This document shows, in pieces, positions 1-43,566 of a stretch of 43,566 nucleotides of DNA. The notes beneath the pieces were generated by a model. It did not search any database. It was not told where the DNA came from and saw only the letters and a list, made by a program, of their open reading frames with translations. The DNA comes from Chlorobiaceae bacterium (GTDB taxonomy: Bacteria > Bacteroidota > Chlorobiia > Chlorobiales > Chlorobiaceae). Each line of letters begins with the position of its first letter. Within the stretch, counting starts at the first letter, position 1. The position numbers were made by a program, and so were the translations under genes. Location: assembly GCA_013334925.1 (NCBI GenBank), contig JAAXWP010000020.1:1-43566 (forward strand), read 5' to 3'.

Positions 1-1
1 C

Positions 2-40
2 GTCGCAGTCTGCCCGGCAGAGTGCATCGTTCAGGCTTGA
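2..40 (+). CDS. 2[4Fe-4S] ferredoxin, C-terminal 12 residues only (cut by window edge)
   Basis: The frame starting at base 2 reads VAVCPAECIVQA and then TGA at 38-40. This matches my recollection of the C-terminus of the small Chlorobium ferredoxins, which end in a CVAVCPAECIVQ-type sequence; the two Cys belong to the second cluster motif. These ferredoxins carry electrons from the type I reaction centre to carbon fixation and nitrogenase. A strong terminator follows 22 bases after the stop, which supports this as the end of a gene. Only a dozen residues are visible, so the call rests on motif identity and position. Confidence 0.72.
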   Translation, partial: VAVCPAECIVQA

Positions 41-61
41 TCACCAACTCGCCTTACGATA

Positions 62-98
62 AAAAAAAGAGGCCTGTCACAAGCAGGCCTCTTTTTTT
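62..98 (+). terminator. Rho-independent terminator of the ferredoxin gene
   Basis: A perfect 15-bp stem (62-76 with 84-98) containing AGAGGCCTG/CAGGCCTCT has a 7-base loop and ends in a run of T. The A-run on the left arm means it could also act on the other strand. Confidence 0.9.
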
Positions 99-205
99 GT
101 TTTCAGGAATGGGTAAGATGGGTCAAGAAATGGGACAAATTGGACTTAAAGGTCTTATGGGGCCCAGATCTCTTACTCCATTTCTAAACACCTATAGATT
201 TATTC

Positions 206-288
206 TGTCATCCTGCATTCGACGAGTTCAGGAAAAAGAGCCGCTGGATGCTTCGCTCCGTTCAGCATGACAAGGCAAACCCCAGCCT
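206..288. repeat. Degenerate copy of a dispersed inverted repeat (GTCATCCTG...CAGCATGACA type)
   Basis: The sequence TGTCATCCTGCATTCGACGA near 207 is mirrored by a CGTTCAGCATGACA-like end near 262-281. Related copies with the form GTCATTCTGAACGAAGTGAAG...TCAGAATGACA lie at 9517-9636 and 11908-11995. They look like one family of intergenic inverted repeats. This copy is the most diverged. Confidence 0.5.
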
Positions 289-313
289 TATTCCCCATCA
301 GAGTTCTTCCGCC

Positions 314-422
314 CTATCCGACCTATCCGACCCATACGACCCATACGACTCATTCGCCCTATCTACCCTATCTACCCCTATCCGACCCATACGACCTATC
401 CGACTCATACGTCCCATCTGTT
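314..422. repeat. Imperfect 9-bp tandem repeat, about 12 units
   Basis: Units of the form CTATCCGAC / CCATACGAC / CTATCTACC follow one another from 314 with one inserted C at 377. The period is 9, a multiple of three, so the ORFs seen here are only translations of the repeat (YPTYPTHTTH-like). It adjoins a different, 7-bp array that starts at 441. Confidence 0.85.
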
Positions 423-440
423 CCATTCCCCTTTCTCCCC

Positions 441-727
441 TCGTCACTCGTCACTCGTCACTCGTCACTCGTCACTTGTCACTTGTCACTTGTCACTCGT
501 CACTTGTCACTCGTCACTCGTCACTCGTCACTTGTCACTTGTCACTCGTCACTTGTCACTCGTCACTCGTCACTCGTCACTCGTCACTTGTCACTTGTCA
601 CTCGTCACTTGTCACTTGTCACTCGTCACTCGTCACTCGTCACTTGTCACTTGTCACTCGTCACTTATCACTTGTCACTCGTCACTTGTCACTTGTCACT
701 TGTCACTCGTCACTCGTCACTCGTCAC
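441..727. repeat. 41-unit heptamer tandem array (TCGTCAC / TTGTCAC)
   Basis: From 441 to 727 the sequence is exactly 41 units of 7 bp with no phase slip. Almost all variation is a C/T choice at the second base of the unit; one unit at 665 is TTATCAC. Because 7 is not a multiple of 3, every plus-strand frame stays open and reads a pseudo-repeat (SLVTRHS/SLVTCHS), which explains the three long overlapping ORFs here; none has ribosome-binding or compositional support. The array ends a few bases from the 3' end of the Dabb gene and behaves like a VNTR. Confidence 0.95.
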
Positions 728-734
728 TCATCAT

Positions 735-1037
735 TCAAACTTCATAATCCACCAGCTTCCGCTCAGCAGTCGCTCCGCCAATGAAGGATTTCACCGCTTC
801 ATGCTCCGGATGCACCTGATAACCTTCGAGAGACTTTCGATCGATGAACTCGGAATAGAGCACAACGTCGAATGAACTCTCTGTCCGGCTGAAATCCAGG
901 CCGACTTCGATAGATACAAGCCCGGAAATACGGCCGCGAAGCGCCTCGAGCTTTTCCTTGATCATACAGGCGTTAACCTCCGAAGAATTTCCGTGAGCGT
1001 TATCCTTGAGACGCCACATGACAATGTGTTTGACCAT
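735..1037 (-). CDS. Dabb-domain (stress-responsive alpha/beta barrel) protein
   Basis: A 100-residue protein beginning MVKHIVMWRLKD, the typical first strand of the Dabb/EthD-like dimeric ferredoxin-fold family, followed by a helix (KEKLEALRGRI), a VGLDFSRTESSFDVVLYSEF strand pair and YQVHPEHEAVKSFI, all standard for the family. Members are small cytoplasmic dimers; most have no defined substrate. The length is full for the domain. Its 3' end touches the heptamer array, so array expansion would occur right next to the stop codon. No function beyond the fold can be claimed. Confidence 0.85.
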   Translation of the reverse strand: MVKHIVMWRLKDNAHGNSSEVNACMIKEKLEALRGRISGLVSIEVGLDFSRTESSFDVVLYSEFIDRKSLEGYQVHPEHEAVKSFIGGATAERKLVDYEV

Positions 1038-1088
1038 ATGCAGAATGATGAGTGATGGGTTATGATGGATGAATGATGCTTTTACAGT

Positions 1089-1541
1089 TCAGACTGAGCC
1101 GGGCTGGATCATACGCAGGGCGTCAGCATCTTCAGGTACCAGGTCGAAGGCGTTGATAAAGTCCTCGGGTACTCTCCTCGGGCGACCGGACAGTGGATCG
1201 ATACAGATCCACAGGGTCTCCGCTTTGGCTATGAGTCCCGGCTCCCCCTCCCTGGTCAGCAGGTACTTGCGTCGGGACTGAAAATCCTTGACCGAGGCAA
1301 TCCATGTATGCAGTTCAAGACGATCACCGGCAAAAGCGGGACGCAGATACTCGATAAAATGGGTCCGGACGACCCAGACAGCCCGACGTTCCCGGTATCG
1401 TTCCAGTGTCCACCCTTCGGAAGCGGTATGCGCCGTAGCAGCGTCCTGCATCCAGCGCACATATTCAATATTGCTGACGTGATCGTTCACGTCAATCGCT
1501 GATTCGGGAACCGTAAAGGCGTGGGTATAGACTGAACGCAT
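1089..1541 (-). CDS. Acyl-CoA thioesterase, YbgC/4-hydroxybenzoyl-CoA thioesterase (hotdog) family
   Basis: A 150-residue single hotdog-fold protein. The N-terminal part has the family pattern around DVNDHVSNIEYVRWMQDA, where the Asp-x-x-x-H-x-x-N-x-x-Y arrangement (here DHVSNIEY) corresponds to the catalytic region of 4HBT-type thioesterases. The rest alternates strands as expected (VVRTHFIEYLRPAF, LELHTWI, AKAETLWICID). These enzymes hydrolyse acyl-CoA thioesters in the cytoplasm. It starts just 7 bases beyond the stop of the carboxypeptidase gene on the same strand, so co-transcription is likely. Substrate unknown. Confidence 0.85.
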   Translation of the reverse strand: MRSVYTHAFTVPESAIDVNDHVSNIEYVRWMQDAATAHTASEGWTLERYRERRAVWVVRTHFIEYLRPAFAGDRLELHTWIASVKDFQSRRKYLLTREGEPGLIAKAETLWICIDPLSGRPRRVPEDFINAFDLVPEDADALRMIQPGSV

Positions 1542-1548
1542 ACCGGCT

Positions 1549-3000
1549 TCAGCTCCTTACCGTCAATTCCGACACCGGCTTCAGGAGAGAAACCTCGTCC
1601 CTGCGCGACTTCTGTCTGTTAGTCTTCGTCATCTCGCCACTCTTTTTCTTCTGACTCACAACGGTGCGTTTAACGGACCTTGCGGATTTCTTCTTTTTCA
1701 GTGCGGATGTGGCCAGGTTCCTCTTAGCCGCGCTCTTCTTCGTGGCAAGACGGGTAGCTGAAAGCCGTTTCGATTTCCGGGCGACTTTTGAAGATTTCAG
1801 CGACATCTTGCGGTCAAGAGTCGAGCGTCTCATCCCCTTCATCGTGGCTTTCACTTCATCACCACCCCCCTGGATCGATGACATTGCCAGAGATCGTCCA
1901 CGGGACGAGGAACTCCTCGGCCTGATCGCAGACGCCGACATGTCGGCATCCCCCTGCCTGGCCAGTTTGCGTCTGATCGCCTCGAGAGCACGTTCACGTT
2001 CAAGGGCAACCTGTCGTGACGATGGTTCATGTATGACGCCTGAATCACGGGATACCGGTGCAGGCATAGCGATCCGCTCACTGCCGTTCAGACCAAAACC
2101 GCGGTCGAACATGTTCGATGCCAGAGCCCATCGATCGGTTCTGGCATTCAGCATCACCATGAGCAGATCTTTTCGATCCCTGATTGCCCTGGCCACCAGA
2201 CATTTGCCGGCCCGATTCGTGAAACCGGTCTTGATACCAACCGAATAGGGATAGAGGTCGAGCATCCGGTTATGGGTTCTCAGCGAAAACACCCTGCCTG
2301 TGGAGAGTTCCCTGAACACCGCACGGTCAAGTCTGGCGATGGTATTGAACTCCTGATGCCTGACGGCATATTCGGTCAGGGTCATAAGGTCCCTGGCCGT
2401 TGTCCGGTTTCCGGCATAGATACCGGTATCGAAACCTGCCGGGTTGGTGAAATATGAGCTGTTCATACCGAGTGAACGCGCCCTGGCGTTCATCGAGGCA
2501 ACAAAAGATTCAACGCTCCCGCCAAGATAGATGCCGATGGAGAATGCCGCATCGTTACTGGAGTTCACCATGGCTGCCCTGACAAGGTCGCGCAGGAACA
2601 CACGATCACCCGGTCGGAGTCCAGCCTTGGTCGGCTCGACGAGGGTCGCTTCCCGGGGTATCACGACAATATCATCCATCCGACCGCTTTCAATAGCCAT
2701 GACACAGGTCAGGATCTTGGTCAGGCTGGCTGGAGATACCTGATAGTCGATATCCTTGGCCATGATGACGTTCTGGCTTCCGGTCTCTTTGACCAGATAC
2801 GCGGCCACCGGAACATCAGGTTGCACGGGGGCAGGTGTTGCAATGGCATGGGCCGGCATGGATGAAAACATGCTGGCAATTGCCATCGAGCAGCAAAAGA
2901 ACCTGAACTTTCGGAAAATATGCCCTGGCCGACCTTGCCGGCCTCCTTCTATCCTGCAGCTGGGCATGGGGGCAGAGGATTTCAGGATATTGTCTGACAT
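1549..3000 (-). CDS. D-alanyl-D-alanine carboxypeptidase (peptidase S11, PBP5/DacA type) with long basic C-terminal tail
   Basis: The protein (483 aa from this start) trims the terminal D-Ala of peptidoglycan stem peptides in the periplasm. All three penicillin-binding motifs are present: SLTK (Ser92-Lys95), SSN (147-149) and KTG (257-259). A hydrophobic segment near residues 34-52 ending in AHA looks like an uncleaved or late signal peptide. After about residue 310 the usual PBP5 C-terminal beta domain is replaced by roughly 170 residues rich in Lys, Arg and Ser, which could bind anionic wall polymers. An in-frame ATG at 3114 exists but would overlap the upstream antitoxin gene; ATG 3000 is preferred. 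Start remains uncertain. Confidence 0.88.
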   Translation of the reverse strand: MSDNILKSSAPMPSCRIEGGRQGRPGHIFRKFRFFCCSMAIASMFSSMPAHAIATPAPVQPDVPVAAYLVKETGSQNVIMAKDIDYQVSPASLTKILTCVMAIESGRMDDIVVIPREATLVEPTKAGLRPGDRVFLRDLVRAAMVNSSNDAAFSIGIYLGGSVESFVASMNARARSLGMNSSYFTNPAGFDTGIYAGNRTTARDLMTLTEYAVRHQEFNTIARLDRAVFRELSTGRVFSLRTHNRMLDLYPYSVGIKTGFTNRAGKCLVARAIRDRKDLLMVMLNARTDRWALASNMFDRGFGLNGSERIAMPAPVSRDSGVIHEPSSRQVALERERALEAIRRKLARQGDADMSASAIRPRSSSSRGRSLAMSSIQGGGDEVKATMKGMRRSTLDRKMSLKSSKVARKSKRLSATRLATKKSAAKRNLATSALKKKKSARSVKRTVVSQKKKSGEMTKTNRQKSRRDEVSLLKPVSELTVRS

Positions 3001-3091
3001 TGCTTTACGATCTGTTGACGTAGGCTTTGAATAAAAGAAAGTGACGAAGAAAAACCTTGAAAAAAACAGAAAACGTTTCGGGCAATCCACC

Positions 3092-3319
3092 TTATCCGGC
3101 GTTTCCGGCCTCATCGCTGTCAGCGGCTGCCGGCTGACGATCGACGGATGAGATCAATGACTGGTAATGACGGACGTCAAGCAGAACAACCGTGCTTTTC
3201 CCATGCTGGGTCAAAACCAGAGGACGACCGGTCTTCTTCACCTGCCTGACAAGTGAGGCGGTATTCGCCCTGAATTCCGAGAGCGGCCTGATATCGTTTT
3301 CGAGATCTATACCTTTCAT
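3092..3319 (-). CDS. Phd/YefM-type antitoxin (orphan)
   Basis: A 75-residue protein from ATG 3319 (MKGIDLENDIRPLSEFRANTASLVRQV...). The pattern 'I-x-P-L-S-E-F-R-x-N' followed by 'TGRPLVLTQHGKSTVVLLDVRHYQSL' is the classic Phd/YefM fold: N-terminal dimer and DNA-binding part, then a strand-rich core. Such proteins repress their own promoter and neutralise a RelE/YoeB, Doc or PIN toxin. No toxin gene of any of these families lies next to it: upstream is a cation exchanger and downstream a carboxypeptidase. The longer frame up to 3472 runs through the operator-like region and is not believed to be coding. Confidence 0.82.
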   Translation of the reverse strand: MKGIDLENDIRPLSEFRANTASLVRQVKKTGRPLVLTQHGKSTVVLLDVRHYQSLISSVDRQPAAADSDEAGNAG

Positions 3320-3343
3320 ACGCAGTAATTTGTAACGGACATA

Positions 3344-3392
3344 ATTTTGTACAAGACTACATATCTTTAATTGTACGCATTTTTGTACAAAA
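3344..3392. promoter_or_regulatory. Candidate operator: three TTGTAC sites upstream of the antitoxin gene
   Basis: TTGTACAA at 3347-3354, TTGTAC at 3371-3376 and TTTTGTACAAAA (a perfect palindrome) at 3381-3392 have centres 24 and 12 bases apart, so they lie on a regular helical spacing. They sit 28-73 bases upstream of the antitoxin ATG, where Phd/YefM antitoxins normally bind for autoregulation. Binding is inferred. Confidence 0.5.
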
Positions 3393-3492
3393 AAAAGACA
3401 TAAACAGCACAACCACCGGGATCGTCGAGCATAACGACAATCCGCTCCCTTCAACCGATAACGCTGAATCACCCGACTGTTGCAGCTTCCGG

Positions 3493-4422
3493 TCAGAATC
3501 CGTGAATCAGCACAAACATCCAGAGACCATAGAGTGTCAGGAGAGCAATGCCTCGTGACCGGCCGAGCAGTCCGGTCTTGGCTGGCCAGACCAGCAACAG
3601 GCTGGCGATACCGAACAGCAGGATAATGCCTGCCTCCAATGGATTGATACGAATAGGGGTAATCAAAGCCGCAATTCCGACAATCAGTAATCCATTCAGA
3701 ATGTTGCTGCCCAGAACCGTTCCGACACCAACCTCGTCATGCCCCCTGACCCGGGAAACAATGACAGTTGCCAGTTCCGGAACCGATGTTCCGAATGATA
3801 CGATCAGTGCACCCACGATGAATTCATCGATTCCGAGACGTAACGCCAATCCTTTGGCTCCGGTGACAACGAGCTCACCGGCCCCGATGAGACATCCCAG
3901 TCCGACAATCAGAAGCAGAACAGAGGGCCAGGGATTGATCGGATTCTCGAGCTCCCGGGTACCGGATCTCTGGCGCATTGCCTCTCTGAGAGAAAGGATA
4001 AGCCAAAGCACAAAAACACCCAGAAACACCAGCCCTTCAACCCATTCAACGACTCCGTCAGAGATGAAATACCAGGTCGCAAGGGGGGTAATACATGCAA
4101 GCGGATAATCACGATGCAGAATTTCGCGGGATACGCGGATGCCTCCAGAACGCAACAGCAGGGCAGATCCGAGTACGAGTGAGATATTGACGACGTTGCT
4201 GCCCAGCACATCTCCAAAACCCACTGCCGGCTTACCGAGAAGAGCCGCCCCGAGTGATACAGCCAGTTCCGGGCTGGAAGTGGCCAGAGCGGCAAGGGTC
4301 ATCGCCAGCAACGCCGGCGAGATACCTGCCCATCGTCCAAGGTTCACCGTTCCGCGAACGAAAAGCTCGCCACCAGCTGCGGCAAATACAACGCCGAGAA
4401 GAAATGTCAGTAAATCACGCAT
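3493..4422 (-). CDS. Calcium/sodium antiporter, CaxA/YrbG family (K+-dependent Na+/Ca2+ exchanger-like)
   Basis: A 309-residue inner-membrane protein with about ten hydrophobic segments in two inverted halves. Each half holds an alpha-repeat: 'ALATSSPELAVS...GDVLGSNVVNI' around residues 45-82 and 'SFGTSVPELATVIVS...GTVLGSNILNG' around residues 205-245. The paired GS/TS-PE and GSN motifs form the cation-binding site in this family. Length fits bacterial YrbG. It probably extrudes Ca2+ (or another divalent ion) in exchange for Na+ or H+. The next gene downstream on the strand is the antitoxin, 170 bases away. Confidence 0.92.
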   Translation of the reverse strand: MRDLLTFLLGVVFAAAGGELFVRGTVNLGRWAGISPALLAMTLAALATSSPELAVSLGAALLGKPAVGFGDVLGSNVVNISLVLGSALLLRSGGIRVSREILHRDYPLACITPLATWYFISDGVVEWVEGLVFLGVFVLWLILSLREAMRQRSGTRELENPINPWPSVLLLIVGLGCLIGAGELVVTGAKGLALRLGIDEFIVGALIVSFGTSVPELATVIVSRVRGHDEVGVGTVLGSNILNGLLIVGIAALITPIRINPLEAGIILLFGIASLLLVWPAKTGLLGRSRGIALLTLYGLWMFVLIHGF

Positions 4423-4571
4423 GTTGCTTGTCGCCAGGTTCAGCCCGCTTCATACCGGCAGATGACAACACCATCATTTGCCTGTCAGTGAACCTGTTTG
4501 TGCATACAAACGTTCCATGCGGCCTCTTTGCTGACCATCCTGAACCATTCAGACGACAGGGCCAGGTGAAC

Positions 4572-5198
4572 TCAGCGTTCGGTCATTGCAAGTTTCGCGG
4601 CAAGTCCGACAAACACGGCTGCAGCCGAACGGTTGACGATTCTCTGTGCCACCGGCGAGCTCCGGAACCGATCTCCGAAACCACCAGCAAGTAAGCTCAC
4701 CATACCAAACACGATCATGGTGGCCAGAATGAAAAGTGAACCAAGCTGCAGAAACTGCCAAACCATCGAGCCATGAAGAGGATCGGCGAACTGAGGCAGA
4801 AAGGCCAGGAAAAAGAGCGAGACTTTCGGGTTCGTCAGGTTCATCACAATCCCTCTCCGGTATAGCGACCATGGGGACAGGCTCGGCGACTGCGTTTCGC
4901 TCTCCGAAACGGAACCGGCTCGCCACGCCTGCCATGCCAGGTAAAGAAGATAGAGTGCTCCGGCTGCCTTCAGCACCGTGAAGGCCATGGAAGATGCACG
5001 AACGATGGCGGCAAGACCGAACGCTACGGCAAGGGTGTGACCAACCAGACCGGTGCAGAGTCCGAGAGTGACCACAATACCGGCTGTACGGCCATGCTGT
5101 GCCGATTGTGCCATGACAAACAGGTTGTCCGGGCCTGGCGACAGCGCGAGCAGCACTGCTGCCGGAAAGAAAACGAGAATAGTCTGAAAATCGATCAT
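4572..5198 (-). CDS. LysE/RhtB-family amino-acid exporter
   Basis: A 208-residue membrane protein with five or six hydrophobic segments. The N-terminal pattern ALSPGPDNLFVMAQSAQHGR, then GLCTGLVGHTLAVAFGL, is diagnostic for LysE/RhtB translocators; the NLTNPKVSLFFLAFLPQF segment in the middle is also standard. Family members export amino acids or homoserine-like metabolites. It lies 8 bases downstream of the GNAT gene stop-to-start, on the same strand, so the exporter and acetyltransferase may act on related small molecules (inference). Substrate unknown. Confidence 0.9.
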   Translation of the reverse strand: MIDFQTILVFFPAAVLLALSPGPDNLFVMAQSAQHGRTAGIVVTLGLCTGLVGHTLAVAFGLAAIVRASSMAFTVLKAAGALYLLYLAWQAWRAGSVSESETQSPSLSPWSLYRRGIVMNLTNPKVSLFFLAFLPQFADPLHGSMVWQFLQLGSLFILATMIVFGMVSLLAGGFGDRFRSSPVAQRIVNRSAAAVFVGLAAKLAMTER

Positions 5199-5206
5199 GA
5201 TCGGGC

Positions 5207-5701
5207 TTACTGAAGATGTTTCTGCAATAGAACGACATCGAACACGACGCCCCGCTTCCGGCCGACTCCGGTCAACCGCCCGGATTCACAAAAACCGCAG
5301 GAACGATGAAACAGAATACTCCGGTCATTGAGCGATGAAACCGTCGCAAGAATCGATGCAACCCCCATCTGCCGGGCTGCGGACTCGAGTTCAGCAAGAA
5401 TGGCCGTCCCGATGCCCATTCCGGTCATCCCCTGACGGATAAAACAGCTGAGTTCGGCAACATGTTCGAATGCGGGAATGAAACTGTAAGGGCGAAGAAG
5501 ACCGAAACCGGCCATCACCCCCTCATCCGTCCAGGCCGTGAATGCCGGCCAGCCATCATGAAAGGACATGACAGCATCAAAACGATCGGCAGGTACTGGA
5601 GTTTCGGTATAGGTCGCAAAACTGTGTTCGACATAATGGTTGAAAATGCGCGCCATCTCTTCACGATCTTCAGGTACCGATGGCAAAATCCTGACCGGCA
5701 T
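5207..5701 (-). CDS. GNAT N-acetyltransferase, phosphinothricin acetyltransferase-like
   Basis: A 164-residue acetyl-CoA-dependent acetyltransferase. 'MARIFNHYVEHSFATYTETPV' near the N-terminus is typical of the Pat/MnaT subgroup, followed by the acetyl-CoA binding loop 'RQGMTGMGIGTAILAELE' (family pattern Q/R-x-x-G-x-G/A) and 'SLNDRSILFHRSCGF' near the end. Known members acetylate phosphinothricin, methionine sulfoximine or similar amino acids. Its ATG overlaps the TAA of the upstream membrane-protein gene by one base (TAATG), and the LysE-type exporter follows 8 bases later, giving a tight three-gene operon. Confidence 0.88.
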   Translation of the reverse strand: MPVRILPSVPEDREEMARIFNHYVEHSFATYTETPVPADRFDAVMSFHDGWPAFTAWTDEGVMAGFGLLRPYSFIPAFEHVAELSCFIRQGMTGMGIGTAILAELESAARQMGVASILATVSSLNDRSILFHRSCGFCESGRLTGVGRKRGVVFDVVLLQKHLQ

Positions 5702-6162
5702 TACCTGAACTTCTCCGAACGCTGTCCGGCGGAGAGTTTGCCGCCGTAATGACCCAGCAGCACCACCACCGGCAGCATGGCAACGAGAATGATGATGTAT
5801 GCCCAGTGCAGTATGCCATTCTCAGCCATAACGCCCTGATCGAGCAGCCGGATCGAAACGGCAATTGTGGCAAGCACCATCAGAAGGATGCCAAGACGGA
5901 TTTTTTTGGAGAATACCGGCGTCATCACACCCTTGTATTTTTTCTTCCAGTCAATGATACCAGAGAAAAACGACACCGGAACCGCCAGGAACACGATCAC
6001 CAGCAGGTCGATGACCGTATGTTCGAAATAGGCGTCCCCGGTAGGCAGCGTCAGCAGCAGATAGAGCACCGCCACAGGAATGAGTCCATTGCTGAAATGA
6101 GCCGAGATTGCATGGAGGAAGAAGGTCCTCCGCATTTCGTCGAGGAACTTACCGAGAGGCAT
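5701..6162 (-). CDS. Four-helix integral membrane protein, unknown function
   Basis: A 153-residue protein with about four hydrophobic segments: residues ~15-40, ~48-72 (TVIDLLVIVFLAVPVSFFSGII), ~85-105 and ~120-142 (YIIILVAMLPVVVLLGHYGG). 'HAISAHFSNGLIPVAVLYLLL' and 'VSFFSGIIDWKKKYKG' resemble DUF2231-like or heme-associated small membrane proteins, but I cannot assign a family securely. The final helix ending in LGHYGGKL is reminiscent of DUF2231. It is translationally coupled to the downstream GNAT gene. Confidence 0.7.
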   Translation of the reverse strand: MPLGKFLDEMRRTFFLHAISAHFSNGLIPVAVLYLLLTLPTGDAYFEHTVIDLLVIVFLAVPVSFFSGIIDWKKKYKGVMTPVFSKKIRLGILLMVLATIAVSIRLLDQGVMAENGILHWAYIIILVAMLPVVVLLGHYGGKLSAGQRSEKFR

Positions 6163-6480
6163 GATTGAAACGTTTTGAGGTTGGCAATTACATGAACGAC
6201 TCAGGATTATTTCTGCTCCTGCGAGAACAGGTCACGACAACACACAAGGTCACTTTCTGTCACTCTGAATCAGGCGCAGCGGAATGAAGAACCCATCTTA
6301 TTTTATAATAACAAGTTCCCGATCATTCTCCCAACAAGCCGGGAACCGGATGACATCGGTGGAAGCCCGGACAGCCAGACAATTCTGCTACTGTTAATCA
6401 CCGGATTCATAACCGTAAACACCGTCACGGCGTTTCCATGCAAGAGAAATCTTGTCAATCAGATACCGCGCTCGCGAGAA
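6163..6480. other. Intergenic stretch without a gene
   Basis: No convincing reading frame or RNA gene is seen. A short piece near 6255-6298 (CTGTCACTCTGAATCAGGCG) faintly resembles one arm of the dispersed inverted-repeat family seen at 9517 and 11908. Confidence 0.5.
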
Positions 6481-6966
6481 TCACCGGTTCTGGAACTGGC
6501 CAACTTCGGCAAACCATACTGGCCAGACATCTGTCGGCCACTGGGCATGCCGGAACAACCGGTACATGATCGAAAGCCATTGCCGCAGCTCCTGTGCATT
6601 CAGGCTGAGCTCCGCATTTTCATTACCACCCGCCGGAAAGATGAGAGAAGCAAGCTCTCCGGTAAATACATAATCGATTTTCAGTGGCAATACCATACGA
6701 GCACCGTTTTCAATCCGCACCGGCTCCGAGGGCTGGAAATGCCACTCGGCGTGCTGCTGCCGGCAGGCAAGCTGCATATCGCGGCTTACGATCTTCCTGA
6801 CAGGAGTGATTCGGTCAAGATGGCCGCAAAGCACCGGAACCAGTTGCCGGCAGATGCGCTGGGTAAGCCAGAATGCCAACGAATGGCCGTCACGATCTTC
6901 AGCCGTCATACATATCCGGTCCTCTTCGGGAACGTAGAGCTGGGTCACTTTTGTCAGAACCGGCAT
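6481..6966 (-). CDS. Conserved hypothetical protein (VPEEDRI... / LTQR family)
   Basis: From ATG 6966 the protein is 161 aa: MPVLTKVTQLYVPEEDRICM, then 'HSLAFWLTQRICRQLVPVL', and a C-terminal 'QLRQWLSIMYRLFRHAQWPTDVWPVWF'-type helix region. I recognise this as a recurring uncharacterised soluble family in which a VPEEDR strand, an FWLTQR helix and a WP-x-D-x-WP end are conserved, but I know no function. The 5'-extended frame to 7086 adds a Cys/Arg-rich stretch unlikely to be translated. It is transcribed divergently from bchG. Confidence 0.62.
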   Translation of the reverse strand: MPVLTKVTQLYVPEEDRICMTAEDRDGHSLAFWLTQRICRQLVPVLCGHLDRITPVRKIVSRDMQLACRQQHAEWHFQPSEPVRIENGARMVLPLKIDYVFTGELASLIFPAGGNENAELSLNAQELRQWLSIMYRLFRHAQWPTDVWPVWFAEVGQFQNR

Positions 6967-7098
6967 GCACGGCAGGAGTTCAGTTTTTTTGGCTTTCACT
7001 GAAATATACGGCAAGAAAGGAGTTACGGAAAAACCGTTAAGCTTGCAGGAAGGTCGAGCCGCGACTCGGCGTAGTGTTCTCGGCAAGAGTTCGATTAT

Positions 7099-8190
7099 TT
7101 GCTCTATGCAGTTTCATTCCTTGGTTTTGCGTGTTATTTTTCAGGCCGTAAGGAGAATTCCGCATCATTCCAATCAAAACATGAGTACCCGTTGAGCGAG
7201 CTTCCTCCAGAACAGCATTCCTTCAACCGGATGCGCGAAACCGGTCTTTCCGACGCCGTCACCCGCAGGAAGCCGGTCGTACAGGGACGCCGTGTCGCCG
7301 AACCGCTTTCGAAAATCGGCCTGTTCATCAGGTTCCTGAAACCGGTTACCTGGATACCGGTCATCTGGAGTTTCCTTTGCGGAGCCGTCGCCAGCGGCTC
7401 GTTTGGCTGGAGTGACCTTTTCGGCACGAAATTCCTGCTTGCCATCCTGCTGACCGGGCCTCTGGCCACAGGGACGTGCCAGATGCTCAACGACTATTTC
7501 GATCGTGACCTCGACGAAATCAACGAACCATCGCGTCCGATTCCTGGGGGCGCCATCTCGCTTCGCGGCGCAACGACACTCATAGCCATCTGGTCAATAT
7601 TTTCGGTCATCGTCGGGTACCTGATCCACCCGCTCATCGGCCTCTACGTCGTTATCGGCATCGTGAACGCTCATCTGTACAGCGCCAACCCCATCAAGCT
7701 CAAAAAAAGGCTCTGGGCCGGTAACATCATCGTATCGGTCTCATACCTGATCATACCGTGGATCGCCGGTGAAATCGCCTATCGCCCCACCTTCACGCTC
7801 CAGAACCTTGCGCCATCGCTCATCGTCGCGGGACTGTACACGCTTTCGAGCACCGGGACCATGACCATAAACGACTTCAAATCGATCGAAGGAGACCGTC
7901 AGGTCGGCATCCACACCCTGCCCGCCGTGTTCGGGGAGCACAAAGCCGCACTCATCGCCTCCGTACTGATCAACATCGGCCAGCTGATGGCGGCGATCTA
8001 CATGCTGTGGCTCGGTCTCATGAACTACGCAGCAATCGTTGCCGCGCTCGTCATCCCTCAATTCCTGCTGCAGTTCAGCCTCGTCCGCTCACCCAGGACC
8101 ATGGACGTCCGCTACAACGCAATCGCCCAGAACTTCCTGGTCGCCGGTATGCTGGTCTGCGCCTTCGCCATCAGATCGGTGAACCCATGA
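7099..8190 (+). CDS. bchG: Bacteriochlorophyll a synthase (geranylgeranyl/phytyl transferase)
   Basis: UbiA-family membrane prenyltransferase that esterifies bacteriochlorophyllide a with the isoprenoid alcohol, the last step of BChl a synthesis. The polyprenyl-diphosphate/Mg site is 'NDYFDRDLDEINEPSRPIPGG' minus its last residue; a second Asp motif is 'TMTINDFKSIEGDRQVGIHT'. About eight or nine hydrophobic helices follow. 'IRFLKPVTWIPVIWSFLCGAVASG' is typical of chlorophyll synthases. The start is unclear: ATG 7099 or ATG 7231 (319 aa) are possible; a good AAGGAG at 7150-7155 has no in-frame start just after it. The stop overlaps the next ATG (ATGA), coupling it to a glycosyltransferase. Confidence 0.88.
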   Translation: MLYAVSFLGFACYFSGRKENSASFQSKHEYPLSELPPEQHSFNRMRETGLSDAVTRRKPVVQGRRVAEPLSKIGLFIRFLKPVTWIPVIWSFLCGAVASGSFGWSDLFGTKFLLAILLTGPLATGTCQMLNDYFDRDLDEINEPSRPIPGGAISLRGATTLIAIWSIFSVIVGYLIHPLIGLYVVIGIVNAHLYSANPIKLKKRLWAGNIIVSVSYLIIPWIAGEIAYRPTFTLQNLAPSLIVAGLYTLSSTGTMTINDFKSIEGDRQVGIHTLPAVFGEHKAALIASVLINIGQLMAAIYMLWLGLMNYAAIVAALVIPQFLLQFSLVRSPRTMDVRYNAIAQNFLVAGMLVCAFAIRSVNP

Positions 8191-8831
8191 ACACCACCGG
8201 AGCACCCAAGGTCTCGGTCATTCTGGCCACGTTCAACCGTGCCGGAGTGCTCGACCGGGCGATCGACAGCGTGCTCGCCCAGACACTCAATGACTGGGAG
8301 CTCATCGTGGTGGACGACGGCAGCATCGACGAAACCTTTACGATCGTCGACCGGCATCTGCACCGTCATGCAAATATCCGATACATGAAGCACAGCAACC
8401 GTCGTCCTGCCCTTTCGCGGAACGTCGGCATACAGGCGTCGTTCGGCAGCTACATCACCTTCATAGACAGCGACGACCTTTACCTCCCCGAACACCTTGC
8501 CTCGCGGGTCGAGCTGATGGAATCGGAACCGGAGATCGATCTCCTCTCCGGCGGTTTCGCCTGCCCCGATGACCCCTGGGTACGCGACCGGAACGATCCG
8601 GAAAAGCTGGTGCACATTGCTGAATGCATTCTCTGCGGCACCCTGTTTGGCAAACGGGAACTCTTTCTGGAGATCGGAGGATTCAGGGACATCGACTACG
8701 CGGAGGATACCGACCTTTGGGAACGGGCCGCCCTCCGGCACCATCTCCTCAAAATCGACGCGCCGGAGAGCTACCTCTACCAGCGCTCGGAAGACAGCAT
8801 CACCCGAACTTACCGTAAAAACGAACCATGA
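8187..8831 (+). CDS. Family 2 glycosyltransferase (GT-A fold)
   Basis: A 214-residue soluble glycosyltransferase. 'KVSVILATFNRAGVLDRAIDSVLAQT' and 'ELIVVDDGSIDET' form the nucleotide-sugar binding half; 'ITFIDSDDLYLPEHL' holds the DxD metal motif; 'GGFRDIDYAEDTDLWERA' is the usual acceptor-side ED motif. The enzyme transfers a sugar from a nucleotide donor; acceptor unknown. It overlaps bchG upstream (ATGA, 8187-8190) and the LOG gene downstream (ATGA, 8828-8831), so all three are one coupled operon. The link to pigment synthesis is positional only. Confidence 0.9.
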   Translation: MNTTGAPKVSVILATFNRAGVLDRAIDSVLAQTLNDWELIVVDDGSIDETFTIVDRHLHRHANIRYMKHSNRRPALSRNVGIQASFGSYITFIDSDDLYLPEHLASRVELMESEPEIDLLSGGFACPDDPWVRDRNDPEKLVHIAECILCGTLFGKRELFLEIGGFRDIDYAEDTDLWERAALRHHLLKIDAPESYLYQRSEDSITRTYRKNEP

Positions 8832-9382
8832 TCCGTTCGGTCACCGTCTACTGCAGCTCAAGCGGCAACGCACCGCAATCCTATTTCGAAGAAGCGACCA
8901 CGCTCGGTCGCGGACTTGCCGAACGAAACATCGACCTCGTATTCGGCGGCGGTCACGTCGGCCTCATGGGGCGAACGGCAGACGCCGTCATGCAGGGCGG
9001 AGGCACCGTCAAAGGCATCATCCCGCGCTTCCTCGAAGAGCGCGAAGTCGCCCACAACGGGATCACTGAACTGCACGTCGTCAAAACGATGCACGAGCGC
9101 AAGATGCTGCTCACCGGCTGGGCAGATGCATTCGTCGTCCTGCCCGGTGGCTTCGGAACCCTCGATGAGTTAATGGAGGTCATCACCTGGAAACACCTCG
9201 GCCACCACGACAAACCCATCATCCTCCTGAACGTTGACGGCTTCTGGGAGCAACTCCTCGTTTTCTTCGAGCGCATAGCGATCGACAGAATGGTCAAACC
9301 CGGATACGAAGCCTACTATGACGTCTGCGACTCCGCCGACGAAGCCCTTGAGCTCATCGACCATTACGCATCCCTGCCCTGA
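8828..9382 (+). CDS. LOG-family protein (cytokinin riboside 5'-monophosphate phosphoribohydrolase-like)
   Basis: A 184-residue Rossmann-like protein with the two signature motifs of the TIGR00730/LOG family: 'VFGGGHVGLMG' near residue 40 and 'LPGGFGTLDELMEVITW' near residue 103 (PGGxGTxxE). 'MHERKML' also matches. Despite the historical label 'lysine decarboxylase', characterised members split nucleoside monophosphates into base and ribose 5-phosphate. It is the third gene of the bchG operon. Confidence 0.9.
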   Translation: MIRSVTVYCSSSGNAPQSYFEEATTLGRGLAERNIDLVFGGGHVGLMGRTADAVMQGGGTVKGIIPRFLEEREVAHNGITELHVVKTMHERKMLLTGWADAFVVLPGGFGTLDELMEVITWKHLGHHDKPIILLNVDGFWEQLLVFFERIAIDRMVKPGYEAYYDVCDSADEALELIDHYASLP

Positions 9383-9727
9383 CACCGATCAGGCAATCTC
9401 AAATCTGCGGCTCAGCCGACAGGGCTACTGCGCTCTTCGACCGGCTCAACCGCACATAAAAAAAGAGCCCGCCCAAAAGAAGTCATCAAAATCAGTGTTC
9501 ATTTGAGAACATCTTCCTGTCATTCTGAACGAAGTGAAGAGTCCAGTTTGATGTATTCACATAACCGATTTACTACCAATATCTTCAGGGACTTCTTCTG
9601 GATTCTTCGACCGACGGGGTCGGGCTCAGAATGACAACGGACAATACTGTCAGAAAGACTCCGGAACAGAAAAGGCTGCCTCAGCTTTGCATCCGAGACA
9701 GCCTTTTGAAACAATTCCGCTTCAGCG
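9383..9727. repeat. Intergenic stretch holding an inverted repeat of the GTCATTCTGAACGAAG family
   Basis: The segment 9517-9636 begins TGTCATTCTGAACGAAGTGA and ends CTCAGAATGACA; the inner part carries GATTCTTCGACC. This is the same family as the copy at 11908-11995 and the diverged copy near 206. Such dispersed elements are frequent in Bacteroidetes/Chlorobi. No gene is seen in the interval. Confidence 0.7.
9670..9707 (-). terminator. Terminator of the alpha/beta hydrolase gene
   Basis: AAAAGGCTG (9670-9678) pairs with CAGCCTTTT (9699-9707), with extra CTC/GAG pairing inside, 20 bases beyond the hydrolase stop on the minus strand. Confidence 0.75.
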
Positions 9728-10987
9728 TCATGCCATTGGCGTTGCAGGAGGAACGCAATCGACATACTTGCCGGAAGGGAACGGCACCAGCTTGACCTTG
9801 CCGTCCGGGCTCTCCTGGTTCAGCCAGTTGATGAAATCGCTGTTGATCCACTCATTGAAACCTCCCTGGAAGCAACCGCCGTCGGGATAGAGATCGATGA
9901 AACGCTTGATCAGCTCTGCCGTAAACGCTGTTTCGTCCCCTTTTGCCTTGTACTTGTCCACTCCAGGACAACGTTTGCACTGGCTCTTCATATCCGCCAT
10001 GCTGCACAGATCGCTGGTGTCGGTCAGATAGCCGCAGTGACTGCCACGCTCGACATTCGACACAACCGCCCAGGAGCCGGTCTCCGCCGGAGCGAGCTGG
10101 GTGAACTGGGTTGTAGTCGAGGCGACATCTGACCAGGCTGGAGGAACCGACTGGTCGAGGCAGGCGCAGTCACACTGACCAACCACCATCGCCATCGGCA
10201 TCTTGCTCGCAGAGAGCGCCTCGCGGTACGGCGCCATTCCCGGCACGAGGAACGACATTTTCTGGTCAACCGGCGAGAGCATGACAAGACCAACCGGATT
10301 GGCTCGATCCGACGGGTCCCATTTGGACATCGGATCGGTAAACGCAGGCAGGAACTCACGGTCGTACATCACCGGATCGAAAAGGCGATAATCCTTCCGG
10401 CCAAGCTCCTGAAGCTTCTCGAACCCGCAGGCCGCCGCCTGGGCATGAGCACCACCGACCGAATGTCCGGCGAATATGACATTGTTCGAGTTCATGAACT
10501 TCGATTTGCAGGCAAGATCTGCATCATAGAACTGACAGTTGCGCCCTTTGCTCTCAACTTTGTAAAAGAAGTCGGTGACACCGTATTTGATCAGGTACGA
10601 CGCTGCTGCATAGGCCTCCTGGCCAACCCTCGGATTGCCGCCGATATCGGTCCACGGCACCCCCTGGATCTGGGTGTGACAGGCGCTCACATATGCCATG
10701 GCCCAGTTTTTTTCGACGATAGCCTGAGTGTAGTTGTAGTAATTGGAGGGATTGATGCCGAAAAGCGGGTTGTCATCGAAAAACGTTCCGATGATCTTTT
10801 TCGGGTAATACAAGAGATCGTTACCGATCAGGAACCCGTGGTTGAACATCACCAGTCCGTTTGCCGAACGATTCTGGGGATAGAACACCTCAACGACCAC
10901 CTCGATGAACTGGGGAATGCGACAATCATACTGCACCCAGAGATGAACCCGGTCAAAGCAGTAATCGTCGATTCTGATAGGTTTCAT
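9728..10987 (-). CDS. Alpha/beta-hydrolase, chlorophyllase/PET-hydrolase-like fold, cysteine-rich C-terminal half
   Basis: A 419-residue hydrolase. The nucleophile elbow is GHSVGG (near residue 174) after a strand NVIFAGH, and an upstream strand GLVMFNHGF forms the oxyanion region. 'CGYLTDTSD' preceded by RGSH may supply the catalytic His. The C-terminal half is Cys-rich (QCDCACLDQS, CSMADMKSQCKRCPG), suggesting disulfides or metal binding, although no classical signal peptide is visible. The fold class includes chlorophyllases and dienelactone hydrolases, but the chlorophyllase lipase motif GHSRGG is not present. Substrate cannot be inferred. Confidence 0.72.
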   Translation of the reverse strand: MKPIRIDDYCFDRVHLWVQYDCRIPQFIEVVVEVFYPQNRSANGLVMFNHGFLIGNDLLYYPKKIIGTFFDDNPLFGINPSNYYNYTQAIVEKNWAMAYVSACHTQIQGVPWTDIGGNPRVGQEAYAAASYLIKYGVTDFFYKVESKGRNCQFYDADLACKSKFMNSNNVIFAGHSVGGAHAQAAACGFEKLQELGRKDYRLFDPVMYDREFLPAFTDPMSKWDPSDRANPVGLVMLSPVDQKMSFLVPGMAPYREALSASKMPMAMVVGQCDCACLDQSVPPAWSDVASTTTQFTQLAPAETGSWAVVSNVERGSHCGYLTDTSDLCSMADMKSQCKRCPGVDKYKAKGDETAFTAELIKRFIDLYPDGGCFQGGFNEWINSDFINWLNQESPDGKVKLVPFPSGKYVDCVPPATPMA

Positions 10988-11360
10988 GGCGATACGGTTT
11001 TGATATTGAAAAAAACAGGTACAAAGGATACTCGCAGGGAAAAAGGGCAGGAGACTTTCTGCCTGCAGCTGTTCCGGCGAAGGATACCGGAAAGGAAGGG
11101 TTTGGCATGGAATCCTGAACGGATTCTCGGCAATTTCATGACCGGTAACAGTGAGGGTTCAGCGGATAAGGCGCTCTGGTTACGTCAATTACACCAATAT
11201 ACACTTCTTTAGTATAATATTCGAAAAATGACACTTACCCACCTCACGCATGTTCATCGGCTGACCAATGAAACTAACCGGCTGAGGATCGTTTCCTTAA
11301 GCTCATGTGTTAGAATGGTATGAATCAAACCGCGTACTGAACCAAAACAGACGTAGAACC
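10988..11360. other. Divergent intergenic region, no gene seen
   Basis: The region separates the minus-strand hydrolase from a plus-strand small gene. An AT-rich stretch around 11190-11230 (TAGTATAATATTCG) could hold a promoter but I see no paired -35 that I would defend. No structured RNA was recognised. Confidence 0.4.
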
Positions 11361-11720
11361 ATGAACACGACACTGATATTTGTCTACAATGCCGACAGCG
11401 GGCCCATCAGCGGGCTGTTCGACCTCGGTCACAAGATCCTGAGTCCTTCGACCTATCAGTGCAGTCTCTGCACGCTCACCCATGGCCCGTTCACCGAAAA
11501 GGAGGCCTGGACGGAGTTCCGTAAAACCATGGGTATGCCGATGGAATTCCTGCACCGTGACGAGTTCGAACAGAAGTACGACCTCCAGTTCGAATACCCG
11601 GTCATCCTGAAGAAAAACAGCAACATCGAGGTACTGATGAAAAAAGAGGAGATCGACGCAATCGAGGACCTTGACGGGCTTATTGCGGCGGTGAAGAAGC
11701 GCGTGACCACACCTGCCTGA
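11361..11720 (+). CDS. Conserved small cytoplasmic protein of unknown function
   Basis: From ATG 11361 the protein is 119 aa: MNTTLIFVYNADSGPISGLF, then 'DLGHKILSPSTYQCSLCTLTHGPF', a basic helix 'TEKEAWTEFRKTMG' and 'FEYPVILKKNSNIEVLMKKEEIDAI'. I recognise a widespread uncharacterised family with the conserved start VYNADSG and the C-x-L-C-x-L-T-x-G segment, whose two Cys could be a redox or metal site. The longer ATG at 11307 lacks family similarity. It stands alone. Confidence 0.75.
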   Translation: MNTTLIFVYNADSGPISGLFDLGHKILSPSTYQCSLCTLTHGPFTEKEAWTEFRKTMGMPMEFLHRDEFEQKYDLQFEYPVILKKNSNIEVLMKKEEIDAIEDLDGLIAAVKKRVTTPA

Positions 11721-12042
11721 ACCATCGGTCGCAAGAGCTGGTGTCTGCGCTCGCCGGTAAACGTCTGAATCAGTTGTCCTGGATTTTATTACTCCGGGAA
11801 CTGAAACTCCTGGCAACTCACCGGCCTTCTGGGAGAGGATCTATTACAATGTGTCAATATTATTACTCCGGCGACTGAAGGAAGCAAAAGCATTCCAGGC
11901 CAGGTCTGTCATCCTGAACGAAGTGAAGGATCCATCTTTATTGCAACAAACGATTTATGGATTCTTCTCCCGACAAGTCAGGATCAGAATGACAACCAGT
12001 AATAAACCAGATTGACACTTTTAGTTGCCGGAGTGATAACGT
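11721..12042. repeat. Intergenic region with a MITE-like inverted repeat enclosing a dispersed-repeat copy
   Basis: TGTCAATATTATTACTCCGG at 11845-11864 is mirrored by CCGGAGTGATAAC near 12023-12036 preceded by GATTGACACTTTTAGTTG, so the interval is bounded by an inverted repeat; a third half-copy (TTATTACTCCGGGAACTGAA) lies near 11785. Inside, 11908-11995 is a GTCATCCTGAACGAAGTGAA...TCAGAATGACA element. No gene is seen. Confidence 0.55.
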
Positions 12043-13071
12043 TCACCCCGGAACAAGCACGGCCGCTCCATGCAAGCGGCCGTTTTTGAGGTCGAGCAAT
12101 GCACGATTGGCCTCGATGAGTGGATATATGCTCACTTCGGGTATCAACCCGATTCTGGAGGCAATCCCGAGAAACTCCTCCACATCCCGCCTGGTGATGT
12201 TGGCCACGCTTTTGATCTCTTTCTCCATCCAGAGATGACGCTCATAGCTGATGCCTGACAGGCGTTCACTGTCACCAGCCTCCTTGCGGATGGCGTTGAT
12301 CACCAGGCGACCGCCGGGACGAAGCTGCTCCAGGGCAGCAATCACCGGTTTCCATGCAGGAGTGGTATCGATGATCGAGTCACAATGAATGGGAGGAACA
12401 TGAACATTATCACCCACCCAGTCTGCTCCAAGCGAACGGGCAAACTCCTGGTCCGCCTCGCTGCGGGCAAATACGAACACCGGAGAATCAGGATAGAGAT
12501 GGCGTGTCAGTTTGAGCACCTGATGGGCTGAAGCACCAAAACCGGTGAGCCCGAGCACCCCACCATTATCAAGGTTGGCCAGCTTCAATGAGCGGTACCC
12601 GATCGCGCCGCCACAAAGCAGTGGTGCGGCCTCTACATCGGTGATGTTGTCCGGGATCGGATAGCTGAAGGCGACAGGCACGATCATGCAATCCGCATAA
12701 CCTCCATCGGCGTCACGTCCGGTGGCCATGAAATCGGGACAGAGATTCTCGTGGCCACTCAGGCAATAATCGCAAGCGCCACAAGCCGAGTAGATCCAGG
12801 CCACACCCCTGCGACTCCCCATGACGCCCTCCGGAACCTCCTCACCACATGCCTCGACAACCCCAACGACCTGATGCCCCGGAACTACCGGATACCTGGG
12901 CGGCGGCGTGCGGCCCTCGATTTCGTCCAGCTCCGTATGGCAGACTCCGCAGGCATGTACTCGCAACCGGACATCTCCAGGCCCAGGCTCACGGCAGGAC
13001 ATCTCTACCCTTTCAAGAGGCTCAGGATCGCGCCGAAGGTCGACGATCCGGTTAAGAAGCATCATCGTCAT
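12043..13071 (-). CDS. Zinc-dependent alcohol dehydrogenase (MDR family)
   Basis: A 342-residue medium-chain dehydrogenase. The catalytic zinc site is 'CGVCHTEL...GHQVVGVV' (Cys near 41, His near 64), and the structural zinc site is a four-Cys loop 'CGACDYCLSGHENLCPDF'. The NAD(P) domain carries 'GLTGFGASAHQVLKL', with GFGAS in place of the usual GxGGxG. The subgroup oxidises or reduces simple alcohols/aldehydes. It starts 12 bases after the MsrB-MsrA stop on the same strand, so both are probably in one transcript, perhaps a stress or detoxification unit. Confidence 0.9.
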   Translation of the reverse strand: MTMMLLNRIVDLRRDPEPLERVEMSCREPGPGDVRLRVHACGVCHTELDEIEGRTPPPRYPVVPGHQVVGVVEACGEEVPEGVMGSRRGVAWIYSACGACDYCLSGHENLCPDFMATGRDADGGYADCMIVPVAFSYPIPDNITDVEAAPLLCGGAIGYRSLKLANLDNGGVLGLTGFGASAHQVLKLTRHLYPDSPVFVFARSEADQEFARSLGADWVGDNVHVPPIHCDSIIDTTPAWKPVIAALEQLRPGGRLVINAIRKEAGDSERLSGISYERHLWMEKEIKSVANITRRDVEEFLGIASRIGLIPEVSIYPLIEANRALLDLKNGRLHGAAVLVPG

Positions 13072-13083
13072 GGCGCCCTCGAT

Positions 13084-14067
13084 TCAGAATCGTTTCTGGT
13101 AGATGTGGCAATAGGGGTGATGCCCGGTTTTTTCGTAATAGTCCTGATGGTAATCTTCGGCAGGCCAGAACTCGGTGGCTTTCCTGACCTCGGTCACCAC
13201 GCGGTAGCCCTTCTCTTCGAGCTGCCGTATCAGCGACTCGGTGATCCGCCGCTGCTCATCGTTGACATAAAAGACAGCCGAACGATACTGGGTGCCGACA
13301 TCCGGCCCCTGGCGTTCGAACTGCGTAGGATCATGGATCTCGAAAAAGAGCTTCGCGAGCTGCTCGTAACTGACCAGTTTCGGATCGAACTCAACCTCGA
13401 GCGCCTCGGCATGGCCGGTTTTGCCCGAGCAGACCTGCTTGTACGATGGATGCTCCGTCGTACCGCCAGTATAGCCGACGCGAGTCGAAAGTACCCCTTT
13501 GAGCCGCTTGAAATGGTACTCGACTCCCCAGAAGCACCCGCCGGCGAAGATCGCCTTCTCGGTCGCCGTCACCGGTTTGTCGGCGGGTTCGAACGAGAGC
13601 GAGATCGAATTCACGCAGAAACGGGCATTCTTCGAAGTAAAACTTTCACCAAAGAACACATGCCCGAGATGGCCCCCGCAGTTCGCACAGACGATCTCGG
13701 TACGCCGTCCATCGGCATCGGGAATCTGCCTCACCGCACCGGGAATCGCATCGTCGAAACTGGGCCAGCCGGTACCTGACTCGAACTTGTCGTCAGAACG
13801 GAACAGAGGAGCGTCACACTGGCGACAGAGGTAAGCCCCCTTCTCCTTGTTGAGGTAATATTTGCCGGTATAAGGTCGTTCCGTACCCTTGTCGATGATC
13901 ACGGCCCGTTCTTCCGGTGACAGCGTTCTGTATGTCATGGTTTCCTCCTTACGGATTGTCGTTGAGTTGCCTGGATCGTCACTGAGCGGAGACTCCGCTG
14001 AACAGGCGGTCATGAAGGTGATCATGAGCATGAGCAGCATGAAAAAAATGTTCCGCTTCGGCGTCAT
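13084..14067 (-). CDS. msrBA: Bifunctional peptide methionine sulfoxide reductase MsrB-MsrA, lipoprotein-anchored
   Basis: From ATG 14067 the protein is 327 aa. A lipoprotein signal (hydrophobic stretch [13 protein letters not shown] with Cys as lipid site) is followed by MsrB: zinc CxxC pairs 'LCRQCDAP' and '[11 protein letters not shown]', and catalytic Cys in '[12 protein letters not shown]'. Then comes MsrA with the '[13 protein letters not shown]' active site and 'VGYTGG'. The order B then A is less common than A-B. It repairs oxidised methionines of envelope proteins (R and S sulfoxides). Thioredoxin-like reductant is needed; the DUF255 gene lies divergently upstream. Confidence 0.92.
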
Positions 14068-14195
14068 GGATTCAGGGCGTTGATTTCCATTTGAGGAATT
14101 CAACCCATTCTGAATTCAGAATGTTTCCGATTTGCAGAACGAACAGATACTTCAGAACGGTTCTTGGCAGAAATAAACCCGAAAACAGGACGATC

Positions 14196-16325
14196 ATGCC
14201 AAAACGTCAGCACCCCAACCGGCTTATCCATGAGAAAAGCCCCTATCTCCAGCAACATGCCTGGAATCCTGTGGAGTGGTACCCATGGGGCGAGGAGGCC
14301 TTCGAAACCGCCAGAAAAACCGAACGTCCGATCTTCCTCTCTGTCGGCTATTCGACCTGCCACTGGTGCCATTTCATGGAGCATGAATCGTTCGAAGACG
14401 AAGCGACCGCCGCACTCCTGAACAGCCGTTTCGTGCCGGTCAAGGTCGACCGTGAGGAGATGCCGGACCTCGACCGGCTCTACATGCTGTTCGTTCAGGC
14501 AACCACCGGCAGCGGGGGCTGGCCTATGTCCGTATGGCTCACCCCGGACCTGAAACCATTCTACGGCGGCAGCTATTTCCCGCCAGTCGAACGCTGGGGT
14601 CGACCCGCGTTCCGGGTGGTTCTGGAATCCATCGACAGCATGTGGAAGAACGACCGTAACCGGCTACTCAACTCCGCTGGGTCGATGATGCGGCAACTGC
14701 TCGAGCTGACCCGGCGAAGCGAAAACGGTACGGCCCTCACAAGTGAGCTTTCCGAACGCTGCCTCAAACAGCTTGCCGGCAGCTTCGATCCCGAATATGG
14801 CGGCTTCGGCGGAGCCCCGAAGTTTCCCCGCCCCGTGCTGCTTCGGTTCCTCTTTGACCATTATGTCCGGACCGGCGACCATCAGGCACGCCACATGGCA
14901 CTCCTGACACTTGAAAAAATGGCAGAAGGAGGTATCCATGATCAGCTCGGCATTCCAGGAAAAGGCGGCGGCGGCTTCGCCCGATACTCGACCGATGAAT
15001 TCTGGCATGTTCCCCATTTCGAAAAGATGCTGTACGACAACGCCCAGCTAGCCGATGCATACCTTAGAGGCTGGCAATGCACGCAAGAGCCACGATTCGC
15101 GGAAGCGGCAAAAGACATCTTCAACTACGTGCTTTGCGACATGACCTCGCCCGACGGAGGCTTCTACGCCGCTGAAGATGCCGACAGTATGAGCACTGAT
15201 GGGAGCAACGAACCACGCGAGGGAGCGTTTTATCTGTGGAGGCGCGATGAAGTGACAGGCATCCTGGGCGAAGAGGACGGCAAACTCTTCTGCCAGGCCT
15301 ATGCAATCAGGGAGAAAGGCAACGCACCATACGACCCGCACGGCGAGTTCACCGGCAAAAATATCCTCGTCCGAGCCGAAAACACATCCGAGCTTTCCGA
15401 ACGCTTCGATCTTGAACCGGCAGAGGTTGAAAGGAGACTTGAAGCCGCACGCGCGATACTCTTCGACGTACGGAAACAGCGCCCAAGGCCTCGCAGGGAT
15501 GAAAAGGTGATTACCGCATGGAACGGACTCATGATCTCGGCACTCGCCCGTGGTGCGGGTATGCTCCAGCAACCAGAGCTGCTCCAGGCCGCCGAACGTG
15601 CAGTGGAGTTCATTCTCGACAAGCTCTGCAACCGGGAACACTGGAGGCTACTCAGAAGCTGGTGTGACGGCGAAGCATCGATCCCGGGCAAAGCCATCGA
15701 TTACGCCTGCCTGATTCAGGCATTGATCGACCTCTATGAAGCATCGTTCAACCCTGATTATCTCAGGGTTGCCCTAAGACTTACAGAAACCCAGATCGAG
15801 CTCTTTTATGACCAGTCGGAAGGGGGATTTTTCAGCACGCCCATGGACGATGCGCTCATCCCGCTCCGCCTGAAAGAGGACGAAGACGGAGCCGAACCAT
15901 CGGCAAATTCGGTCAGCGTCATGAACCTGCTGCGACTTGCAGCCATGACCGGACGTGAAGAGTTTCGGGAACTCGCCATGACCACGCTGCAGCACTTTGC
16001 GGGAACGATGGAGCGAGTTCCGTCAGCCGTGCCGCTGCTGATTACCTCTAATGAAATGGCGTTGCATCCCGTCACGCAGGTCGTGCTCGCCGGTGATCCG
16101 AACGACTCACGTATGAAAGCGCTCCGTGACACGATTTACCGGCACAACCACTTCAACCTCGTCCTTATGCAGGCAAGCGGAGCGCCGGCAGATCTGCTGC
16201 CGGAAACCGATGCCATCGCAAAAGGATACGATGGGCCTCCGGCCGCCCTCGTCTGCAACGAAGGAAGCTGCAAGCCTCCGGTCCACGACCCGGAAACGCT
16301 CATGAAAATGCTGAAACCTGAATGA
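14196..16325 (+). CDS. DUF255/SPATA20-family protein: thioredoxin-fold plus glycosidase-like toroid (YyaL type)
   Basis: A 709-residue cytoplasmic protein from ATG 14196, beginning [20 protein letters not shown] as is standard for the family. The N-terminal ~170 residues are a thioredoxin-like domain with CHWC in '[16 protein letters not shown]', then '[22 protein letters not shown]'. The remainder is an alpha/alpha barrel related to N-acylglucosamine 2-epimerases ('[12 protein letters not shown]', '[16 protein letters not shown]', 'EDADS', '[15 protein letters not shown]'). Length is full. The biochemical role of the family is unsettled. It is transcribed divergently from msrBA. Confidence 0.9.
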
Positions 16326-16343
16326 TGCTGCGATCCGCCCGAT

Positions 16344-16577
16344 TCAGCGGATCTCTTCCCTGTCAATCGATTCCTTTGGCAGGAAAGGGTTCTCCATGCC
16401 GGAAACCGCTCCGATCGCCTTGAATGCAAGCGAACCGACCGTAAAAATGCCAAGCCCGGCAACGGCCAGACCTGCAAGTCCATGGACGATGGGCATACCA
16501 ATGGGAGAGAACAGCGCAGCGCCTCCGGCCACGCCAACCACTGTTTTCATTACGTTATCCGTACCGTTTTGTTCCAT
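16344..16577 (-). CDS. Small chlorosome-envelope-type hydrophobic protein (CsmC/CsmD-like)
   Basis: A 77-residue protein with one long hydrophobic block (VVGVAGGAALFSPIG, then MPIVHGLAGLAVAGLGIF) and a short charged tail. It aligns without gaps over about 45 residues with the protein at 38522-38815 in the chlorosome cluster (shared P-x-x-HG-x-AG-x-AV-x-GLG). That similarity and the size suggest a chlorosome envelope protein of the CsmC/CsmD group, which coat the lipid monolayer around BChl c aggregates. AAGGAGTG lies 6-7 bases before the ATG. It stands 22 kb away from its paralogue. Confidence 0.58.
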   Translation of the reverse strand: MEQNGTDNVMKTVVGVAGGAALFSPIGMPIVHGLAGLAVAGLGIFTVGSLAFKAIGAVSGMENPFLPKESIDREEIR

Positions 16578-16699
16578 ATCGGCACACTCCTTTTCGGATT
16601 TGGATGAAGGGGCATGACAAAACGAGCGGCAACAGTCGATACAAAAAACCGGCCTTTCGGAGAAGTTAACGCATTTTGTGAATAAAATTTCTGAGGGAA

Positions 16700-16728
16700 T
16701 TGGAAAAATGGTCGCGAAATCCTATACT
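16700..16728 (+). promoter_or_regulatory. Sigma-70-type promoter of the tRNA-Val gene
   Basis: TTGGAA (16700-16705), a 17-base spacer and TATACT (16723-16728) lie 17 bases upstream of the mature tRNA 5' end. Confidence 0.6.
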
Positions 16729-16744
16729 TAGGCTCTTTTTACGA

Positions 16745-16821
16745 GGACAATTAGCTCAGCTGGTTAGAGCGTTCGCTTCACACGCGAGAGGTCGTAGGTT
16801 CGAGTCCTACATTGTCCACCA
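16745..16821 (+). tRNA. tRNA-Val (anticodon CAC), CCA encoded
   Basis: The acceptor stem GGACAAT (16745-16751) pairs with ATTGTCC (16811-16817), followed by A and encoded CCA. The D-arm is TAGCTCAGCTGGTTAGAGC, the anticodon loop TTCACAC gives CAC, and the T-arm carries GGTTCGAGTCC. All arms fold canonically. The gene sits at the edge of the accessory region, but no copy of its 3' end is seen elsewhere in the window. Confidence 0.96.
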
Positions 16822-16988
16822 CCTCTCCCCTCCTGCGTTTTCAGAATTCCCGCTTTCAGCAAAAACCTCTGAGGGAAAAAAAGGGGAAAAAACCTGCCAT
16901 TTTTCTTTCACTTTGCCGCTCAGCGGCAGGAATATTCTCTGAGTCTGATCACACAGTAAAGGGGGCGAGCTCCATTTTCCTCAACGCT

Positions 16989-17300
16989 TCAAGCTTCCCG
17001 TCTGGAATTCTCCACCAGTTTGCTGGTATTTTCAGCGATACGAAATGTTGCCACGATCGCTTCGAGGGCAAGACGAACCAGAACGGTAATCAGGATGAAT
17101 AATAGCGGGGACATCAGTATACCGACTATCCCCTTGCCGAAATCATCCTTCAGCGCGGCAATTCCTCCGAAAAGAGACCCTAACGCAGTCAGGCCGGCGA
17201 ACACAACACCGATAATGAACAAATACTTGATCAGTTGCAGGGTGATGAACTCTTTGAATGAAAAGTCAAACAACTTTGAAAAAAAAGACTCTTTTTCCAT
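16989..17300 (-). CDS. DUF4282-family membrane protein
   Basis: A 103-residue protein with two strong hydrophobic helices (LIKYLFIIGVVFAGLTALGS and GILMSPLLFILITVLVRLA), a soluble FFSKLFDFSFKEFITLQL start and a C-terminal amphipathic helix 'LEAIVATFRIAENTSKL'. The start (FDFSF followed by an I/L-rich helix), the second helix and the E-x-x-I-V-x-F-R-I-A-E-N segment match the DUF4282 family of small bacterial membrane proteins of unknown role. A purine-rich GGAGG lies just before the ATG. Confidence 0.82.
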   Translation of the reverse strand: MEKESFFSKLFDFSFKEFITLQLIKYLFIIGVVFAGLTALGSLFGGIAALKDDFGKGIVGILMSPLLFILITVLVRLALEAIVATFRIAENTSKLVENSRREA

Positions 17301-17348
17301 TGCGATTCCTCCAGCTGTTTCAGGTTGATTGATTGGTACGACGAATAG

Positions 17349-17600
17349 TCACGGATTACAGACTTTACAGGGCACATAACCGGCATCGATCGCGGCCTCT
17401 CTGCTACTGAATACCGCCGTGCAATGCGGACAGTCATAATATCGGCAGTCTGACGCATGGAACTTGCGAGTGTTTGTGTTGCCGTGGTAGAGGGCTCCTG
17501 CCGCCGCCGGTAATGAACCGCTCAAAACCGCAAGCATGGATACCAGAAGCAGTATAAACGCCACCAGCCCCATCGAACGAACCCTTGATGAACAAATCAT
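17349..17600 (-). CDS. Small secreted protein with Ada-like metal-binding (CRxxxxC...PCKVC) domain
   Basis: From ATG 17600 the protein is 83 aa. A signal peptide (MGLVAFILLLVSMLAVLSGS, cleaved near PAAAGA) precedes a compact domain 'YHGNTNTRKFHASDC' ... 'FSSREAAIDAGYVPCKVCNP'. This pattern (YxGNxxxxxFHxxxC...FxSREEAIxAGYxPCxxCxP) occurs at the end of thermonuclease-like and DNA-associated exported proteins and resembles the Ada N-terminal zinc site. Here an extra CPHC pair is inserted. The ATG overlaps the stop of the upstream 75-codon gene (ATGA), so the two are coupled. Confidence 0.72.
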   Translation of the reverse strand: MICSSRVRSMGLVAFILLLVSMLAVLSGSLPAAAGALYHGNTNTRKFHASDCRYYDCPHCTAVFSSREAAIDAGYVPCKVCNP

Positions 17601-17824
17601 CTCAACAGCTCCACGACATCGCATTCTTCGCACCGCAGTTCTCCACTGTAGTCATGATTCCGGAAAACTCCACACAGAATCATGAACCTGGATGTTGAGA
17701 ACTCCGTATTGAAACGGTACCGAAGCCCATATGCAGGATCACTCTCAACCAAGATCCTGACAGGAGCAGGTTGAAGGCGGTAGTTGCCCTTCGCTTGTTG
17801 GGCTGGATGGTGGTGATCAGGCAT
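17597..17824 (-). CDS. Small protein of unknown function, duplicated in this window
   Basis: A 75-residue protein starting MPDHHHPAQQAKGNYRLQP, with 'RILVESDPAYGLRYRF' and a C-terminal 'SRFMILCGVFRNHDYSGELRC' region containing CEEC-like cysteines (CEECDVVELL). I do not recognise the family. It overlaps the next gene by ATGA. A frameshifted homologue lies at 25141-25402, with conserved AQQAKGxYRxQP, GLRYRF and SRFMIL blocks, so this small gene has spread with its upstream DNA. The surviving coupling suggests this copy is functional. Confidence 0.55.
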   Translation of the reverse strand: MPDHHHPAQQAKGNYRLQPAPVRILVESDPAYGLRYRFNTEFSTSRFMILCGVFRNHDYSGELRCEECDVVELLR

Positions 17825-18160
17825 AGCGCAATACTGCAGGCTCTGGTTTGCCAGGGCTCGGTTCGTTACGATGTACTACAGAATACGCGCCAGTGAGAGG
17901 CAGGAACTATGTGGGAGGAACCGAAATATCCAGCGAGATGAGCGTTCAGCTAACAGCACTACTCGGGACACTACTACGGTAAATATACGGAGATTAATGA
18001 ATTGAACAAGAGGCGGACTGAGGAAGTCATGCCTTCAGATCCAGATGAAGAGGATCAAAAGCCACCTTAAATGCATCATAAACATCTTCTTGCTGAAGTC
18101 GCCAAAATGGCGTCACAATCGCACAGTCGAGACCAAGAGGGATTTTCCTTCCTTCAGGAT
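17825..18160. repeat. Copy 1 of a duplicated cassette (with 17597-17824); second copy at 25141-25740
   Basis: The stretch CGTTACGATGTACTACAGAA onward is ~85% identical to 25443-25610, same orientation. In both copies a 44-codon plus-strand frame is open (17871-18005; MYYRIRASERQE...TTRDTTTVNIRRLMN), but differences are mostly non-synonymous, so coding is doubtful. Beyond it the minus strand ends a degenerate reading frame in ...DLKA-stop in both copies, indicating a lost upstream gene. Confidence 0.7.
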
Positions 18161-18198
18161 GCCGATGATCTGTTCTGTGCTGTAACGCTTGTTTTCAT
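18143..18198 (-). pseudogene. IS3-family OrfA 5' fragment
   Basis: The minus strand reads HENKRYSTEQIIGILKEGKS in one frame, the unmistakable N-terminus of IS3-type OrfA (K-R-Y/F-x-x-E-Q-I-I-G-I-L-K-E). A perfect AAGGAGG (complement of 18207-18213) and an ATG at 18198 are still present, but that ATG is one base out of frame, as if one A had been lost. The match ends after about 19 residues, so this is only debris of an IS3 copy. Confidence 0.75.
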
Positions 18199-18263
18199 GC
18201 GTGTAACCTCCTTGGTTGATTTTAAGCTTTTTTCCACAACCAAGTAGTCTTGTTACACGGGCT

Positions 18264-18542
18264 CACGTCCCCTTTCTGCAGGACATTGATGACGTCAATG
18301 CATTGTATGCGGGAATCCTGGAAGGAGATCTGCTCATCGTAGACCGCGCCATCGAGCCACTCAATAACCACATTGTGATCGCGAGCATCAATGATGAACA
18401 GACAGTGAAGAGATTGCGGGTAAGAAAGGGAACCGTCTCCCTAGTACCTGAGAATGTAAACTACAAGCCTATCGAGATAACCGGCTAGATGGACTTTCGA
18501 ACGCTGGGAGTGGTTACGTATGTGGTCAGGAAGACGATATAA
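18264..18542 (+). pseudogene. umuD remnant (LexA/UmuD-type S24 peptidase, C-terminal half)
   Basis: The frame reads AGILEGDLLIVDRAIEPLNN, then 'VKRLRVRKG', 'LVPENVNYKPIEITG', a TAG stop at 18486-18488, and continues MDFRTLGVVTYVVRKTI. This is the conserved second half of UmuD-like proteins (G-D-L-L-I-V-D-R, PEN, F-x-x-x-GVV). The expected GDSM box with the catalytic Ser is corrupted to DDVNALY, and one internal stop is present, so the gene is dead. No umuC follows; IS630 is inserted 25 bases downstream. Confidence 0.8.
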
Positions 18543-18568
18543 AAACACCATACAAGAAAATAATCCTA

Positions 18569-19783
18569 GTGTCATGTCAGGATAAAATTGACGGATAAAG
18601 TCGTTTGAGTTTAATCCGTGCATCTTCGGTCGTGAAACGCCAGTTGATCACCGACTCTTTGTTGTTTCGTTCTTTCTCCCAGGCAACGACCTGACGGCGC
18701 ACTTCAGTAATGGTATCGATCCGGCGATTCAGGCACTGACCCGACAGCACCCTCAGTTCTATCTCGGCCATGTTGAGCCAGCTACCGTGTTTCGGGGTGT
18801 ATACGAATTCGAATCGATCCAACAATGCTCGGGCTTTCTTAGGCTTGAAGGTCTCATAGAGCGAACCCGGCTTATGGGTGTTCAGGTTGTCCATGACCAA
18901 AGTGATTTTTTCGGCATGGCGATACCGGCGCTCGATCGTTTCAAGAAACTTTGCCCAGTCCTGTTTCGTCCGATGGGTGGTTACGCTCACTATGCGTTTA
19001 CCGGCTAATGGTTCGGTCGCGATGAAAATGTTACAGACTCCTTTCCTGCTGTATTCGTAATCGTGACGGGCCAACTGACCCGGTTTTGGTGGAACTGGAA
19101 TTCTGGTTTCTGCAATCAACTGTTTCGGAGACTCGTCCATGCACACCACCGGATACAAGGGATCATACGGGAGTTTGTACAGCTCCAGAACGCTTTCCAT
19201 CTGGGCAACGAAATCGCCATCCTGGAGCGGAGGAATCACCCACCCTTCGACTTTCCATGGCTTGAGCTCGTTTTTTTTAACGCCTGTCGAATGGTTTCAT
19301 GAGAGATCTGATCAACATACTCCAGCTCAACCACCTTGTCGGCAAGCATGCGCAGCGACCAGCGCTTGTAACCGACCGGAGGTTCAGAACAGCTCAACGC
19401 AATCAAACGGGCTTCGAGATCTCCATCAACCCTTGGATGAAACGTTCTCGACGATGGTTTTCTGGTTAACACAGCATCCAAGCCATCTTCGACAAAACGT
19501 TTTTTGACTCGATCAATGGTTTTCATGCTAACGTTCAGAACTTGGGCAATCGTCTCATTGATTGATCGTTGCTTTTGGAATTTACCCTCGTCGCAGGCAA
19601 GCAGAATAAGGGCGTTCAGTACGGTTTGTGCCGCATGCGTTCCCTTGCTGCTGATGGCTTCAAGGTCTTGGCGCTCTTCCTGAGTCAGGGTCACCTTGTA
19701 TCGCTTCATAATCGCTCCTTGTTGGGGTTGATAATGAAGATAATATAAGATTATTATGCGACACTATTAGATTGACATGACAC
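18569..19783 (-). mobile_element. IS630-family insertion sequence
   Basis: A 13-bp perfect inverted repeat including the target TA is found at 18567-18579 (TAGTGTCATGTCA) and 19773-19785. The element is flanked by TA on each side (18567-18568 and 19784-19785), the TA duplication made by IS630/Tc1 transposases. The inner ~1.2 kb holds the transposase in two overlapping frames. Ends and transposase look intact, so it may be active or recently active. Confidence 0.93.
18577..19709 (-). CDS. IS630 transposase, two frames joined by probable programmed -1 frameshift
   Basis: The first frame (19236-19709, 157 aa) is the helix-turn-helix part (RSINETIAQVLNVSMKTIDR, then a second HTH). The second (18577-19239 and its 5' extension) is the DDE nuclease: 'VVCMDESPKQL', 'LVMDNLNTHKPGSLY' and 'HGSWLNMAEIELRVL' supply D, D and E. 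The frames meet at a run of eight A in the coding strand (GCGTTAAAAAAAACGAG, near 19271-19278); a -1 slip gives QALKKNELKPWKVEGW, restoring the normal transposase sequence. Such A-run slippage is known in IS630 members. Confidence 0.88.
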
Positions 19784-19832
19784 TAGATTTAAAATCATCG
19801 CACATCGTTCTATATCAAAAAAAATAAGTTGC

Positions 19833-20792
19833 TCATACTTTTTTAGCATATGGCTTTTTATCTATAATTGCACGCTGAAGCTTCTCCTTAAAAAACTGCT
19901 TCACACTTCCTTGCTTTTCAAGCAGTGCAACAATTTCCTCAAGATCACAGAGGACTATACTTTTTTGCACCAACGCATCTTTACATGTATCTATTGCCGG
20001 AACCGTATATCCTGCCTTTGAAATGATAATTCCACCAGCATGCCCTCTATTGAATACCTTAACTAGATGAGGCGATACTTCCGCTTTACCCAATGGCTCT
20101 CTCCACCACTTTATCTCTACTAAATACAAATACCCATCTATTTCCACAACTCCATCAATTTGCTCTAAAACCCCATTACCCTCATCACTTACAACTTCAA
20201 ACGCTTCACGAACCAAAATATCATCTGCATCAAATAAACGATTCATAACACCTTCCAACAGTTTGCCCCTTTTCTGAGCTTGACTATCAGGAAAAGCGAA
20301 AAGAGAATAAAGATCGCGCTTTATTTCCTCTAATAATTGCCGTTTTTTCTTCAAATCATTTATTTGATTCTCGCGATCCAACTGATACTTCTTAATTTCT
20401 CGATCCTTCTCCAAACGCATTCTAGTAAATGAGTCCTTAACATCAACCATCCTTCTTATTTCTGAGATAAGACCCTTGGCCTTAATCACATCATCAGGCC
20501 AACAAGTAGAAAAATCCTCAAATTCAACAACTCTTCTTATTATTTCTCGACGTTCACGTAAGGTCATCTCTCCGCGTTCATTTAATCGCGACAACACTGA
20601 ACGAACCATTTCATATTTATTAACACCATCGCCAGGCGCAGCAATTTTTTTCTCTAAATCCCTACAAATATCCGTTTCAACGCCAGCCCCTCTAAAAAAA
20701 CTGACCACTGATTTTTTGTATTTACATAGCAATGGAATTGTATTAACAAGCGACTCAAAAAGATCATGTGGATAATGATATACTATATCCAT
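19833..20792 (-). CDS. Mrr-like PD-(D/E)xK restriction endonuclease with N-terminal helical and coiled-coil region
   Basis: A 319-residue protein. Residues ~1-110 form a helical domain beginning MDIVYHYPHDLFESLVNTIP ('FFRGAGV' near 32-38) that resembles small effector-associated adaptor modules. Residues ~120-165 are a charged coiled coil. The C-terminal domain has the nuclease core: GKLLEGVMNRLF (E180), QIDGVVEIDG (D213), LVEIKWW (E226, K228), then 'GGIIISKAGYTVPA'. It probably cleaves DNA, perhaps in response to invading elements. A GGGGG run precedes the ATG. It is AT-richer than the core genes and lies between two umuD remnants. Confidence 0.78.
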   Translation of the reverse strand: MDIVYHYPHDLFESLVNTIPLLCKYKKSVVSFFRGAGVETDICRDLEKKIAAPGDGVNKYEMVRSVLSRLNERGEMTLRERREIIRRVVEFEDFSTCWPDDVIKAKGLISEIRRMVDVKDSFTRMRLEKDREIKKYQLDRENQINDLKKKRQLLEEIKRDLYSLFAFPDSQAQKRGKLLEGVMNRLFDADDILVREAFEVVSDEGNGVLEQIDGVVEIDGYLYLVEIKWWREPLGKAEVSPHLVKVFNRGHAGGIIISKAGYTVPAIDTCKDALVQKSIVLCDLEEIVALLEKQGSVKQFFKEKLQRAIIDKKPYAKKV

Positions 20793-21687
20793 CTATCCCC
20801 CCCATACTCTAAACATTAAAAAATCAAATCCCTTAACATTAATATTACGCATTTCAAACATATTGGACAAGTCTCCGACAATTGCGACAATTTAAACCCA
20901 TTCCACCATATAGTCATTCAGCATATATCACTTGATCTTGATGGGGCTTGACACCGGCGGAATCCTCAGCCCAGTGGCATGAATTTTGAAGAAGCATAGT
21001 GCTACTGCTAAGGAGACAAGGTCCAAAAATCATGCCTAAATGGACTTCCGGACTCTAGGAGTGGTGATCTTGATGATTATGAAGACGTAATATTCTTTAT
21101 CCATCAATAACATTATTTATTCCATAAAACAATTGCTGCAATTAATCTCGCCGTCTAAATGCAAGCCCAACCTCCTCCTGTTCTAAAAAATCTCTTCATT
21201 ATCATCAATCAACTTTTCACGATCATATTTTATCTTATCATTTATTTAAGGAAATCTCTTTCAGCATTTTCACTATTTAATTATGTAAGGCAAACTCTAC
21301 CCAAAACGATGCAAATACTATTAACATTTAATACATCTCACATCTGAACCTCTCATAGCTACAACCCCAGGATATTCATCATCGCGAAGCAATATTCGCC
21401 TCTTGAGTTGACCTAACATTGAGTCATAATATCACATTACAATTTCCAAGCAAATCCACTCGTTCTAAATCACAACGCCATCACCCAAGTCATCAATACT
21501 ACTTTTTCTCACACCACCCTTTTCATCACTTCATTTATCATATCCACTTTTTCAATGAACTTCAGAATTTCAAAGTTGTAATCAATTTAATCAGAAAGAC
21601 AGCGCGACAACAATACCTGTAAATAATATTATTTTATATCAATACACACGTACCGCCCAACTCAACATCCAATACCCAGTTCTAGAC
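20793..21687. other. AT-rich, C-biased intergenic stretch with no convincing gene
   Basis: About 0.9 kb with low G on the plus strand. Short ORFs (21159-21347, 21419-21622) have no ribosome-binding site or recognisable motif and are rejected. The one feature is a second umuD 3' remnant at 21040-21090, listed separately. Confidence 0.5.
21040..21090 (+). pseudogene. Second umuD 3'-end remnant
   Basis: ATGGACTTCCGGACTCTAGG begins a 16-codon stretch reading MDFRTLGVVILMIMKT-stop, parallel to MDFRTLGVVTYVVRKTI at 18489-18542. Both lie on the plus strand, so the pair forms a diverged direct repeat bracketing IS630 and the nuclease gene. Confidence 0.6.
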
Positions 21688-23328
21688 TCATACCATTCTT
21701 TTCTTTTTTATAACGTCAAAAACCATTTGTTCTATCTCCTGTATATGCCCAATCATCATCCCGAGCGTATTTATATTATTATTCGAACCCAACAGCCCCT
21801 TCATCTTCATTACATAATCCCCAGAAGAAATTAAAGCCGTTTTCATTTTTGTCCTTAAATATTTATGATAATAATACCATGCAAGCGTATCAAAAGCATC
21901 ATCATTCACATATCCACTCAACACAGCCGACTCTAACCTCTCGCACATCCGAACAGCTTTAGTATAAAATCTATCAGAGACAATCCTTTTCCTTGTCTCC
22001 CCTTTATCCCTTGTTGAGACTATATACCTATCCAAGGAATACCACGCCATATTATTAAGCAACTGATTATAATGCTTATCCGTTAATACTCCAGAACCCT
22101 TATTCTCTAAATATATACTTTCAGCCGCTTCTATTTCTTTTATAGCAGTACCTATATAATCTCCACCCAACTGCCAATAAATATACGCAAGCCAAAACCT
22201 TATCCTATACTGATTAAGAATATCTCTATCGCCGCTATTCTCCAATATATTCTCAGCCTCATCAAAGCAACTCAAAGCAACTTCATTCATCTCTTTATTA
22301 AAATACAACTCCCCCATCCTATAATACACACAATATCGTTCAGGAAATTTACGCAACACAGACTTATACTTCTGAATTGCATCATCATACCTCAAATCAT
22401 AAAAATCCATAAATGCTGATTCCATTAACAACCAATACCAAACATTTGGATCGCCCAAATCATCCTCGCTCATCGCCTTTTTTATATTTTCATACATAGC
22501 ATGCATCTTATCATCCCCCTCATTTCTAAGTGCCTTTTTAACGCCCACACAATACTCTTTATATTCTGCATATTTATCACCACCCCTTTTCAATATCTTT
22601 GGCAACAACTCATCTTCATACTCAAAATAGAACTTAGGCCGTTCACGACCATTCATATATCTTTTTCCGGCAGCCTCCTTGTCGGCAACATCCCTAAGAT
22701 AGGACAACATATCATCAATATTCTGCAACTCCTTTGCCAACAATAAAAAACTTTTTTTTATATACGGATGAGCACTTCCCGTCTTATATGATAGCGCATG
22801 CTCCAATTCACCCCAAACATCTTGAACTAAAGTCCTCAGCTGAAACTCTATATATAAATCATCAGAAGTATTAACCAAATAATGAATAGACTTATAGCCA
22901 GACACCTTTGAATCAACCAAAATAGAATGACCAGGATAATGCTTTTCCTCTGACTTTATAAGCGCGTCATACAAATCACTTTTTTTATCAAAATTATATA
23001 TTATCAATTCATGCAAATCATATTTCCTCTCCAAAAATACCCTTAACAAATAATCATGCACCGCAACTATATCGCGCTCAAAAAGACACAACAATCTCAA
23101 ACCGCCATAATCCGTAACTCCCTTATACGACCTACCTTTTCTTTTGGTTTTCAAAAAAACACTTTCTGGAGATTTTATCCTCCATTTTGAAGAATAAATC
23201 GGAACTGGACTTTCGCCATCTCCTCGCGCATCAAAAAACATTTTTTCCAACTCAATAAATTCAGCTTCGTATCGAGGCTTTATGTCCGATACATATTCGC
23301 GAATTTCATCTAGTGTCCCATTCCGCAT
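21688..23328 (-). CDS. RelA/SpoT-type nucleotide pyrophosphokinase domain fused to TPR repeats
   Basis: A 546-residue protein. Residues ~45-200 are a RelA/SpoT synthetase domain: 'GVTDYGGLRLLCLF' (Asp73 in the V-x-D-x-x-G-x-R motif), 'VSGYKSIHYLV' (Tyr145), 'YIEFQLRTLVQDVWGELEHAL' minus its last residue (Glu161, Glu175). All expected catalytic positions look present. There is no HD hydrolase, ACT or TGS domain. From ~290 on come TPR-like helix pairs ('YDDAIQKYKSVLRKFPERYCVYYRMGELYF', ~330-365). It might make (p)ppGpp, (p)ppApp or pyrophosphorylate tRNA; the TPR part may sense a partner. AT-rich codon use contrasts with core genes. Confidence 0.85.
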   Translation of the reverse strand: MRNGTLDEIREYVSDIKPRYEAEFIELEKMFFDARGDGESPVPIYSSKWRIKSPESVFLKTKRKGRSYKGVTDYGGLRLLCLFERDIVAVHDYLLRVFLERKYDLHELIIYNFDKKSDLYDALIKSEEKHYPGHSILVDSKVSGYKSIHYLVNTSDDLYIEFQLRTLVQDVWGELEHALSYKTGSAHPYIKKSFLLLAKELQNIDDMLSYLRDVADKEAAGKRYMNGRERPKFYFEYEDELLPKILKRGGDKYAEYKEYCVGVKKALRNEGDDKMHAMYENIKKAMSEDDLGDPNVWYWLLMESAFMDFYDLRYDDAIQKYKSVLRKFPERYCVYYRMGELYFNKEMNEVALSCFDEAENILENSGDRDILNQYRIRFWLAYIYWQLGGDYIGTAIKEIEAAESIYLENKGSGVLTDKHYNQLLNNMAWYSLDRYIVSTRDKGETRKRIVSDRFYTKAVRMCERLESAVLSGYVNDDAFDTLAWYYYHKYLRTKMKTALISSGDYVMKMKGLLGSNNNINTLGMMIGHIQEIEQMVFDVIKKKRMV

Positions 23329-23961
23329 AATAAAAAATATTTATAATTGATAATATCACCATACAGACACAACAACATTACCCCTATTCACAAATCATCA
23401 CACTTATAATTATGACTTGCAAAACTCAACACAAAACAATAAAACTCATTTCAGTTCCTAATACACCTATTCTTGATCACACCCATCTTACTCCCAATAG
23501 AGTCTCGCCAAATTCGTTAGAGACCATCCGTTCATTACCTCCATCTGAGATCACGAGATGGCGCAACTGTATCTATCGATTCTTTTACCGATTAAGGAAA
23601 AACTGCGGCGGTCGACTGATGCGATCCGTTCTCAAGCAGATAAAGGAAAAACTGACCCGTTCAACCATGACCATTTTTCTTTTAGCGCCACCTGAAATCA
23701 CTGCCGGATTGACTCTGACCATCCATTCTTTACTGACCAATGAAAAAAATCTGTCCTTCAACAGGGGCCATCATTTCTTTGGTGACGAAAAGGAAAACAG
23801 CGGCTTTCGACCAATACTATTTTCCTTTGGCCACTCAAGAAATCACGCCCATTACCACAAAAACGATTACCCCATTAGCTCCACATGTAATTACGGCCTC
23901 GTTTGACAGCAACCATCTTTACCTTAACCCCGAAAGGAATCTCGGTCTGATCAGCGCCCCA
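23329..23961. other. Intergenic stretch, no supported gene
   Basis: A 164-codon plus-strand ORF (23412-23906) has no ribosome-binding site or recognisable motif. The segment contains a short repeated phrase, AAGGAAAAACTG, at 23594 and 23642. Nothing else stands out. Confidence 0.45.
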
Positions 23962-25068
23962 CTACTTCCCGTTGCTCTGCCCATCATAAGCGTCCAGCAC
24001 CCCTAGGATCCTATCCGCATGCCGATAAAGGTCAGTCATTTTCTCGATCGGGATCCGCTCTTCTGCTTTCCCATCATGAACAGTCTGCGGATCGAAAACC
24101 CCCAGGTACTTTTGCTTCGTGTTAAACCAAAGTCGGCAAATCGGCTTCCGGTTGTTATCATCGAGAAGTACCCCCATATAGGATTTCGTGTCTCGATGAA
24201 CAATTCGCTCTGGATCCACTTTCTGAGCGCATATAGCCACAACGACCCGATATCCATCCAATTCCTCCTCTGTGGTCACAATGCCGTTATCTCCGACCTG
24301 TGGTGACAGCTCAGGAACTTCCTCTTCCAGCTTCTTTGCCAATGGTGCCGTATCCCTCTGAAGAGCAGATCTCAGGCGATCGTCGATCCGCTCATTGATG
24401 TATTCCAGAAACGCTTTGGCAACCAGCCTGGTGTAGCTGTCCTTCACAAAAGCTGTGAATTTGCCCTTCTGTGACGACATGGCGAAGAAATGCCGAACCA
24501 GTCCCTCGCTCGGGTCCTCCACCTCTGTGGCAATCATCTTCTTGATCTCGGACACACACTTCAAATCGCTGGCAGTCGTCAGCATCCGATCCAAATCAAA
24601 ATCATCCTTGGCCATCTTCTTCACCTCTGCCATACCAACCCCTTTCGGGCGCTCAAGATCAAGCTCAAGGAATGGCTTTTCGTCCATCTTGTTCGGCTCA
24701 TCCAGGTCAGAATAGAACCAGTATTGAGTCCCATTCGTCAATATGGAAATACGAGCCTTGGTGACCGAGAAGTAGCGGTAAAGCTGGCTGATGTTCTCCA
24801 GACTCAGATCCACACCAGACTTTTTACACTCGATCAGAATACAGGGCTCATCATCCTTCATGATGGCATAATCGACCTTCTCTCCTTTCTTTGATCCAAA
24901 ATCAGCATTGAACTCAGGAACAACCTCCTTCGGATTGAAAATATCGTACCCAAGAGCATCAATGAACGGCATTACAAGGGCGTTCTTGGTCGCCTCCTCC
25001 GTCAGTAAATGCTCTTTGATCTTAGGAATCCGCTGAATAACTGCGGCGATTTTTTCATCAAAACTCAT
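23962..25068 (-). CDS. Stand-alone HsdR N-terminal-type nuclease domain protein
   Basis: A 368-residue protein whose N-terminal ~150 residues match the type I restriction R-subunit N-terminal (HsdR_N) module: 'KNALVMPFIDALGYDIFNP' then GEKVDYAIMKDDEPCILIE with Asp66, Glu80, Lys82 as PD-(D/E)xK residues, and 'ISILTNGTQYWFYSDLDEP'. No helicase follows. The C-terminal part (DRLRSALQRD..., then 'ICRLWFNTKQKYLGVFD') recurs in such stand-alone proteins. They are common in defence islands and on mobile DNA, but the function is not settled. GGAG lies 6 bases before the ATG. Confidence 0.85.
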   Translation of the reverse strand: MSFDEKIAAVIQRIPKIKEHLLTEEATKNALVMPFIDALGYDIFNPKEVVPEFNADFGSKKGEKVDYAIMKDDEPCILIECKKSGVDLSLENISQLYRYFSVTKARISILTNGTQYWFYSDLDEPNKMDEKPFLELDLERPKGVGMAEVKKMAKDDFDLDRMLTTASDLKCVSEIKKMIATEVEDPSEGLVRHFFAMSSQKGKFTAFVKDSYTRLVAKAFLEYINERIDDRLRSALQRDTAPLAKKLEEEVPELSPQVGDNGIVTTEEELDGYRVVVAICAQKVDPERIVHRDTKSYMGVLLDDNNRKPICRLWFNTKQKYLGVFDPQTVHDGKAEERIPIEKMTDLYRHADRILGVLDAYDGQSNGK

Positions 25069-25140
25069 GACTTACTCCGAGATATTTTGTGATTATGAAT
25101 CATAGACCTGTTCCCGCATGAAAAACCGGTTTGGTCAACC

Positions 25141-25402
25141 TTATCGGTGTCCCCATTGGCTACAGATAGGATCTCCCCAAGCCTCCACAATATCACGACC
25201 ATCGATACACAGCTCTCCAACACCATGGTCATGGTGGCGTAGCACACAACGCAGGATCATAAATCGGGATGCGAAGATGGTCATCATCAAAGCGATACCG
25301 GAGACCGCACACAGGATCACCCTCAACAAGAACCTCGATGAGGCCTGGCTGACGGCGGTATTTGCCCTTCGCTTGTTGGGCTATATGGTGGTAAACATGC
25401 AT
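25141..25402 (-). pseudogene. Frameshifted copy of the 75-codon gene at 17597-17824
   Basis: From ATG 25402 the frame reads MHVYHHIAQQAKGKYRRQPG ... 'GLRYRFDDD', matching AQQAKGxYRxQP and GLRYRF of the intact copy. Near 25270 the match moves to another frame (ASRFMILRCVLRHHDHGVGE). One indel therefore breaks the gene. The Ada-like partner gene is absent here. Confidence 0.7.
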
Positions 25403-25740
25403 GGCGCAATACTGTAAGTCCCTGAGATGTCAGGGGCCGGTCGTTACGATGTACTACAGAATACGCGCCAGTGAGAGGCAGGAACAATGTGGGAGGGACC
25501 AAAATATCCAGCGAGATGAGCGTTCAGTTTACTGCACAACTCGGGATACGACTACGGTAAATATACGGAGATTAATGAATTGAACAAGAGGCGGACTGAG
25601 GAAATCGTCATGCCTTCAAATCCCGGAGAAGATGCTCAAAAACAGCCCTGTATGCATCAGGAGCACTCCACATAGTGAAGTCACCAAATATGCCATTTCC
25701 GTCGCACAAACGGATTTCTGCCAAGAAGAAGTGGTCTTAT
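25403..25740. repeat. Copy 2 of the duplicated cassette upstream region
   Basis: Homologous to 17840-18160 in the same orientation. The minus strand ends a degenerate frame reading GDFTMWSAPDAYRAVFEHLL, then RDLKA-stop (near 25613-25715). Copy 1 ends likewise in DLKA-stop. The 44-codon frame is at 25449-25583. Confidence 0.65.
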
Positions 25741-25848
25741 AAACGGTGGCACGCCCGAGGCAGGCAAACCCGATGGCGAAGACGATATCTTTGAGAAGTG
25801 ATTGCATGTGCGCGTCCCTTTAGGTATAACTTACCTAAGGGGTTACGC
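25715..25848 (-). other. Leader of a lost gene shared with 29290-29340, with an inverted repeat
   Basis: The minus strand from 25807 reads MQSLLKDIVFAIGFACLGRA, then TVYKTTSSWQKSV. The 29.3-kb locus carries GRATVN-stop-TTSFWQKSV. The upstream DNA holds TAGGTA-TAACT-TACCTA (25823-25839), an operator-like inverted repeat. Probably debris of one mobile cassette type. Confidence 0.4.
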
Positions 25849-25929
25849 GCAGGGAAGAGTTAGAGGAAAGGGCGAGAAGAATTTGGTTCTTTGTGAGAAT
25901 CGGAAATTGAAAATAAACAATTCATCACA

Positions 25930-28680
25930 TCATTTCTTCTTCATATTATTCAGCAACTGATTGAGATTTTCTGCAATCATTTTAGTAAGCGGATGCTCCT
26001 GACCCAGCTTTGACTCCACTATCCCCAACGCTCGCCGGAACAACGGCTCCGCCTCGACATACTTTTCTTGTTTGTATAGCGTCAATGCGAGATTGTGCAA
26101 ACCGTTTGCCACATCTGGATGATCGTGACTGAGCCGCTTTTCTCTGATTTCCAGCGCTTGCTTAAGCAAAGTCTCCGAGTCACCATACTTTTCTTGAGCC
26201 GACAACAAAACACCAAGACAAGTCAGGATTTTCGCCATATTTGGATGGTTTAAACCTTGCCTCTTTTCAATAATAATCAACGAGCGACGTAATAACGACT
26301 CCGCCTCAACGTACTTCCCTTGTTCGTAAAGCGTCAATGCGAGATTGTGCAAACCATTTGCCACATCTGGATGGTCTGATCCTTGCTGCTTTTCTCTGAT
26401 CATCAACGCTCGCCTAAATAATGACTCCGATTCGACAAACTTACCTTGGTTATAGAGCCATAATGCCAGATGGTTCAGGCTACTCGCCACGTTAGGATGG
26501 TCTGATCCTTGCTGCTTTTCATGGATATCTAATGCGCGACGATGCAACGCTTCAGATTCGTGATACTTACCTTGGGCATCCAGTAATATCGCAAGGTGGT
26601 TCAAATTAATAGCCACATTAGGATGGTCTGAGCCATAATGCATTAGCATAATTTCCAAGGCTCGCCTCAGTAAAGGATCAGCTACAGCATACTTCCCCTG
26701 ATTATAGAACAATAATCCAAGATTATTCAGAGATATCGCCACGAATGGGTGATCTTTCCCGAACTGCTTTTCTCTGATCACCAACGCTCGCATGTATAGC
26801 GTTTCCGCTTCAGCGTAATTGCTCTGAGCTCTTAGCGATTCCGCCAAATTGTTCAAGTTCACCCCTACATCTGGATTATCCGGCCCCAGTTGCATTTCCA
26901 AAATCCCCAACACTCGCCTCAACAATGCCTCCGCTTCGGCGTACTCGCCTCGCCCATGGCGATATGCTGCCATCCTATTCAATAAAACTGCTACGTCTAA
27001 ACCAGCACCACTATCATCAGCAAATTCTTTTGTAACCTTCTCCGCATGGGGTAACAACATAGCACATTTCGGCCAGCATGATGGCTCTGTATTGCCATCA
27101 CCAGGAAACAGTTCTTTCAGGACTTTGAGCATCGTTTCCCGGCATTGGTTTGTGAACTCAGTACCCATACAATCACACACTACTGCCTGCACAAGGCGGT
27201 GCAGACTTACGCTTTCCTTATCGGTGGTGATAAGCGAATATTTTTTCAGCTCCCTTAGAGCACGGTTCATCACGATGGGATCATCAAGCCCTTTCCAAGT
27301 TGAACACTGCACATACAAGTCACAGGATCTCAATAAGGTCATTGGCACCTCATCAGGTGCAACCACTGAACAAAGGTTCAATAGCTTCTCCGCCATTGGT
27401 TCAGCAATCCTCGCTTGTTCGATGGAAAGTCCAAATGTCACTTCGACCGTCTGCTTATGATCAAGAGGTCCGGATTCCTCTTTCCATAAGTCGCTCCGTT
27501 GCTTGTTGAACAATTCCAGATAAGCGCTCATGGCAATGCCACAAGCAACTATGTAGGCCCCAGCCTGTTCTAGCGCAAGCGGCAGATCACCAAGAGCGTT
27601 AGAAATCTCGTCAGTTCCAGCTTGATCCGTAATGCCCGTCCGTTTTTGCAGAAAACTGATGGATTCAGGTCTTGGCCATTCGACAATTTCATGAGGTGTG
27701 CCAAGTTGCCGCCAATCATGATTCTGGGAGGTGATCAAGACATGACCACCCGATGCCTGAGGGAGATAATCAGCAATGCTCTCGTAGTCTCTGGCATTAT
27801 CGAATACCAGTATCCATTTACCCCGATGATTTAGAGCATCCCGTACGGCTTTGATAACCTCTTCCTGTTCCTGTGCGTCTTTTTGCGGAAGGTTTAGCAA
27901 ATTCTCCCCAGCCAAGGCGACATAGTCTGCCAAAAGTGATGAAGCATCTTCTGCTCTCAGCCACCAGACCACATCATAGTGGACTGAATTCCGGTAGCAG
28001 TATTCTGCGGCGATTTGTGATTTGCCAACACCGCCCAGTCCATGAAGTACTTGTTTGGATGACGCTTTATGAGCAGCAATCTTGAAATGATACTGAAGGT
28101 TGGCCAAAACATCTTCTCTTCCAGTGAAGTTCGTATTGCGCTGGTATGGAACGTTCCAGAGAGGAGGAAGGGTTCCTGGAAACTTGAGCCCATTGAGCAA
28201 TCCTTGAACTGGCACTCCAGGAAACTTCGGTGCTGATACCGGAGGATGAGAACCGCCTTGAATTGAAGCACGAATCTTTGCCAGTAAGTTTGCTTGTGCT
28301 TCAGTAGCTTCGAGACCCACCAAATCAACGTAAATCAAGCTGGCAAACAACCCTGCTGGCATAAAATCCTCTATCCGTACGGGTATCAACAGTCGCTTAT
28401 TTCCTATAGGATCTTGAACCAATGCCGCTGCCCATTCGGGGTGTGTATACAAAGCATCAAGATAACGTGGAGAGAGAACCGCAAGTGTTCTTTCCGTCTC
28501 TATTGCCGCCCGATGCATTTCAAGGATGAAGTTCCCTCCAGCATGAAAATCCCATTTTTGAAGAACAAGCGCATACCCTGCCTCTTTCAATTGCCAGGCA
28601 ATCCACTCAGCCCATTGCTCATCCGCGCTGGAATAGCTGATGAAAAAGTCCTTTCTGACTGGATTTTCAGCGACATCCAT
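25930..28680 (-). CDS. TIR-NB-ARC-TPR protein (bacterial NLR/STAND-type)
   Basis: A 916-residue three-part protein. Residues ~10-140 are a TIR domain (DFFISYSSADEQWAEWIAWQ; 'SPRYLDALYTHPEWAAAL' with Glu82 at the position of the NADase catalytic Glu). Residues ~180-500 are an NB-ARC ATPase: sensor 'NFTGREDVL', P-loop GLGGVGKS (214-221), Walker B 'WILVFDNA', 'GGHVLITSQN', 'LGDLPLALEQAGAYI' and 'SLHRLVQAVV'. From 565 to ~900 are eight 42-residue TPRs of the kinesin-light-chain type (A-L-x-I-x-E-K-x-x-G-x-x-H-P-x-V-A). Such proteins oligomerise on ligand binding and may deplete NAD+. No clear Shine-Dalgarno is seen before the ATG. Confidence 0.93.
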   Translation of the reverse strand: MDVAENPVRKDFFISYSSADEQWAEWIAWQLKEAGYALVLQKWDFHAGGNFILEMHRAAIETERTLAVLSPRYLDALYTHPEWAAALVQDPIGNKRLLIPVRIEDFMPAGLFASLIYVDLVGLEATEAQANLLAKIRASIQGGSHPPVSAPKFPGVPVQGLLNGLKFPGTLPPLWNVPYQRNTNFTGREDVLANLQYHFKIAAHKASSKQVLHGLGGVGKSQIAAEYCYRNSVHYDVVWWLRAEDASSLLADYVALAGENLLNLPQKDAQEQEEVIKAVRDALNHRGKWILVFDNARDYESIADYLPQASGGHVLITSQNHDWRQLGTPHEIVEWPRPESISFLQKRTGITDQAGTDEISNALGDLPLALEQAGAYIVACGIAMSAYLELFNKQRSDLWKEESGPLDHKQTVEVTFGLSIEQARIAEPMAEKLLNLCSVVAPDEVPMTLLRSCDLYVQCSTWKGLDDPIVMNRALRELKKYSLITTDKESVSLHRLVQAVVCDCMGTEFTNQCRETMLKVLKELFPGDGNTEPSCWPKCAMLLPHAEKVTKEFADDSGAGLDVAVLLNRMAAYRHGRGEYAEAEALLRRVLGILEMQLGPDNPDVGVNLNNLAESLRAQSNYAEAETLYMRALVIREKQFGKDHPFVAISLNNLGLLFYNQGKYAVADPLLRRALEIMLMHYGSDHPNVAINLNHLAILLDAQGKYHESEALHRRALDIHEKQQGSDHPNVASSLNHLALWLYNQGKFVESESLFRRALMIREKQQGSDHPDVANGLHNLALTLYEQGKYVEAESLLRRSLIIIEKRQGLNHPNMAKILTCLGVLLSAQEKYGDSETLLKQALEIREKRLSHDHPDVANGLHNLALTLYKQEKYVEAEPLFRRALGIVESKLGQEHPLTKMIAENLNQLLNNMKKK

Positions 28681-28862
28681 GAGTTGAAATGGTTGAGTTA
28701 AACACCAGGGCCCATCTACTCAGAATTTACTCGATAATGAATAGACTTTTGAAGAATGGCAAGACGGCATATAAGTATTTTTCAAGGTTTATTATCAGAT
28801 AACATAATCTCCATCGGGAACATTAATCCCCCTTGACGCCTTTCAATACTCCTCAAACTTGT

Positions 28863-29325
28863 TTACTGAATATCCGCCTTTGCCAGCTCCCGCAGATACT
28901 CCCCATAAGGCGGTACCTTCCGAACGATCCATCCGGAATAGTAGCTCTCCCAGGTAGTACCCACCCCTACCCGAGTTGTTCTCCCGATGCTTGTGCTCGG
29001 GTGGTGCCGTGGCCAATGCCTGAATCTCCGGAATACTTGCCTGATCCGCCAACTCACGAAAATCCTTGAAGTTATTCCGACTGGTCTTTGATGTACATAA
29101 AATCACGGTTTTCACTGTCACGCTGTGAAAGTAGTCCGTCATCAGGTCTGAACGGTCCTCCTTCAGTTCTGCCACAATCAGCGATTTTGCTCCAGCTGCA
29201 TCCATCTTTGCCCATACATTCTTGCCAGCATCTTCGAGAGCCTTCACCCGTTCGGCCTCCGCTTCTCGCCGTTCGGTCTCCTGGCGTTGAACAGATTTCT
29301 GCCAAAAAGAAGTGGTCTAATTGAC
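28863..29325 (-). pseudogene. Truncated, frameshifted plasmid/ICE-type hypothetical gene
   Basis: The frame from 29325 reads TTSFWQKSVQRQETERREAE, then 'KNVWAKMDAAGAKSLIVAEL' and 'SDLMTDYFHSVTVKTVILCTSKTSRNNFKD', an uncharacterised C-terminal domain I associate with conjugative elements (WAKM, IVAE, D-x-x-x-DY-x-x-x-x-x-x-R/K-x-V-I-L, HRENYS). After HRENNSGRGGYYLGE the sense moves to another frame ending SGWIVRKVPPYGEYLRELAK-ADIQ-stop at 28863, so one indel near 28945 breaks it. The 5' end is lost, fused to cassette DNA. Confidence 0.6.
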
Positions 29326-29537
29326 GGTGGCACGTCCATTCAACTGCATCGATTTCGAGCTGCTTACCGACAATGCAACGTGATTTTTATGGTTACATGG
29401 GTTATTTCTCACTTTGCCGTAAAATTTACCTTCTTCAGGTGTCTATGAAAATAAAGCAGCTCCAATCCCGTAGATAGAAATAACATGATAAAGCAAAAGG
29501 CCCCGGATAATCCAGGGCTCATTTGCGCAAAATCTGG

Positions 29538-29569
29538 CCTGACTGAAAATCAGTTTTTTTTCAGTCAGG
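29538..29569 (-). terminator. Terminator of the PEGA lipoprotein gene
   Basis: CCTGACTGAAAA (29538-29549) pairs perfectly with TTTTCAGTCAGG (29558-29569) around an 8-base loop, ten bases past the lipoprotein stop. Confidence 0.8.
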
Positions 29570-29578
29570 TGTTTCATT

Positions 29579-29995
29579 TTACTTTTTCAGCTCAGCAGTA
29601 GAGGCATTGCTGAGCGGAGCCAGCTTGACAGATAGCGGATTCGGTTTATGAGTTTTCGTAGAGCCTGTTCCGGCATCAACAGCGGCACCAATAAGACCAC
29701 CAAATATAAGGTTACCAGCTAACGCTGCACCACCATTGGTCGTGCTGGTCACCATTGTCTCTACTGGTTCGTAACCATCCTTTCGGATCTTTACGTACAG
29801 ATTATCACTTCGCTTCACCTTGAAGCTCGTTGGCGTTTTTCCTTTCATACCGTTTGAAAGCTCCACATCTGCTCCGGGGGGATCTGATTCAATTACAAAA
29901 GCTTCAGATGAACCACGGGTAATGGTTGCGCATCCAGAAAATAAAAATGCAGACGATGCGATAAGAAGCGCTCCAAAAACAGAAGTTTTATTCAT
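29579..29995 (-). CDS. PEGA-domain lipoprotein
   Basis: A 138-residue protein with a lipoprotein signal (hydrophobic ALLIASSAFLFSGC, lipid Cys22). The mature part starts ATITRGSSEAFVIESDPPGA, then 'VELSNGMKGKTPTSFKVKRSDNLYVKIRKDGYEPVE', a PEGA fold (DPPGAxVxL...GxTPxxF...V.KxGYxP). A Gly/Ala-rich segment 'GGAALAGNLIFGGLIGAAVDAGTG' follows, typical of this lipoprotein subgroup and able to insert into a membrane. Outer-membrane role not defined. A strong terminator follows. Confidence 0.85.
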   Translation of the reverse strand: MNKTSVFGALLIASSAFLFSGCATITRGSSEAFVIESDPPGADVELSNGMKGKTPTSFKVKRSDNLYVKIRKDGYEPVETMVTSTTNGGAALAGNLIFGGLIGAAVDAGTGSTKTHKPNPLSVKLAPLSNASTAELKK

Positions 29996-30177
29996 GATTG
30001 GGGGGTTTGGGAGTTGTCATCCTCAGTTGAGGAATACGGTAAATATACTTTCCGAATAGGAATCGCACAAACAACATCGCTAAAAATACTGCATTTCTTC
30101 ACTCGCCCCGCAGATGAAGAGATAGGGAAGCTGTGTCTTTATCGAACAGGTGCTCGGAGAAGCGCCATATACTCTGA

Positions 30178-30414
30178 AAGGATGATGCCTGCAGGAATGC
30201 GGTTAACCAGAGCTCATGAATTGCTCAAACAGCACTGCACGCTGATGGGGTTACCTATGGAAGCTCTTCAGATCGGCTGCCGCAGTATAAGAACACACCG
30301 CTCCGCAGGGAGAGCCGCCCAAAGGACTGGACGAGATAGGTCTATCTCATCAGTCGTTGACAGATTGCCGAGGATTTCAAGAGCTTAGGTGAGCCAAATG
30401 CTTCAGAGCTGACG
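30178..30414. repeat. Direct repeat A (~237 bp), partner at 39312-39547
   Basis: AAGGATGATGCCTGCAGGAA begins a segment about 90% identical to 39312-39547 in the same orientation. The plus strand reads MMPAGMRLTRAHELLKQHCT, then 'LMGLPMEALQIGCRSIRTHRSAG'; the other copy keeps the frame slightly longer (SRPEDWTR-stop), this one has an indel. It looks like the remnant of a mobile or duplicated gene; family not recognised. The rest of 29996-30484 holds no gene. Confidence 0.85.
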
Positions 30415-30484
30415 ATAGAACCTGTTCGATAATTACCGCAGTCGCTGATGTCTCGCTATGGGGAACAGACTGAATTAGCAACCA

Positions 30485-31255
30485 TTAGAGAATGGTAAAA
30501 AAATCAGATACGGCGTACCCCTTTCCCCGGACCGTTTTAATGGGAAGACGCACGCCTTTGTCTGCAGCTTTCTGACGTAACCGATGGATCAGTACATCCA
30601 GAACCTGACTTCCTGACTTGGCATCATCATAATCGAGTGCAGCCATGATTGCCGATCGGGATACATTGGTGTCCTGGTTCGTGGCGAGAAGCTCCATAAA
30701 ATCAAATTCCTTGGAAGAAAGAGAGATCTTTTCACCTGTCGGCGCCAGAAGCGTTGCACTTGAGCGCACCAGACGCCAGTTGTCGGAAAGATCTTCAAAT
30801 GGCAGGTGATGCCGCATCTGTCCTGAGTCTCCCTGCAGTGCGACCCGACCCATATTGCTCTCGACTGTCGCGATGAGCTCTGCCGTATCGACAGGCTTGA
30901 GGAGATAGGTATCGGCGCCCGCTTTATATGCAGCGACACGGCTCTCAAGTGAAGACCGGGCCGTGAGGATGACGATCCGCATGTTTGTATTTTTCCTGAT
31001 GAACTCGGCGAGCACCACCCCGCTCTGATCAGGAAGGCCCAGGTCAAGGATAACCAGGGCATAAGACTTCTGGGCAGCCTTCTGGTAGAAATCAAAGGCG
31101 CTCTTTGCTCCGACTACGTCATAACCGCACAGCGAAAGCGTTTCTATGAGGCTTTCCCTGAAATCGCTGTCATCTTCGACAACGATGATGCTGCGCTGAC
31201 CAAATCCATCAGATACCGGTTCTGTCTGTTCTATTCTTGCCGAATTTGCATTCAT
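30485..31255 (-). CDS. OmpR/PhoB-family response regulator
   Basis: A 256-residue regulator. Receiver domain residues ~22-138: acidic pocket 'VVEDDSDFRES', phosphoacceptor Asp71 in 'LVILDLGLPDQSG', Thr in 'IVILTARS', Lys in 'LLKPVD'. A C-terminal winged helix (residues ~160-250) carries 'LSSKEFDFMELLATN', 'LDVLIHRLRQKA' and 'IKTVRGKGYAVSD'. It binds DNA once phosphorylated. The kinase gene ends 18 bases upstream of its ATG, so the two are co-transcribed and are almost certainly cognate. Targets unknown. Confidence 0.93.
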   Translation of the reverse strand: MNANSARIEQTEPVSDGFGQRSIIVVEDDSDFRESLIETLSLCGYDVVGAKSAFDFYQKAAQKSYALVILDLGLPDQSGVVLAEFIRKNTNMRIVILTARSSLESRVAAYKAGADTYLLKPVDTAELIATVESNMGRVALQGDSGQMRHHLPFEDLSDNWRLVRSSATLLAPTGEKISLSSKEFDFMELLATNQDTNVSRSAIMAALDYDDAKSGSQVLDVLIHRLRQKAADKGVRLPIKTVRGKGYAVSDFFTIL

Positions 31256-31273
31256 AGGTTCTCGCGATTAATC

Positions 31274-34270
31274 TCAATTGTTGCCCGTAATTACTGGGAG
31301 GATAATTCTGGCTTCTATTCCATCTCCTGTTCTTGAAAGCGTGATGGTTCCGTCGTGCTGCGTAACGATGTTCTTTACCAGCCAGAGGCCAAGTCCAGCA
31401 CCTGCAGTGTTGCTCGAATTGCTTCCCCGATGGTATTTCTCGAAAAAGATCTCGAAATCCTCTTCGCTGAAATCATGCAGCAGCGCATTGCCGACTACAA
31501 TTTCAATATGCTCTTTTTCTCTCTGGAAACACCGTATTGTTATAGCCGAGTCATCAGGAGAGTACTTTCGCGCGTTGTCAAGAAGGTTGAAGATGGCGAA
31601 CTTGATACCCGACTCCTCGCCATAAATTCTGATTTCCAGTGGACAATTTTCAAAATGAACGAGCCGTTCTTTCCAGATGCCGGAAAAGACCTCGACCTGG
31701 GATTTGATGACACTCGACAAAAGAAGCTCATGCCGACCGATCAGCGACTTGTGGCGATCGGCCATCCTGCTCTCCTGAATCGAGACTTCAAGCACTTCAA
31801 CCAGACGGGCGATGCTCCGGTCAATCTTCGCAAACTCCTGTTTGTTGGTATAGTTCCCCATCTGGTGCTTCATCTTGATGAGGTCGAGGTTGGTCCTCAT
31901 GATGGCAAGCGGCGTGCGGTATTCATGAGAGATCATGCTCAGGAAGCGATGCAGTCGTTCCACCTCCTTCTGCAGCTGGATATTGCGATCGGCAATTGAC
32001 TGTTCAAGTCGGTTAATGTTCTGCTGCTGCATTTTCTCCAGCGTGATATCGACCATCATCACCAGGAGTACAACCGCCCCCTCGAGCTCGATGAACTCGG
32101 TCGAGTAGAGCACATCGACCACGTCGCCATGCTTGTCATAGAGAAGAATCGGCTTGTTGCAGATCCTTTCACCTCGCGACGTGCTCGTAAAAATTTCGTC
32201 GTAATCCATCTTCTGGTAGTGCATCCCGATCTCCATACCGGTCTGACCGATAACCTCCTCCCGGGAGTAGCCGAGCAGTTTGAGCCACGAATCGTTGACA
32301 TCGATAATCGTCTCTGTTTCGATCTCCTTGATACAGATAGCAATCGGGGCGTTATCGAAAATGCTCCGGAATTTCCATTCACTTTCCCGCAGTTCGTCAT
32401 CGAGCTGCTTCCGTTCGGTAATGTCCATGACTGTCCCGATATAACGGTCAAGAACCCCATCCTGATCCATCTGGGGCTTGCCCCGGCAGGCCAGCCATCT
32501 CTGGGTATCGCTTGCTTCATCACATACCCTGAACTCTATATTGATATCCATCTCCTTGGTTGCCGCCTGCATGACCGTACCAAAGGTCTTTTCGCGGTCA
32601 TCGGGATGGACATGGCTTTCGCAGAGTTTGTGATTGTGTGGTTTGCTCTGCGGCTCCATGCCATACAGCTGCCAGATACGGTCTGACCAGTACACCTCAT
32701 CCAGCTTGAGATCCCACTCCCAGACACCCGCGTTAGTGGCTTCGAGCGCAAAAGCCATGCGGGCTTTGCTTTTGAGAAGCTGCTCTTCCAGCGCTTTCTG
32801 CTCGGTGATTTCGATAATCGTCCCGAGATACTTGACAATGGCGCCGTCTTTTCCTTGAATAGGTTTTCCCCGTGAAAGAAGCCAGTGGATCGAGCCGTCA
32901 GCATAACGGACGCGATATTCAATGGAGATATCACGGCCTTCAGTGGAGGCCTGCTGGACGGACTTACTGGCGACATTCCTGTCTTCCTGGATAATCGTTT
33001 CCTCCCAGAGGGCGAAAGATGGGGGCTGGGAATGGGGTTCCAGCCCATAGAGCCGCCAGACTTCGTCAGACCAGCTGTTGATGCCACTCTTCAGCTCCCA
33101 TTCCCAGATTCCCGCCTTTGCCGCCTCGAGAGCCTGGCTCAACTTTACCTTGTTGTCGAACAACTCGGCATCGGCAAGTTTTCGCTCGGTTATATCGGTA
33201 ATCAGTCCGATATATTTGACCAGCGTCCCTGCCTCATCATACTGTGGGCTTCCCTTTGAAAGCAGCCAGTGAACGGAGTTATCCTTCGAGTGAATGACCC
33301 GGTACTCCACGGTTGCTTCCCGTCCCTGTGCAAATGACTCCTTGATCACCTGGCGCACAAAAGCACGATCTTCCTCGTGGACCGTGATGACACAGAGTTC
33401 GTTATTCAGCTCCCGACCGTTTACCGGCAGCCCGTAAAGTCCCCATACCTCTTCGGACCACATCAATTCATCGGTCTTCGCATTCCATTCCCAGATACCG
33501 GAACGGGCAGCCTGAAGTGCGAAGGTGATGCGCGCCTTGTTCTCCTGGAGTTGCTGCTGTATGATTTTCTGTTCTGTAATATCAAAGGAGATGCCGACAT
33601 AGCAGACGGTTTTGCCTTGATGATCCAGAACCGGTCGGCCTCTGCTCATCACCCAGCGAGTATGTCCGTCATCCAGCCTGAGCCGGAACTCGATCTCAAG
33701 CTCTCTTCCTCTGGCGGCACACTCTTCAAATGCCTGCAGGGTGGCAAGACGATCCGCAGGATCAATTCGATCTTCCCATTTGGCGGTAGTTGGCGACTCT
33801 CCGGTATTCTGCAGCTCGAAAAGTTCGCACAGCTCGTCGGACCAGTGAATTTTCCCGGTCGGCACATCCCACCGCCAGACACCTGCTTTGGAGGCTTTCA
33901 GGGCAAGCGAGAGTTGTGTCCGATCATCAAGGACACTATTGTAAAGCTGGTAACCGGAAGGAAGCGTGACGGTCAGCTGATGGATTGAACCATCAGAAGA
34001 GCAGACAGGGTGGACTGCACCTGACGGACGCCCTGTGGTGCAGGCTTCGGTGCAACAACGTCTTAAATCCTCAGCAGACGAGCCCCAGAGTGGAGACCTG
34101 GAAAGCAGATCGAAAAGGTTCTTTCCGATTACGCCAGAGGATTTTTTCCCAAGGTTGACGAAAAATTTCTTGTTTGCTCGGCGTAATTGACCTTCGCAGG
34201 TGATGATCGCGACCGCATCAGGGATCAATTCGATCAGGACGTCGACTGCATTTTCATCTTGAAGCGGCAT
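31274..34270 (-). CDS. Soluble multi-PAS sensor histidine kinase
   Basis: A 998-residue kinase with no membrane segment. It has an N-terminal PAS (residues ~5-110), four tandem PAS_3-type units repeating 'A-G-[IV]-W-x-W...W-S-D-x-[VIL]-W-x-L-[YF]-[GE]' (~115-620) and a sixth PAS (~630-750, 'FDNAPIAICIKEIETETIIDVNDSWLKLLGYS'). HisKA follows with 'SMISHEYRTPLAIM' and HATPase with 'NLLDNARKYSP', 'GAGLGLWLVKNI'. The input is intracellular; no bilin GAF is visible. It pairs with the regulator downstream and lies next to bchK, which makes light, redox or pigment sensing attractive but unproven. Confidence 0.92.
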   Translation of the reverse strand: MPLQDENAVDVLIELIPDAVAIITCEGQLRRANKKFFVNLGKKSSGVIGKNLFDLLSRSPLWGSSAEDLRRCCTEACTTGRPSGAVHPVCSSDGSIHQLTVTLPSGYQLYNSVLDDRTQLSLALKASKAGVWRWDVPTGKIHWSDELCELFELQNTGESPTTAKWEDRIDPADRLATLQAFEECAARGRELEIEFRLRLDDGHTRWVMSRGRPVLDHQGKTVCYVGISFDITEQKIIQQQLQENKARITFALQAARSGIWEWNAKTDELMWSEEVWGLYGLPVNGRELNNELCVITVHEEDRAFVRQVIKESFAQGREATVEYRVIHSKDNSVHWLLSKGSPQYDEAGTLVKYIGLITDITERKLADAELFDNKVKLSQALEAAKAGIWEWELKSGINSWSDEVWRLYGLEPHSQPPSFALWEETIIQEDRNVASKSVQQASTEGRDISIEYRVRYADGSIHWLLSRGKPIQGKDGAIVKYLGTIIEITEQKALEEQLLKSKARMAFALEATNAGVWEWDLKLDEVYWSDRIWQLYGMEPQSKPHNHKLCESHVHPDDREKTFGTVMQAATKEMDINIEFRVCDEASDTQRWLACRGKPQMDQDGVLDRYIGTVMDITERKQLDDELRESEWKFRSIFDNAPIAICIKEIETETIIDVNDSWLKLLGYSREEVIGQTGMEIGMHYQKMDYDEIFTSTSRGERICNKPILLYDKHGDVVDVLYSTEFIELEGAVVLLVMMVDITLEKMQQQNINRLEQSIADRNIQLQKEVERLHRFLSMISHEYRTPLAIMRTNLDLIKMKHQMGNYTNKQEFAKIDRSIARLVEVLEVSIQESRMADRHKSLIGRHELLLSSVIKSQVEVFSGIWKERLVHFENCPLEIRIYGEESGIKFAIFNLLDNARKYSPDDSAITIRCFQREKEHIEIVVGNALLHDFSEEDFEIFFEKYHRGSNSSNTAGAGLGLWLVKNIVTQHDGTITLSRTGDGIEARIILPVITGNN

Positions 34271-34369
34271 CGGTGTGGATCTGCTTGCTGCTAGTTCACT
34301 ATATACCTATAAAGAATAGTAATAAATGAAAGTTTTTGCAGACAGCAAAATCTGAACCAATGCCAGCAG

Positions 34370-35383
34370 TCACATATATCTGATCCCGATCAGCGCGGCC
34401 GCGACAAACTGATTGATCAGAAAAAGGATGTTGTTGACCACCTGAAAGCGCAGGAATGCGTTGTGTTCATGGACTTCGCTCTTGCCGATCGCATTGCCGA
34501 AGCCGTCGCTGACCGCCCCCTGCATGAATGACGCGCCGGTCCGGGGATCGCGGTAAATCGGCACCTGCACCAGAATGTTGATGATAAGGGAGATCACGAC
34601 CATATACATCAGAAACCTGAAGTTCCACTGCCATGCGAGCAGAGCGAAACCGGCAAAGGCCAGATCGATGATGATGAATGCCGTCAGAAAGGTGTAACGA
34701 GGCCCGATCAGCACGGTCAGCGATTTCATGCCGCTCTCGGCGTCCCCCTTCTGCGACTTGAAATCGTTCATGATGATCAGGGACATGGCCATGAAGAAAT
34801 TCAGAATCGCAAGCCACATCACTTCAGGCCTGATTTCACTGAACAGTACGTTTGCTGAAAGGTAGGTAATGAAACCGTAAGAGATACCGACTGCCGGGGC
34901 GGACAGGAAAATGTTCTTTTTGAGCTTGAACGGAGGTGCTGAATAGACGTAACCGAGGATCAGGCCTGTCGTCATGCAGATTATAAAGACGAGTCCTCGC
35001 TGGCCGCCGATGTGATACGCGATACCAATACTGATGGTCATGGCGGCAAGCAGAACGCTCACCCAGTTCCAGATAGCCTCCTTTTCGGAAATCCGTCCGG
35101 AAGGAATGGGGCGGGTCGGTTCATTCAGGCGGTCAAGCTCGAGGTCGAAATAGTCGTTGACCGACTGGCTGAACCCGGTACCAAGCGGACCGTACAGAAT
35201 GAACAGCAAAAAAAGGAGCAGGTAGTCGTGAAAGGTTGGCTGCATGGCTCCCGATCCCATGACACCACAGGCAAGACAGGGAAACACACTGATCCAGGTA
35301 ACAGGATCGAGAAGCTCGATGTGCGCCTTGACCTTGTCCTTCAACCCCAGTGAAGAGGTGAACTGCATGCTTGTGGTATTCAT
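34370..35383 (-). CDS. bchK: Bacteriochlorophyll c (chlorosome pigment) synthase, UbiA family
   Basis: A 337-residue membrane prenyltransferase paralogous to the BchG of this window. Prenyl-diphosphate motif 'NDYFDLELDRLNEPTRPIPSG' minus its last residue; second Asp motif 'LIIMNDFKSQKGDAESGM'; about nine helices. It has the 'IELLDPVTWISVFPCLACGVMGSG' start typical of chlorophyll synthases. In Chlorobium, BchK attaches farnesyl to bacteriochlorophyllide c/d/e. BchG is assigned to the copy at 7.1 kb and BchK to this one because it follows a chlorosome gene and a ring-methylase-type gene in one operon (36-base gap). Assignment between the paralogues is by context. Confidence 0.82.
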   Translation of the reverse strand: MNTTSMQFTSSLGLKDKVKAHIELLDPVTWISVFPCLACGVMGSGAMQPTFHDYLLLFLLFILYGPLGTGFSQSVNDYFDLELDRLNEPTRPIPSGRISEKEAIWNWVSVLLAAMTISIGIAYHIGGQRGLVFIICMTTGLILGYVYSAPPFKLKKNIFLSAPAVGISYGFITYLSANVLFSEIRPEVMWLAILNFFMAMSLIIMNDFKSQKGDAESGMKSLTVLIGPRYTFLTAFIIIDLAFAGFALLAWQWNFRFLMYMVVISLIINILVQVPIYRDPRTGASFMQGAVSDGFGNAIGKSEVHEHNAFLRFQVVNNILFLINQFVAAALIGIRYM

Positions 35384-35419
35384 GTTGAAACTGATAATGA
35401 TGAACTGAAACTGCGGCCG

Positions 35420-36805
35420 TCAAAGATACATGGATGGTTTCAGGGAACGGGTAAAACGATTCATATGCAGGTTGGCAAGCCATACCCAGTTCAGGCGCTT
35501 TCCTTTCATTCGCCGAAGTATCGCTCCCCCACTGTAGACCTCTCGCTGCACTTTCACGAAGTTCTCGAGGAATTTTTCAGTGCCCATGCCTTTGGGCTCG
35601 AACATGTAGTGGTAAGTATCGTATTTGTCCCAATCCGAATGACGAAGCCTCGGCTTCATCTCTTCGTAGTAAGGGGTTCCGGGAAACGGAGTCACCAGGG
35701 AGAAAACCGGGAAATCGATCCTGTTCTCCATGATGAAGTCATAGGTCATCTGAAAGCTTTCCAGGCTGTCGTTGTCGAAACCGAACATGAAGTACCCCTG
35801 GATGGCAATCCCCTGGTCATGCAGATTCCGAACAATCGCCGAGTAGTTTTCCAGCCTGTTCGACCCTTTGTGCACACTTTTGAGTGTTTCAGGATTCAGG
35901 GACTCGAATCCGATGCTCATAAGGTCACAGCCGGACCATGCGGCAAGTCTGGCAATCTCCGGATCATGGAGGAAATTCATGGAGATATTGGCATTCCAGC
36001 GGATCCCCAGCCATCCCATGTGGCTGAGAAGATCCTTGAAATAGCCCGGACGAAAACTGATGTTGTCATCCATGAACGAGAAATGAACCGCATTTTTCCC
36101 GAGTCGACTCTGATGGTAATGCATCTCTTCCATGACGAGTTCGATATCACGGAAGCGGTAATTCTTCCCGTAGATGGTCGGTGTCGTGCAAAAATTGCAT
36201 CCGACCGGGCACCCCTTGGTCGCCAGGATGGGAATCCTTGAACTGTACTTACTGCTGCTCCGGCTGCGGAGCGCATACGAGAAGTCCGGCCTTACCATGG
36301 CGTTCATCGGTTTCAGCGACTCGGCACGGTAGACAGGCTTCATAGTCCCGTTGATGACGTCCTCTGCAAGTTCTGGCCACACCGACTCGATTTCGCCGTA
36401 AACGACGCTCGTAGCGTGTGACTGTGCCTCATCGAGGGACATGGTGGGATGCACACCACCGAGCAGGACTGTTTTGCCCTGTTTTTTCGCACTCTCGGCA
36501 ATGTGATAGACTCTCCGGGCATTCAGGGTCCGACAGGTCAGGGCAACAACGTCAAAACCGGAAAAATCGTCGGGTATGCGATCGCCCAATCGCTCATCGA
36601 TAAAATCGACGTCAAACAGTTTTCCAGCCAGGGTCGCAACCATTACCAGGTTCAGCGGCATGCTGACCCGTCCTGAGTCAACCATCATGCTGGTGTTGCT
36701 TACCGGTTGAATGAGCAGCCACTTCTTGCCCGATTTCCGGGCAGCTGCCTTCAGGTGATGCAGCTCGGATGTTGTTTCAGATGCAGGGATAATATCGGCC
36801 GTCAT
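35420..36805 (-). CDS. B12-binding radical SAM protein, bacteriochlorophyllide ring methyltransferase-type (BchQ/BchR group)
   Basis: A 461-residue protein. Residues ~25-150 form a cobalamin-binding-like Rossmann domain ('LLIQPVSNTSMMV', 'VVALTCRTLNARRVYHIAE', 'VLLGGVHPTM'). The radical SAM core follows with CPVGCNFC (Cys199, 203, 206). BchQ and BchR methylate the C-8 and C-12 side chains of chlorosome bacteriochlorophyllides and belong to this family with BchE. The operon position between csmE and bchK supports a chlorosome-pigment substrate. I cannot tell BchQ from BchR, or exclude a third specificity, by eye. Confidence 0.8.
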   Translation of the reverse strand: MTADIIPASETTSELHHLKAAARKSGKKWLLIQPVSNTSMMVDSGRVSMPLNLVMVATLAGKLFDVDFIDERLGDRIPDDFSGFDVVALTCRTLNARRVYHIAESAKKQGKTVLLGGVHPTMSLDEAQSHATSVVYGEIESVWPELAEDVINGTMKPVYRAESLKPMNAMVRPDFSYALRSRSSSKYSSRIPILATKGCPVGCNFCTTPTIYGKNYRFRDIELVMEEMHYHQSRLGKNAVHFSFMDDNISFRPGYFKDLLSHMGWLGIRWNANISMNFLHDPEIARLAAWSGCDLMSIGFESLNPETLKSVHKGSNRLENYSAIVRNLHDQGIAIQGYFMFGFDNDSLESFQMTYDFIMENRIDFPVFSLVTPFPGTPYYEEMKPRLRHSDWDKYDTYHYMFEPKGMGTEKFLENFVKVQREVYSGGAILRRMKGKRLNWVWLANLHMNRFTRSLKPSMYL

Positions 36806-36859
36806 ACTTCTGGTTCAGAAATAATGGAAATCAAAAGACAAGGAGATTCCTGCAAAGAA

Positions 36860-37117
36860 TCAGATCCCGAATCGTCGGCCGATCTCCTTTGTCGGAGTGG
36901 CATAACCGGATACGCTTGGTGAGCTGCCGCGATAGGCGCCCGACCCTTGCGCATTATTGTACAGTTGCGGATAGGCGTTTGCCCCAAGTCGCTTGGTGCA
37001 TTTTCCGACATTTTCCAGATAGTCACCGACAACCCACCAGTGGCCATCGATAAACACTTCCAGAAACCTGCCGTAAGCCTCGGCACCTTGCACAAACGCA
37101 CCGTTAAAATCTTTCAT
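36860..37117 (-). CDS. csmE: Chlorosome envelope protein E (CsmA paralogue)
   Basis: From ATG 37117 the protein is 85 aa: MKDFNGAFVQGAEAYGRFLE, then 'VFIDGHWWVVGDYLENVGKCTKRLGANAYP' and 'GSSPSVSGYATPTKEIG'. The 'E-V-F-I-D-G-H-W' segment corresponds to the CsmA helix whose His (here His26) is the proposed BChl a ligand, and the end matches the C-terminal extension trimmed in CsmA. The N-terminal GAFVQGAEAYGRFLEVFIDG run is what I recall for CsmE. It builds the baseplate or envelope of the chlorosome. It heads the csmE-radical SAM-bchK operon, 54 bases from the next gene. Confidence 0.85.
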   Translation of the reverse strand: MKDFNGAFVQGAEAYGRFLEVFIDGHWWVVGDYLENVGKCTKRLGANAYPQLYNNAQGSGAYRGSSPSVSGYATPTKEIGRRFGI

Positions 37118-37539
37118 CCGAAGAAATATTAGATTAAACCAAAGAAACACAAGATGATAGAAAAACAGAGCGGCCCCCCTTTCCCGCGGTCGACTCAGTT
37201 CAGGAGTGCTCGCCGGTCACGAATCCGCAACGACTATTCGGCGACACCGAAATATCGCTTCTGACATGAACTTTTTTCGAGATGAAAGGAGCACTCTCCC
37301 TCCCGATATCCGCCTTATCAGCAATAGACTTACCAATTACGCCCCGAAAAACTTTTGCCAGGATAACCACAAAAGAAGCCGACAGCGGCGCACAAGCCAA
37401 AAAGTTCCGATACTTGTCGTTTTTCATTTTCATGGAGGGAAAATCCCTAAAAATCTTTCAAATATTACAGATTATTTCAATACCTTGAACAAGAAACGAA
37501 ATATCTGAAACTTTAACAACCCATAATTCCATAAGAATC
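37118..37539. promoter_or_regulatory. Divergent control region between the two chlorosome operons
   Basis: The interval must hold promoters for csmE (minus) and the CsmB/F-type gene (plus). AGGGA-AAA-TCCCT (37436-37448) is a short palindrome, operator-like. A 77-codon minus-strand ORF covers much of the space and is listed separately as doubtful. Confidence 0.4.
37200..37433 (-). CDS. Doubtful small ORF in the chlorosome control region
   Basis: A 77-codon frame starting MKMKNDKYRNFLACAPLSAS with a short hydrophobic patch 'FVVILAKVFRGVIG' and a polar end. No ribosome-binding site precedes it, and no family was recognised. Its place between two chlorosome operons is the only reason to list it. 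Confidence 0.22.
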   Translation of the reverse strand: MKMKNDKYRNFLACAPLSASFVVILAKVFRGVIGKSIADKADIGRESAPFISKKVHVRSDISVSPNSRCGFVTGEHS

Positions 37540-37773
37540 ATGACAAGCGAGACCAACAACGATCTGGCAAAATCAGTCAATGAGCTCATGGGAGCCGTAG
37601 GTAAAATCGGGCAGATGCAGGTTGACATCGTCACTTCGGTAGTCAAGTCAGTCGCTTCAGCCAGCGAGCCACTTGCAAAAACGGCAAGTGATTTAGCCGG
37701 AAACGTAGCCAATGCCGTAACGCAGACCCTTCAGAACGTCTCCTCTTCACTCAACGCCAGGAAACAGGAGTAA
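37540..37773 (+). CDS. Chlorosome envelope protein, CsmB/CsmF type
   Basis: A 77-residue protein: MTSETNNDLAKSVNELMGAV, then 'GKIGQMQVDIVTSVVKSVASASEPLAKTASDLAGNVANAVTQTLQNVSSSL'. The 'G-K-[IL]-G-Q-[ML]-Q-x-D', 'E-P-L-x-K-T-x-x-D-L-x-G-N-V-A-N-x-V-T-Q-x-L-Q-N-V-S-S' pattern is that of the chlorosome proteins CsmB and CsmF. It lies on the chlorosome surface around the BChl aggregates. First gene of a four-gene plus-strand operon; a hairpin follows it before the next gene. CsmB versus CsmF is not resolved. Confidence 0.83.
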   Translation: MTSETNNDLAKSVNELMGAVGKIGQMQVDIVTSVVKSVASASEPLAKTASDLAGNVANAVTQTLQNVSSSLNARKQE

Positions 37774-37785
37774 GCGTTTCCATCG

Positions 37786-37818
37786 ATGCCCTTCATGCCA
37801 CAGAAGCATGAAGGGCAT
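37786..37818 (+). terminator. 13-bp hairpin after the CsmB/F gene (attenuator or mRNA-stabilising element)
   Basis: ATGCCCTTCATGC (37786-37798) pairs perfectly with GCATGAAGGGCAT (37806-37818) around a 7-base loop, 13 bases past the stop. No U-run follows, so partial read-through or transcript stabilisation fits better than full termination. Confidence 0.6.
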
Positions 37819-37866
37819 TCAATCTCTTCGGGCATTTACAATCAGTCATTTACAAGGAACAGACGA

Positions 37867-38199
37867 ATGTCAGAGTCTTCCAGCACCACAACAAAACCTG
37901 TTGCGAACGGCATCCAGGGTCTGGCCATGATGGCACCGATCATTGGTGTTCCATTGGGGCTCCATGCGATGAGCGGAGCGATTCTCGTAGGTGTAGGCAT
38001 CGCCCCCATCGCCATTCCCGCTGCCGTGCCGCTTCTCGTCAACTTTGCCTTGAAAGGTGATTTAAGCTCGTTTGCCGAGAAACTTTTCGCCTCTCCTCGA
38101 TCAACGGCAGCCGATAATAAGGTCATCGCCGTGCCTGTTCGGGTAATAAACAAGGCCTCAGAACCAGCCTCCAGGATTGGCGACAGAACCGACAATTAA
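37867..38199 (+). CDS. Hydrophobic chlorosome-envelope-like protein (CsmC/CsmD-like)
   Basis: From ATG 37867 the protein is 110 aa. After a Ser/Thr-rich start comes one long hydrophobic region 'GIQGLAMMAPIIGVPLGLHAMSGAILVGVGIAPIAIPAAVPLLV', then 'FALKGDLSSFAEKLF' and a charged tail. The 'P-x-x-L-H-x-x-[SA]-G' element recalls the P-x-x-H-G-x-A-G block of the two other small hydrophobic proteins here, more weakly. By position (between a CsmB/F-type gene and another such protein) it is probably a chlorosome envelope protein. Family membership is inference. AAGGA precedes the ATG. Confidence 0.55.
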   Translation: MSESSSTTTKPVANGIQGLAMMAPIIGVPLGLHAMSGAILVGVGIAPIAIPAAVPLLVNFALKGDLSSFAEKLFASPRSTAADNKVIAVPVRVINKASEPASRIGDRTDN

Positions 38200-38222
38200 T
38201 TCATAATCGGGAGCCCCATTCT

Positions 38223-38459
38223 ATGATCAGGCAGTTATGGCTCAATGCCGTAAAATCAGCGTGGGTGAGCTATATAAAGCAAATCGACGAGTGCTCTTCA
38301 GCCGAAAAAAATTTCAGTGACTATCTCCAGCAGAAACTCGACCTGGATATGACACTCGAAGAGTTCAGTGAGATGATTTTCATTCAGGGCTTCTCTGCCG
38401 GGGAGCAGTATGCCCACCAGCTTCCATTGCCAAAAGGCAGCAAAGTCGAAATGAATTGA
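38223..38459 (+). CDS. Small soluble protein inside the chlorosome operon, unknown function
   Basis: A 78-residue hydrophilic protein: MIRQLWLNAVKSAWVSYIKQ, then 'EKNFSDYLQQKLDLDMTLEEFSEMIFIQGFSAGEQYAHQLPLP'. No membrane segment, no motif I recognise. It starts 23 bases after the previous stop and ends 62 bases before the next start, so it is co-transcribed with chlorosome envelope genes. It may be an assembly factor or an envelope-associated soluble protein; that is inference from position alone. Confidence 0.6.
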   Translation: MIRQLWLNAVKSAWVSYIKQIDECSSAEKNFSDYLQQKLDLDMTLEEFSEMIFIQGFSAGEQYAHQLPLPKGSKVEMN

Positions 38460-38521
38460 GCAGGTACGCTTGCGGCAACACCTGCCACAATGAGCAAACA
38501 ATGTTATCAAGGAGAATAACC

Positions 38522-38815
38522 ATGAGCCAGAATCCTGTAACCAAGGCTGCATCCGCAGTCGGGATCGTCGGTGGAGCGATTGCACTCGCCCCGGTAGCCG
38601 TTCCGACACTGCACGGAATCGCTGGCATCGCCGTGATAGGCCTTGGCGTTTATGCAACCGGCACGGCCGTTTACAAGGCAAACAGCTTCCTGAGCGACAA
38701 GGCGACTGAACTGTTCAATGATGGGTCGTCAGTTGTGGATCTGATCAAAGGGAACATTTTTTCACAGTCAAAACCCAAGGAACCAGCAAAGCCAATCCCG
38801 TTCAACCGGCAATAG
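38522..38815 (+). CDS. Chlorosome-envelope-type hydrophobic protein (CsmC/CsmD-like)
   Basis: From ATG 38522 (AAGGAG eight bases before) the protein is 97 aa. Hydrophobic block 'AVGIVGGAIALAPVAVPTLHGIAGIAVIGLGVYATGTAVYKA', then 'LFNDGSSVVDLIKGNIFSQS' and a Lys/Pro tail. It aligns colinearly with the 77-residue protein at 16344-16577 (P-x-x-HG-x-AG-x-AV-x-GLG). Size, hydrophobic block and operon suggest a chlorosome envelope protein. Last gene of the operon. Confidence 0.62.
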   Translation: MSQNPVTKAASAVGIVGGAIALAPVAVPTLHGIAGIAVIGLGVYATGTAVYKANSFLSDKATELFNDGSSVVDLIKGNIFSQSKPKEPAKPIPFNRQ

Positions 38816-39311
38816 ATATAAGGAAAACACATATCGCGGTATCAACGGGGAGACCCTTGCGTTCAATTCGGTTCAGGATTGGCAATTCGCCCTCTACCCT
38901 TCTCCAAGCAGATAGCGCGAGTGATCTTACAGAAAACAGCGCAAGCCTGCCATTGAACAAAAACGAATTGGGCAGGCTGCTCACCATGAAAAAACCTCGT
39001 CCCTTATCGTTTGACGTACACCACATGCTGATGAAGAGCTGTATGACAACCGCTGTCCGGAAGCAGGACTTCAGGTAATAGACATTGAGTGCCTGAGCGC
39101 GATCTCAAGCCACAAAACGGATAATTTCCGGATATTCGCTCTCAGTCAAACGTCTTGATCATCGCTTCGGGCATCTGCTCGTGAACAGTTACAAATCGAT
39201 TCTTTGTAAAGAGAAGAGGCGTTTTAGCGAAGTCGCTGATCGGTGATGAGCGAATATTGGGCACTGGGTAGTTTGTCGAGGAGGTATTCAGGTTGGACGA
39301 GGGAACCAGGT
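38816..39311. other. Intergenic stretch, no supported gene
   Basis: A 73-codon plus ORF (38857-39078; ends KKPRPLSFDVHHMLMKS...) has no ribosome-binding site or known motif. No terminator hairpin for the chlorosome operon is clear. Confidence 0.4.
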
Positions 39312-39547
39312 AAGGATGATACCTGCAGGAATGCGGTTAACCGGAGCTCATGAATTGCTCAAACAGCACTGCACGCTGATGGGGCTACCGATAGAAGCTC
39401 TTCAGATCGGCTGCCGCAGTATAAGAACACACCGTTCCGCAGGGAGCCGCCCCGAGGACTGGACGAGATAGGTCTATCTCATCAGTCGTTGACAGATTGC
39501 CGGGGATTTCAAGCGCTGGGGTGAGCCAACTTTTTCGGCGCTGACGA
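39312..39547. repeat. Direct repeat B (~236 bp), partner at 30178-30414
   Basis: Same sequence family and orientation as repeat A. The frame here reads MIPAGMRLTGAHELLKQHCT, then 'LMGLPIEALQIGCRSIRTHRSAGSRPEDWTR' and a stop, so this copy keeps a short open frame. The two copies bracket the two-component genes and the chlorosome locus. Confidence 0.85.
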
Positions 39548-39662
39548 CTGAATCCGAATGTGTCTTACGTCAGTCACTTGCGCCCCCTTTTCACTTATAA
39601 AAAAGGGCATTCATACCAGTTACGATACGAATGCCCCGTTTCAGAGATCAGATTTCACCCAA

Positions 39663-40022
39663 TCACCTGATAATCTGTTTGACAACTGCCTTCCCTTGCA
39701 ACGGCTTGAAGATCTGAACCAATACCGGGTACCAGGTAGACTTGGGAGCAACCACTTTGGCAAGGCAATAATATTCGTAGTTCATACCAGCAACAACCTG
39801 GGTTCTGACAAGCAATGGCTCATACTTCACCCCTAAGAGTTGACTTGTTGCTTCTCTGAATACTGCCTGATCCGAATCGGAAAGCGACCTGAACGTCGTC
39901 CATCCCCCCGGCATAGCGACTGCCGGCTTTTCGACTGGTGCAGGATTGTCCGCTGCAAAGGAGCTGCAAACACCACCAAAGGTCAAAGCGACAAAAAGAC
40001 CAAGCGAAATCATCTTTTTCAT
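39663..40022 (-). CDS. Secreted cystatin-like protein
   Basis: A 119-residue protein with a signal peptide (MKKMISLGLFVALTFGGVCS, cleavage near SSFA-AD). The mature part has 'PGGWTTFRSLSDSDQAVFREATSQLLGVKYEPLLV', then RTQVVAGMNYEYYCLAKV: the QVVAG (75-79) strand-loop of cystatins and a preceding N-terminal Gly (PGGW), in the right order for the cystatin fold (helix, then strands). It ends VQIFKPLQGKAVVKQII. Cystatins inhibit papain-type proteases; here it would act in the periplasm or outside. Function inferred from the fold motif only. Confidence 0.72.
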   Translation of the reverse strand: MKKMISLGLFVALTFGGVCSSFAADNPAPVEKPAVAMPGGWTTFRSLSDSDQAVFREATSQLLGVKYEPLLVRTQVVAGMNYEYYCLAKVVAPKSTWYPVLVQIFKPLQGKAVVKQIIR

Positions 40023-40655
40023 GGGAGTTGATTTTGGGGTTTTTAAAGTTGCCTTACCTCAATCCACCGCTCAGAAGTCGACCTTTATCAAATCCAGCCA
40101 TTTCTCCGGGCTTTTCAAATCCTCTGGCCTGAGCCTTAATCCCGATTGTGGCGACACCTGATGTAACAACGCCACCGTATTGGATTATTGAGGCGTTTAA
40201 ACGTCTGACAAACGGGTAATAACTGGAGTTGCAGGGCATATCAAGCGCCTGGTTTGACAGTATGACTACCGATTACTACCTGGGCACTACATTATAAATA
40301 TACATATATTTCAAAATATTAAGCCATTTTACGACACAATACATTTTTTCTGTTTATGCATACACAGCAGCATCCGTGAAGCGCGACCTGACTTCGAAGT
40401 TTGCTTGTCGCCGACAATTAAACGTATCCTTTGTCGTCATGACGTAGGTGATATGTTGATGAACAACCGCAATATTTTTCAGCCTTCATGAATACGGATA
40501 AGCGAACCTGAATGTCTCGCATAAGGCTCAGTCTCAAGCCCCCTGCGAAGTGCAACGATGTCCACTACTCAGACGCTCTCTCGGGCTGCCATTTACCGCC
40601 TGCATCGTGATATTCACCATCAAACATCTCCTGGCCAGCTATCTTTTGCCAGATA
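40023..40655. other. Intergenic stretch, no supported gene
   Basis: A mosaic of short ORFs without ribosome-binding sites or motifs. AT-rich DNA at 40280-40350. Nothing identified. Confidence 0.4.
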
Positions 40656-40687
40656 TGCAAAAACCGCCGATAACGGCGGTTTTTGCA
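40656..40687 (-). terminator. Terminator of the CqsS-like kinase gene
   Basis: TGCAAAAACCGCC (40656-40668) pairs perfectly with GGCGGTTTTTGCA (40675-40687) around GATAAC, 40 bases past the stop on the minus strand; the flanking A/T runs let it work in either direction. Confidence 0.85.
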
Positions 40688-40726
40688 ATTGTAATGATCT
40701 GTTGTCGTCATCGTTTCGGCAAATGT

Positions 40727-43294
40727 TCAGGAACTGCTGGCGTCTTTCGATCCCGAAGCGTCGTTCGAAATAAACATGGACATCTCTTTGATGGTGTGTT
40801 CATACGTCTCCCTGACGATGCCAAGCCAATTGACATGATCAGGCCATTCTCCTTTTCTTGCGAGATCGTTCAGGTGTTTGAACAGTACAAATAACCGGTT
40901 CGCCCCAATGCTTGCCGAGGATCCCTTGAGGGTATGGGTGATTTTGTCCAAGTTACTCAAGTTACCTGTATCGGCTGCCACTTCAAGCCCCTTTATCAAG
41001 TTGGTCGCATCATTGATGAAGACATCGAGCAGGGTAAACATCAGTTCATGATCGCTGATCTGCAATAACCCATTTATGATTGAACGATCAAGTGTGCTCT
41101 CGTTACTGATCGCTGCCCATGTTTCCTCCGAAGACAACTTCGGCGCCTCTTTTTCACCTTCGATTGACGTATGAAGCATATGCCCGTTTTTAAGCCAGTT
41201 AGCTATGGTCGATACCAGCTCGTCCCTGAATATCGGTTTGCTCATGTAATGGTTCATTCCGGCGGCTTTGATTGCGCTGACGCTCTCGGGGTCAGTGTTT
41301 CCCGTAAGAGCAACAATCGGAATGCTTTCATAGCCGCCAAAGCGTGAAAACACCGTACCGCTTCTGATAGCAATGGTTGTTTCCACTCCATTCATGACTG
41401 GCATCTCCATGTCCATGAGAACAAGATCGTAATCCTGCGCATCAAGCTGTTCAATCGCCTCTTTACCATTTTCAGCCTGGCCGATGGAACACCCGTAATG
41501 TTCAAGAATAAGGCTCATGAACTTGCGGCTGGTTTCATTGTCGTCGACCAGCAAAATCCTGGCATTCGACAGCAGTTCCTCATGAGCTGCCGAAAGCGAT
41601 GGTGTTTCGGAAAAAAAGTAGCGTTCAAAAACCCTGGTGATTTCGCGATTTTTAATTGGCTTGGGAATCACCTCGTTCATGCCGCAAGCGGCGGCACGCG
41701 GAATTGCCTCATCCAGAGGAAGTGCGGTAACCCCTACGATCGGCACCTGAGAACACCTCTGAGCGATAGCCGGCTTCATGCCTTGAGCCTGCCTGATCAT
41801 GGTCACCGCATTGTCACCAGTCAGATATGGCATCTCGAAATCCATGAAGACCAGGTCATAGCAGTTTTTTGACATCATGTTGAGAGCCTGCCTGGCGTTA
41901 TCGACCTGATCGTACGGACAGTTCCATTCGGACACATGCTTCATCAAAAGAAGGCGGTTGGTAAGCTGGTCATCGACAATGAGCACCTTTTTCACCTTGA
42001 GAATCTCGCGTTTGAGATCATACACGGTTTTCGAGGAATTGTACCCAGGCAACTTGATCGTGAACTCGGTCCAGCTCCCCTCTTCGGAATCGCAGGTGAT
42101 GGTGCCGCCAAACGATTCGATGACCCTTCGACAAAATGAAAGCCCTAACCCGTTACCACCGCTTTTTCCAGAGGTATAGAACCTGTCGAAGATGATATCC
42201 CTTTTACTGGCCGGAATGCCGGGTCCAGTATCACGAACTCGTACATAATTCCATATAGTACCTGCCTCAGTGGATATCTCTATGTTGAAGCCTGGTTTGT
42301 CCTTGTAATGGAGGGCATTCTTGATCAGGTTGAACAGAACGTAGATGAACAGGTCCTTGTCTCCCAGAAAGTCGAATTTTCCGGACGTTTTCTCGATAAC
42401 CATATCACGCTCTTTCTGATCATGGTAGCCATAGTTCGTTATTGCGGTGTGTGTTGCATTCTTTACGCCAATTTTCTTGAAGTTGCTCATATCGATCAAT
42501 CCGTCCTGAAGCGTAACCAGGATGGAATCGATGATCTTGTTTCCCCGCTTTATCGTTGAGAGACTTTCATCGATGATGTCATGCATGCTTATGAGACTTG
42601 TATTCTTCAGTACATATGTCTCACTCTCATCGCTTTTCTCAGGCTTCTGAGGTATGATGGACTGCATGGTACCCATGGCATTTGTAATTGCCATCAGCGG
42701 GTTTCTCATCTCATGTGCGATACTCCCGCTCAAACTTTTCATGAGAGACAATTTGGTTCTGGTAGCAGCCAACCTTCTCGAATCCGCAATAAGACCGCCA
42801 ATCAGAACAAAAAGATATACAGGTATATATTTAGCATTAAAGTTAGCATATGAAACATAGCCATCAGTAAGCAACACCACGAAATAAGCAAGCACAAATC
42901 CTGCCAAGGTGTAGCAACAAACAAGGATCCAGTCGTTGATAATAAGAATAAGCAATAACAGGCCCGCCATTGAAGACATTATCCATACATCGGACCAGCC
43001 GTTCTTTAACAGCATGTAATGAAAAAAGAACGGCAACAGCAATAGGGCCGTAACAAAGAAGTAATACGGAAAATACTCCTTAACTCGTTTGGATAAATTA
43101 GGATACAACAACCACGGAAGAGCTATGACTGCGGCTGCAAGCCGCATTGGCAAATCTTCATAGGGCTGCGGAAACAGGTACTTCCATGTGATATAGAACA
43201 ATGGATAACCTACTGAACCGAACAGGCCAATTACCGGAAGGTTCGGCTCCGCGTACTCTATGATACTATCGAGCTTTTGTTTGAATTGTCGCAT
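40727..43294 (-). CDS. CqsS-like hybrid sensor kinase (HisKA-HATPase-REC-REC-HPt)
   Basis: From ATG 43294 the protein is 855 aa: MRQFKQKLDSIIEYAEPNLP. The six-helix membrane sensor ('YPLFYITWKYLFPQPYEDLPMRLAAAV', 'PYYFFVTALLLLPFFFHYMLLKNGWSDVWIMSSMAGLLL', 'YIPVYLFVLIGGL') follows the Vibrio CAI-1 receptor CqsS closely, as does 'GSIAHEMRNPLMAI' (HisKA) and 'SGGNGLGLSFCRRVIESFGGTI' (HATPase). Two receivers follow ('LVFMDFEMPYLTG', 'LVLMDMEMPVMNG') and an HPt ('ITHTLKGSSASIGA'). CqsS itself has only one receiver and no HPt. The ORF extends to 43372, but that part only reads through a hairpin. No CqsA-like synthase is in the window. Confidence 0.86.
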   Translation of the reverse strand: MRQFKQKLDSIIEYAEPNLPVIGLFGSVGYPLFYITWKYLFPQPYEDLPMRLAAAVIALPWLLYPNLSKRVKEYFPYYFFVTALLLLPFFFHYMLLKNGWSDVWIMSSMAGLLLLILIINDWILVCCYTLAGFVLAYFVVLLTDGYVSYANFNAKYIPVYLFVLIGGLIADSRRLAATRTKLSLMKSLSGSIAHEMRNPLMAITNAMGTMQSIIPQKPEKSDESETYVLKNTSLISMHDIIDESLSTIKRGNKIIDSILVTLQDGLIDMSNFKKIGVKNATHTAITNYGYHDQKERDMVIEKTSGKFDFLGDKDLFIYVLFNLIKNALHYKDKPGFNIEISTEAGTIWNYVRVRDTGPGIPASKRDIIFDRFYTSGKSGGNGLGLSFCRRVIESFGGTITCDSEEGSWTEFTIKLPGYNSSKTVYDLKREILKVKKVLIVDDQLTNRLLLMKHVSEWNCPYDQVDNARQALNMMSKNCYDLVFMDFEMPYLTGDNAVTMIRQAQGMKPAIAQRCSQVPIVGVTALPLDEAIPRAAACGMNEVIPKPIKNREITRVFERYFFSETPSLSAAHEELLSNARILLVDDNETSRKFMSLILEHYGCSIGQAENGKEAIEQLDAQDYDLVLMDMEMPVMNGVETTIAIRSGTVFSRFGGYESIPIVALTGNTDPESVSAIKAAGMNHYMSKPIFRDELVSTIANWLKNGHMLHTSIEGEKEAPKLSSEETWAAISNESTLDRSIINGLLQISDHELMFTLLDVFINDATNLIKGLEVAADTGNLSNLDKITHTLKGSSASIGANRLFVLFKHLNDLARKGEWPDHVNWLGIVRETYEHTIKEMSMFISNDASGSKDASSS

Positions 43295-43321
43295 TTGTGT
43301 AAAAACCCACCGCCCCGGCAC

Positions 43322-43362
43322 TGAACGGCATGATTTATGCAAGACATATATCATGCCGTTCA
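43322..43362. promoter_or_regulatory. Perfect 13-bp inverted repeat in the leader of the CqsS-like gene
   Basis: TGAACGGCATGAT (43322-43334) and ATCATGCCGTTCA (43350-43362) are perfect inverted copies 15 bases apart, centred about 50 bases upstream of the ATG. It could be a regulatory hairpin or an operator. Confidence 0.6.
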
Positions 43363-43399
43363 AATGAAACAAAAATACTGAATCAGAATATAGGTATCC

Positions 43400-43427
43400 T
43401 ATATGCTTGCATATAAATCATATATGC
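43400..43427. promoter_or_regulatory. Three alternating TATATGC/GCATATA motifs upstream of the CqsS-like gene
   Basis: TATATGC (43400-43406), tt, GCATATA (43409-43415), aatca, TATATGC (43421-43427). The middle motif can pair with either neighbour, giving two overlapping palindromes, an arrangement typical of repressor operators. Confidence 0.45.
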
Positions 43428-43566
43428 AAAAAATTAGCAGCGGTTCGGGGATTTTGGGGTTTAGTGTTTGGAGTGCCAGTGTCGTTTCAAATATACAACT
43501 TCTTTACTTCTTATCGGAAAAAATACAACAGCCCCTCATTTGAATCGGATAACTCTAAAACGTTGA

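Follow-up and report, generated by a model that had tools for sequence, protein, structure and literature searches.

A TIR-NB-ARC-TPR protein in a prophage remnant of a green sulfur bacterium, probably an anti-phage receptor

What does a single protein that joins a TIR domain, an NB-ARC switch and a long array of TPRs do in a green sulfur bacterium? A sequence-only reading of the 43,566 nucleotides of DNA analysed here (the window) proposed that it is an anti-phage sensor whose TPR face recognises an invader molecule. The host named in that reading holds up: the window carries a bacteriochlorophyll c synthase gene (34370-35383, 604 bits) and its relatives are Chlorobiaceae. We asked what kind of protein the gene encodes, where it sits, how its homologues vary, and which function best explains all of this.

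The gene starts with ATG, and its 916-residue frame is unbroken: all conserved motifs are kept and the match contains no stop (Table 1). The nucleotide-binding motifs claimed from the sequence were all located, the P-loop at exactly the proposed residues with Lys220, and Pfam places an NB-ARC match at residues 212-322 (1.4e-5). The Walker B motif reads Asp294-Asn295 instead of Asp-Asp; because F293-D294-N295-A296 is invariant in 18 homologues, we regard this as a trait of the family. The MHD position reads His-Arg-Leu, and His494, Arg495 and Leu496 are likewise invariant (18 homologues). The eight 42-residue repeats, also as first proposed, start at residues 562, 604, 646, 688, 730, 772, 814 and 856; the Pfam TPR_10 model matches in eight stretches, the array aligns to KLC1 at 1e-52 and to kinesin-light-chain structures at ~36-44% identity, and the units are 29-71% identical to each other in amino acids. 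With P-loop, Walker B, GLPL-like motif, MHD-position motif and winged helix present, followed by repeats, the protein counts by sequence as an NLR-like STAND (AP-ATPase/NB-ARC) protein.

Table 1. Positions in the window of the receptor gene, its domains and motifs, and the neighbouring features.
Feature	Position	Strand	Basis
TIR-NB-ARC-TPR coding sequence (bacterial NLR-like, NF040586-type), 916 aa	25930..28680	-	ORF and profile matches
TIR_2, residues 12-129, predicted effector	28294..28647	-	Pfam 3e-31 and model secondary structure
Glu82 codon, NADase glutamate position	28435..28437	-	family alignment and TLR TIR structure alignment
NB-ARC nucleotide-binding part of switch, residues 180-330	27691..28143	-	Pfam, family alignment, fold match
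P-loop GLGGVGKS, residues 214-221, Lys220	28018..28041	-	translation
Walker B WILVFDNA, residues 289-296, Asp-Asn type	27793..27816	-	translation and homologue alignment
GLPL-like GDLPLAL, residues 364-370	27571..27591	-	translation and homologue alignment
DUF7779 / winged-helix-like part, residues 427-507	27160..27402	-	Pfam 1.5e-10
MHD-position motif LHRLVQ, residues 493-498	27187..27204	-	translation and homologue alignment
Eight 42-residue kinesin-light-chain-type TPRs, residues 562-897, predicted sensor	25990..26997	-	Pfam, KLC similarity, unit alignment, model
Truncated phage gene, homologue of C-terminal half of 258-aa ORF between terminase and portal of C69 prophage	28843..29290	-	81% DNA identity over 28877-29290
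Phage DNA just upstream of portal gene, start of small membrane-protein ORF (ORF seen in L098); other flank of receptor	25756..25904	-	89% DNA identity
48-nt direct repeat, copy one	25709..25756	+	88% identical copies
48-nt direct repeat, copy two	29290..29337	+	88% identical copies
HSDR_N-type endonuclease, phage family phrog_4225	23962..25068	-	9.6e-116
RelA/SpoT-domain protein, 546 aa, weak TPR matches, ~35% G+C DNA	21688..23328	-	profile search
Mrr_cat restriction-endonuclease-like protein	19833..20792	-	profile search
Insertion sequence, with 38-nt inverted repeats enclosing HTH and DDE_3 transposase ORFs	18561..19791	-	profile and repeat search
tRNA-Val(cac); synteny with five relatives stops at its 3' end	16745..16821	+	synteny comparison

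The glutamate proposed as the NADase residue of the TIR domain is exactly where it had been placed. The helix that follows 'SPRYL' contains Glu82, which pairs with the Glu of 'WCQYEL' when the domain is aligned to a TLR TIR structure. Across the family alignment this residue almost never changes; the exception seen is a copy that has no TIR. TIR models of short Argonaute systems show weak similarity to this domain. In an AlphaFold2 model of the whole protein (pLDDT 80, pTM 0.64), Glu82 falls within helix 79-89, the helix after beta-C, a placement like that in TIR NADases within a TIR part of moderate confidence. A TIR-only model built without an alignment was poor (pLDDT 50) and was set aside. 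When the full model was searched with Foldseek, the best match was the STAND-TPR protein 6mfv (E 1.8e-13), followed by kinesin-light-chain TPRs; CED-4 and NRC2, a plant NLR, were among the matches too. Profile searches assign residues 180-912, the switch plus the repeats, to NCBIfam NF040586 ("FxSxx TPR protein") at 506 bits against a cut-off of 300, far beyond chance. The domain order, which the sequence-only reading had singled out as worth testing, is already described (PMC7159879, PMC9806590, PMC9122126), and the receptor is a fresh example of an established kind of protein.

One of two new findings, absent from that earlier reading, is the prophage setting of the receptor, near Mrr, RelA/SpoT and phage-endonuclease genes. 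The DNA directly downstream of the gene (25756-25904) and directly upstream of it (28877-29290) matches another contig of the same genome, C69, at 89% and 81% identity, and on that contig the two flanks lie 101 bp apart beside the portal gene. Since C69 encodes a terminase large subunit, a portal, a head maturation protease and a CI-like repressor there, we take this region to be a prophage. In an IMG/VR viral contig 94-96% identical to C69 (L098), 555 bp of different DNA occupy this interval; the position is thus variable among these phages. The two 48-nt direct repeats bound the stretch of phage DNA around the receptor gene, inside which the phage genes are truncated, and further stretches of the window match C69 (17698-18028, 18307-18546 and 25287-25606). 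From these alignments, the receptor gene occupies a variable cargo position in a prophage fragment, either carried by the phage or a later entrant into the remnant. Searches with the receptor protein returned no match in IMG/VR; phage records gave matches to its TPRs alone, in Wolbachia phage WO.

On a larger scale, conserved gene order on the left ends at tRNA-Val(cac) and on the right begins, in other relatives, at a response regulator at 30485, so that 16822-30484 forms a variable island, in good part prophage debris. The RelA/SpoT-domain gene within it may be another phage- or defence-linked enzyme of alarmone type; PADLOC gives it a weak candidate match. To the right, direct repeats (30178-30446 and 39312-39578, 81-96% identical, 9.1 kb apart) bracket the response regulator, a histidine kinase, the bacteriochlorophyll c synthase and a radical SAM gene. 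Upstream of the radical SAM gene, 36959-37117 recurs at 81-83% identity in three relatives (L056, L057, L058), at a different place 4-5 kb from tRNA-Val; it may have a regulatory role or act as an RNA element, and Rfam gave no match.

Across the order, the NF040586 cut-off is passed in 21 of 98 genomes, a patchy distribution, and those inspected homologues that have a TIR keep Glu-Trp at the catalytic position. Five genomes carry a full-length homologue upstream of rmuC-sbcD-sbcC; the rmuC frame of G020 was located by protein search. Elsewhere the same site is empty, with the ferredoxin and rmuC genes adjacent and nothing between them (G019), or lacks the receptor (G004 and G014), or holds a frame that by eye resembles a Y-family polymerase (G012). 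With empty, filled and otherwise occupied versions of one site, the receptor gene is therefore accessory there. At the rmuC site of G009 (L092:6081-6710), a 209-residue frame that begins as a TIR is followed by a 420-aa ORF; this may be a remnant or a stand-alone TIR. We considered whether proximity to rmuC-sbcDC marks a functional link and rejected it as the sole reading, given the genomes without a receptor at the site. No partner gene is common to all the homologues.

The other new finding comes from the rmuC-site genomes, which make an unusually clean comparison: the same site, with near-identical neighbours and switch, holds different effectors and sensors. Where measured between these genomes, RmuC is 93-96% identical and the switch 81-88%, against 37-56% for the TPR part, while the TIR is either 84-90% or 48-55% identical. 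Between copies with different TIRs, codon identity climbs from ~40-65% to >80% across residues 141-220. Such steps are what recombination in the linker would give, and point to domain exchange. In G069 (L009, also L028), an alpha/beta-hydrolase (Abhydrolase_6, DUF676-like) replaces the TIR on the same switch and TPRs, and this version adjoins a pair of genes for a ResIII restriction subunit and an N6_N4_Mtase methylase (res/mod, L028:3711-7909). Judging from these alignments, the N-terminal effector has been exchanged on a conserved switch.

Homologues also travel on plasmids. On the conjugative plasmid pPAES01 of Prosthecochloris aestuarii DSM 271 (L067), one recombinase gene stands between the homologue and a restriction endonuclease gene; ~5 kb from this homologue there is a diversity-generating retroelement (avd, reverse transcriptase and formylglycine-generating-enzyme-family genes). 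On Methylobacterium indicum pVL1_5, two homologues flank a DUF4231 gene, and an abortive-infection family gene lies ~6 kb away. In several phyla, homologues on plasmids bear the annotation fxsT. In the neighbourhood survey that the sequence-only reading called for, prophage, plasmid and restriction-gene contexts occur, and many homologues sit among housekeeping genes. That reading would have been refuted by homologues confined to housekeeping contexts; some do lie at housekeeping sites, yet they are accessory insertions there.

Variation among the TPR units is concentrated at groove positions 2, 9, 12 and 13, together with 29, 31 and 37; the groove is close to neutral in pN/pS, and the remaining positions are strongly constrained. 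For pairs of units within genes, pN/pS is 0.99-1.34 at positions 2, 9, 12 and 13 (a set narrowed from the canonical six after entropy had been seen), with an interval that includes 1, compared with 0.27-0.42 elsewhere; for the window gene alone the values are 0.64 and 0.37. The same groove pattern is found in 23 TPR-only control genes of the same order. In this clade, groove variability goes with the repeat family as such and supports no claim specific to the receptor; we dropped it as proof of an arms race, since TPR-only proteins behave alike and the interval includes 1. Chlorobiaceae encode many such TPR-only proteins of kinesin-light-chain type (L074, L080, L081, L082 and others), with 4-15 units and grooves as variable as the receptor's, and many have N-termini that by eye resemble signal peptides.

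What function best explains these observations? We think it probable that the protein works inside the cell as an abortive anti-phage receptor of the bacterial NLR (STAND) type, and that a decayed prophage holds its gene as accessory cargo. The TPR superhelix would bind an invader-derived or invader-altered protein in its groove; binding would release the NB-ARC switch, whose nucleotide state would change, and the protein would oligomerise. The TIR domains, clustered or paired in this way, could then use Glu82 to consume NAD+ or to make an NAD-derived signal, and the loss of NAD+ or the signal would halt the cell ahead of phage multiplication. The anatomy and the genetics are observed here; target binding, oligomerisation, use of NAD+ and protection are proposed by analogy with a TIR-STAND-TPR protein of validated function and with TIR receptors of plants. 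The prophage location suggests that a lysogen would be protected against competing phages.

Several lines of evidence favour this anti-phage reading: the domains and motifs, the register of Glu82 and the Foldseek matches; the phage flanks and the Mrr, RelA/SpoT and phage-endonuclease genes nearby; the patchy distribution and the presence-absence at the rmuC site; effector exchange and TPR divergence set against near-identical RmuC; the hydrolase version beside a res/mod system and the plasmid homologues near restriction or abortive-infection genes; and a validated analogue whose domains come in the same order (PMC9122126). The sensor proposed from the sequence therefore stands as the favoured explanation, without the support of groove hypervariability, which TPR-only proteins share. 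Other observations weigh against it. Many homologues sit among housekeeping genes, the five beside rmuC-sbcDC would fit a role in DNA damage as well, the Walker B motif is of the Asp-Asn type, and PADLOC returned no full-length match to the receptor. The glutamate at the catalytic position is also found in the TIR domains of TLRs, which signal by scaffolding.

A different explanation is that this is a signalling or stress STAND protein, AfsR-like or acting in DNA damage or replication, with a TIR that serves as a scaffold or makes a regulatory nucleotide instead of acting as an abortive effector. Besides the five homologues directly upstream of rmuC-sbcD-sbcC, it draws on a weaker similarity of the TPR region to AfsR and on the fact that Glu-bearing TIR domains are not all known NADases. 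We judge it unlikely, given that the receptor comes and goes at a site where rmuC is conserved, that its effector is exchanged, that prophages and plasmids carry it and that its homologues share no common partner. Distinctly unlikely, in our estimate, is a receptor for kin or non-self discrimination (allorecognition) or superinfection immunity that senses another lysogen or plasmid, not a lytic phage. Prophage carriage agrees with this idea, as does the parallel between a TIR or alpha/beta-hydrolase on an NB-ARC-TPR chassis and the fungal sesB-like/NB-ARC/TPR receptors studied for non-self recognition (PMC4986451); no partner or trigger gene was identified, however, and nothing separates the idea from general anti-phage defence.

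The family name raises another possibility, that the receptor is the TPR/NB-ARC/TIR component of a conflict system that processes FxSxx-COOH peptides. In actinobacteria, TIR-AP-ATPase-TPR proteins are coupled to FxSxx-type conflict systems (PMC7159879); these NF040586/fxsT proteins share the switch and TPR sequence family with our receptor, as the 506-bit match records, and some have an N-terminal TIR. Unlike them, the Chlorobiaceae receptor is found in an order where none of the 98 genomes, its own included, has the FxsB radical SAM partner (TIGR04269) over the cut-off, and no peptide-processing neighbourhood was seen. The FxSxx-COOH peptide model (TIGR04268) also matched in 0 of 98 genomes, in a search that had no positive control. 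The radical SAM gene of the window (35420-36805), which we considered as a partner, best matches HpnJ, a P-methyltransferase family and BchE (B12-type) and adjoins the bacteriochlorophyll c synthase gene. Even on a Streptomyces plasmid, fxsT-annotated genes have no annotated FxsB or peptide genes within 9 kb. Because FxsB is absent over the cut-off in all 98 genomes, we reject membership in an FxSxx system, which we consider highly improbable, and do not take the family name as a function here. A non-functional relic in a decaying prophage is just as improbable: the flanking phage genes are truncated and the region holds an insertion sequence and repeat debris, whereas the receptor frame is intact and keeps its motifs.

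Beyond the single gene, we offer a broader proposal more tentatively. Green sulfur bacteria may hold a series of such receptors at the rmuC-sbcDC site, in prophages and on plasmids, in which recombination has joined one conserved NB-ARC switch to three or more effectors (two kinds of TIR and an alpha/beta-hydrolase) and to fast-changing TPR sensors. This would be a bacterial counterpart of the modular NLR repertoires of fungi, with TPR divergence setting which invader is recognised. The rmuC-site series could show which part decides specificity and which the killing output.

Among known systems, a validated anti-phage protein (PMC9122126), the TIR-NLR of E. coli P4-like satellites, has the same arrangement within one chain: N-terminal TIR, central STAND NTPase and C-terminal TPRs. 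It too is cargo of a mobile element at a variable defence site, and related proteins there have SIR2 or nuclease domains in place of the TIR. The E. coli protein differs in being experimentally validated, and the likeness is drawn from domain order and description; the Chlorobiaceae element, by comparison, is a decayed tailed-phage prophage, and its TPRs are of the kinesin-light-chain type. The Avs and bNACHT anti-phage STAND proteins offer an analogy in how they work, with sensor repeats, a STAND switch and an N-terminal effector, but the receptor's switch is of NB-ARC type by Pfam, and no Avs or bNACHT/NACHT-type PADLOC model matched the receptor at E <= 0.01. TIR-NB-TPR proteins have been described for plants, bacteria and fungi, and the plant TNPs (TIR-NBARC-TPR) share the domain order; a maize TNP needs its P-loop and TIR catalytic site for cell killing, and the likeness of plant TNPs to bacterial proteins lies in the nucleotide-binding domain only, not in the TIR or TPRs (PMC9806590). 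In fungal NB-ARC/TPR NLRs such as Podospora Pa_2_10340 (sesB-like/NB-ARC/TPR; PMC4986451), the TPR units within a gene are more alike than in the Chlorobiaceae receptor, whose groove pN/pS of ~1 is not clearly above that value. Both share kinesin-light-chain-type TPR arrays that vary on the concave face, and a chassis that takes an alpha/beta-hydrolase or other effectors.
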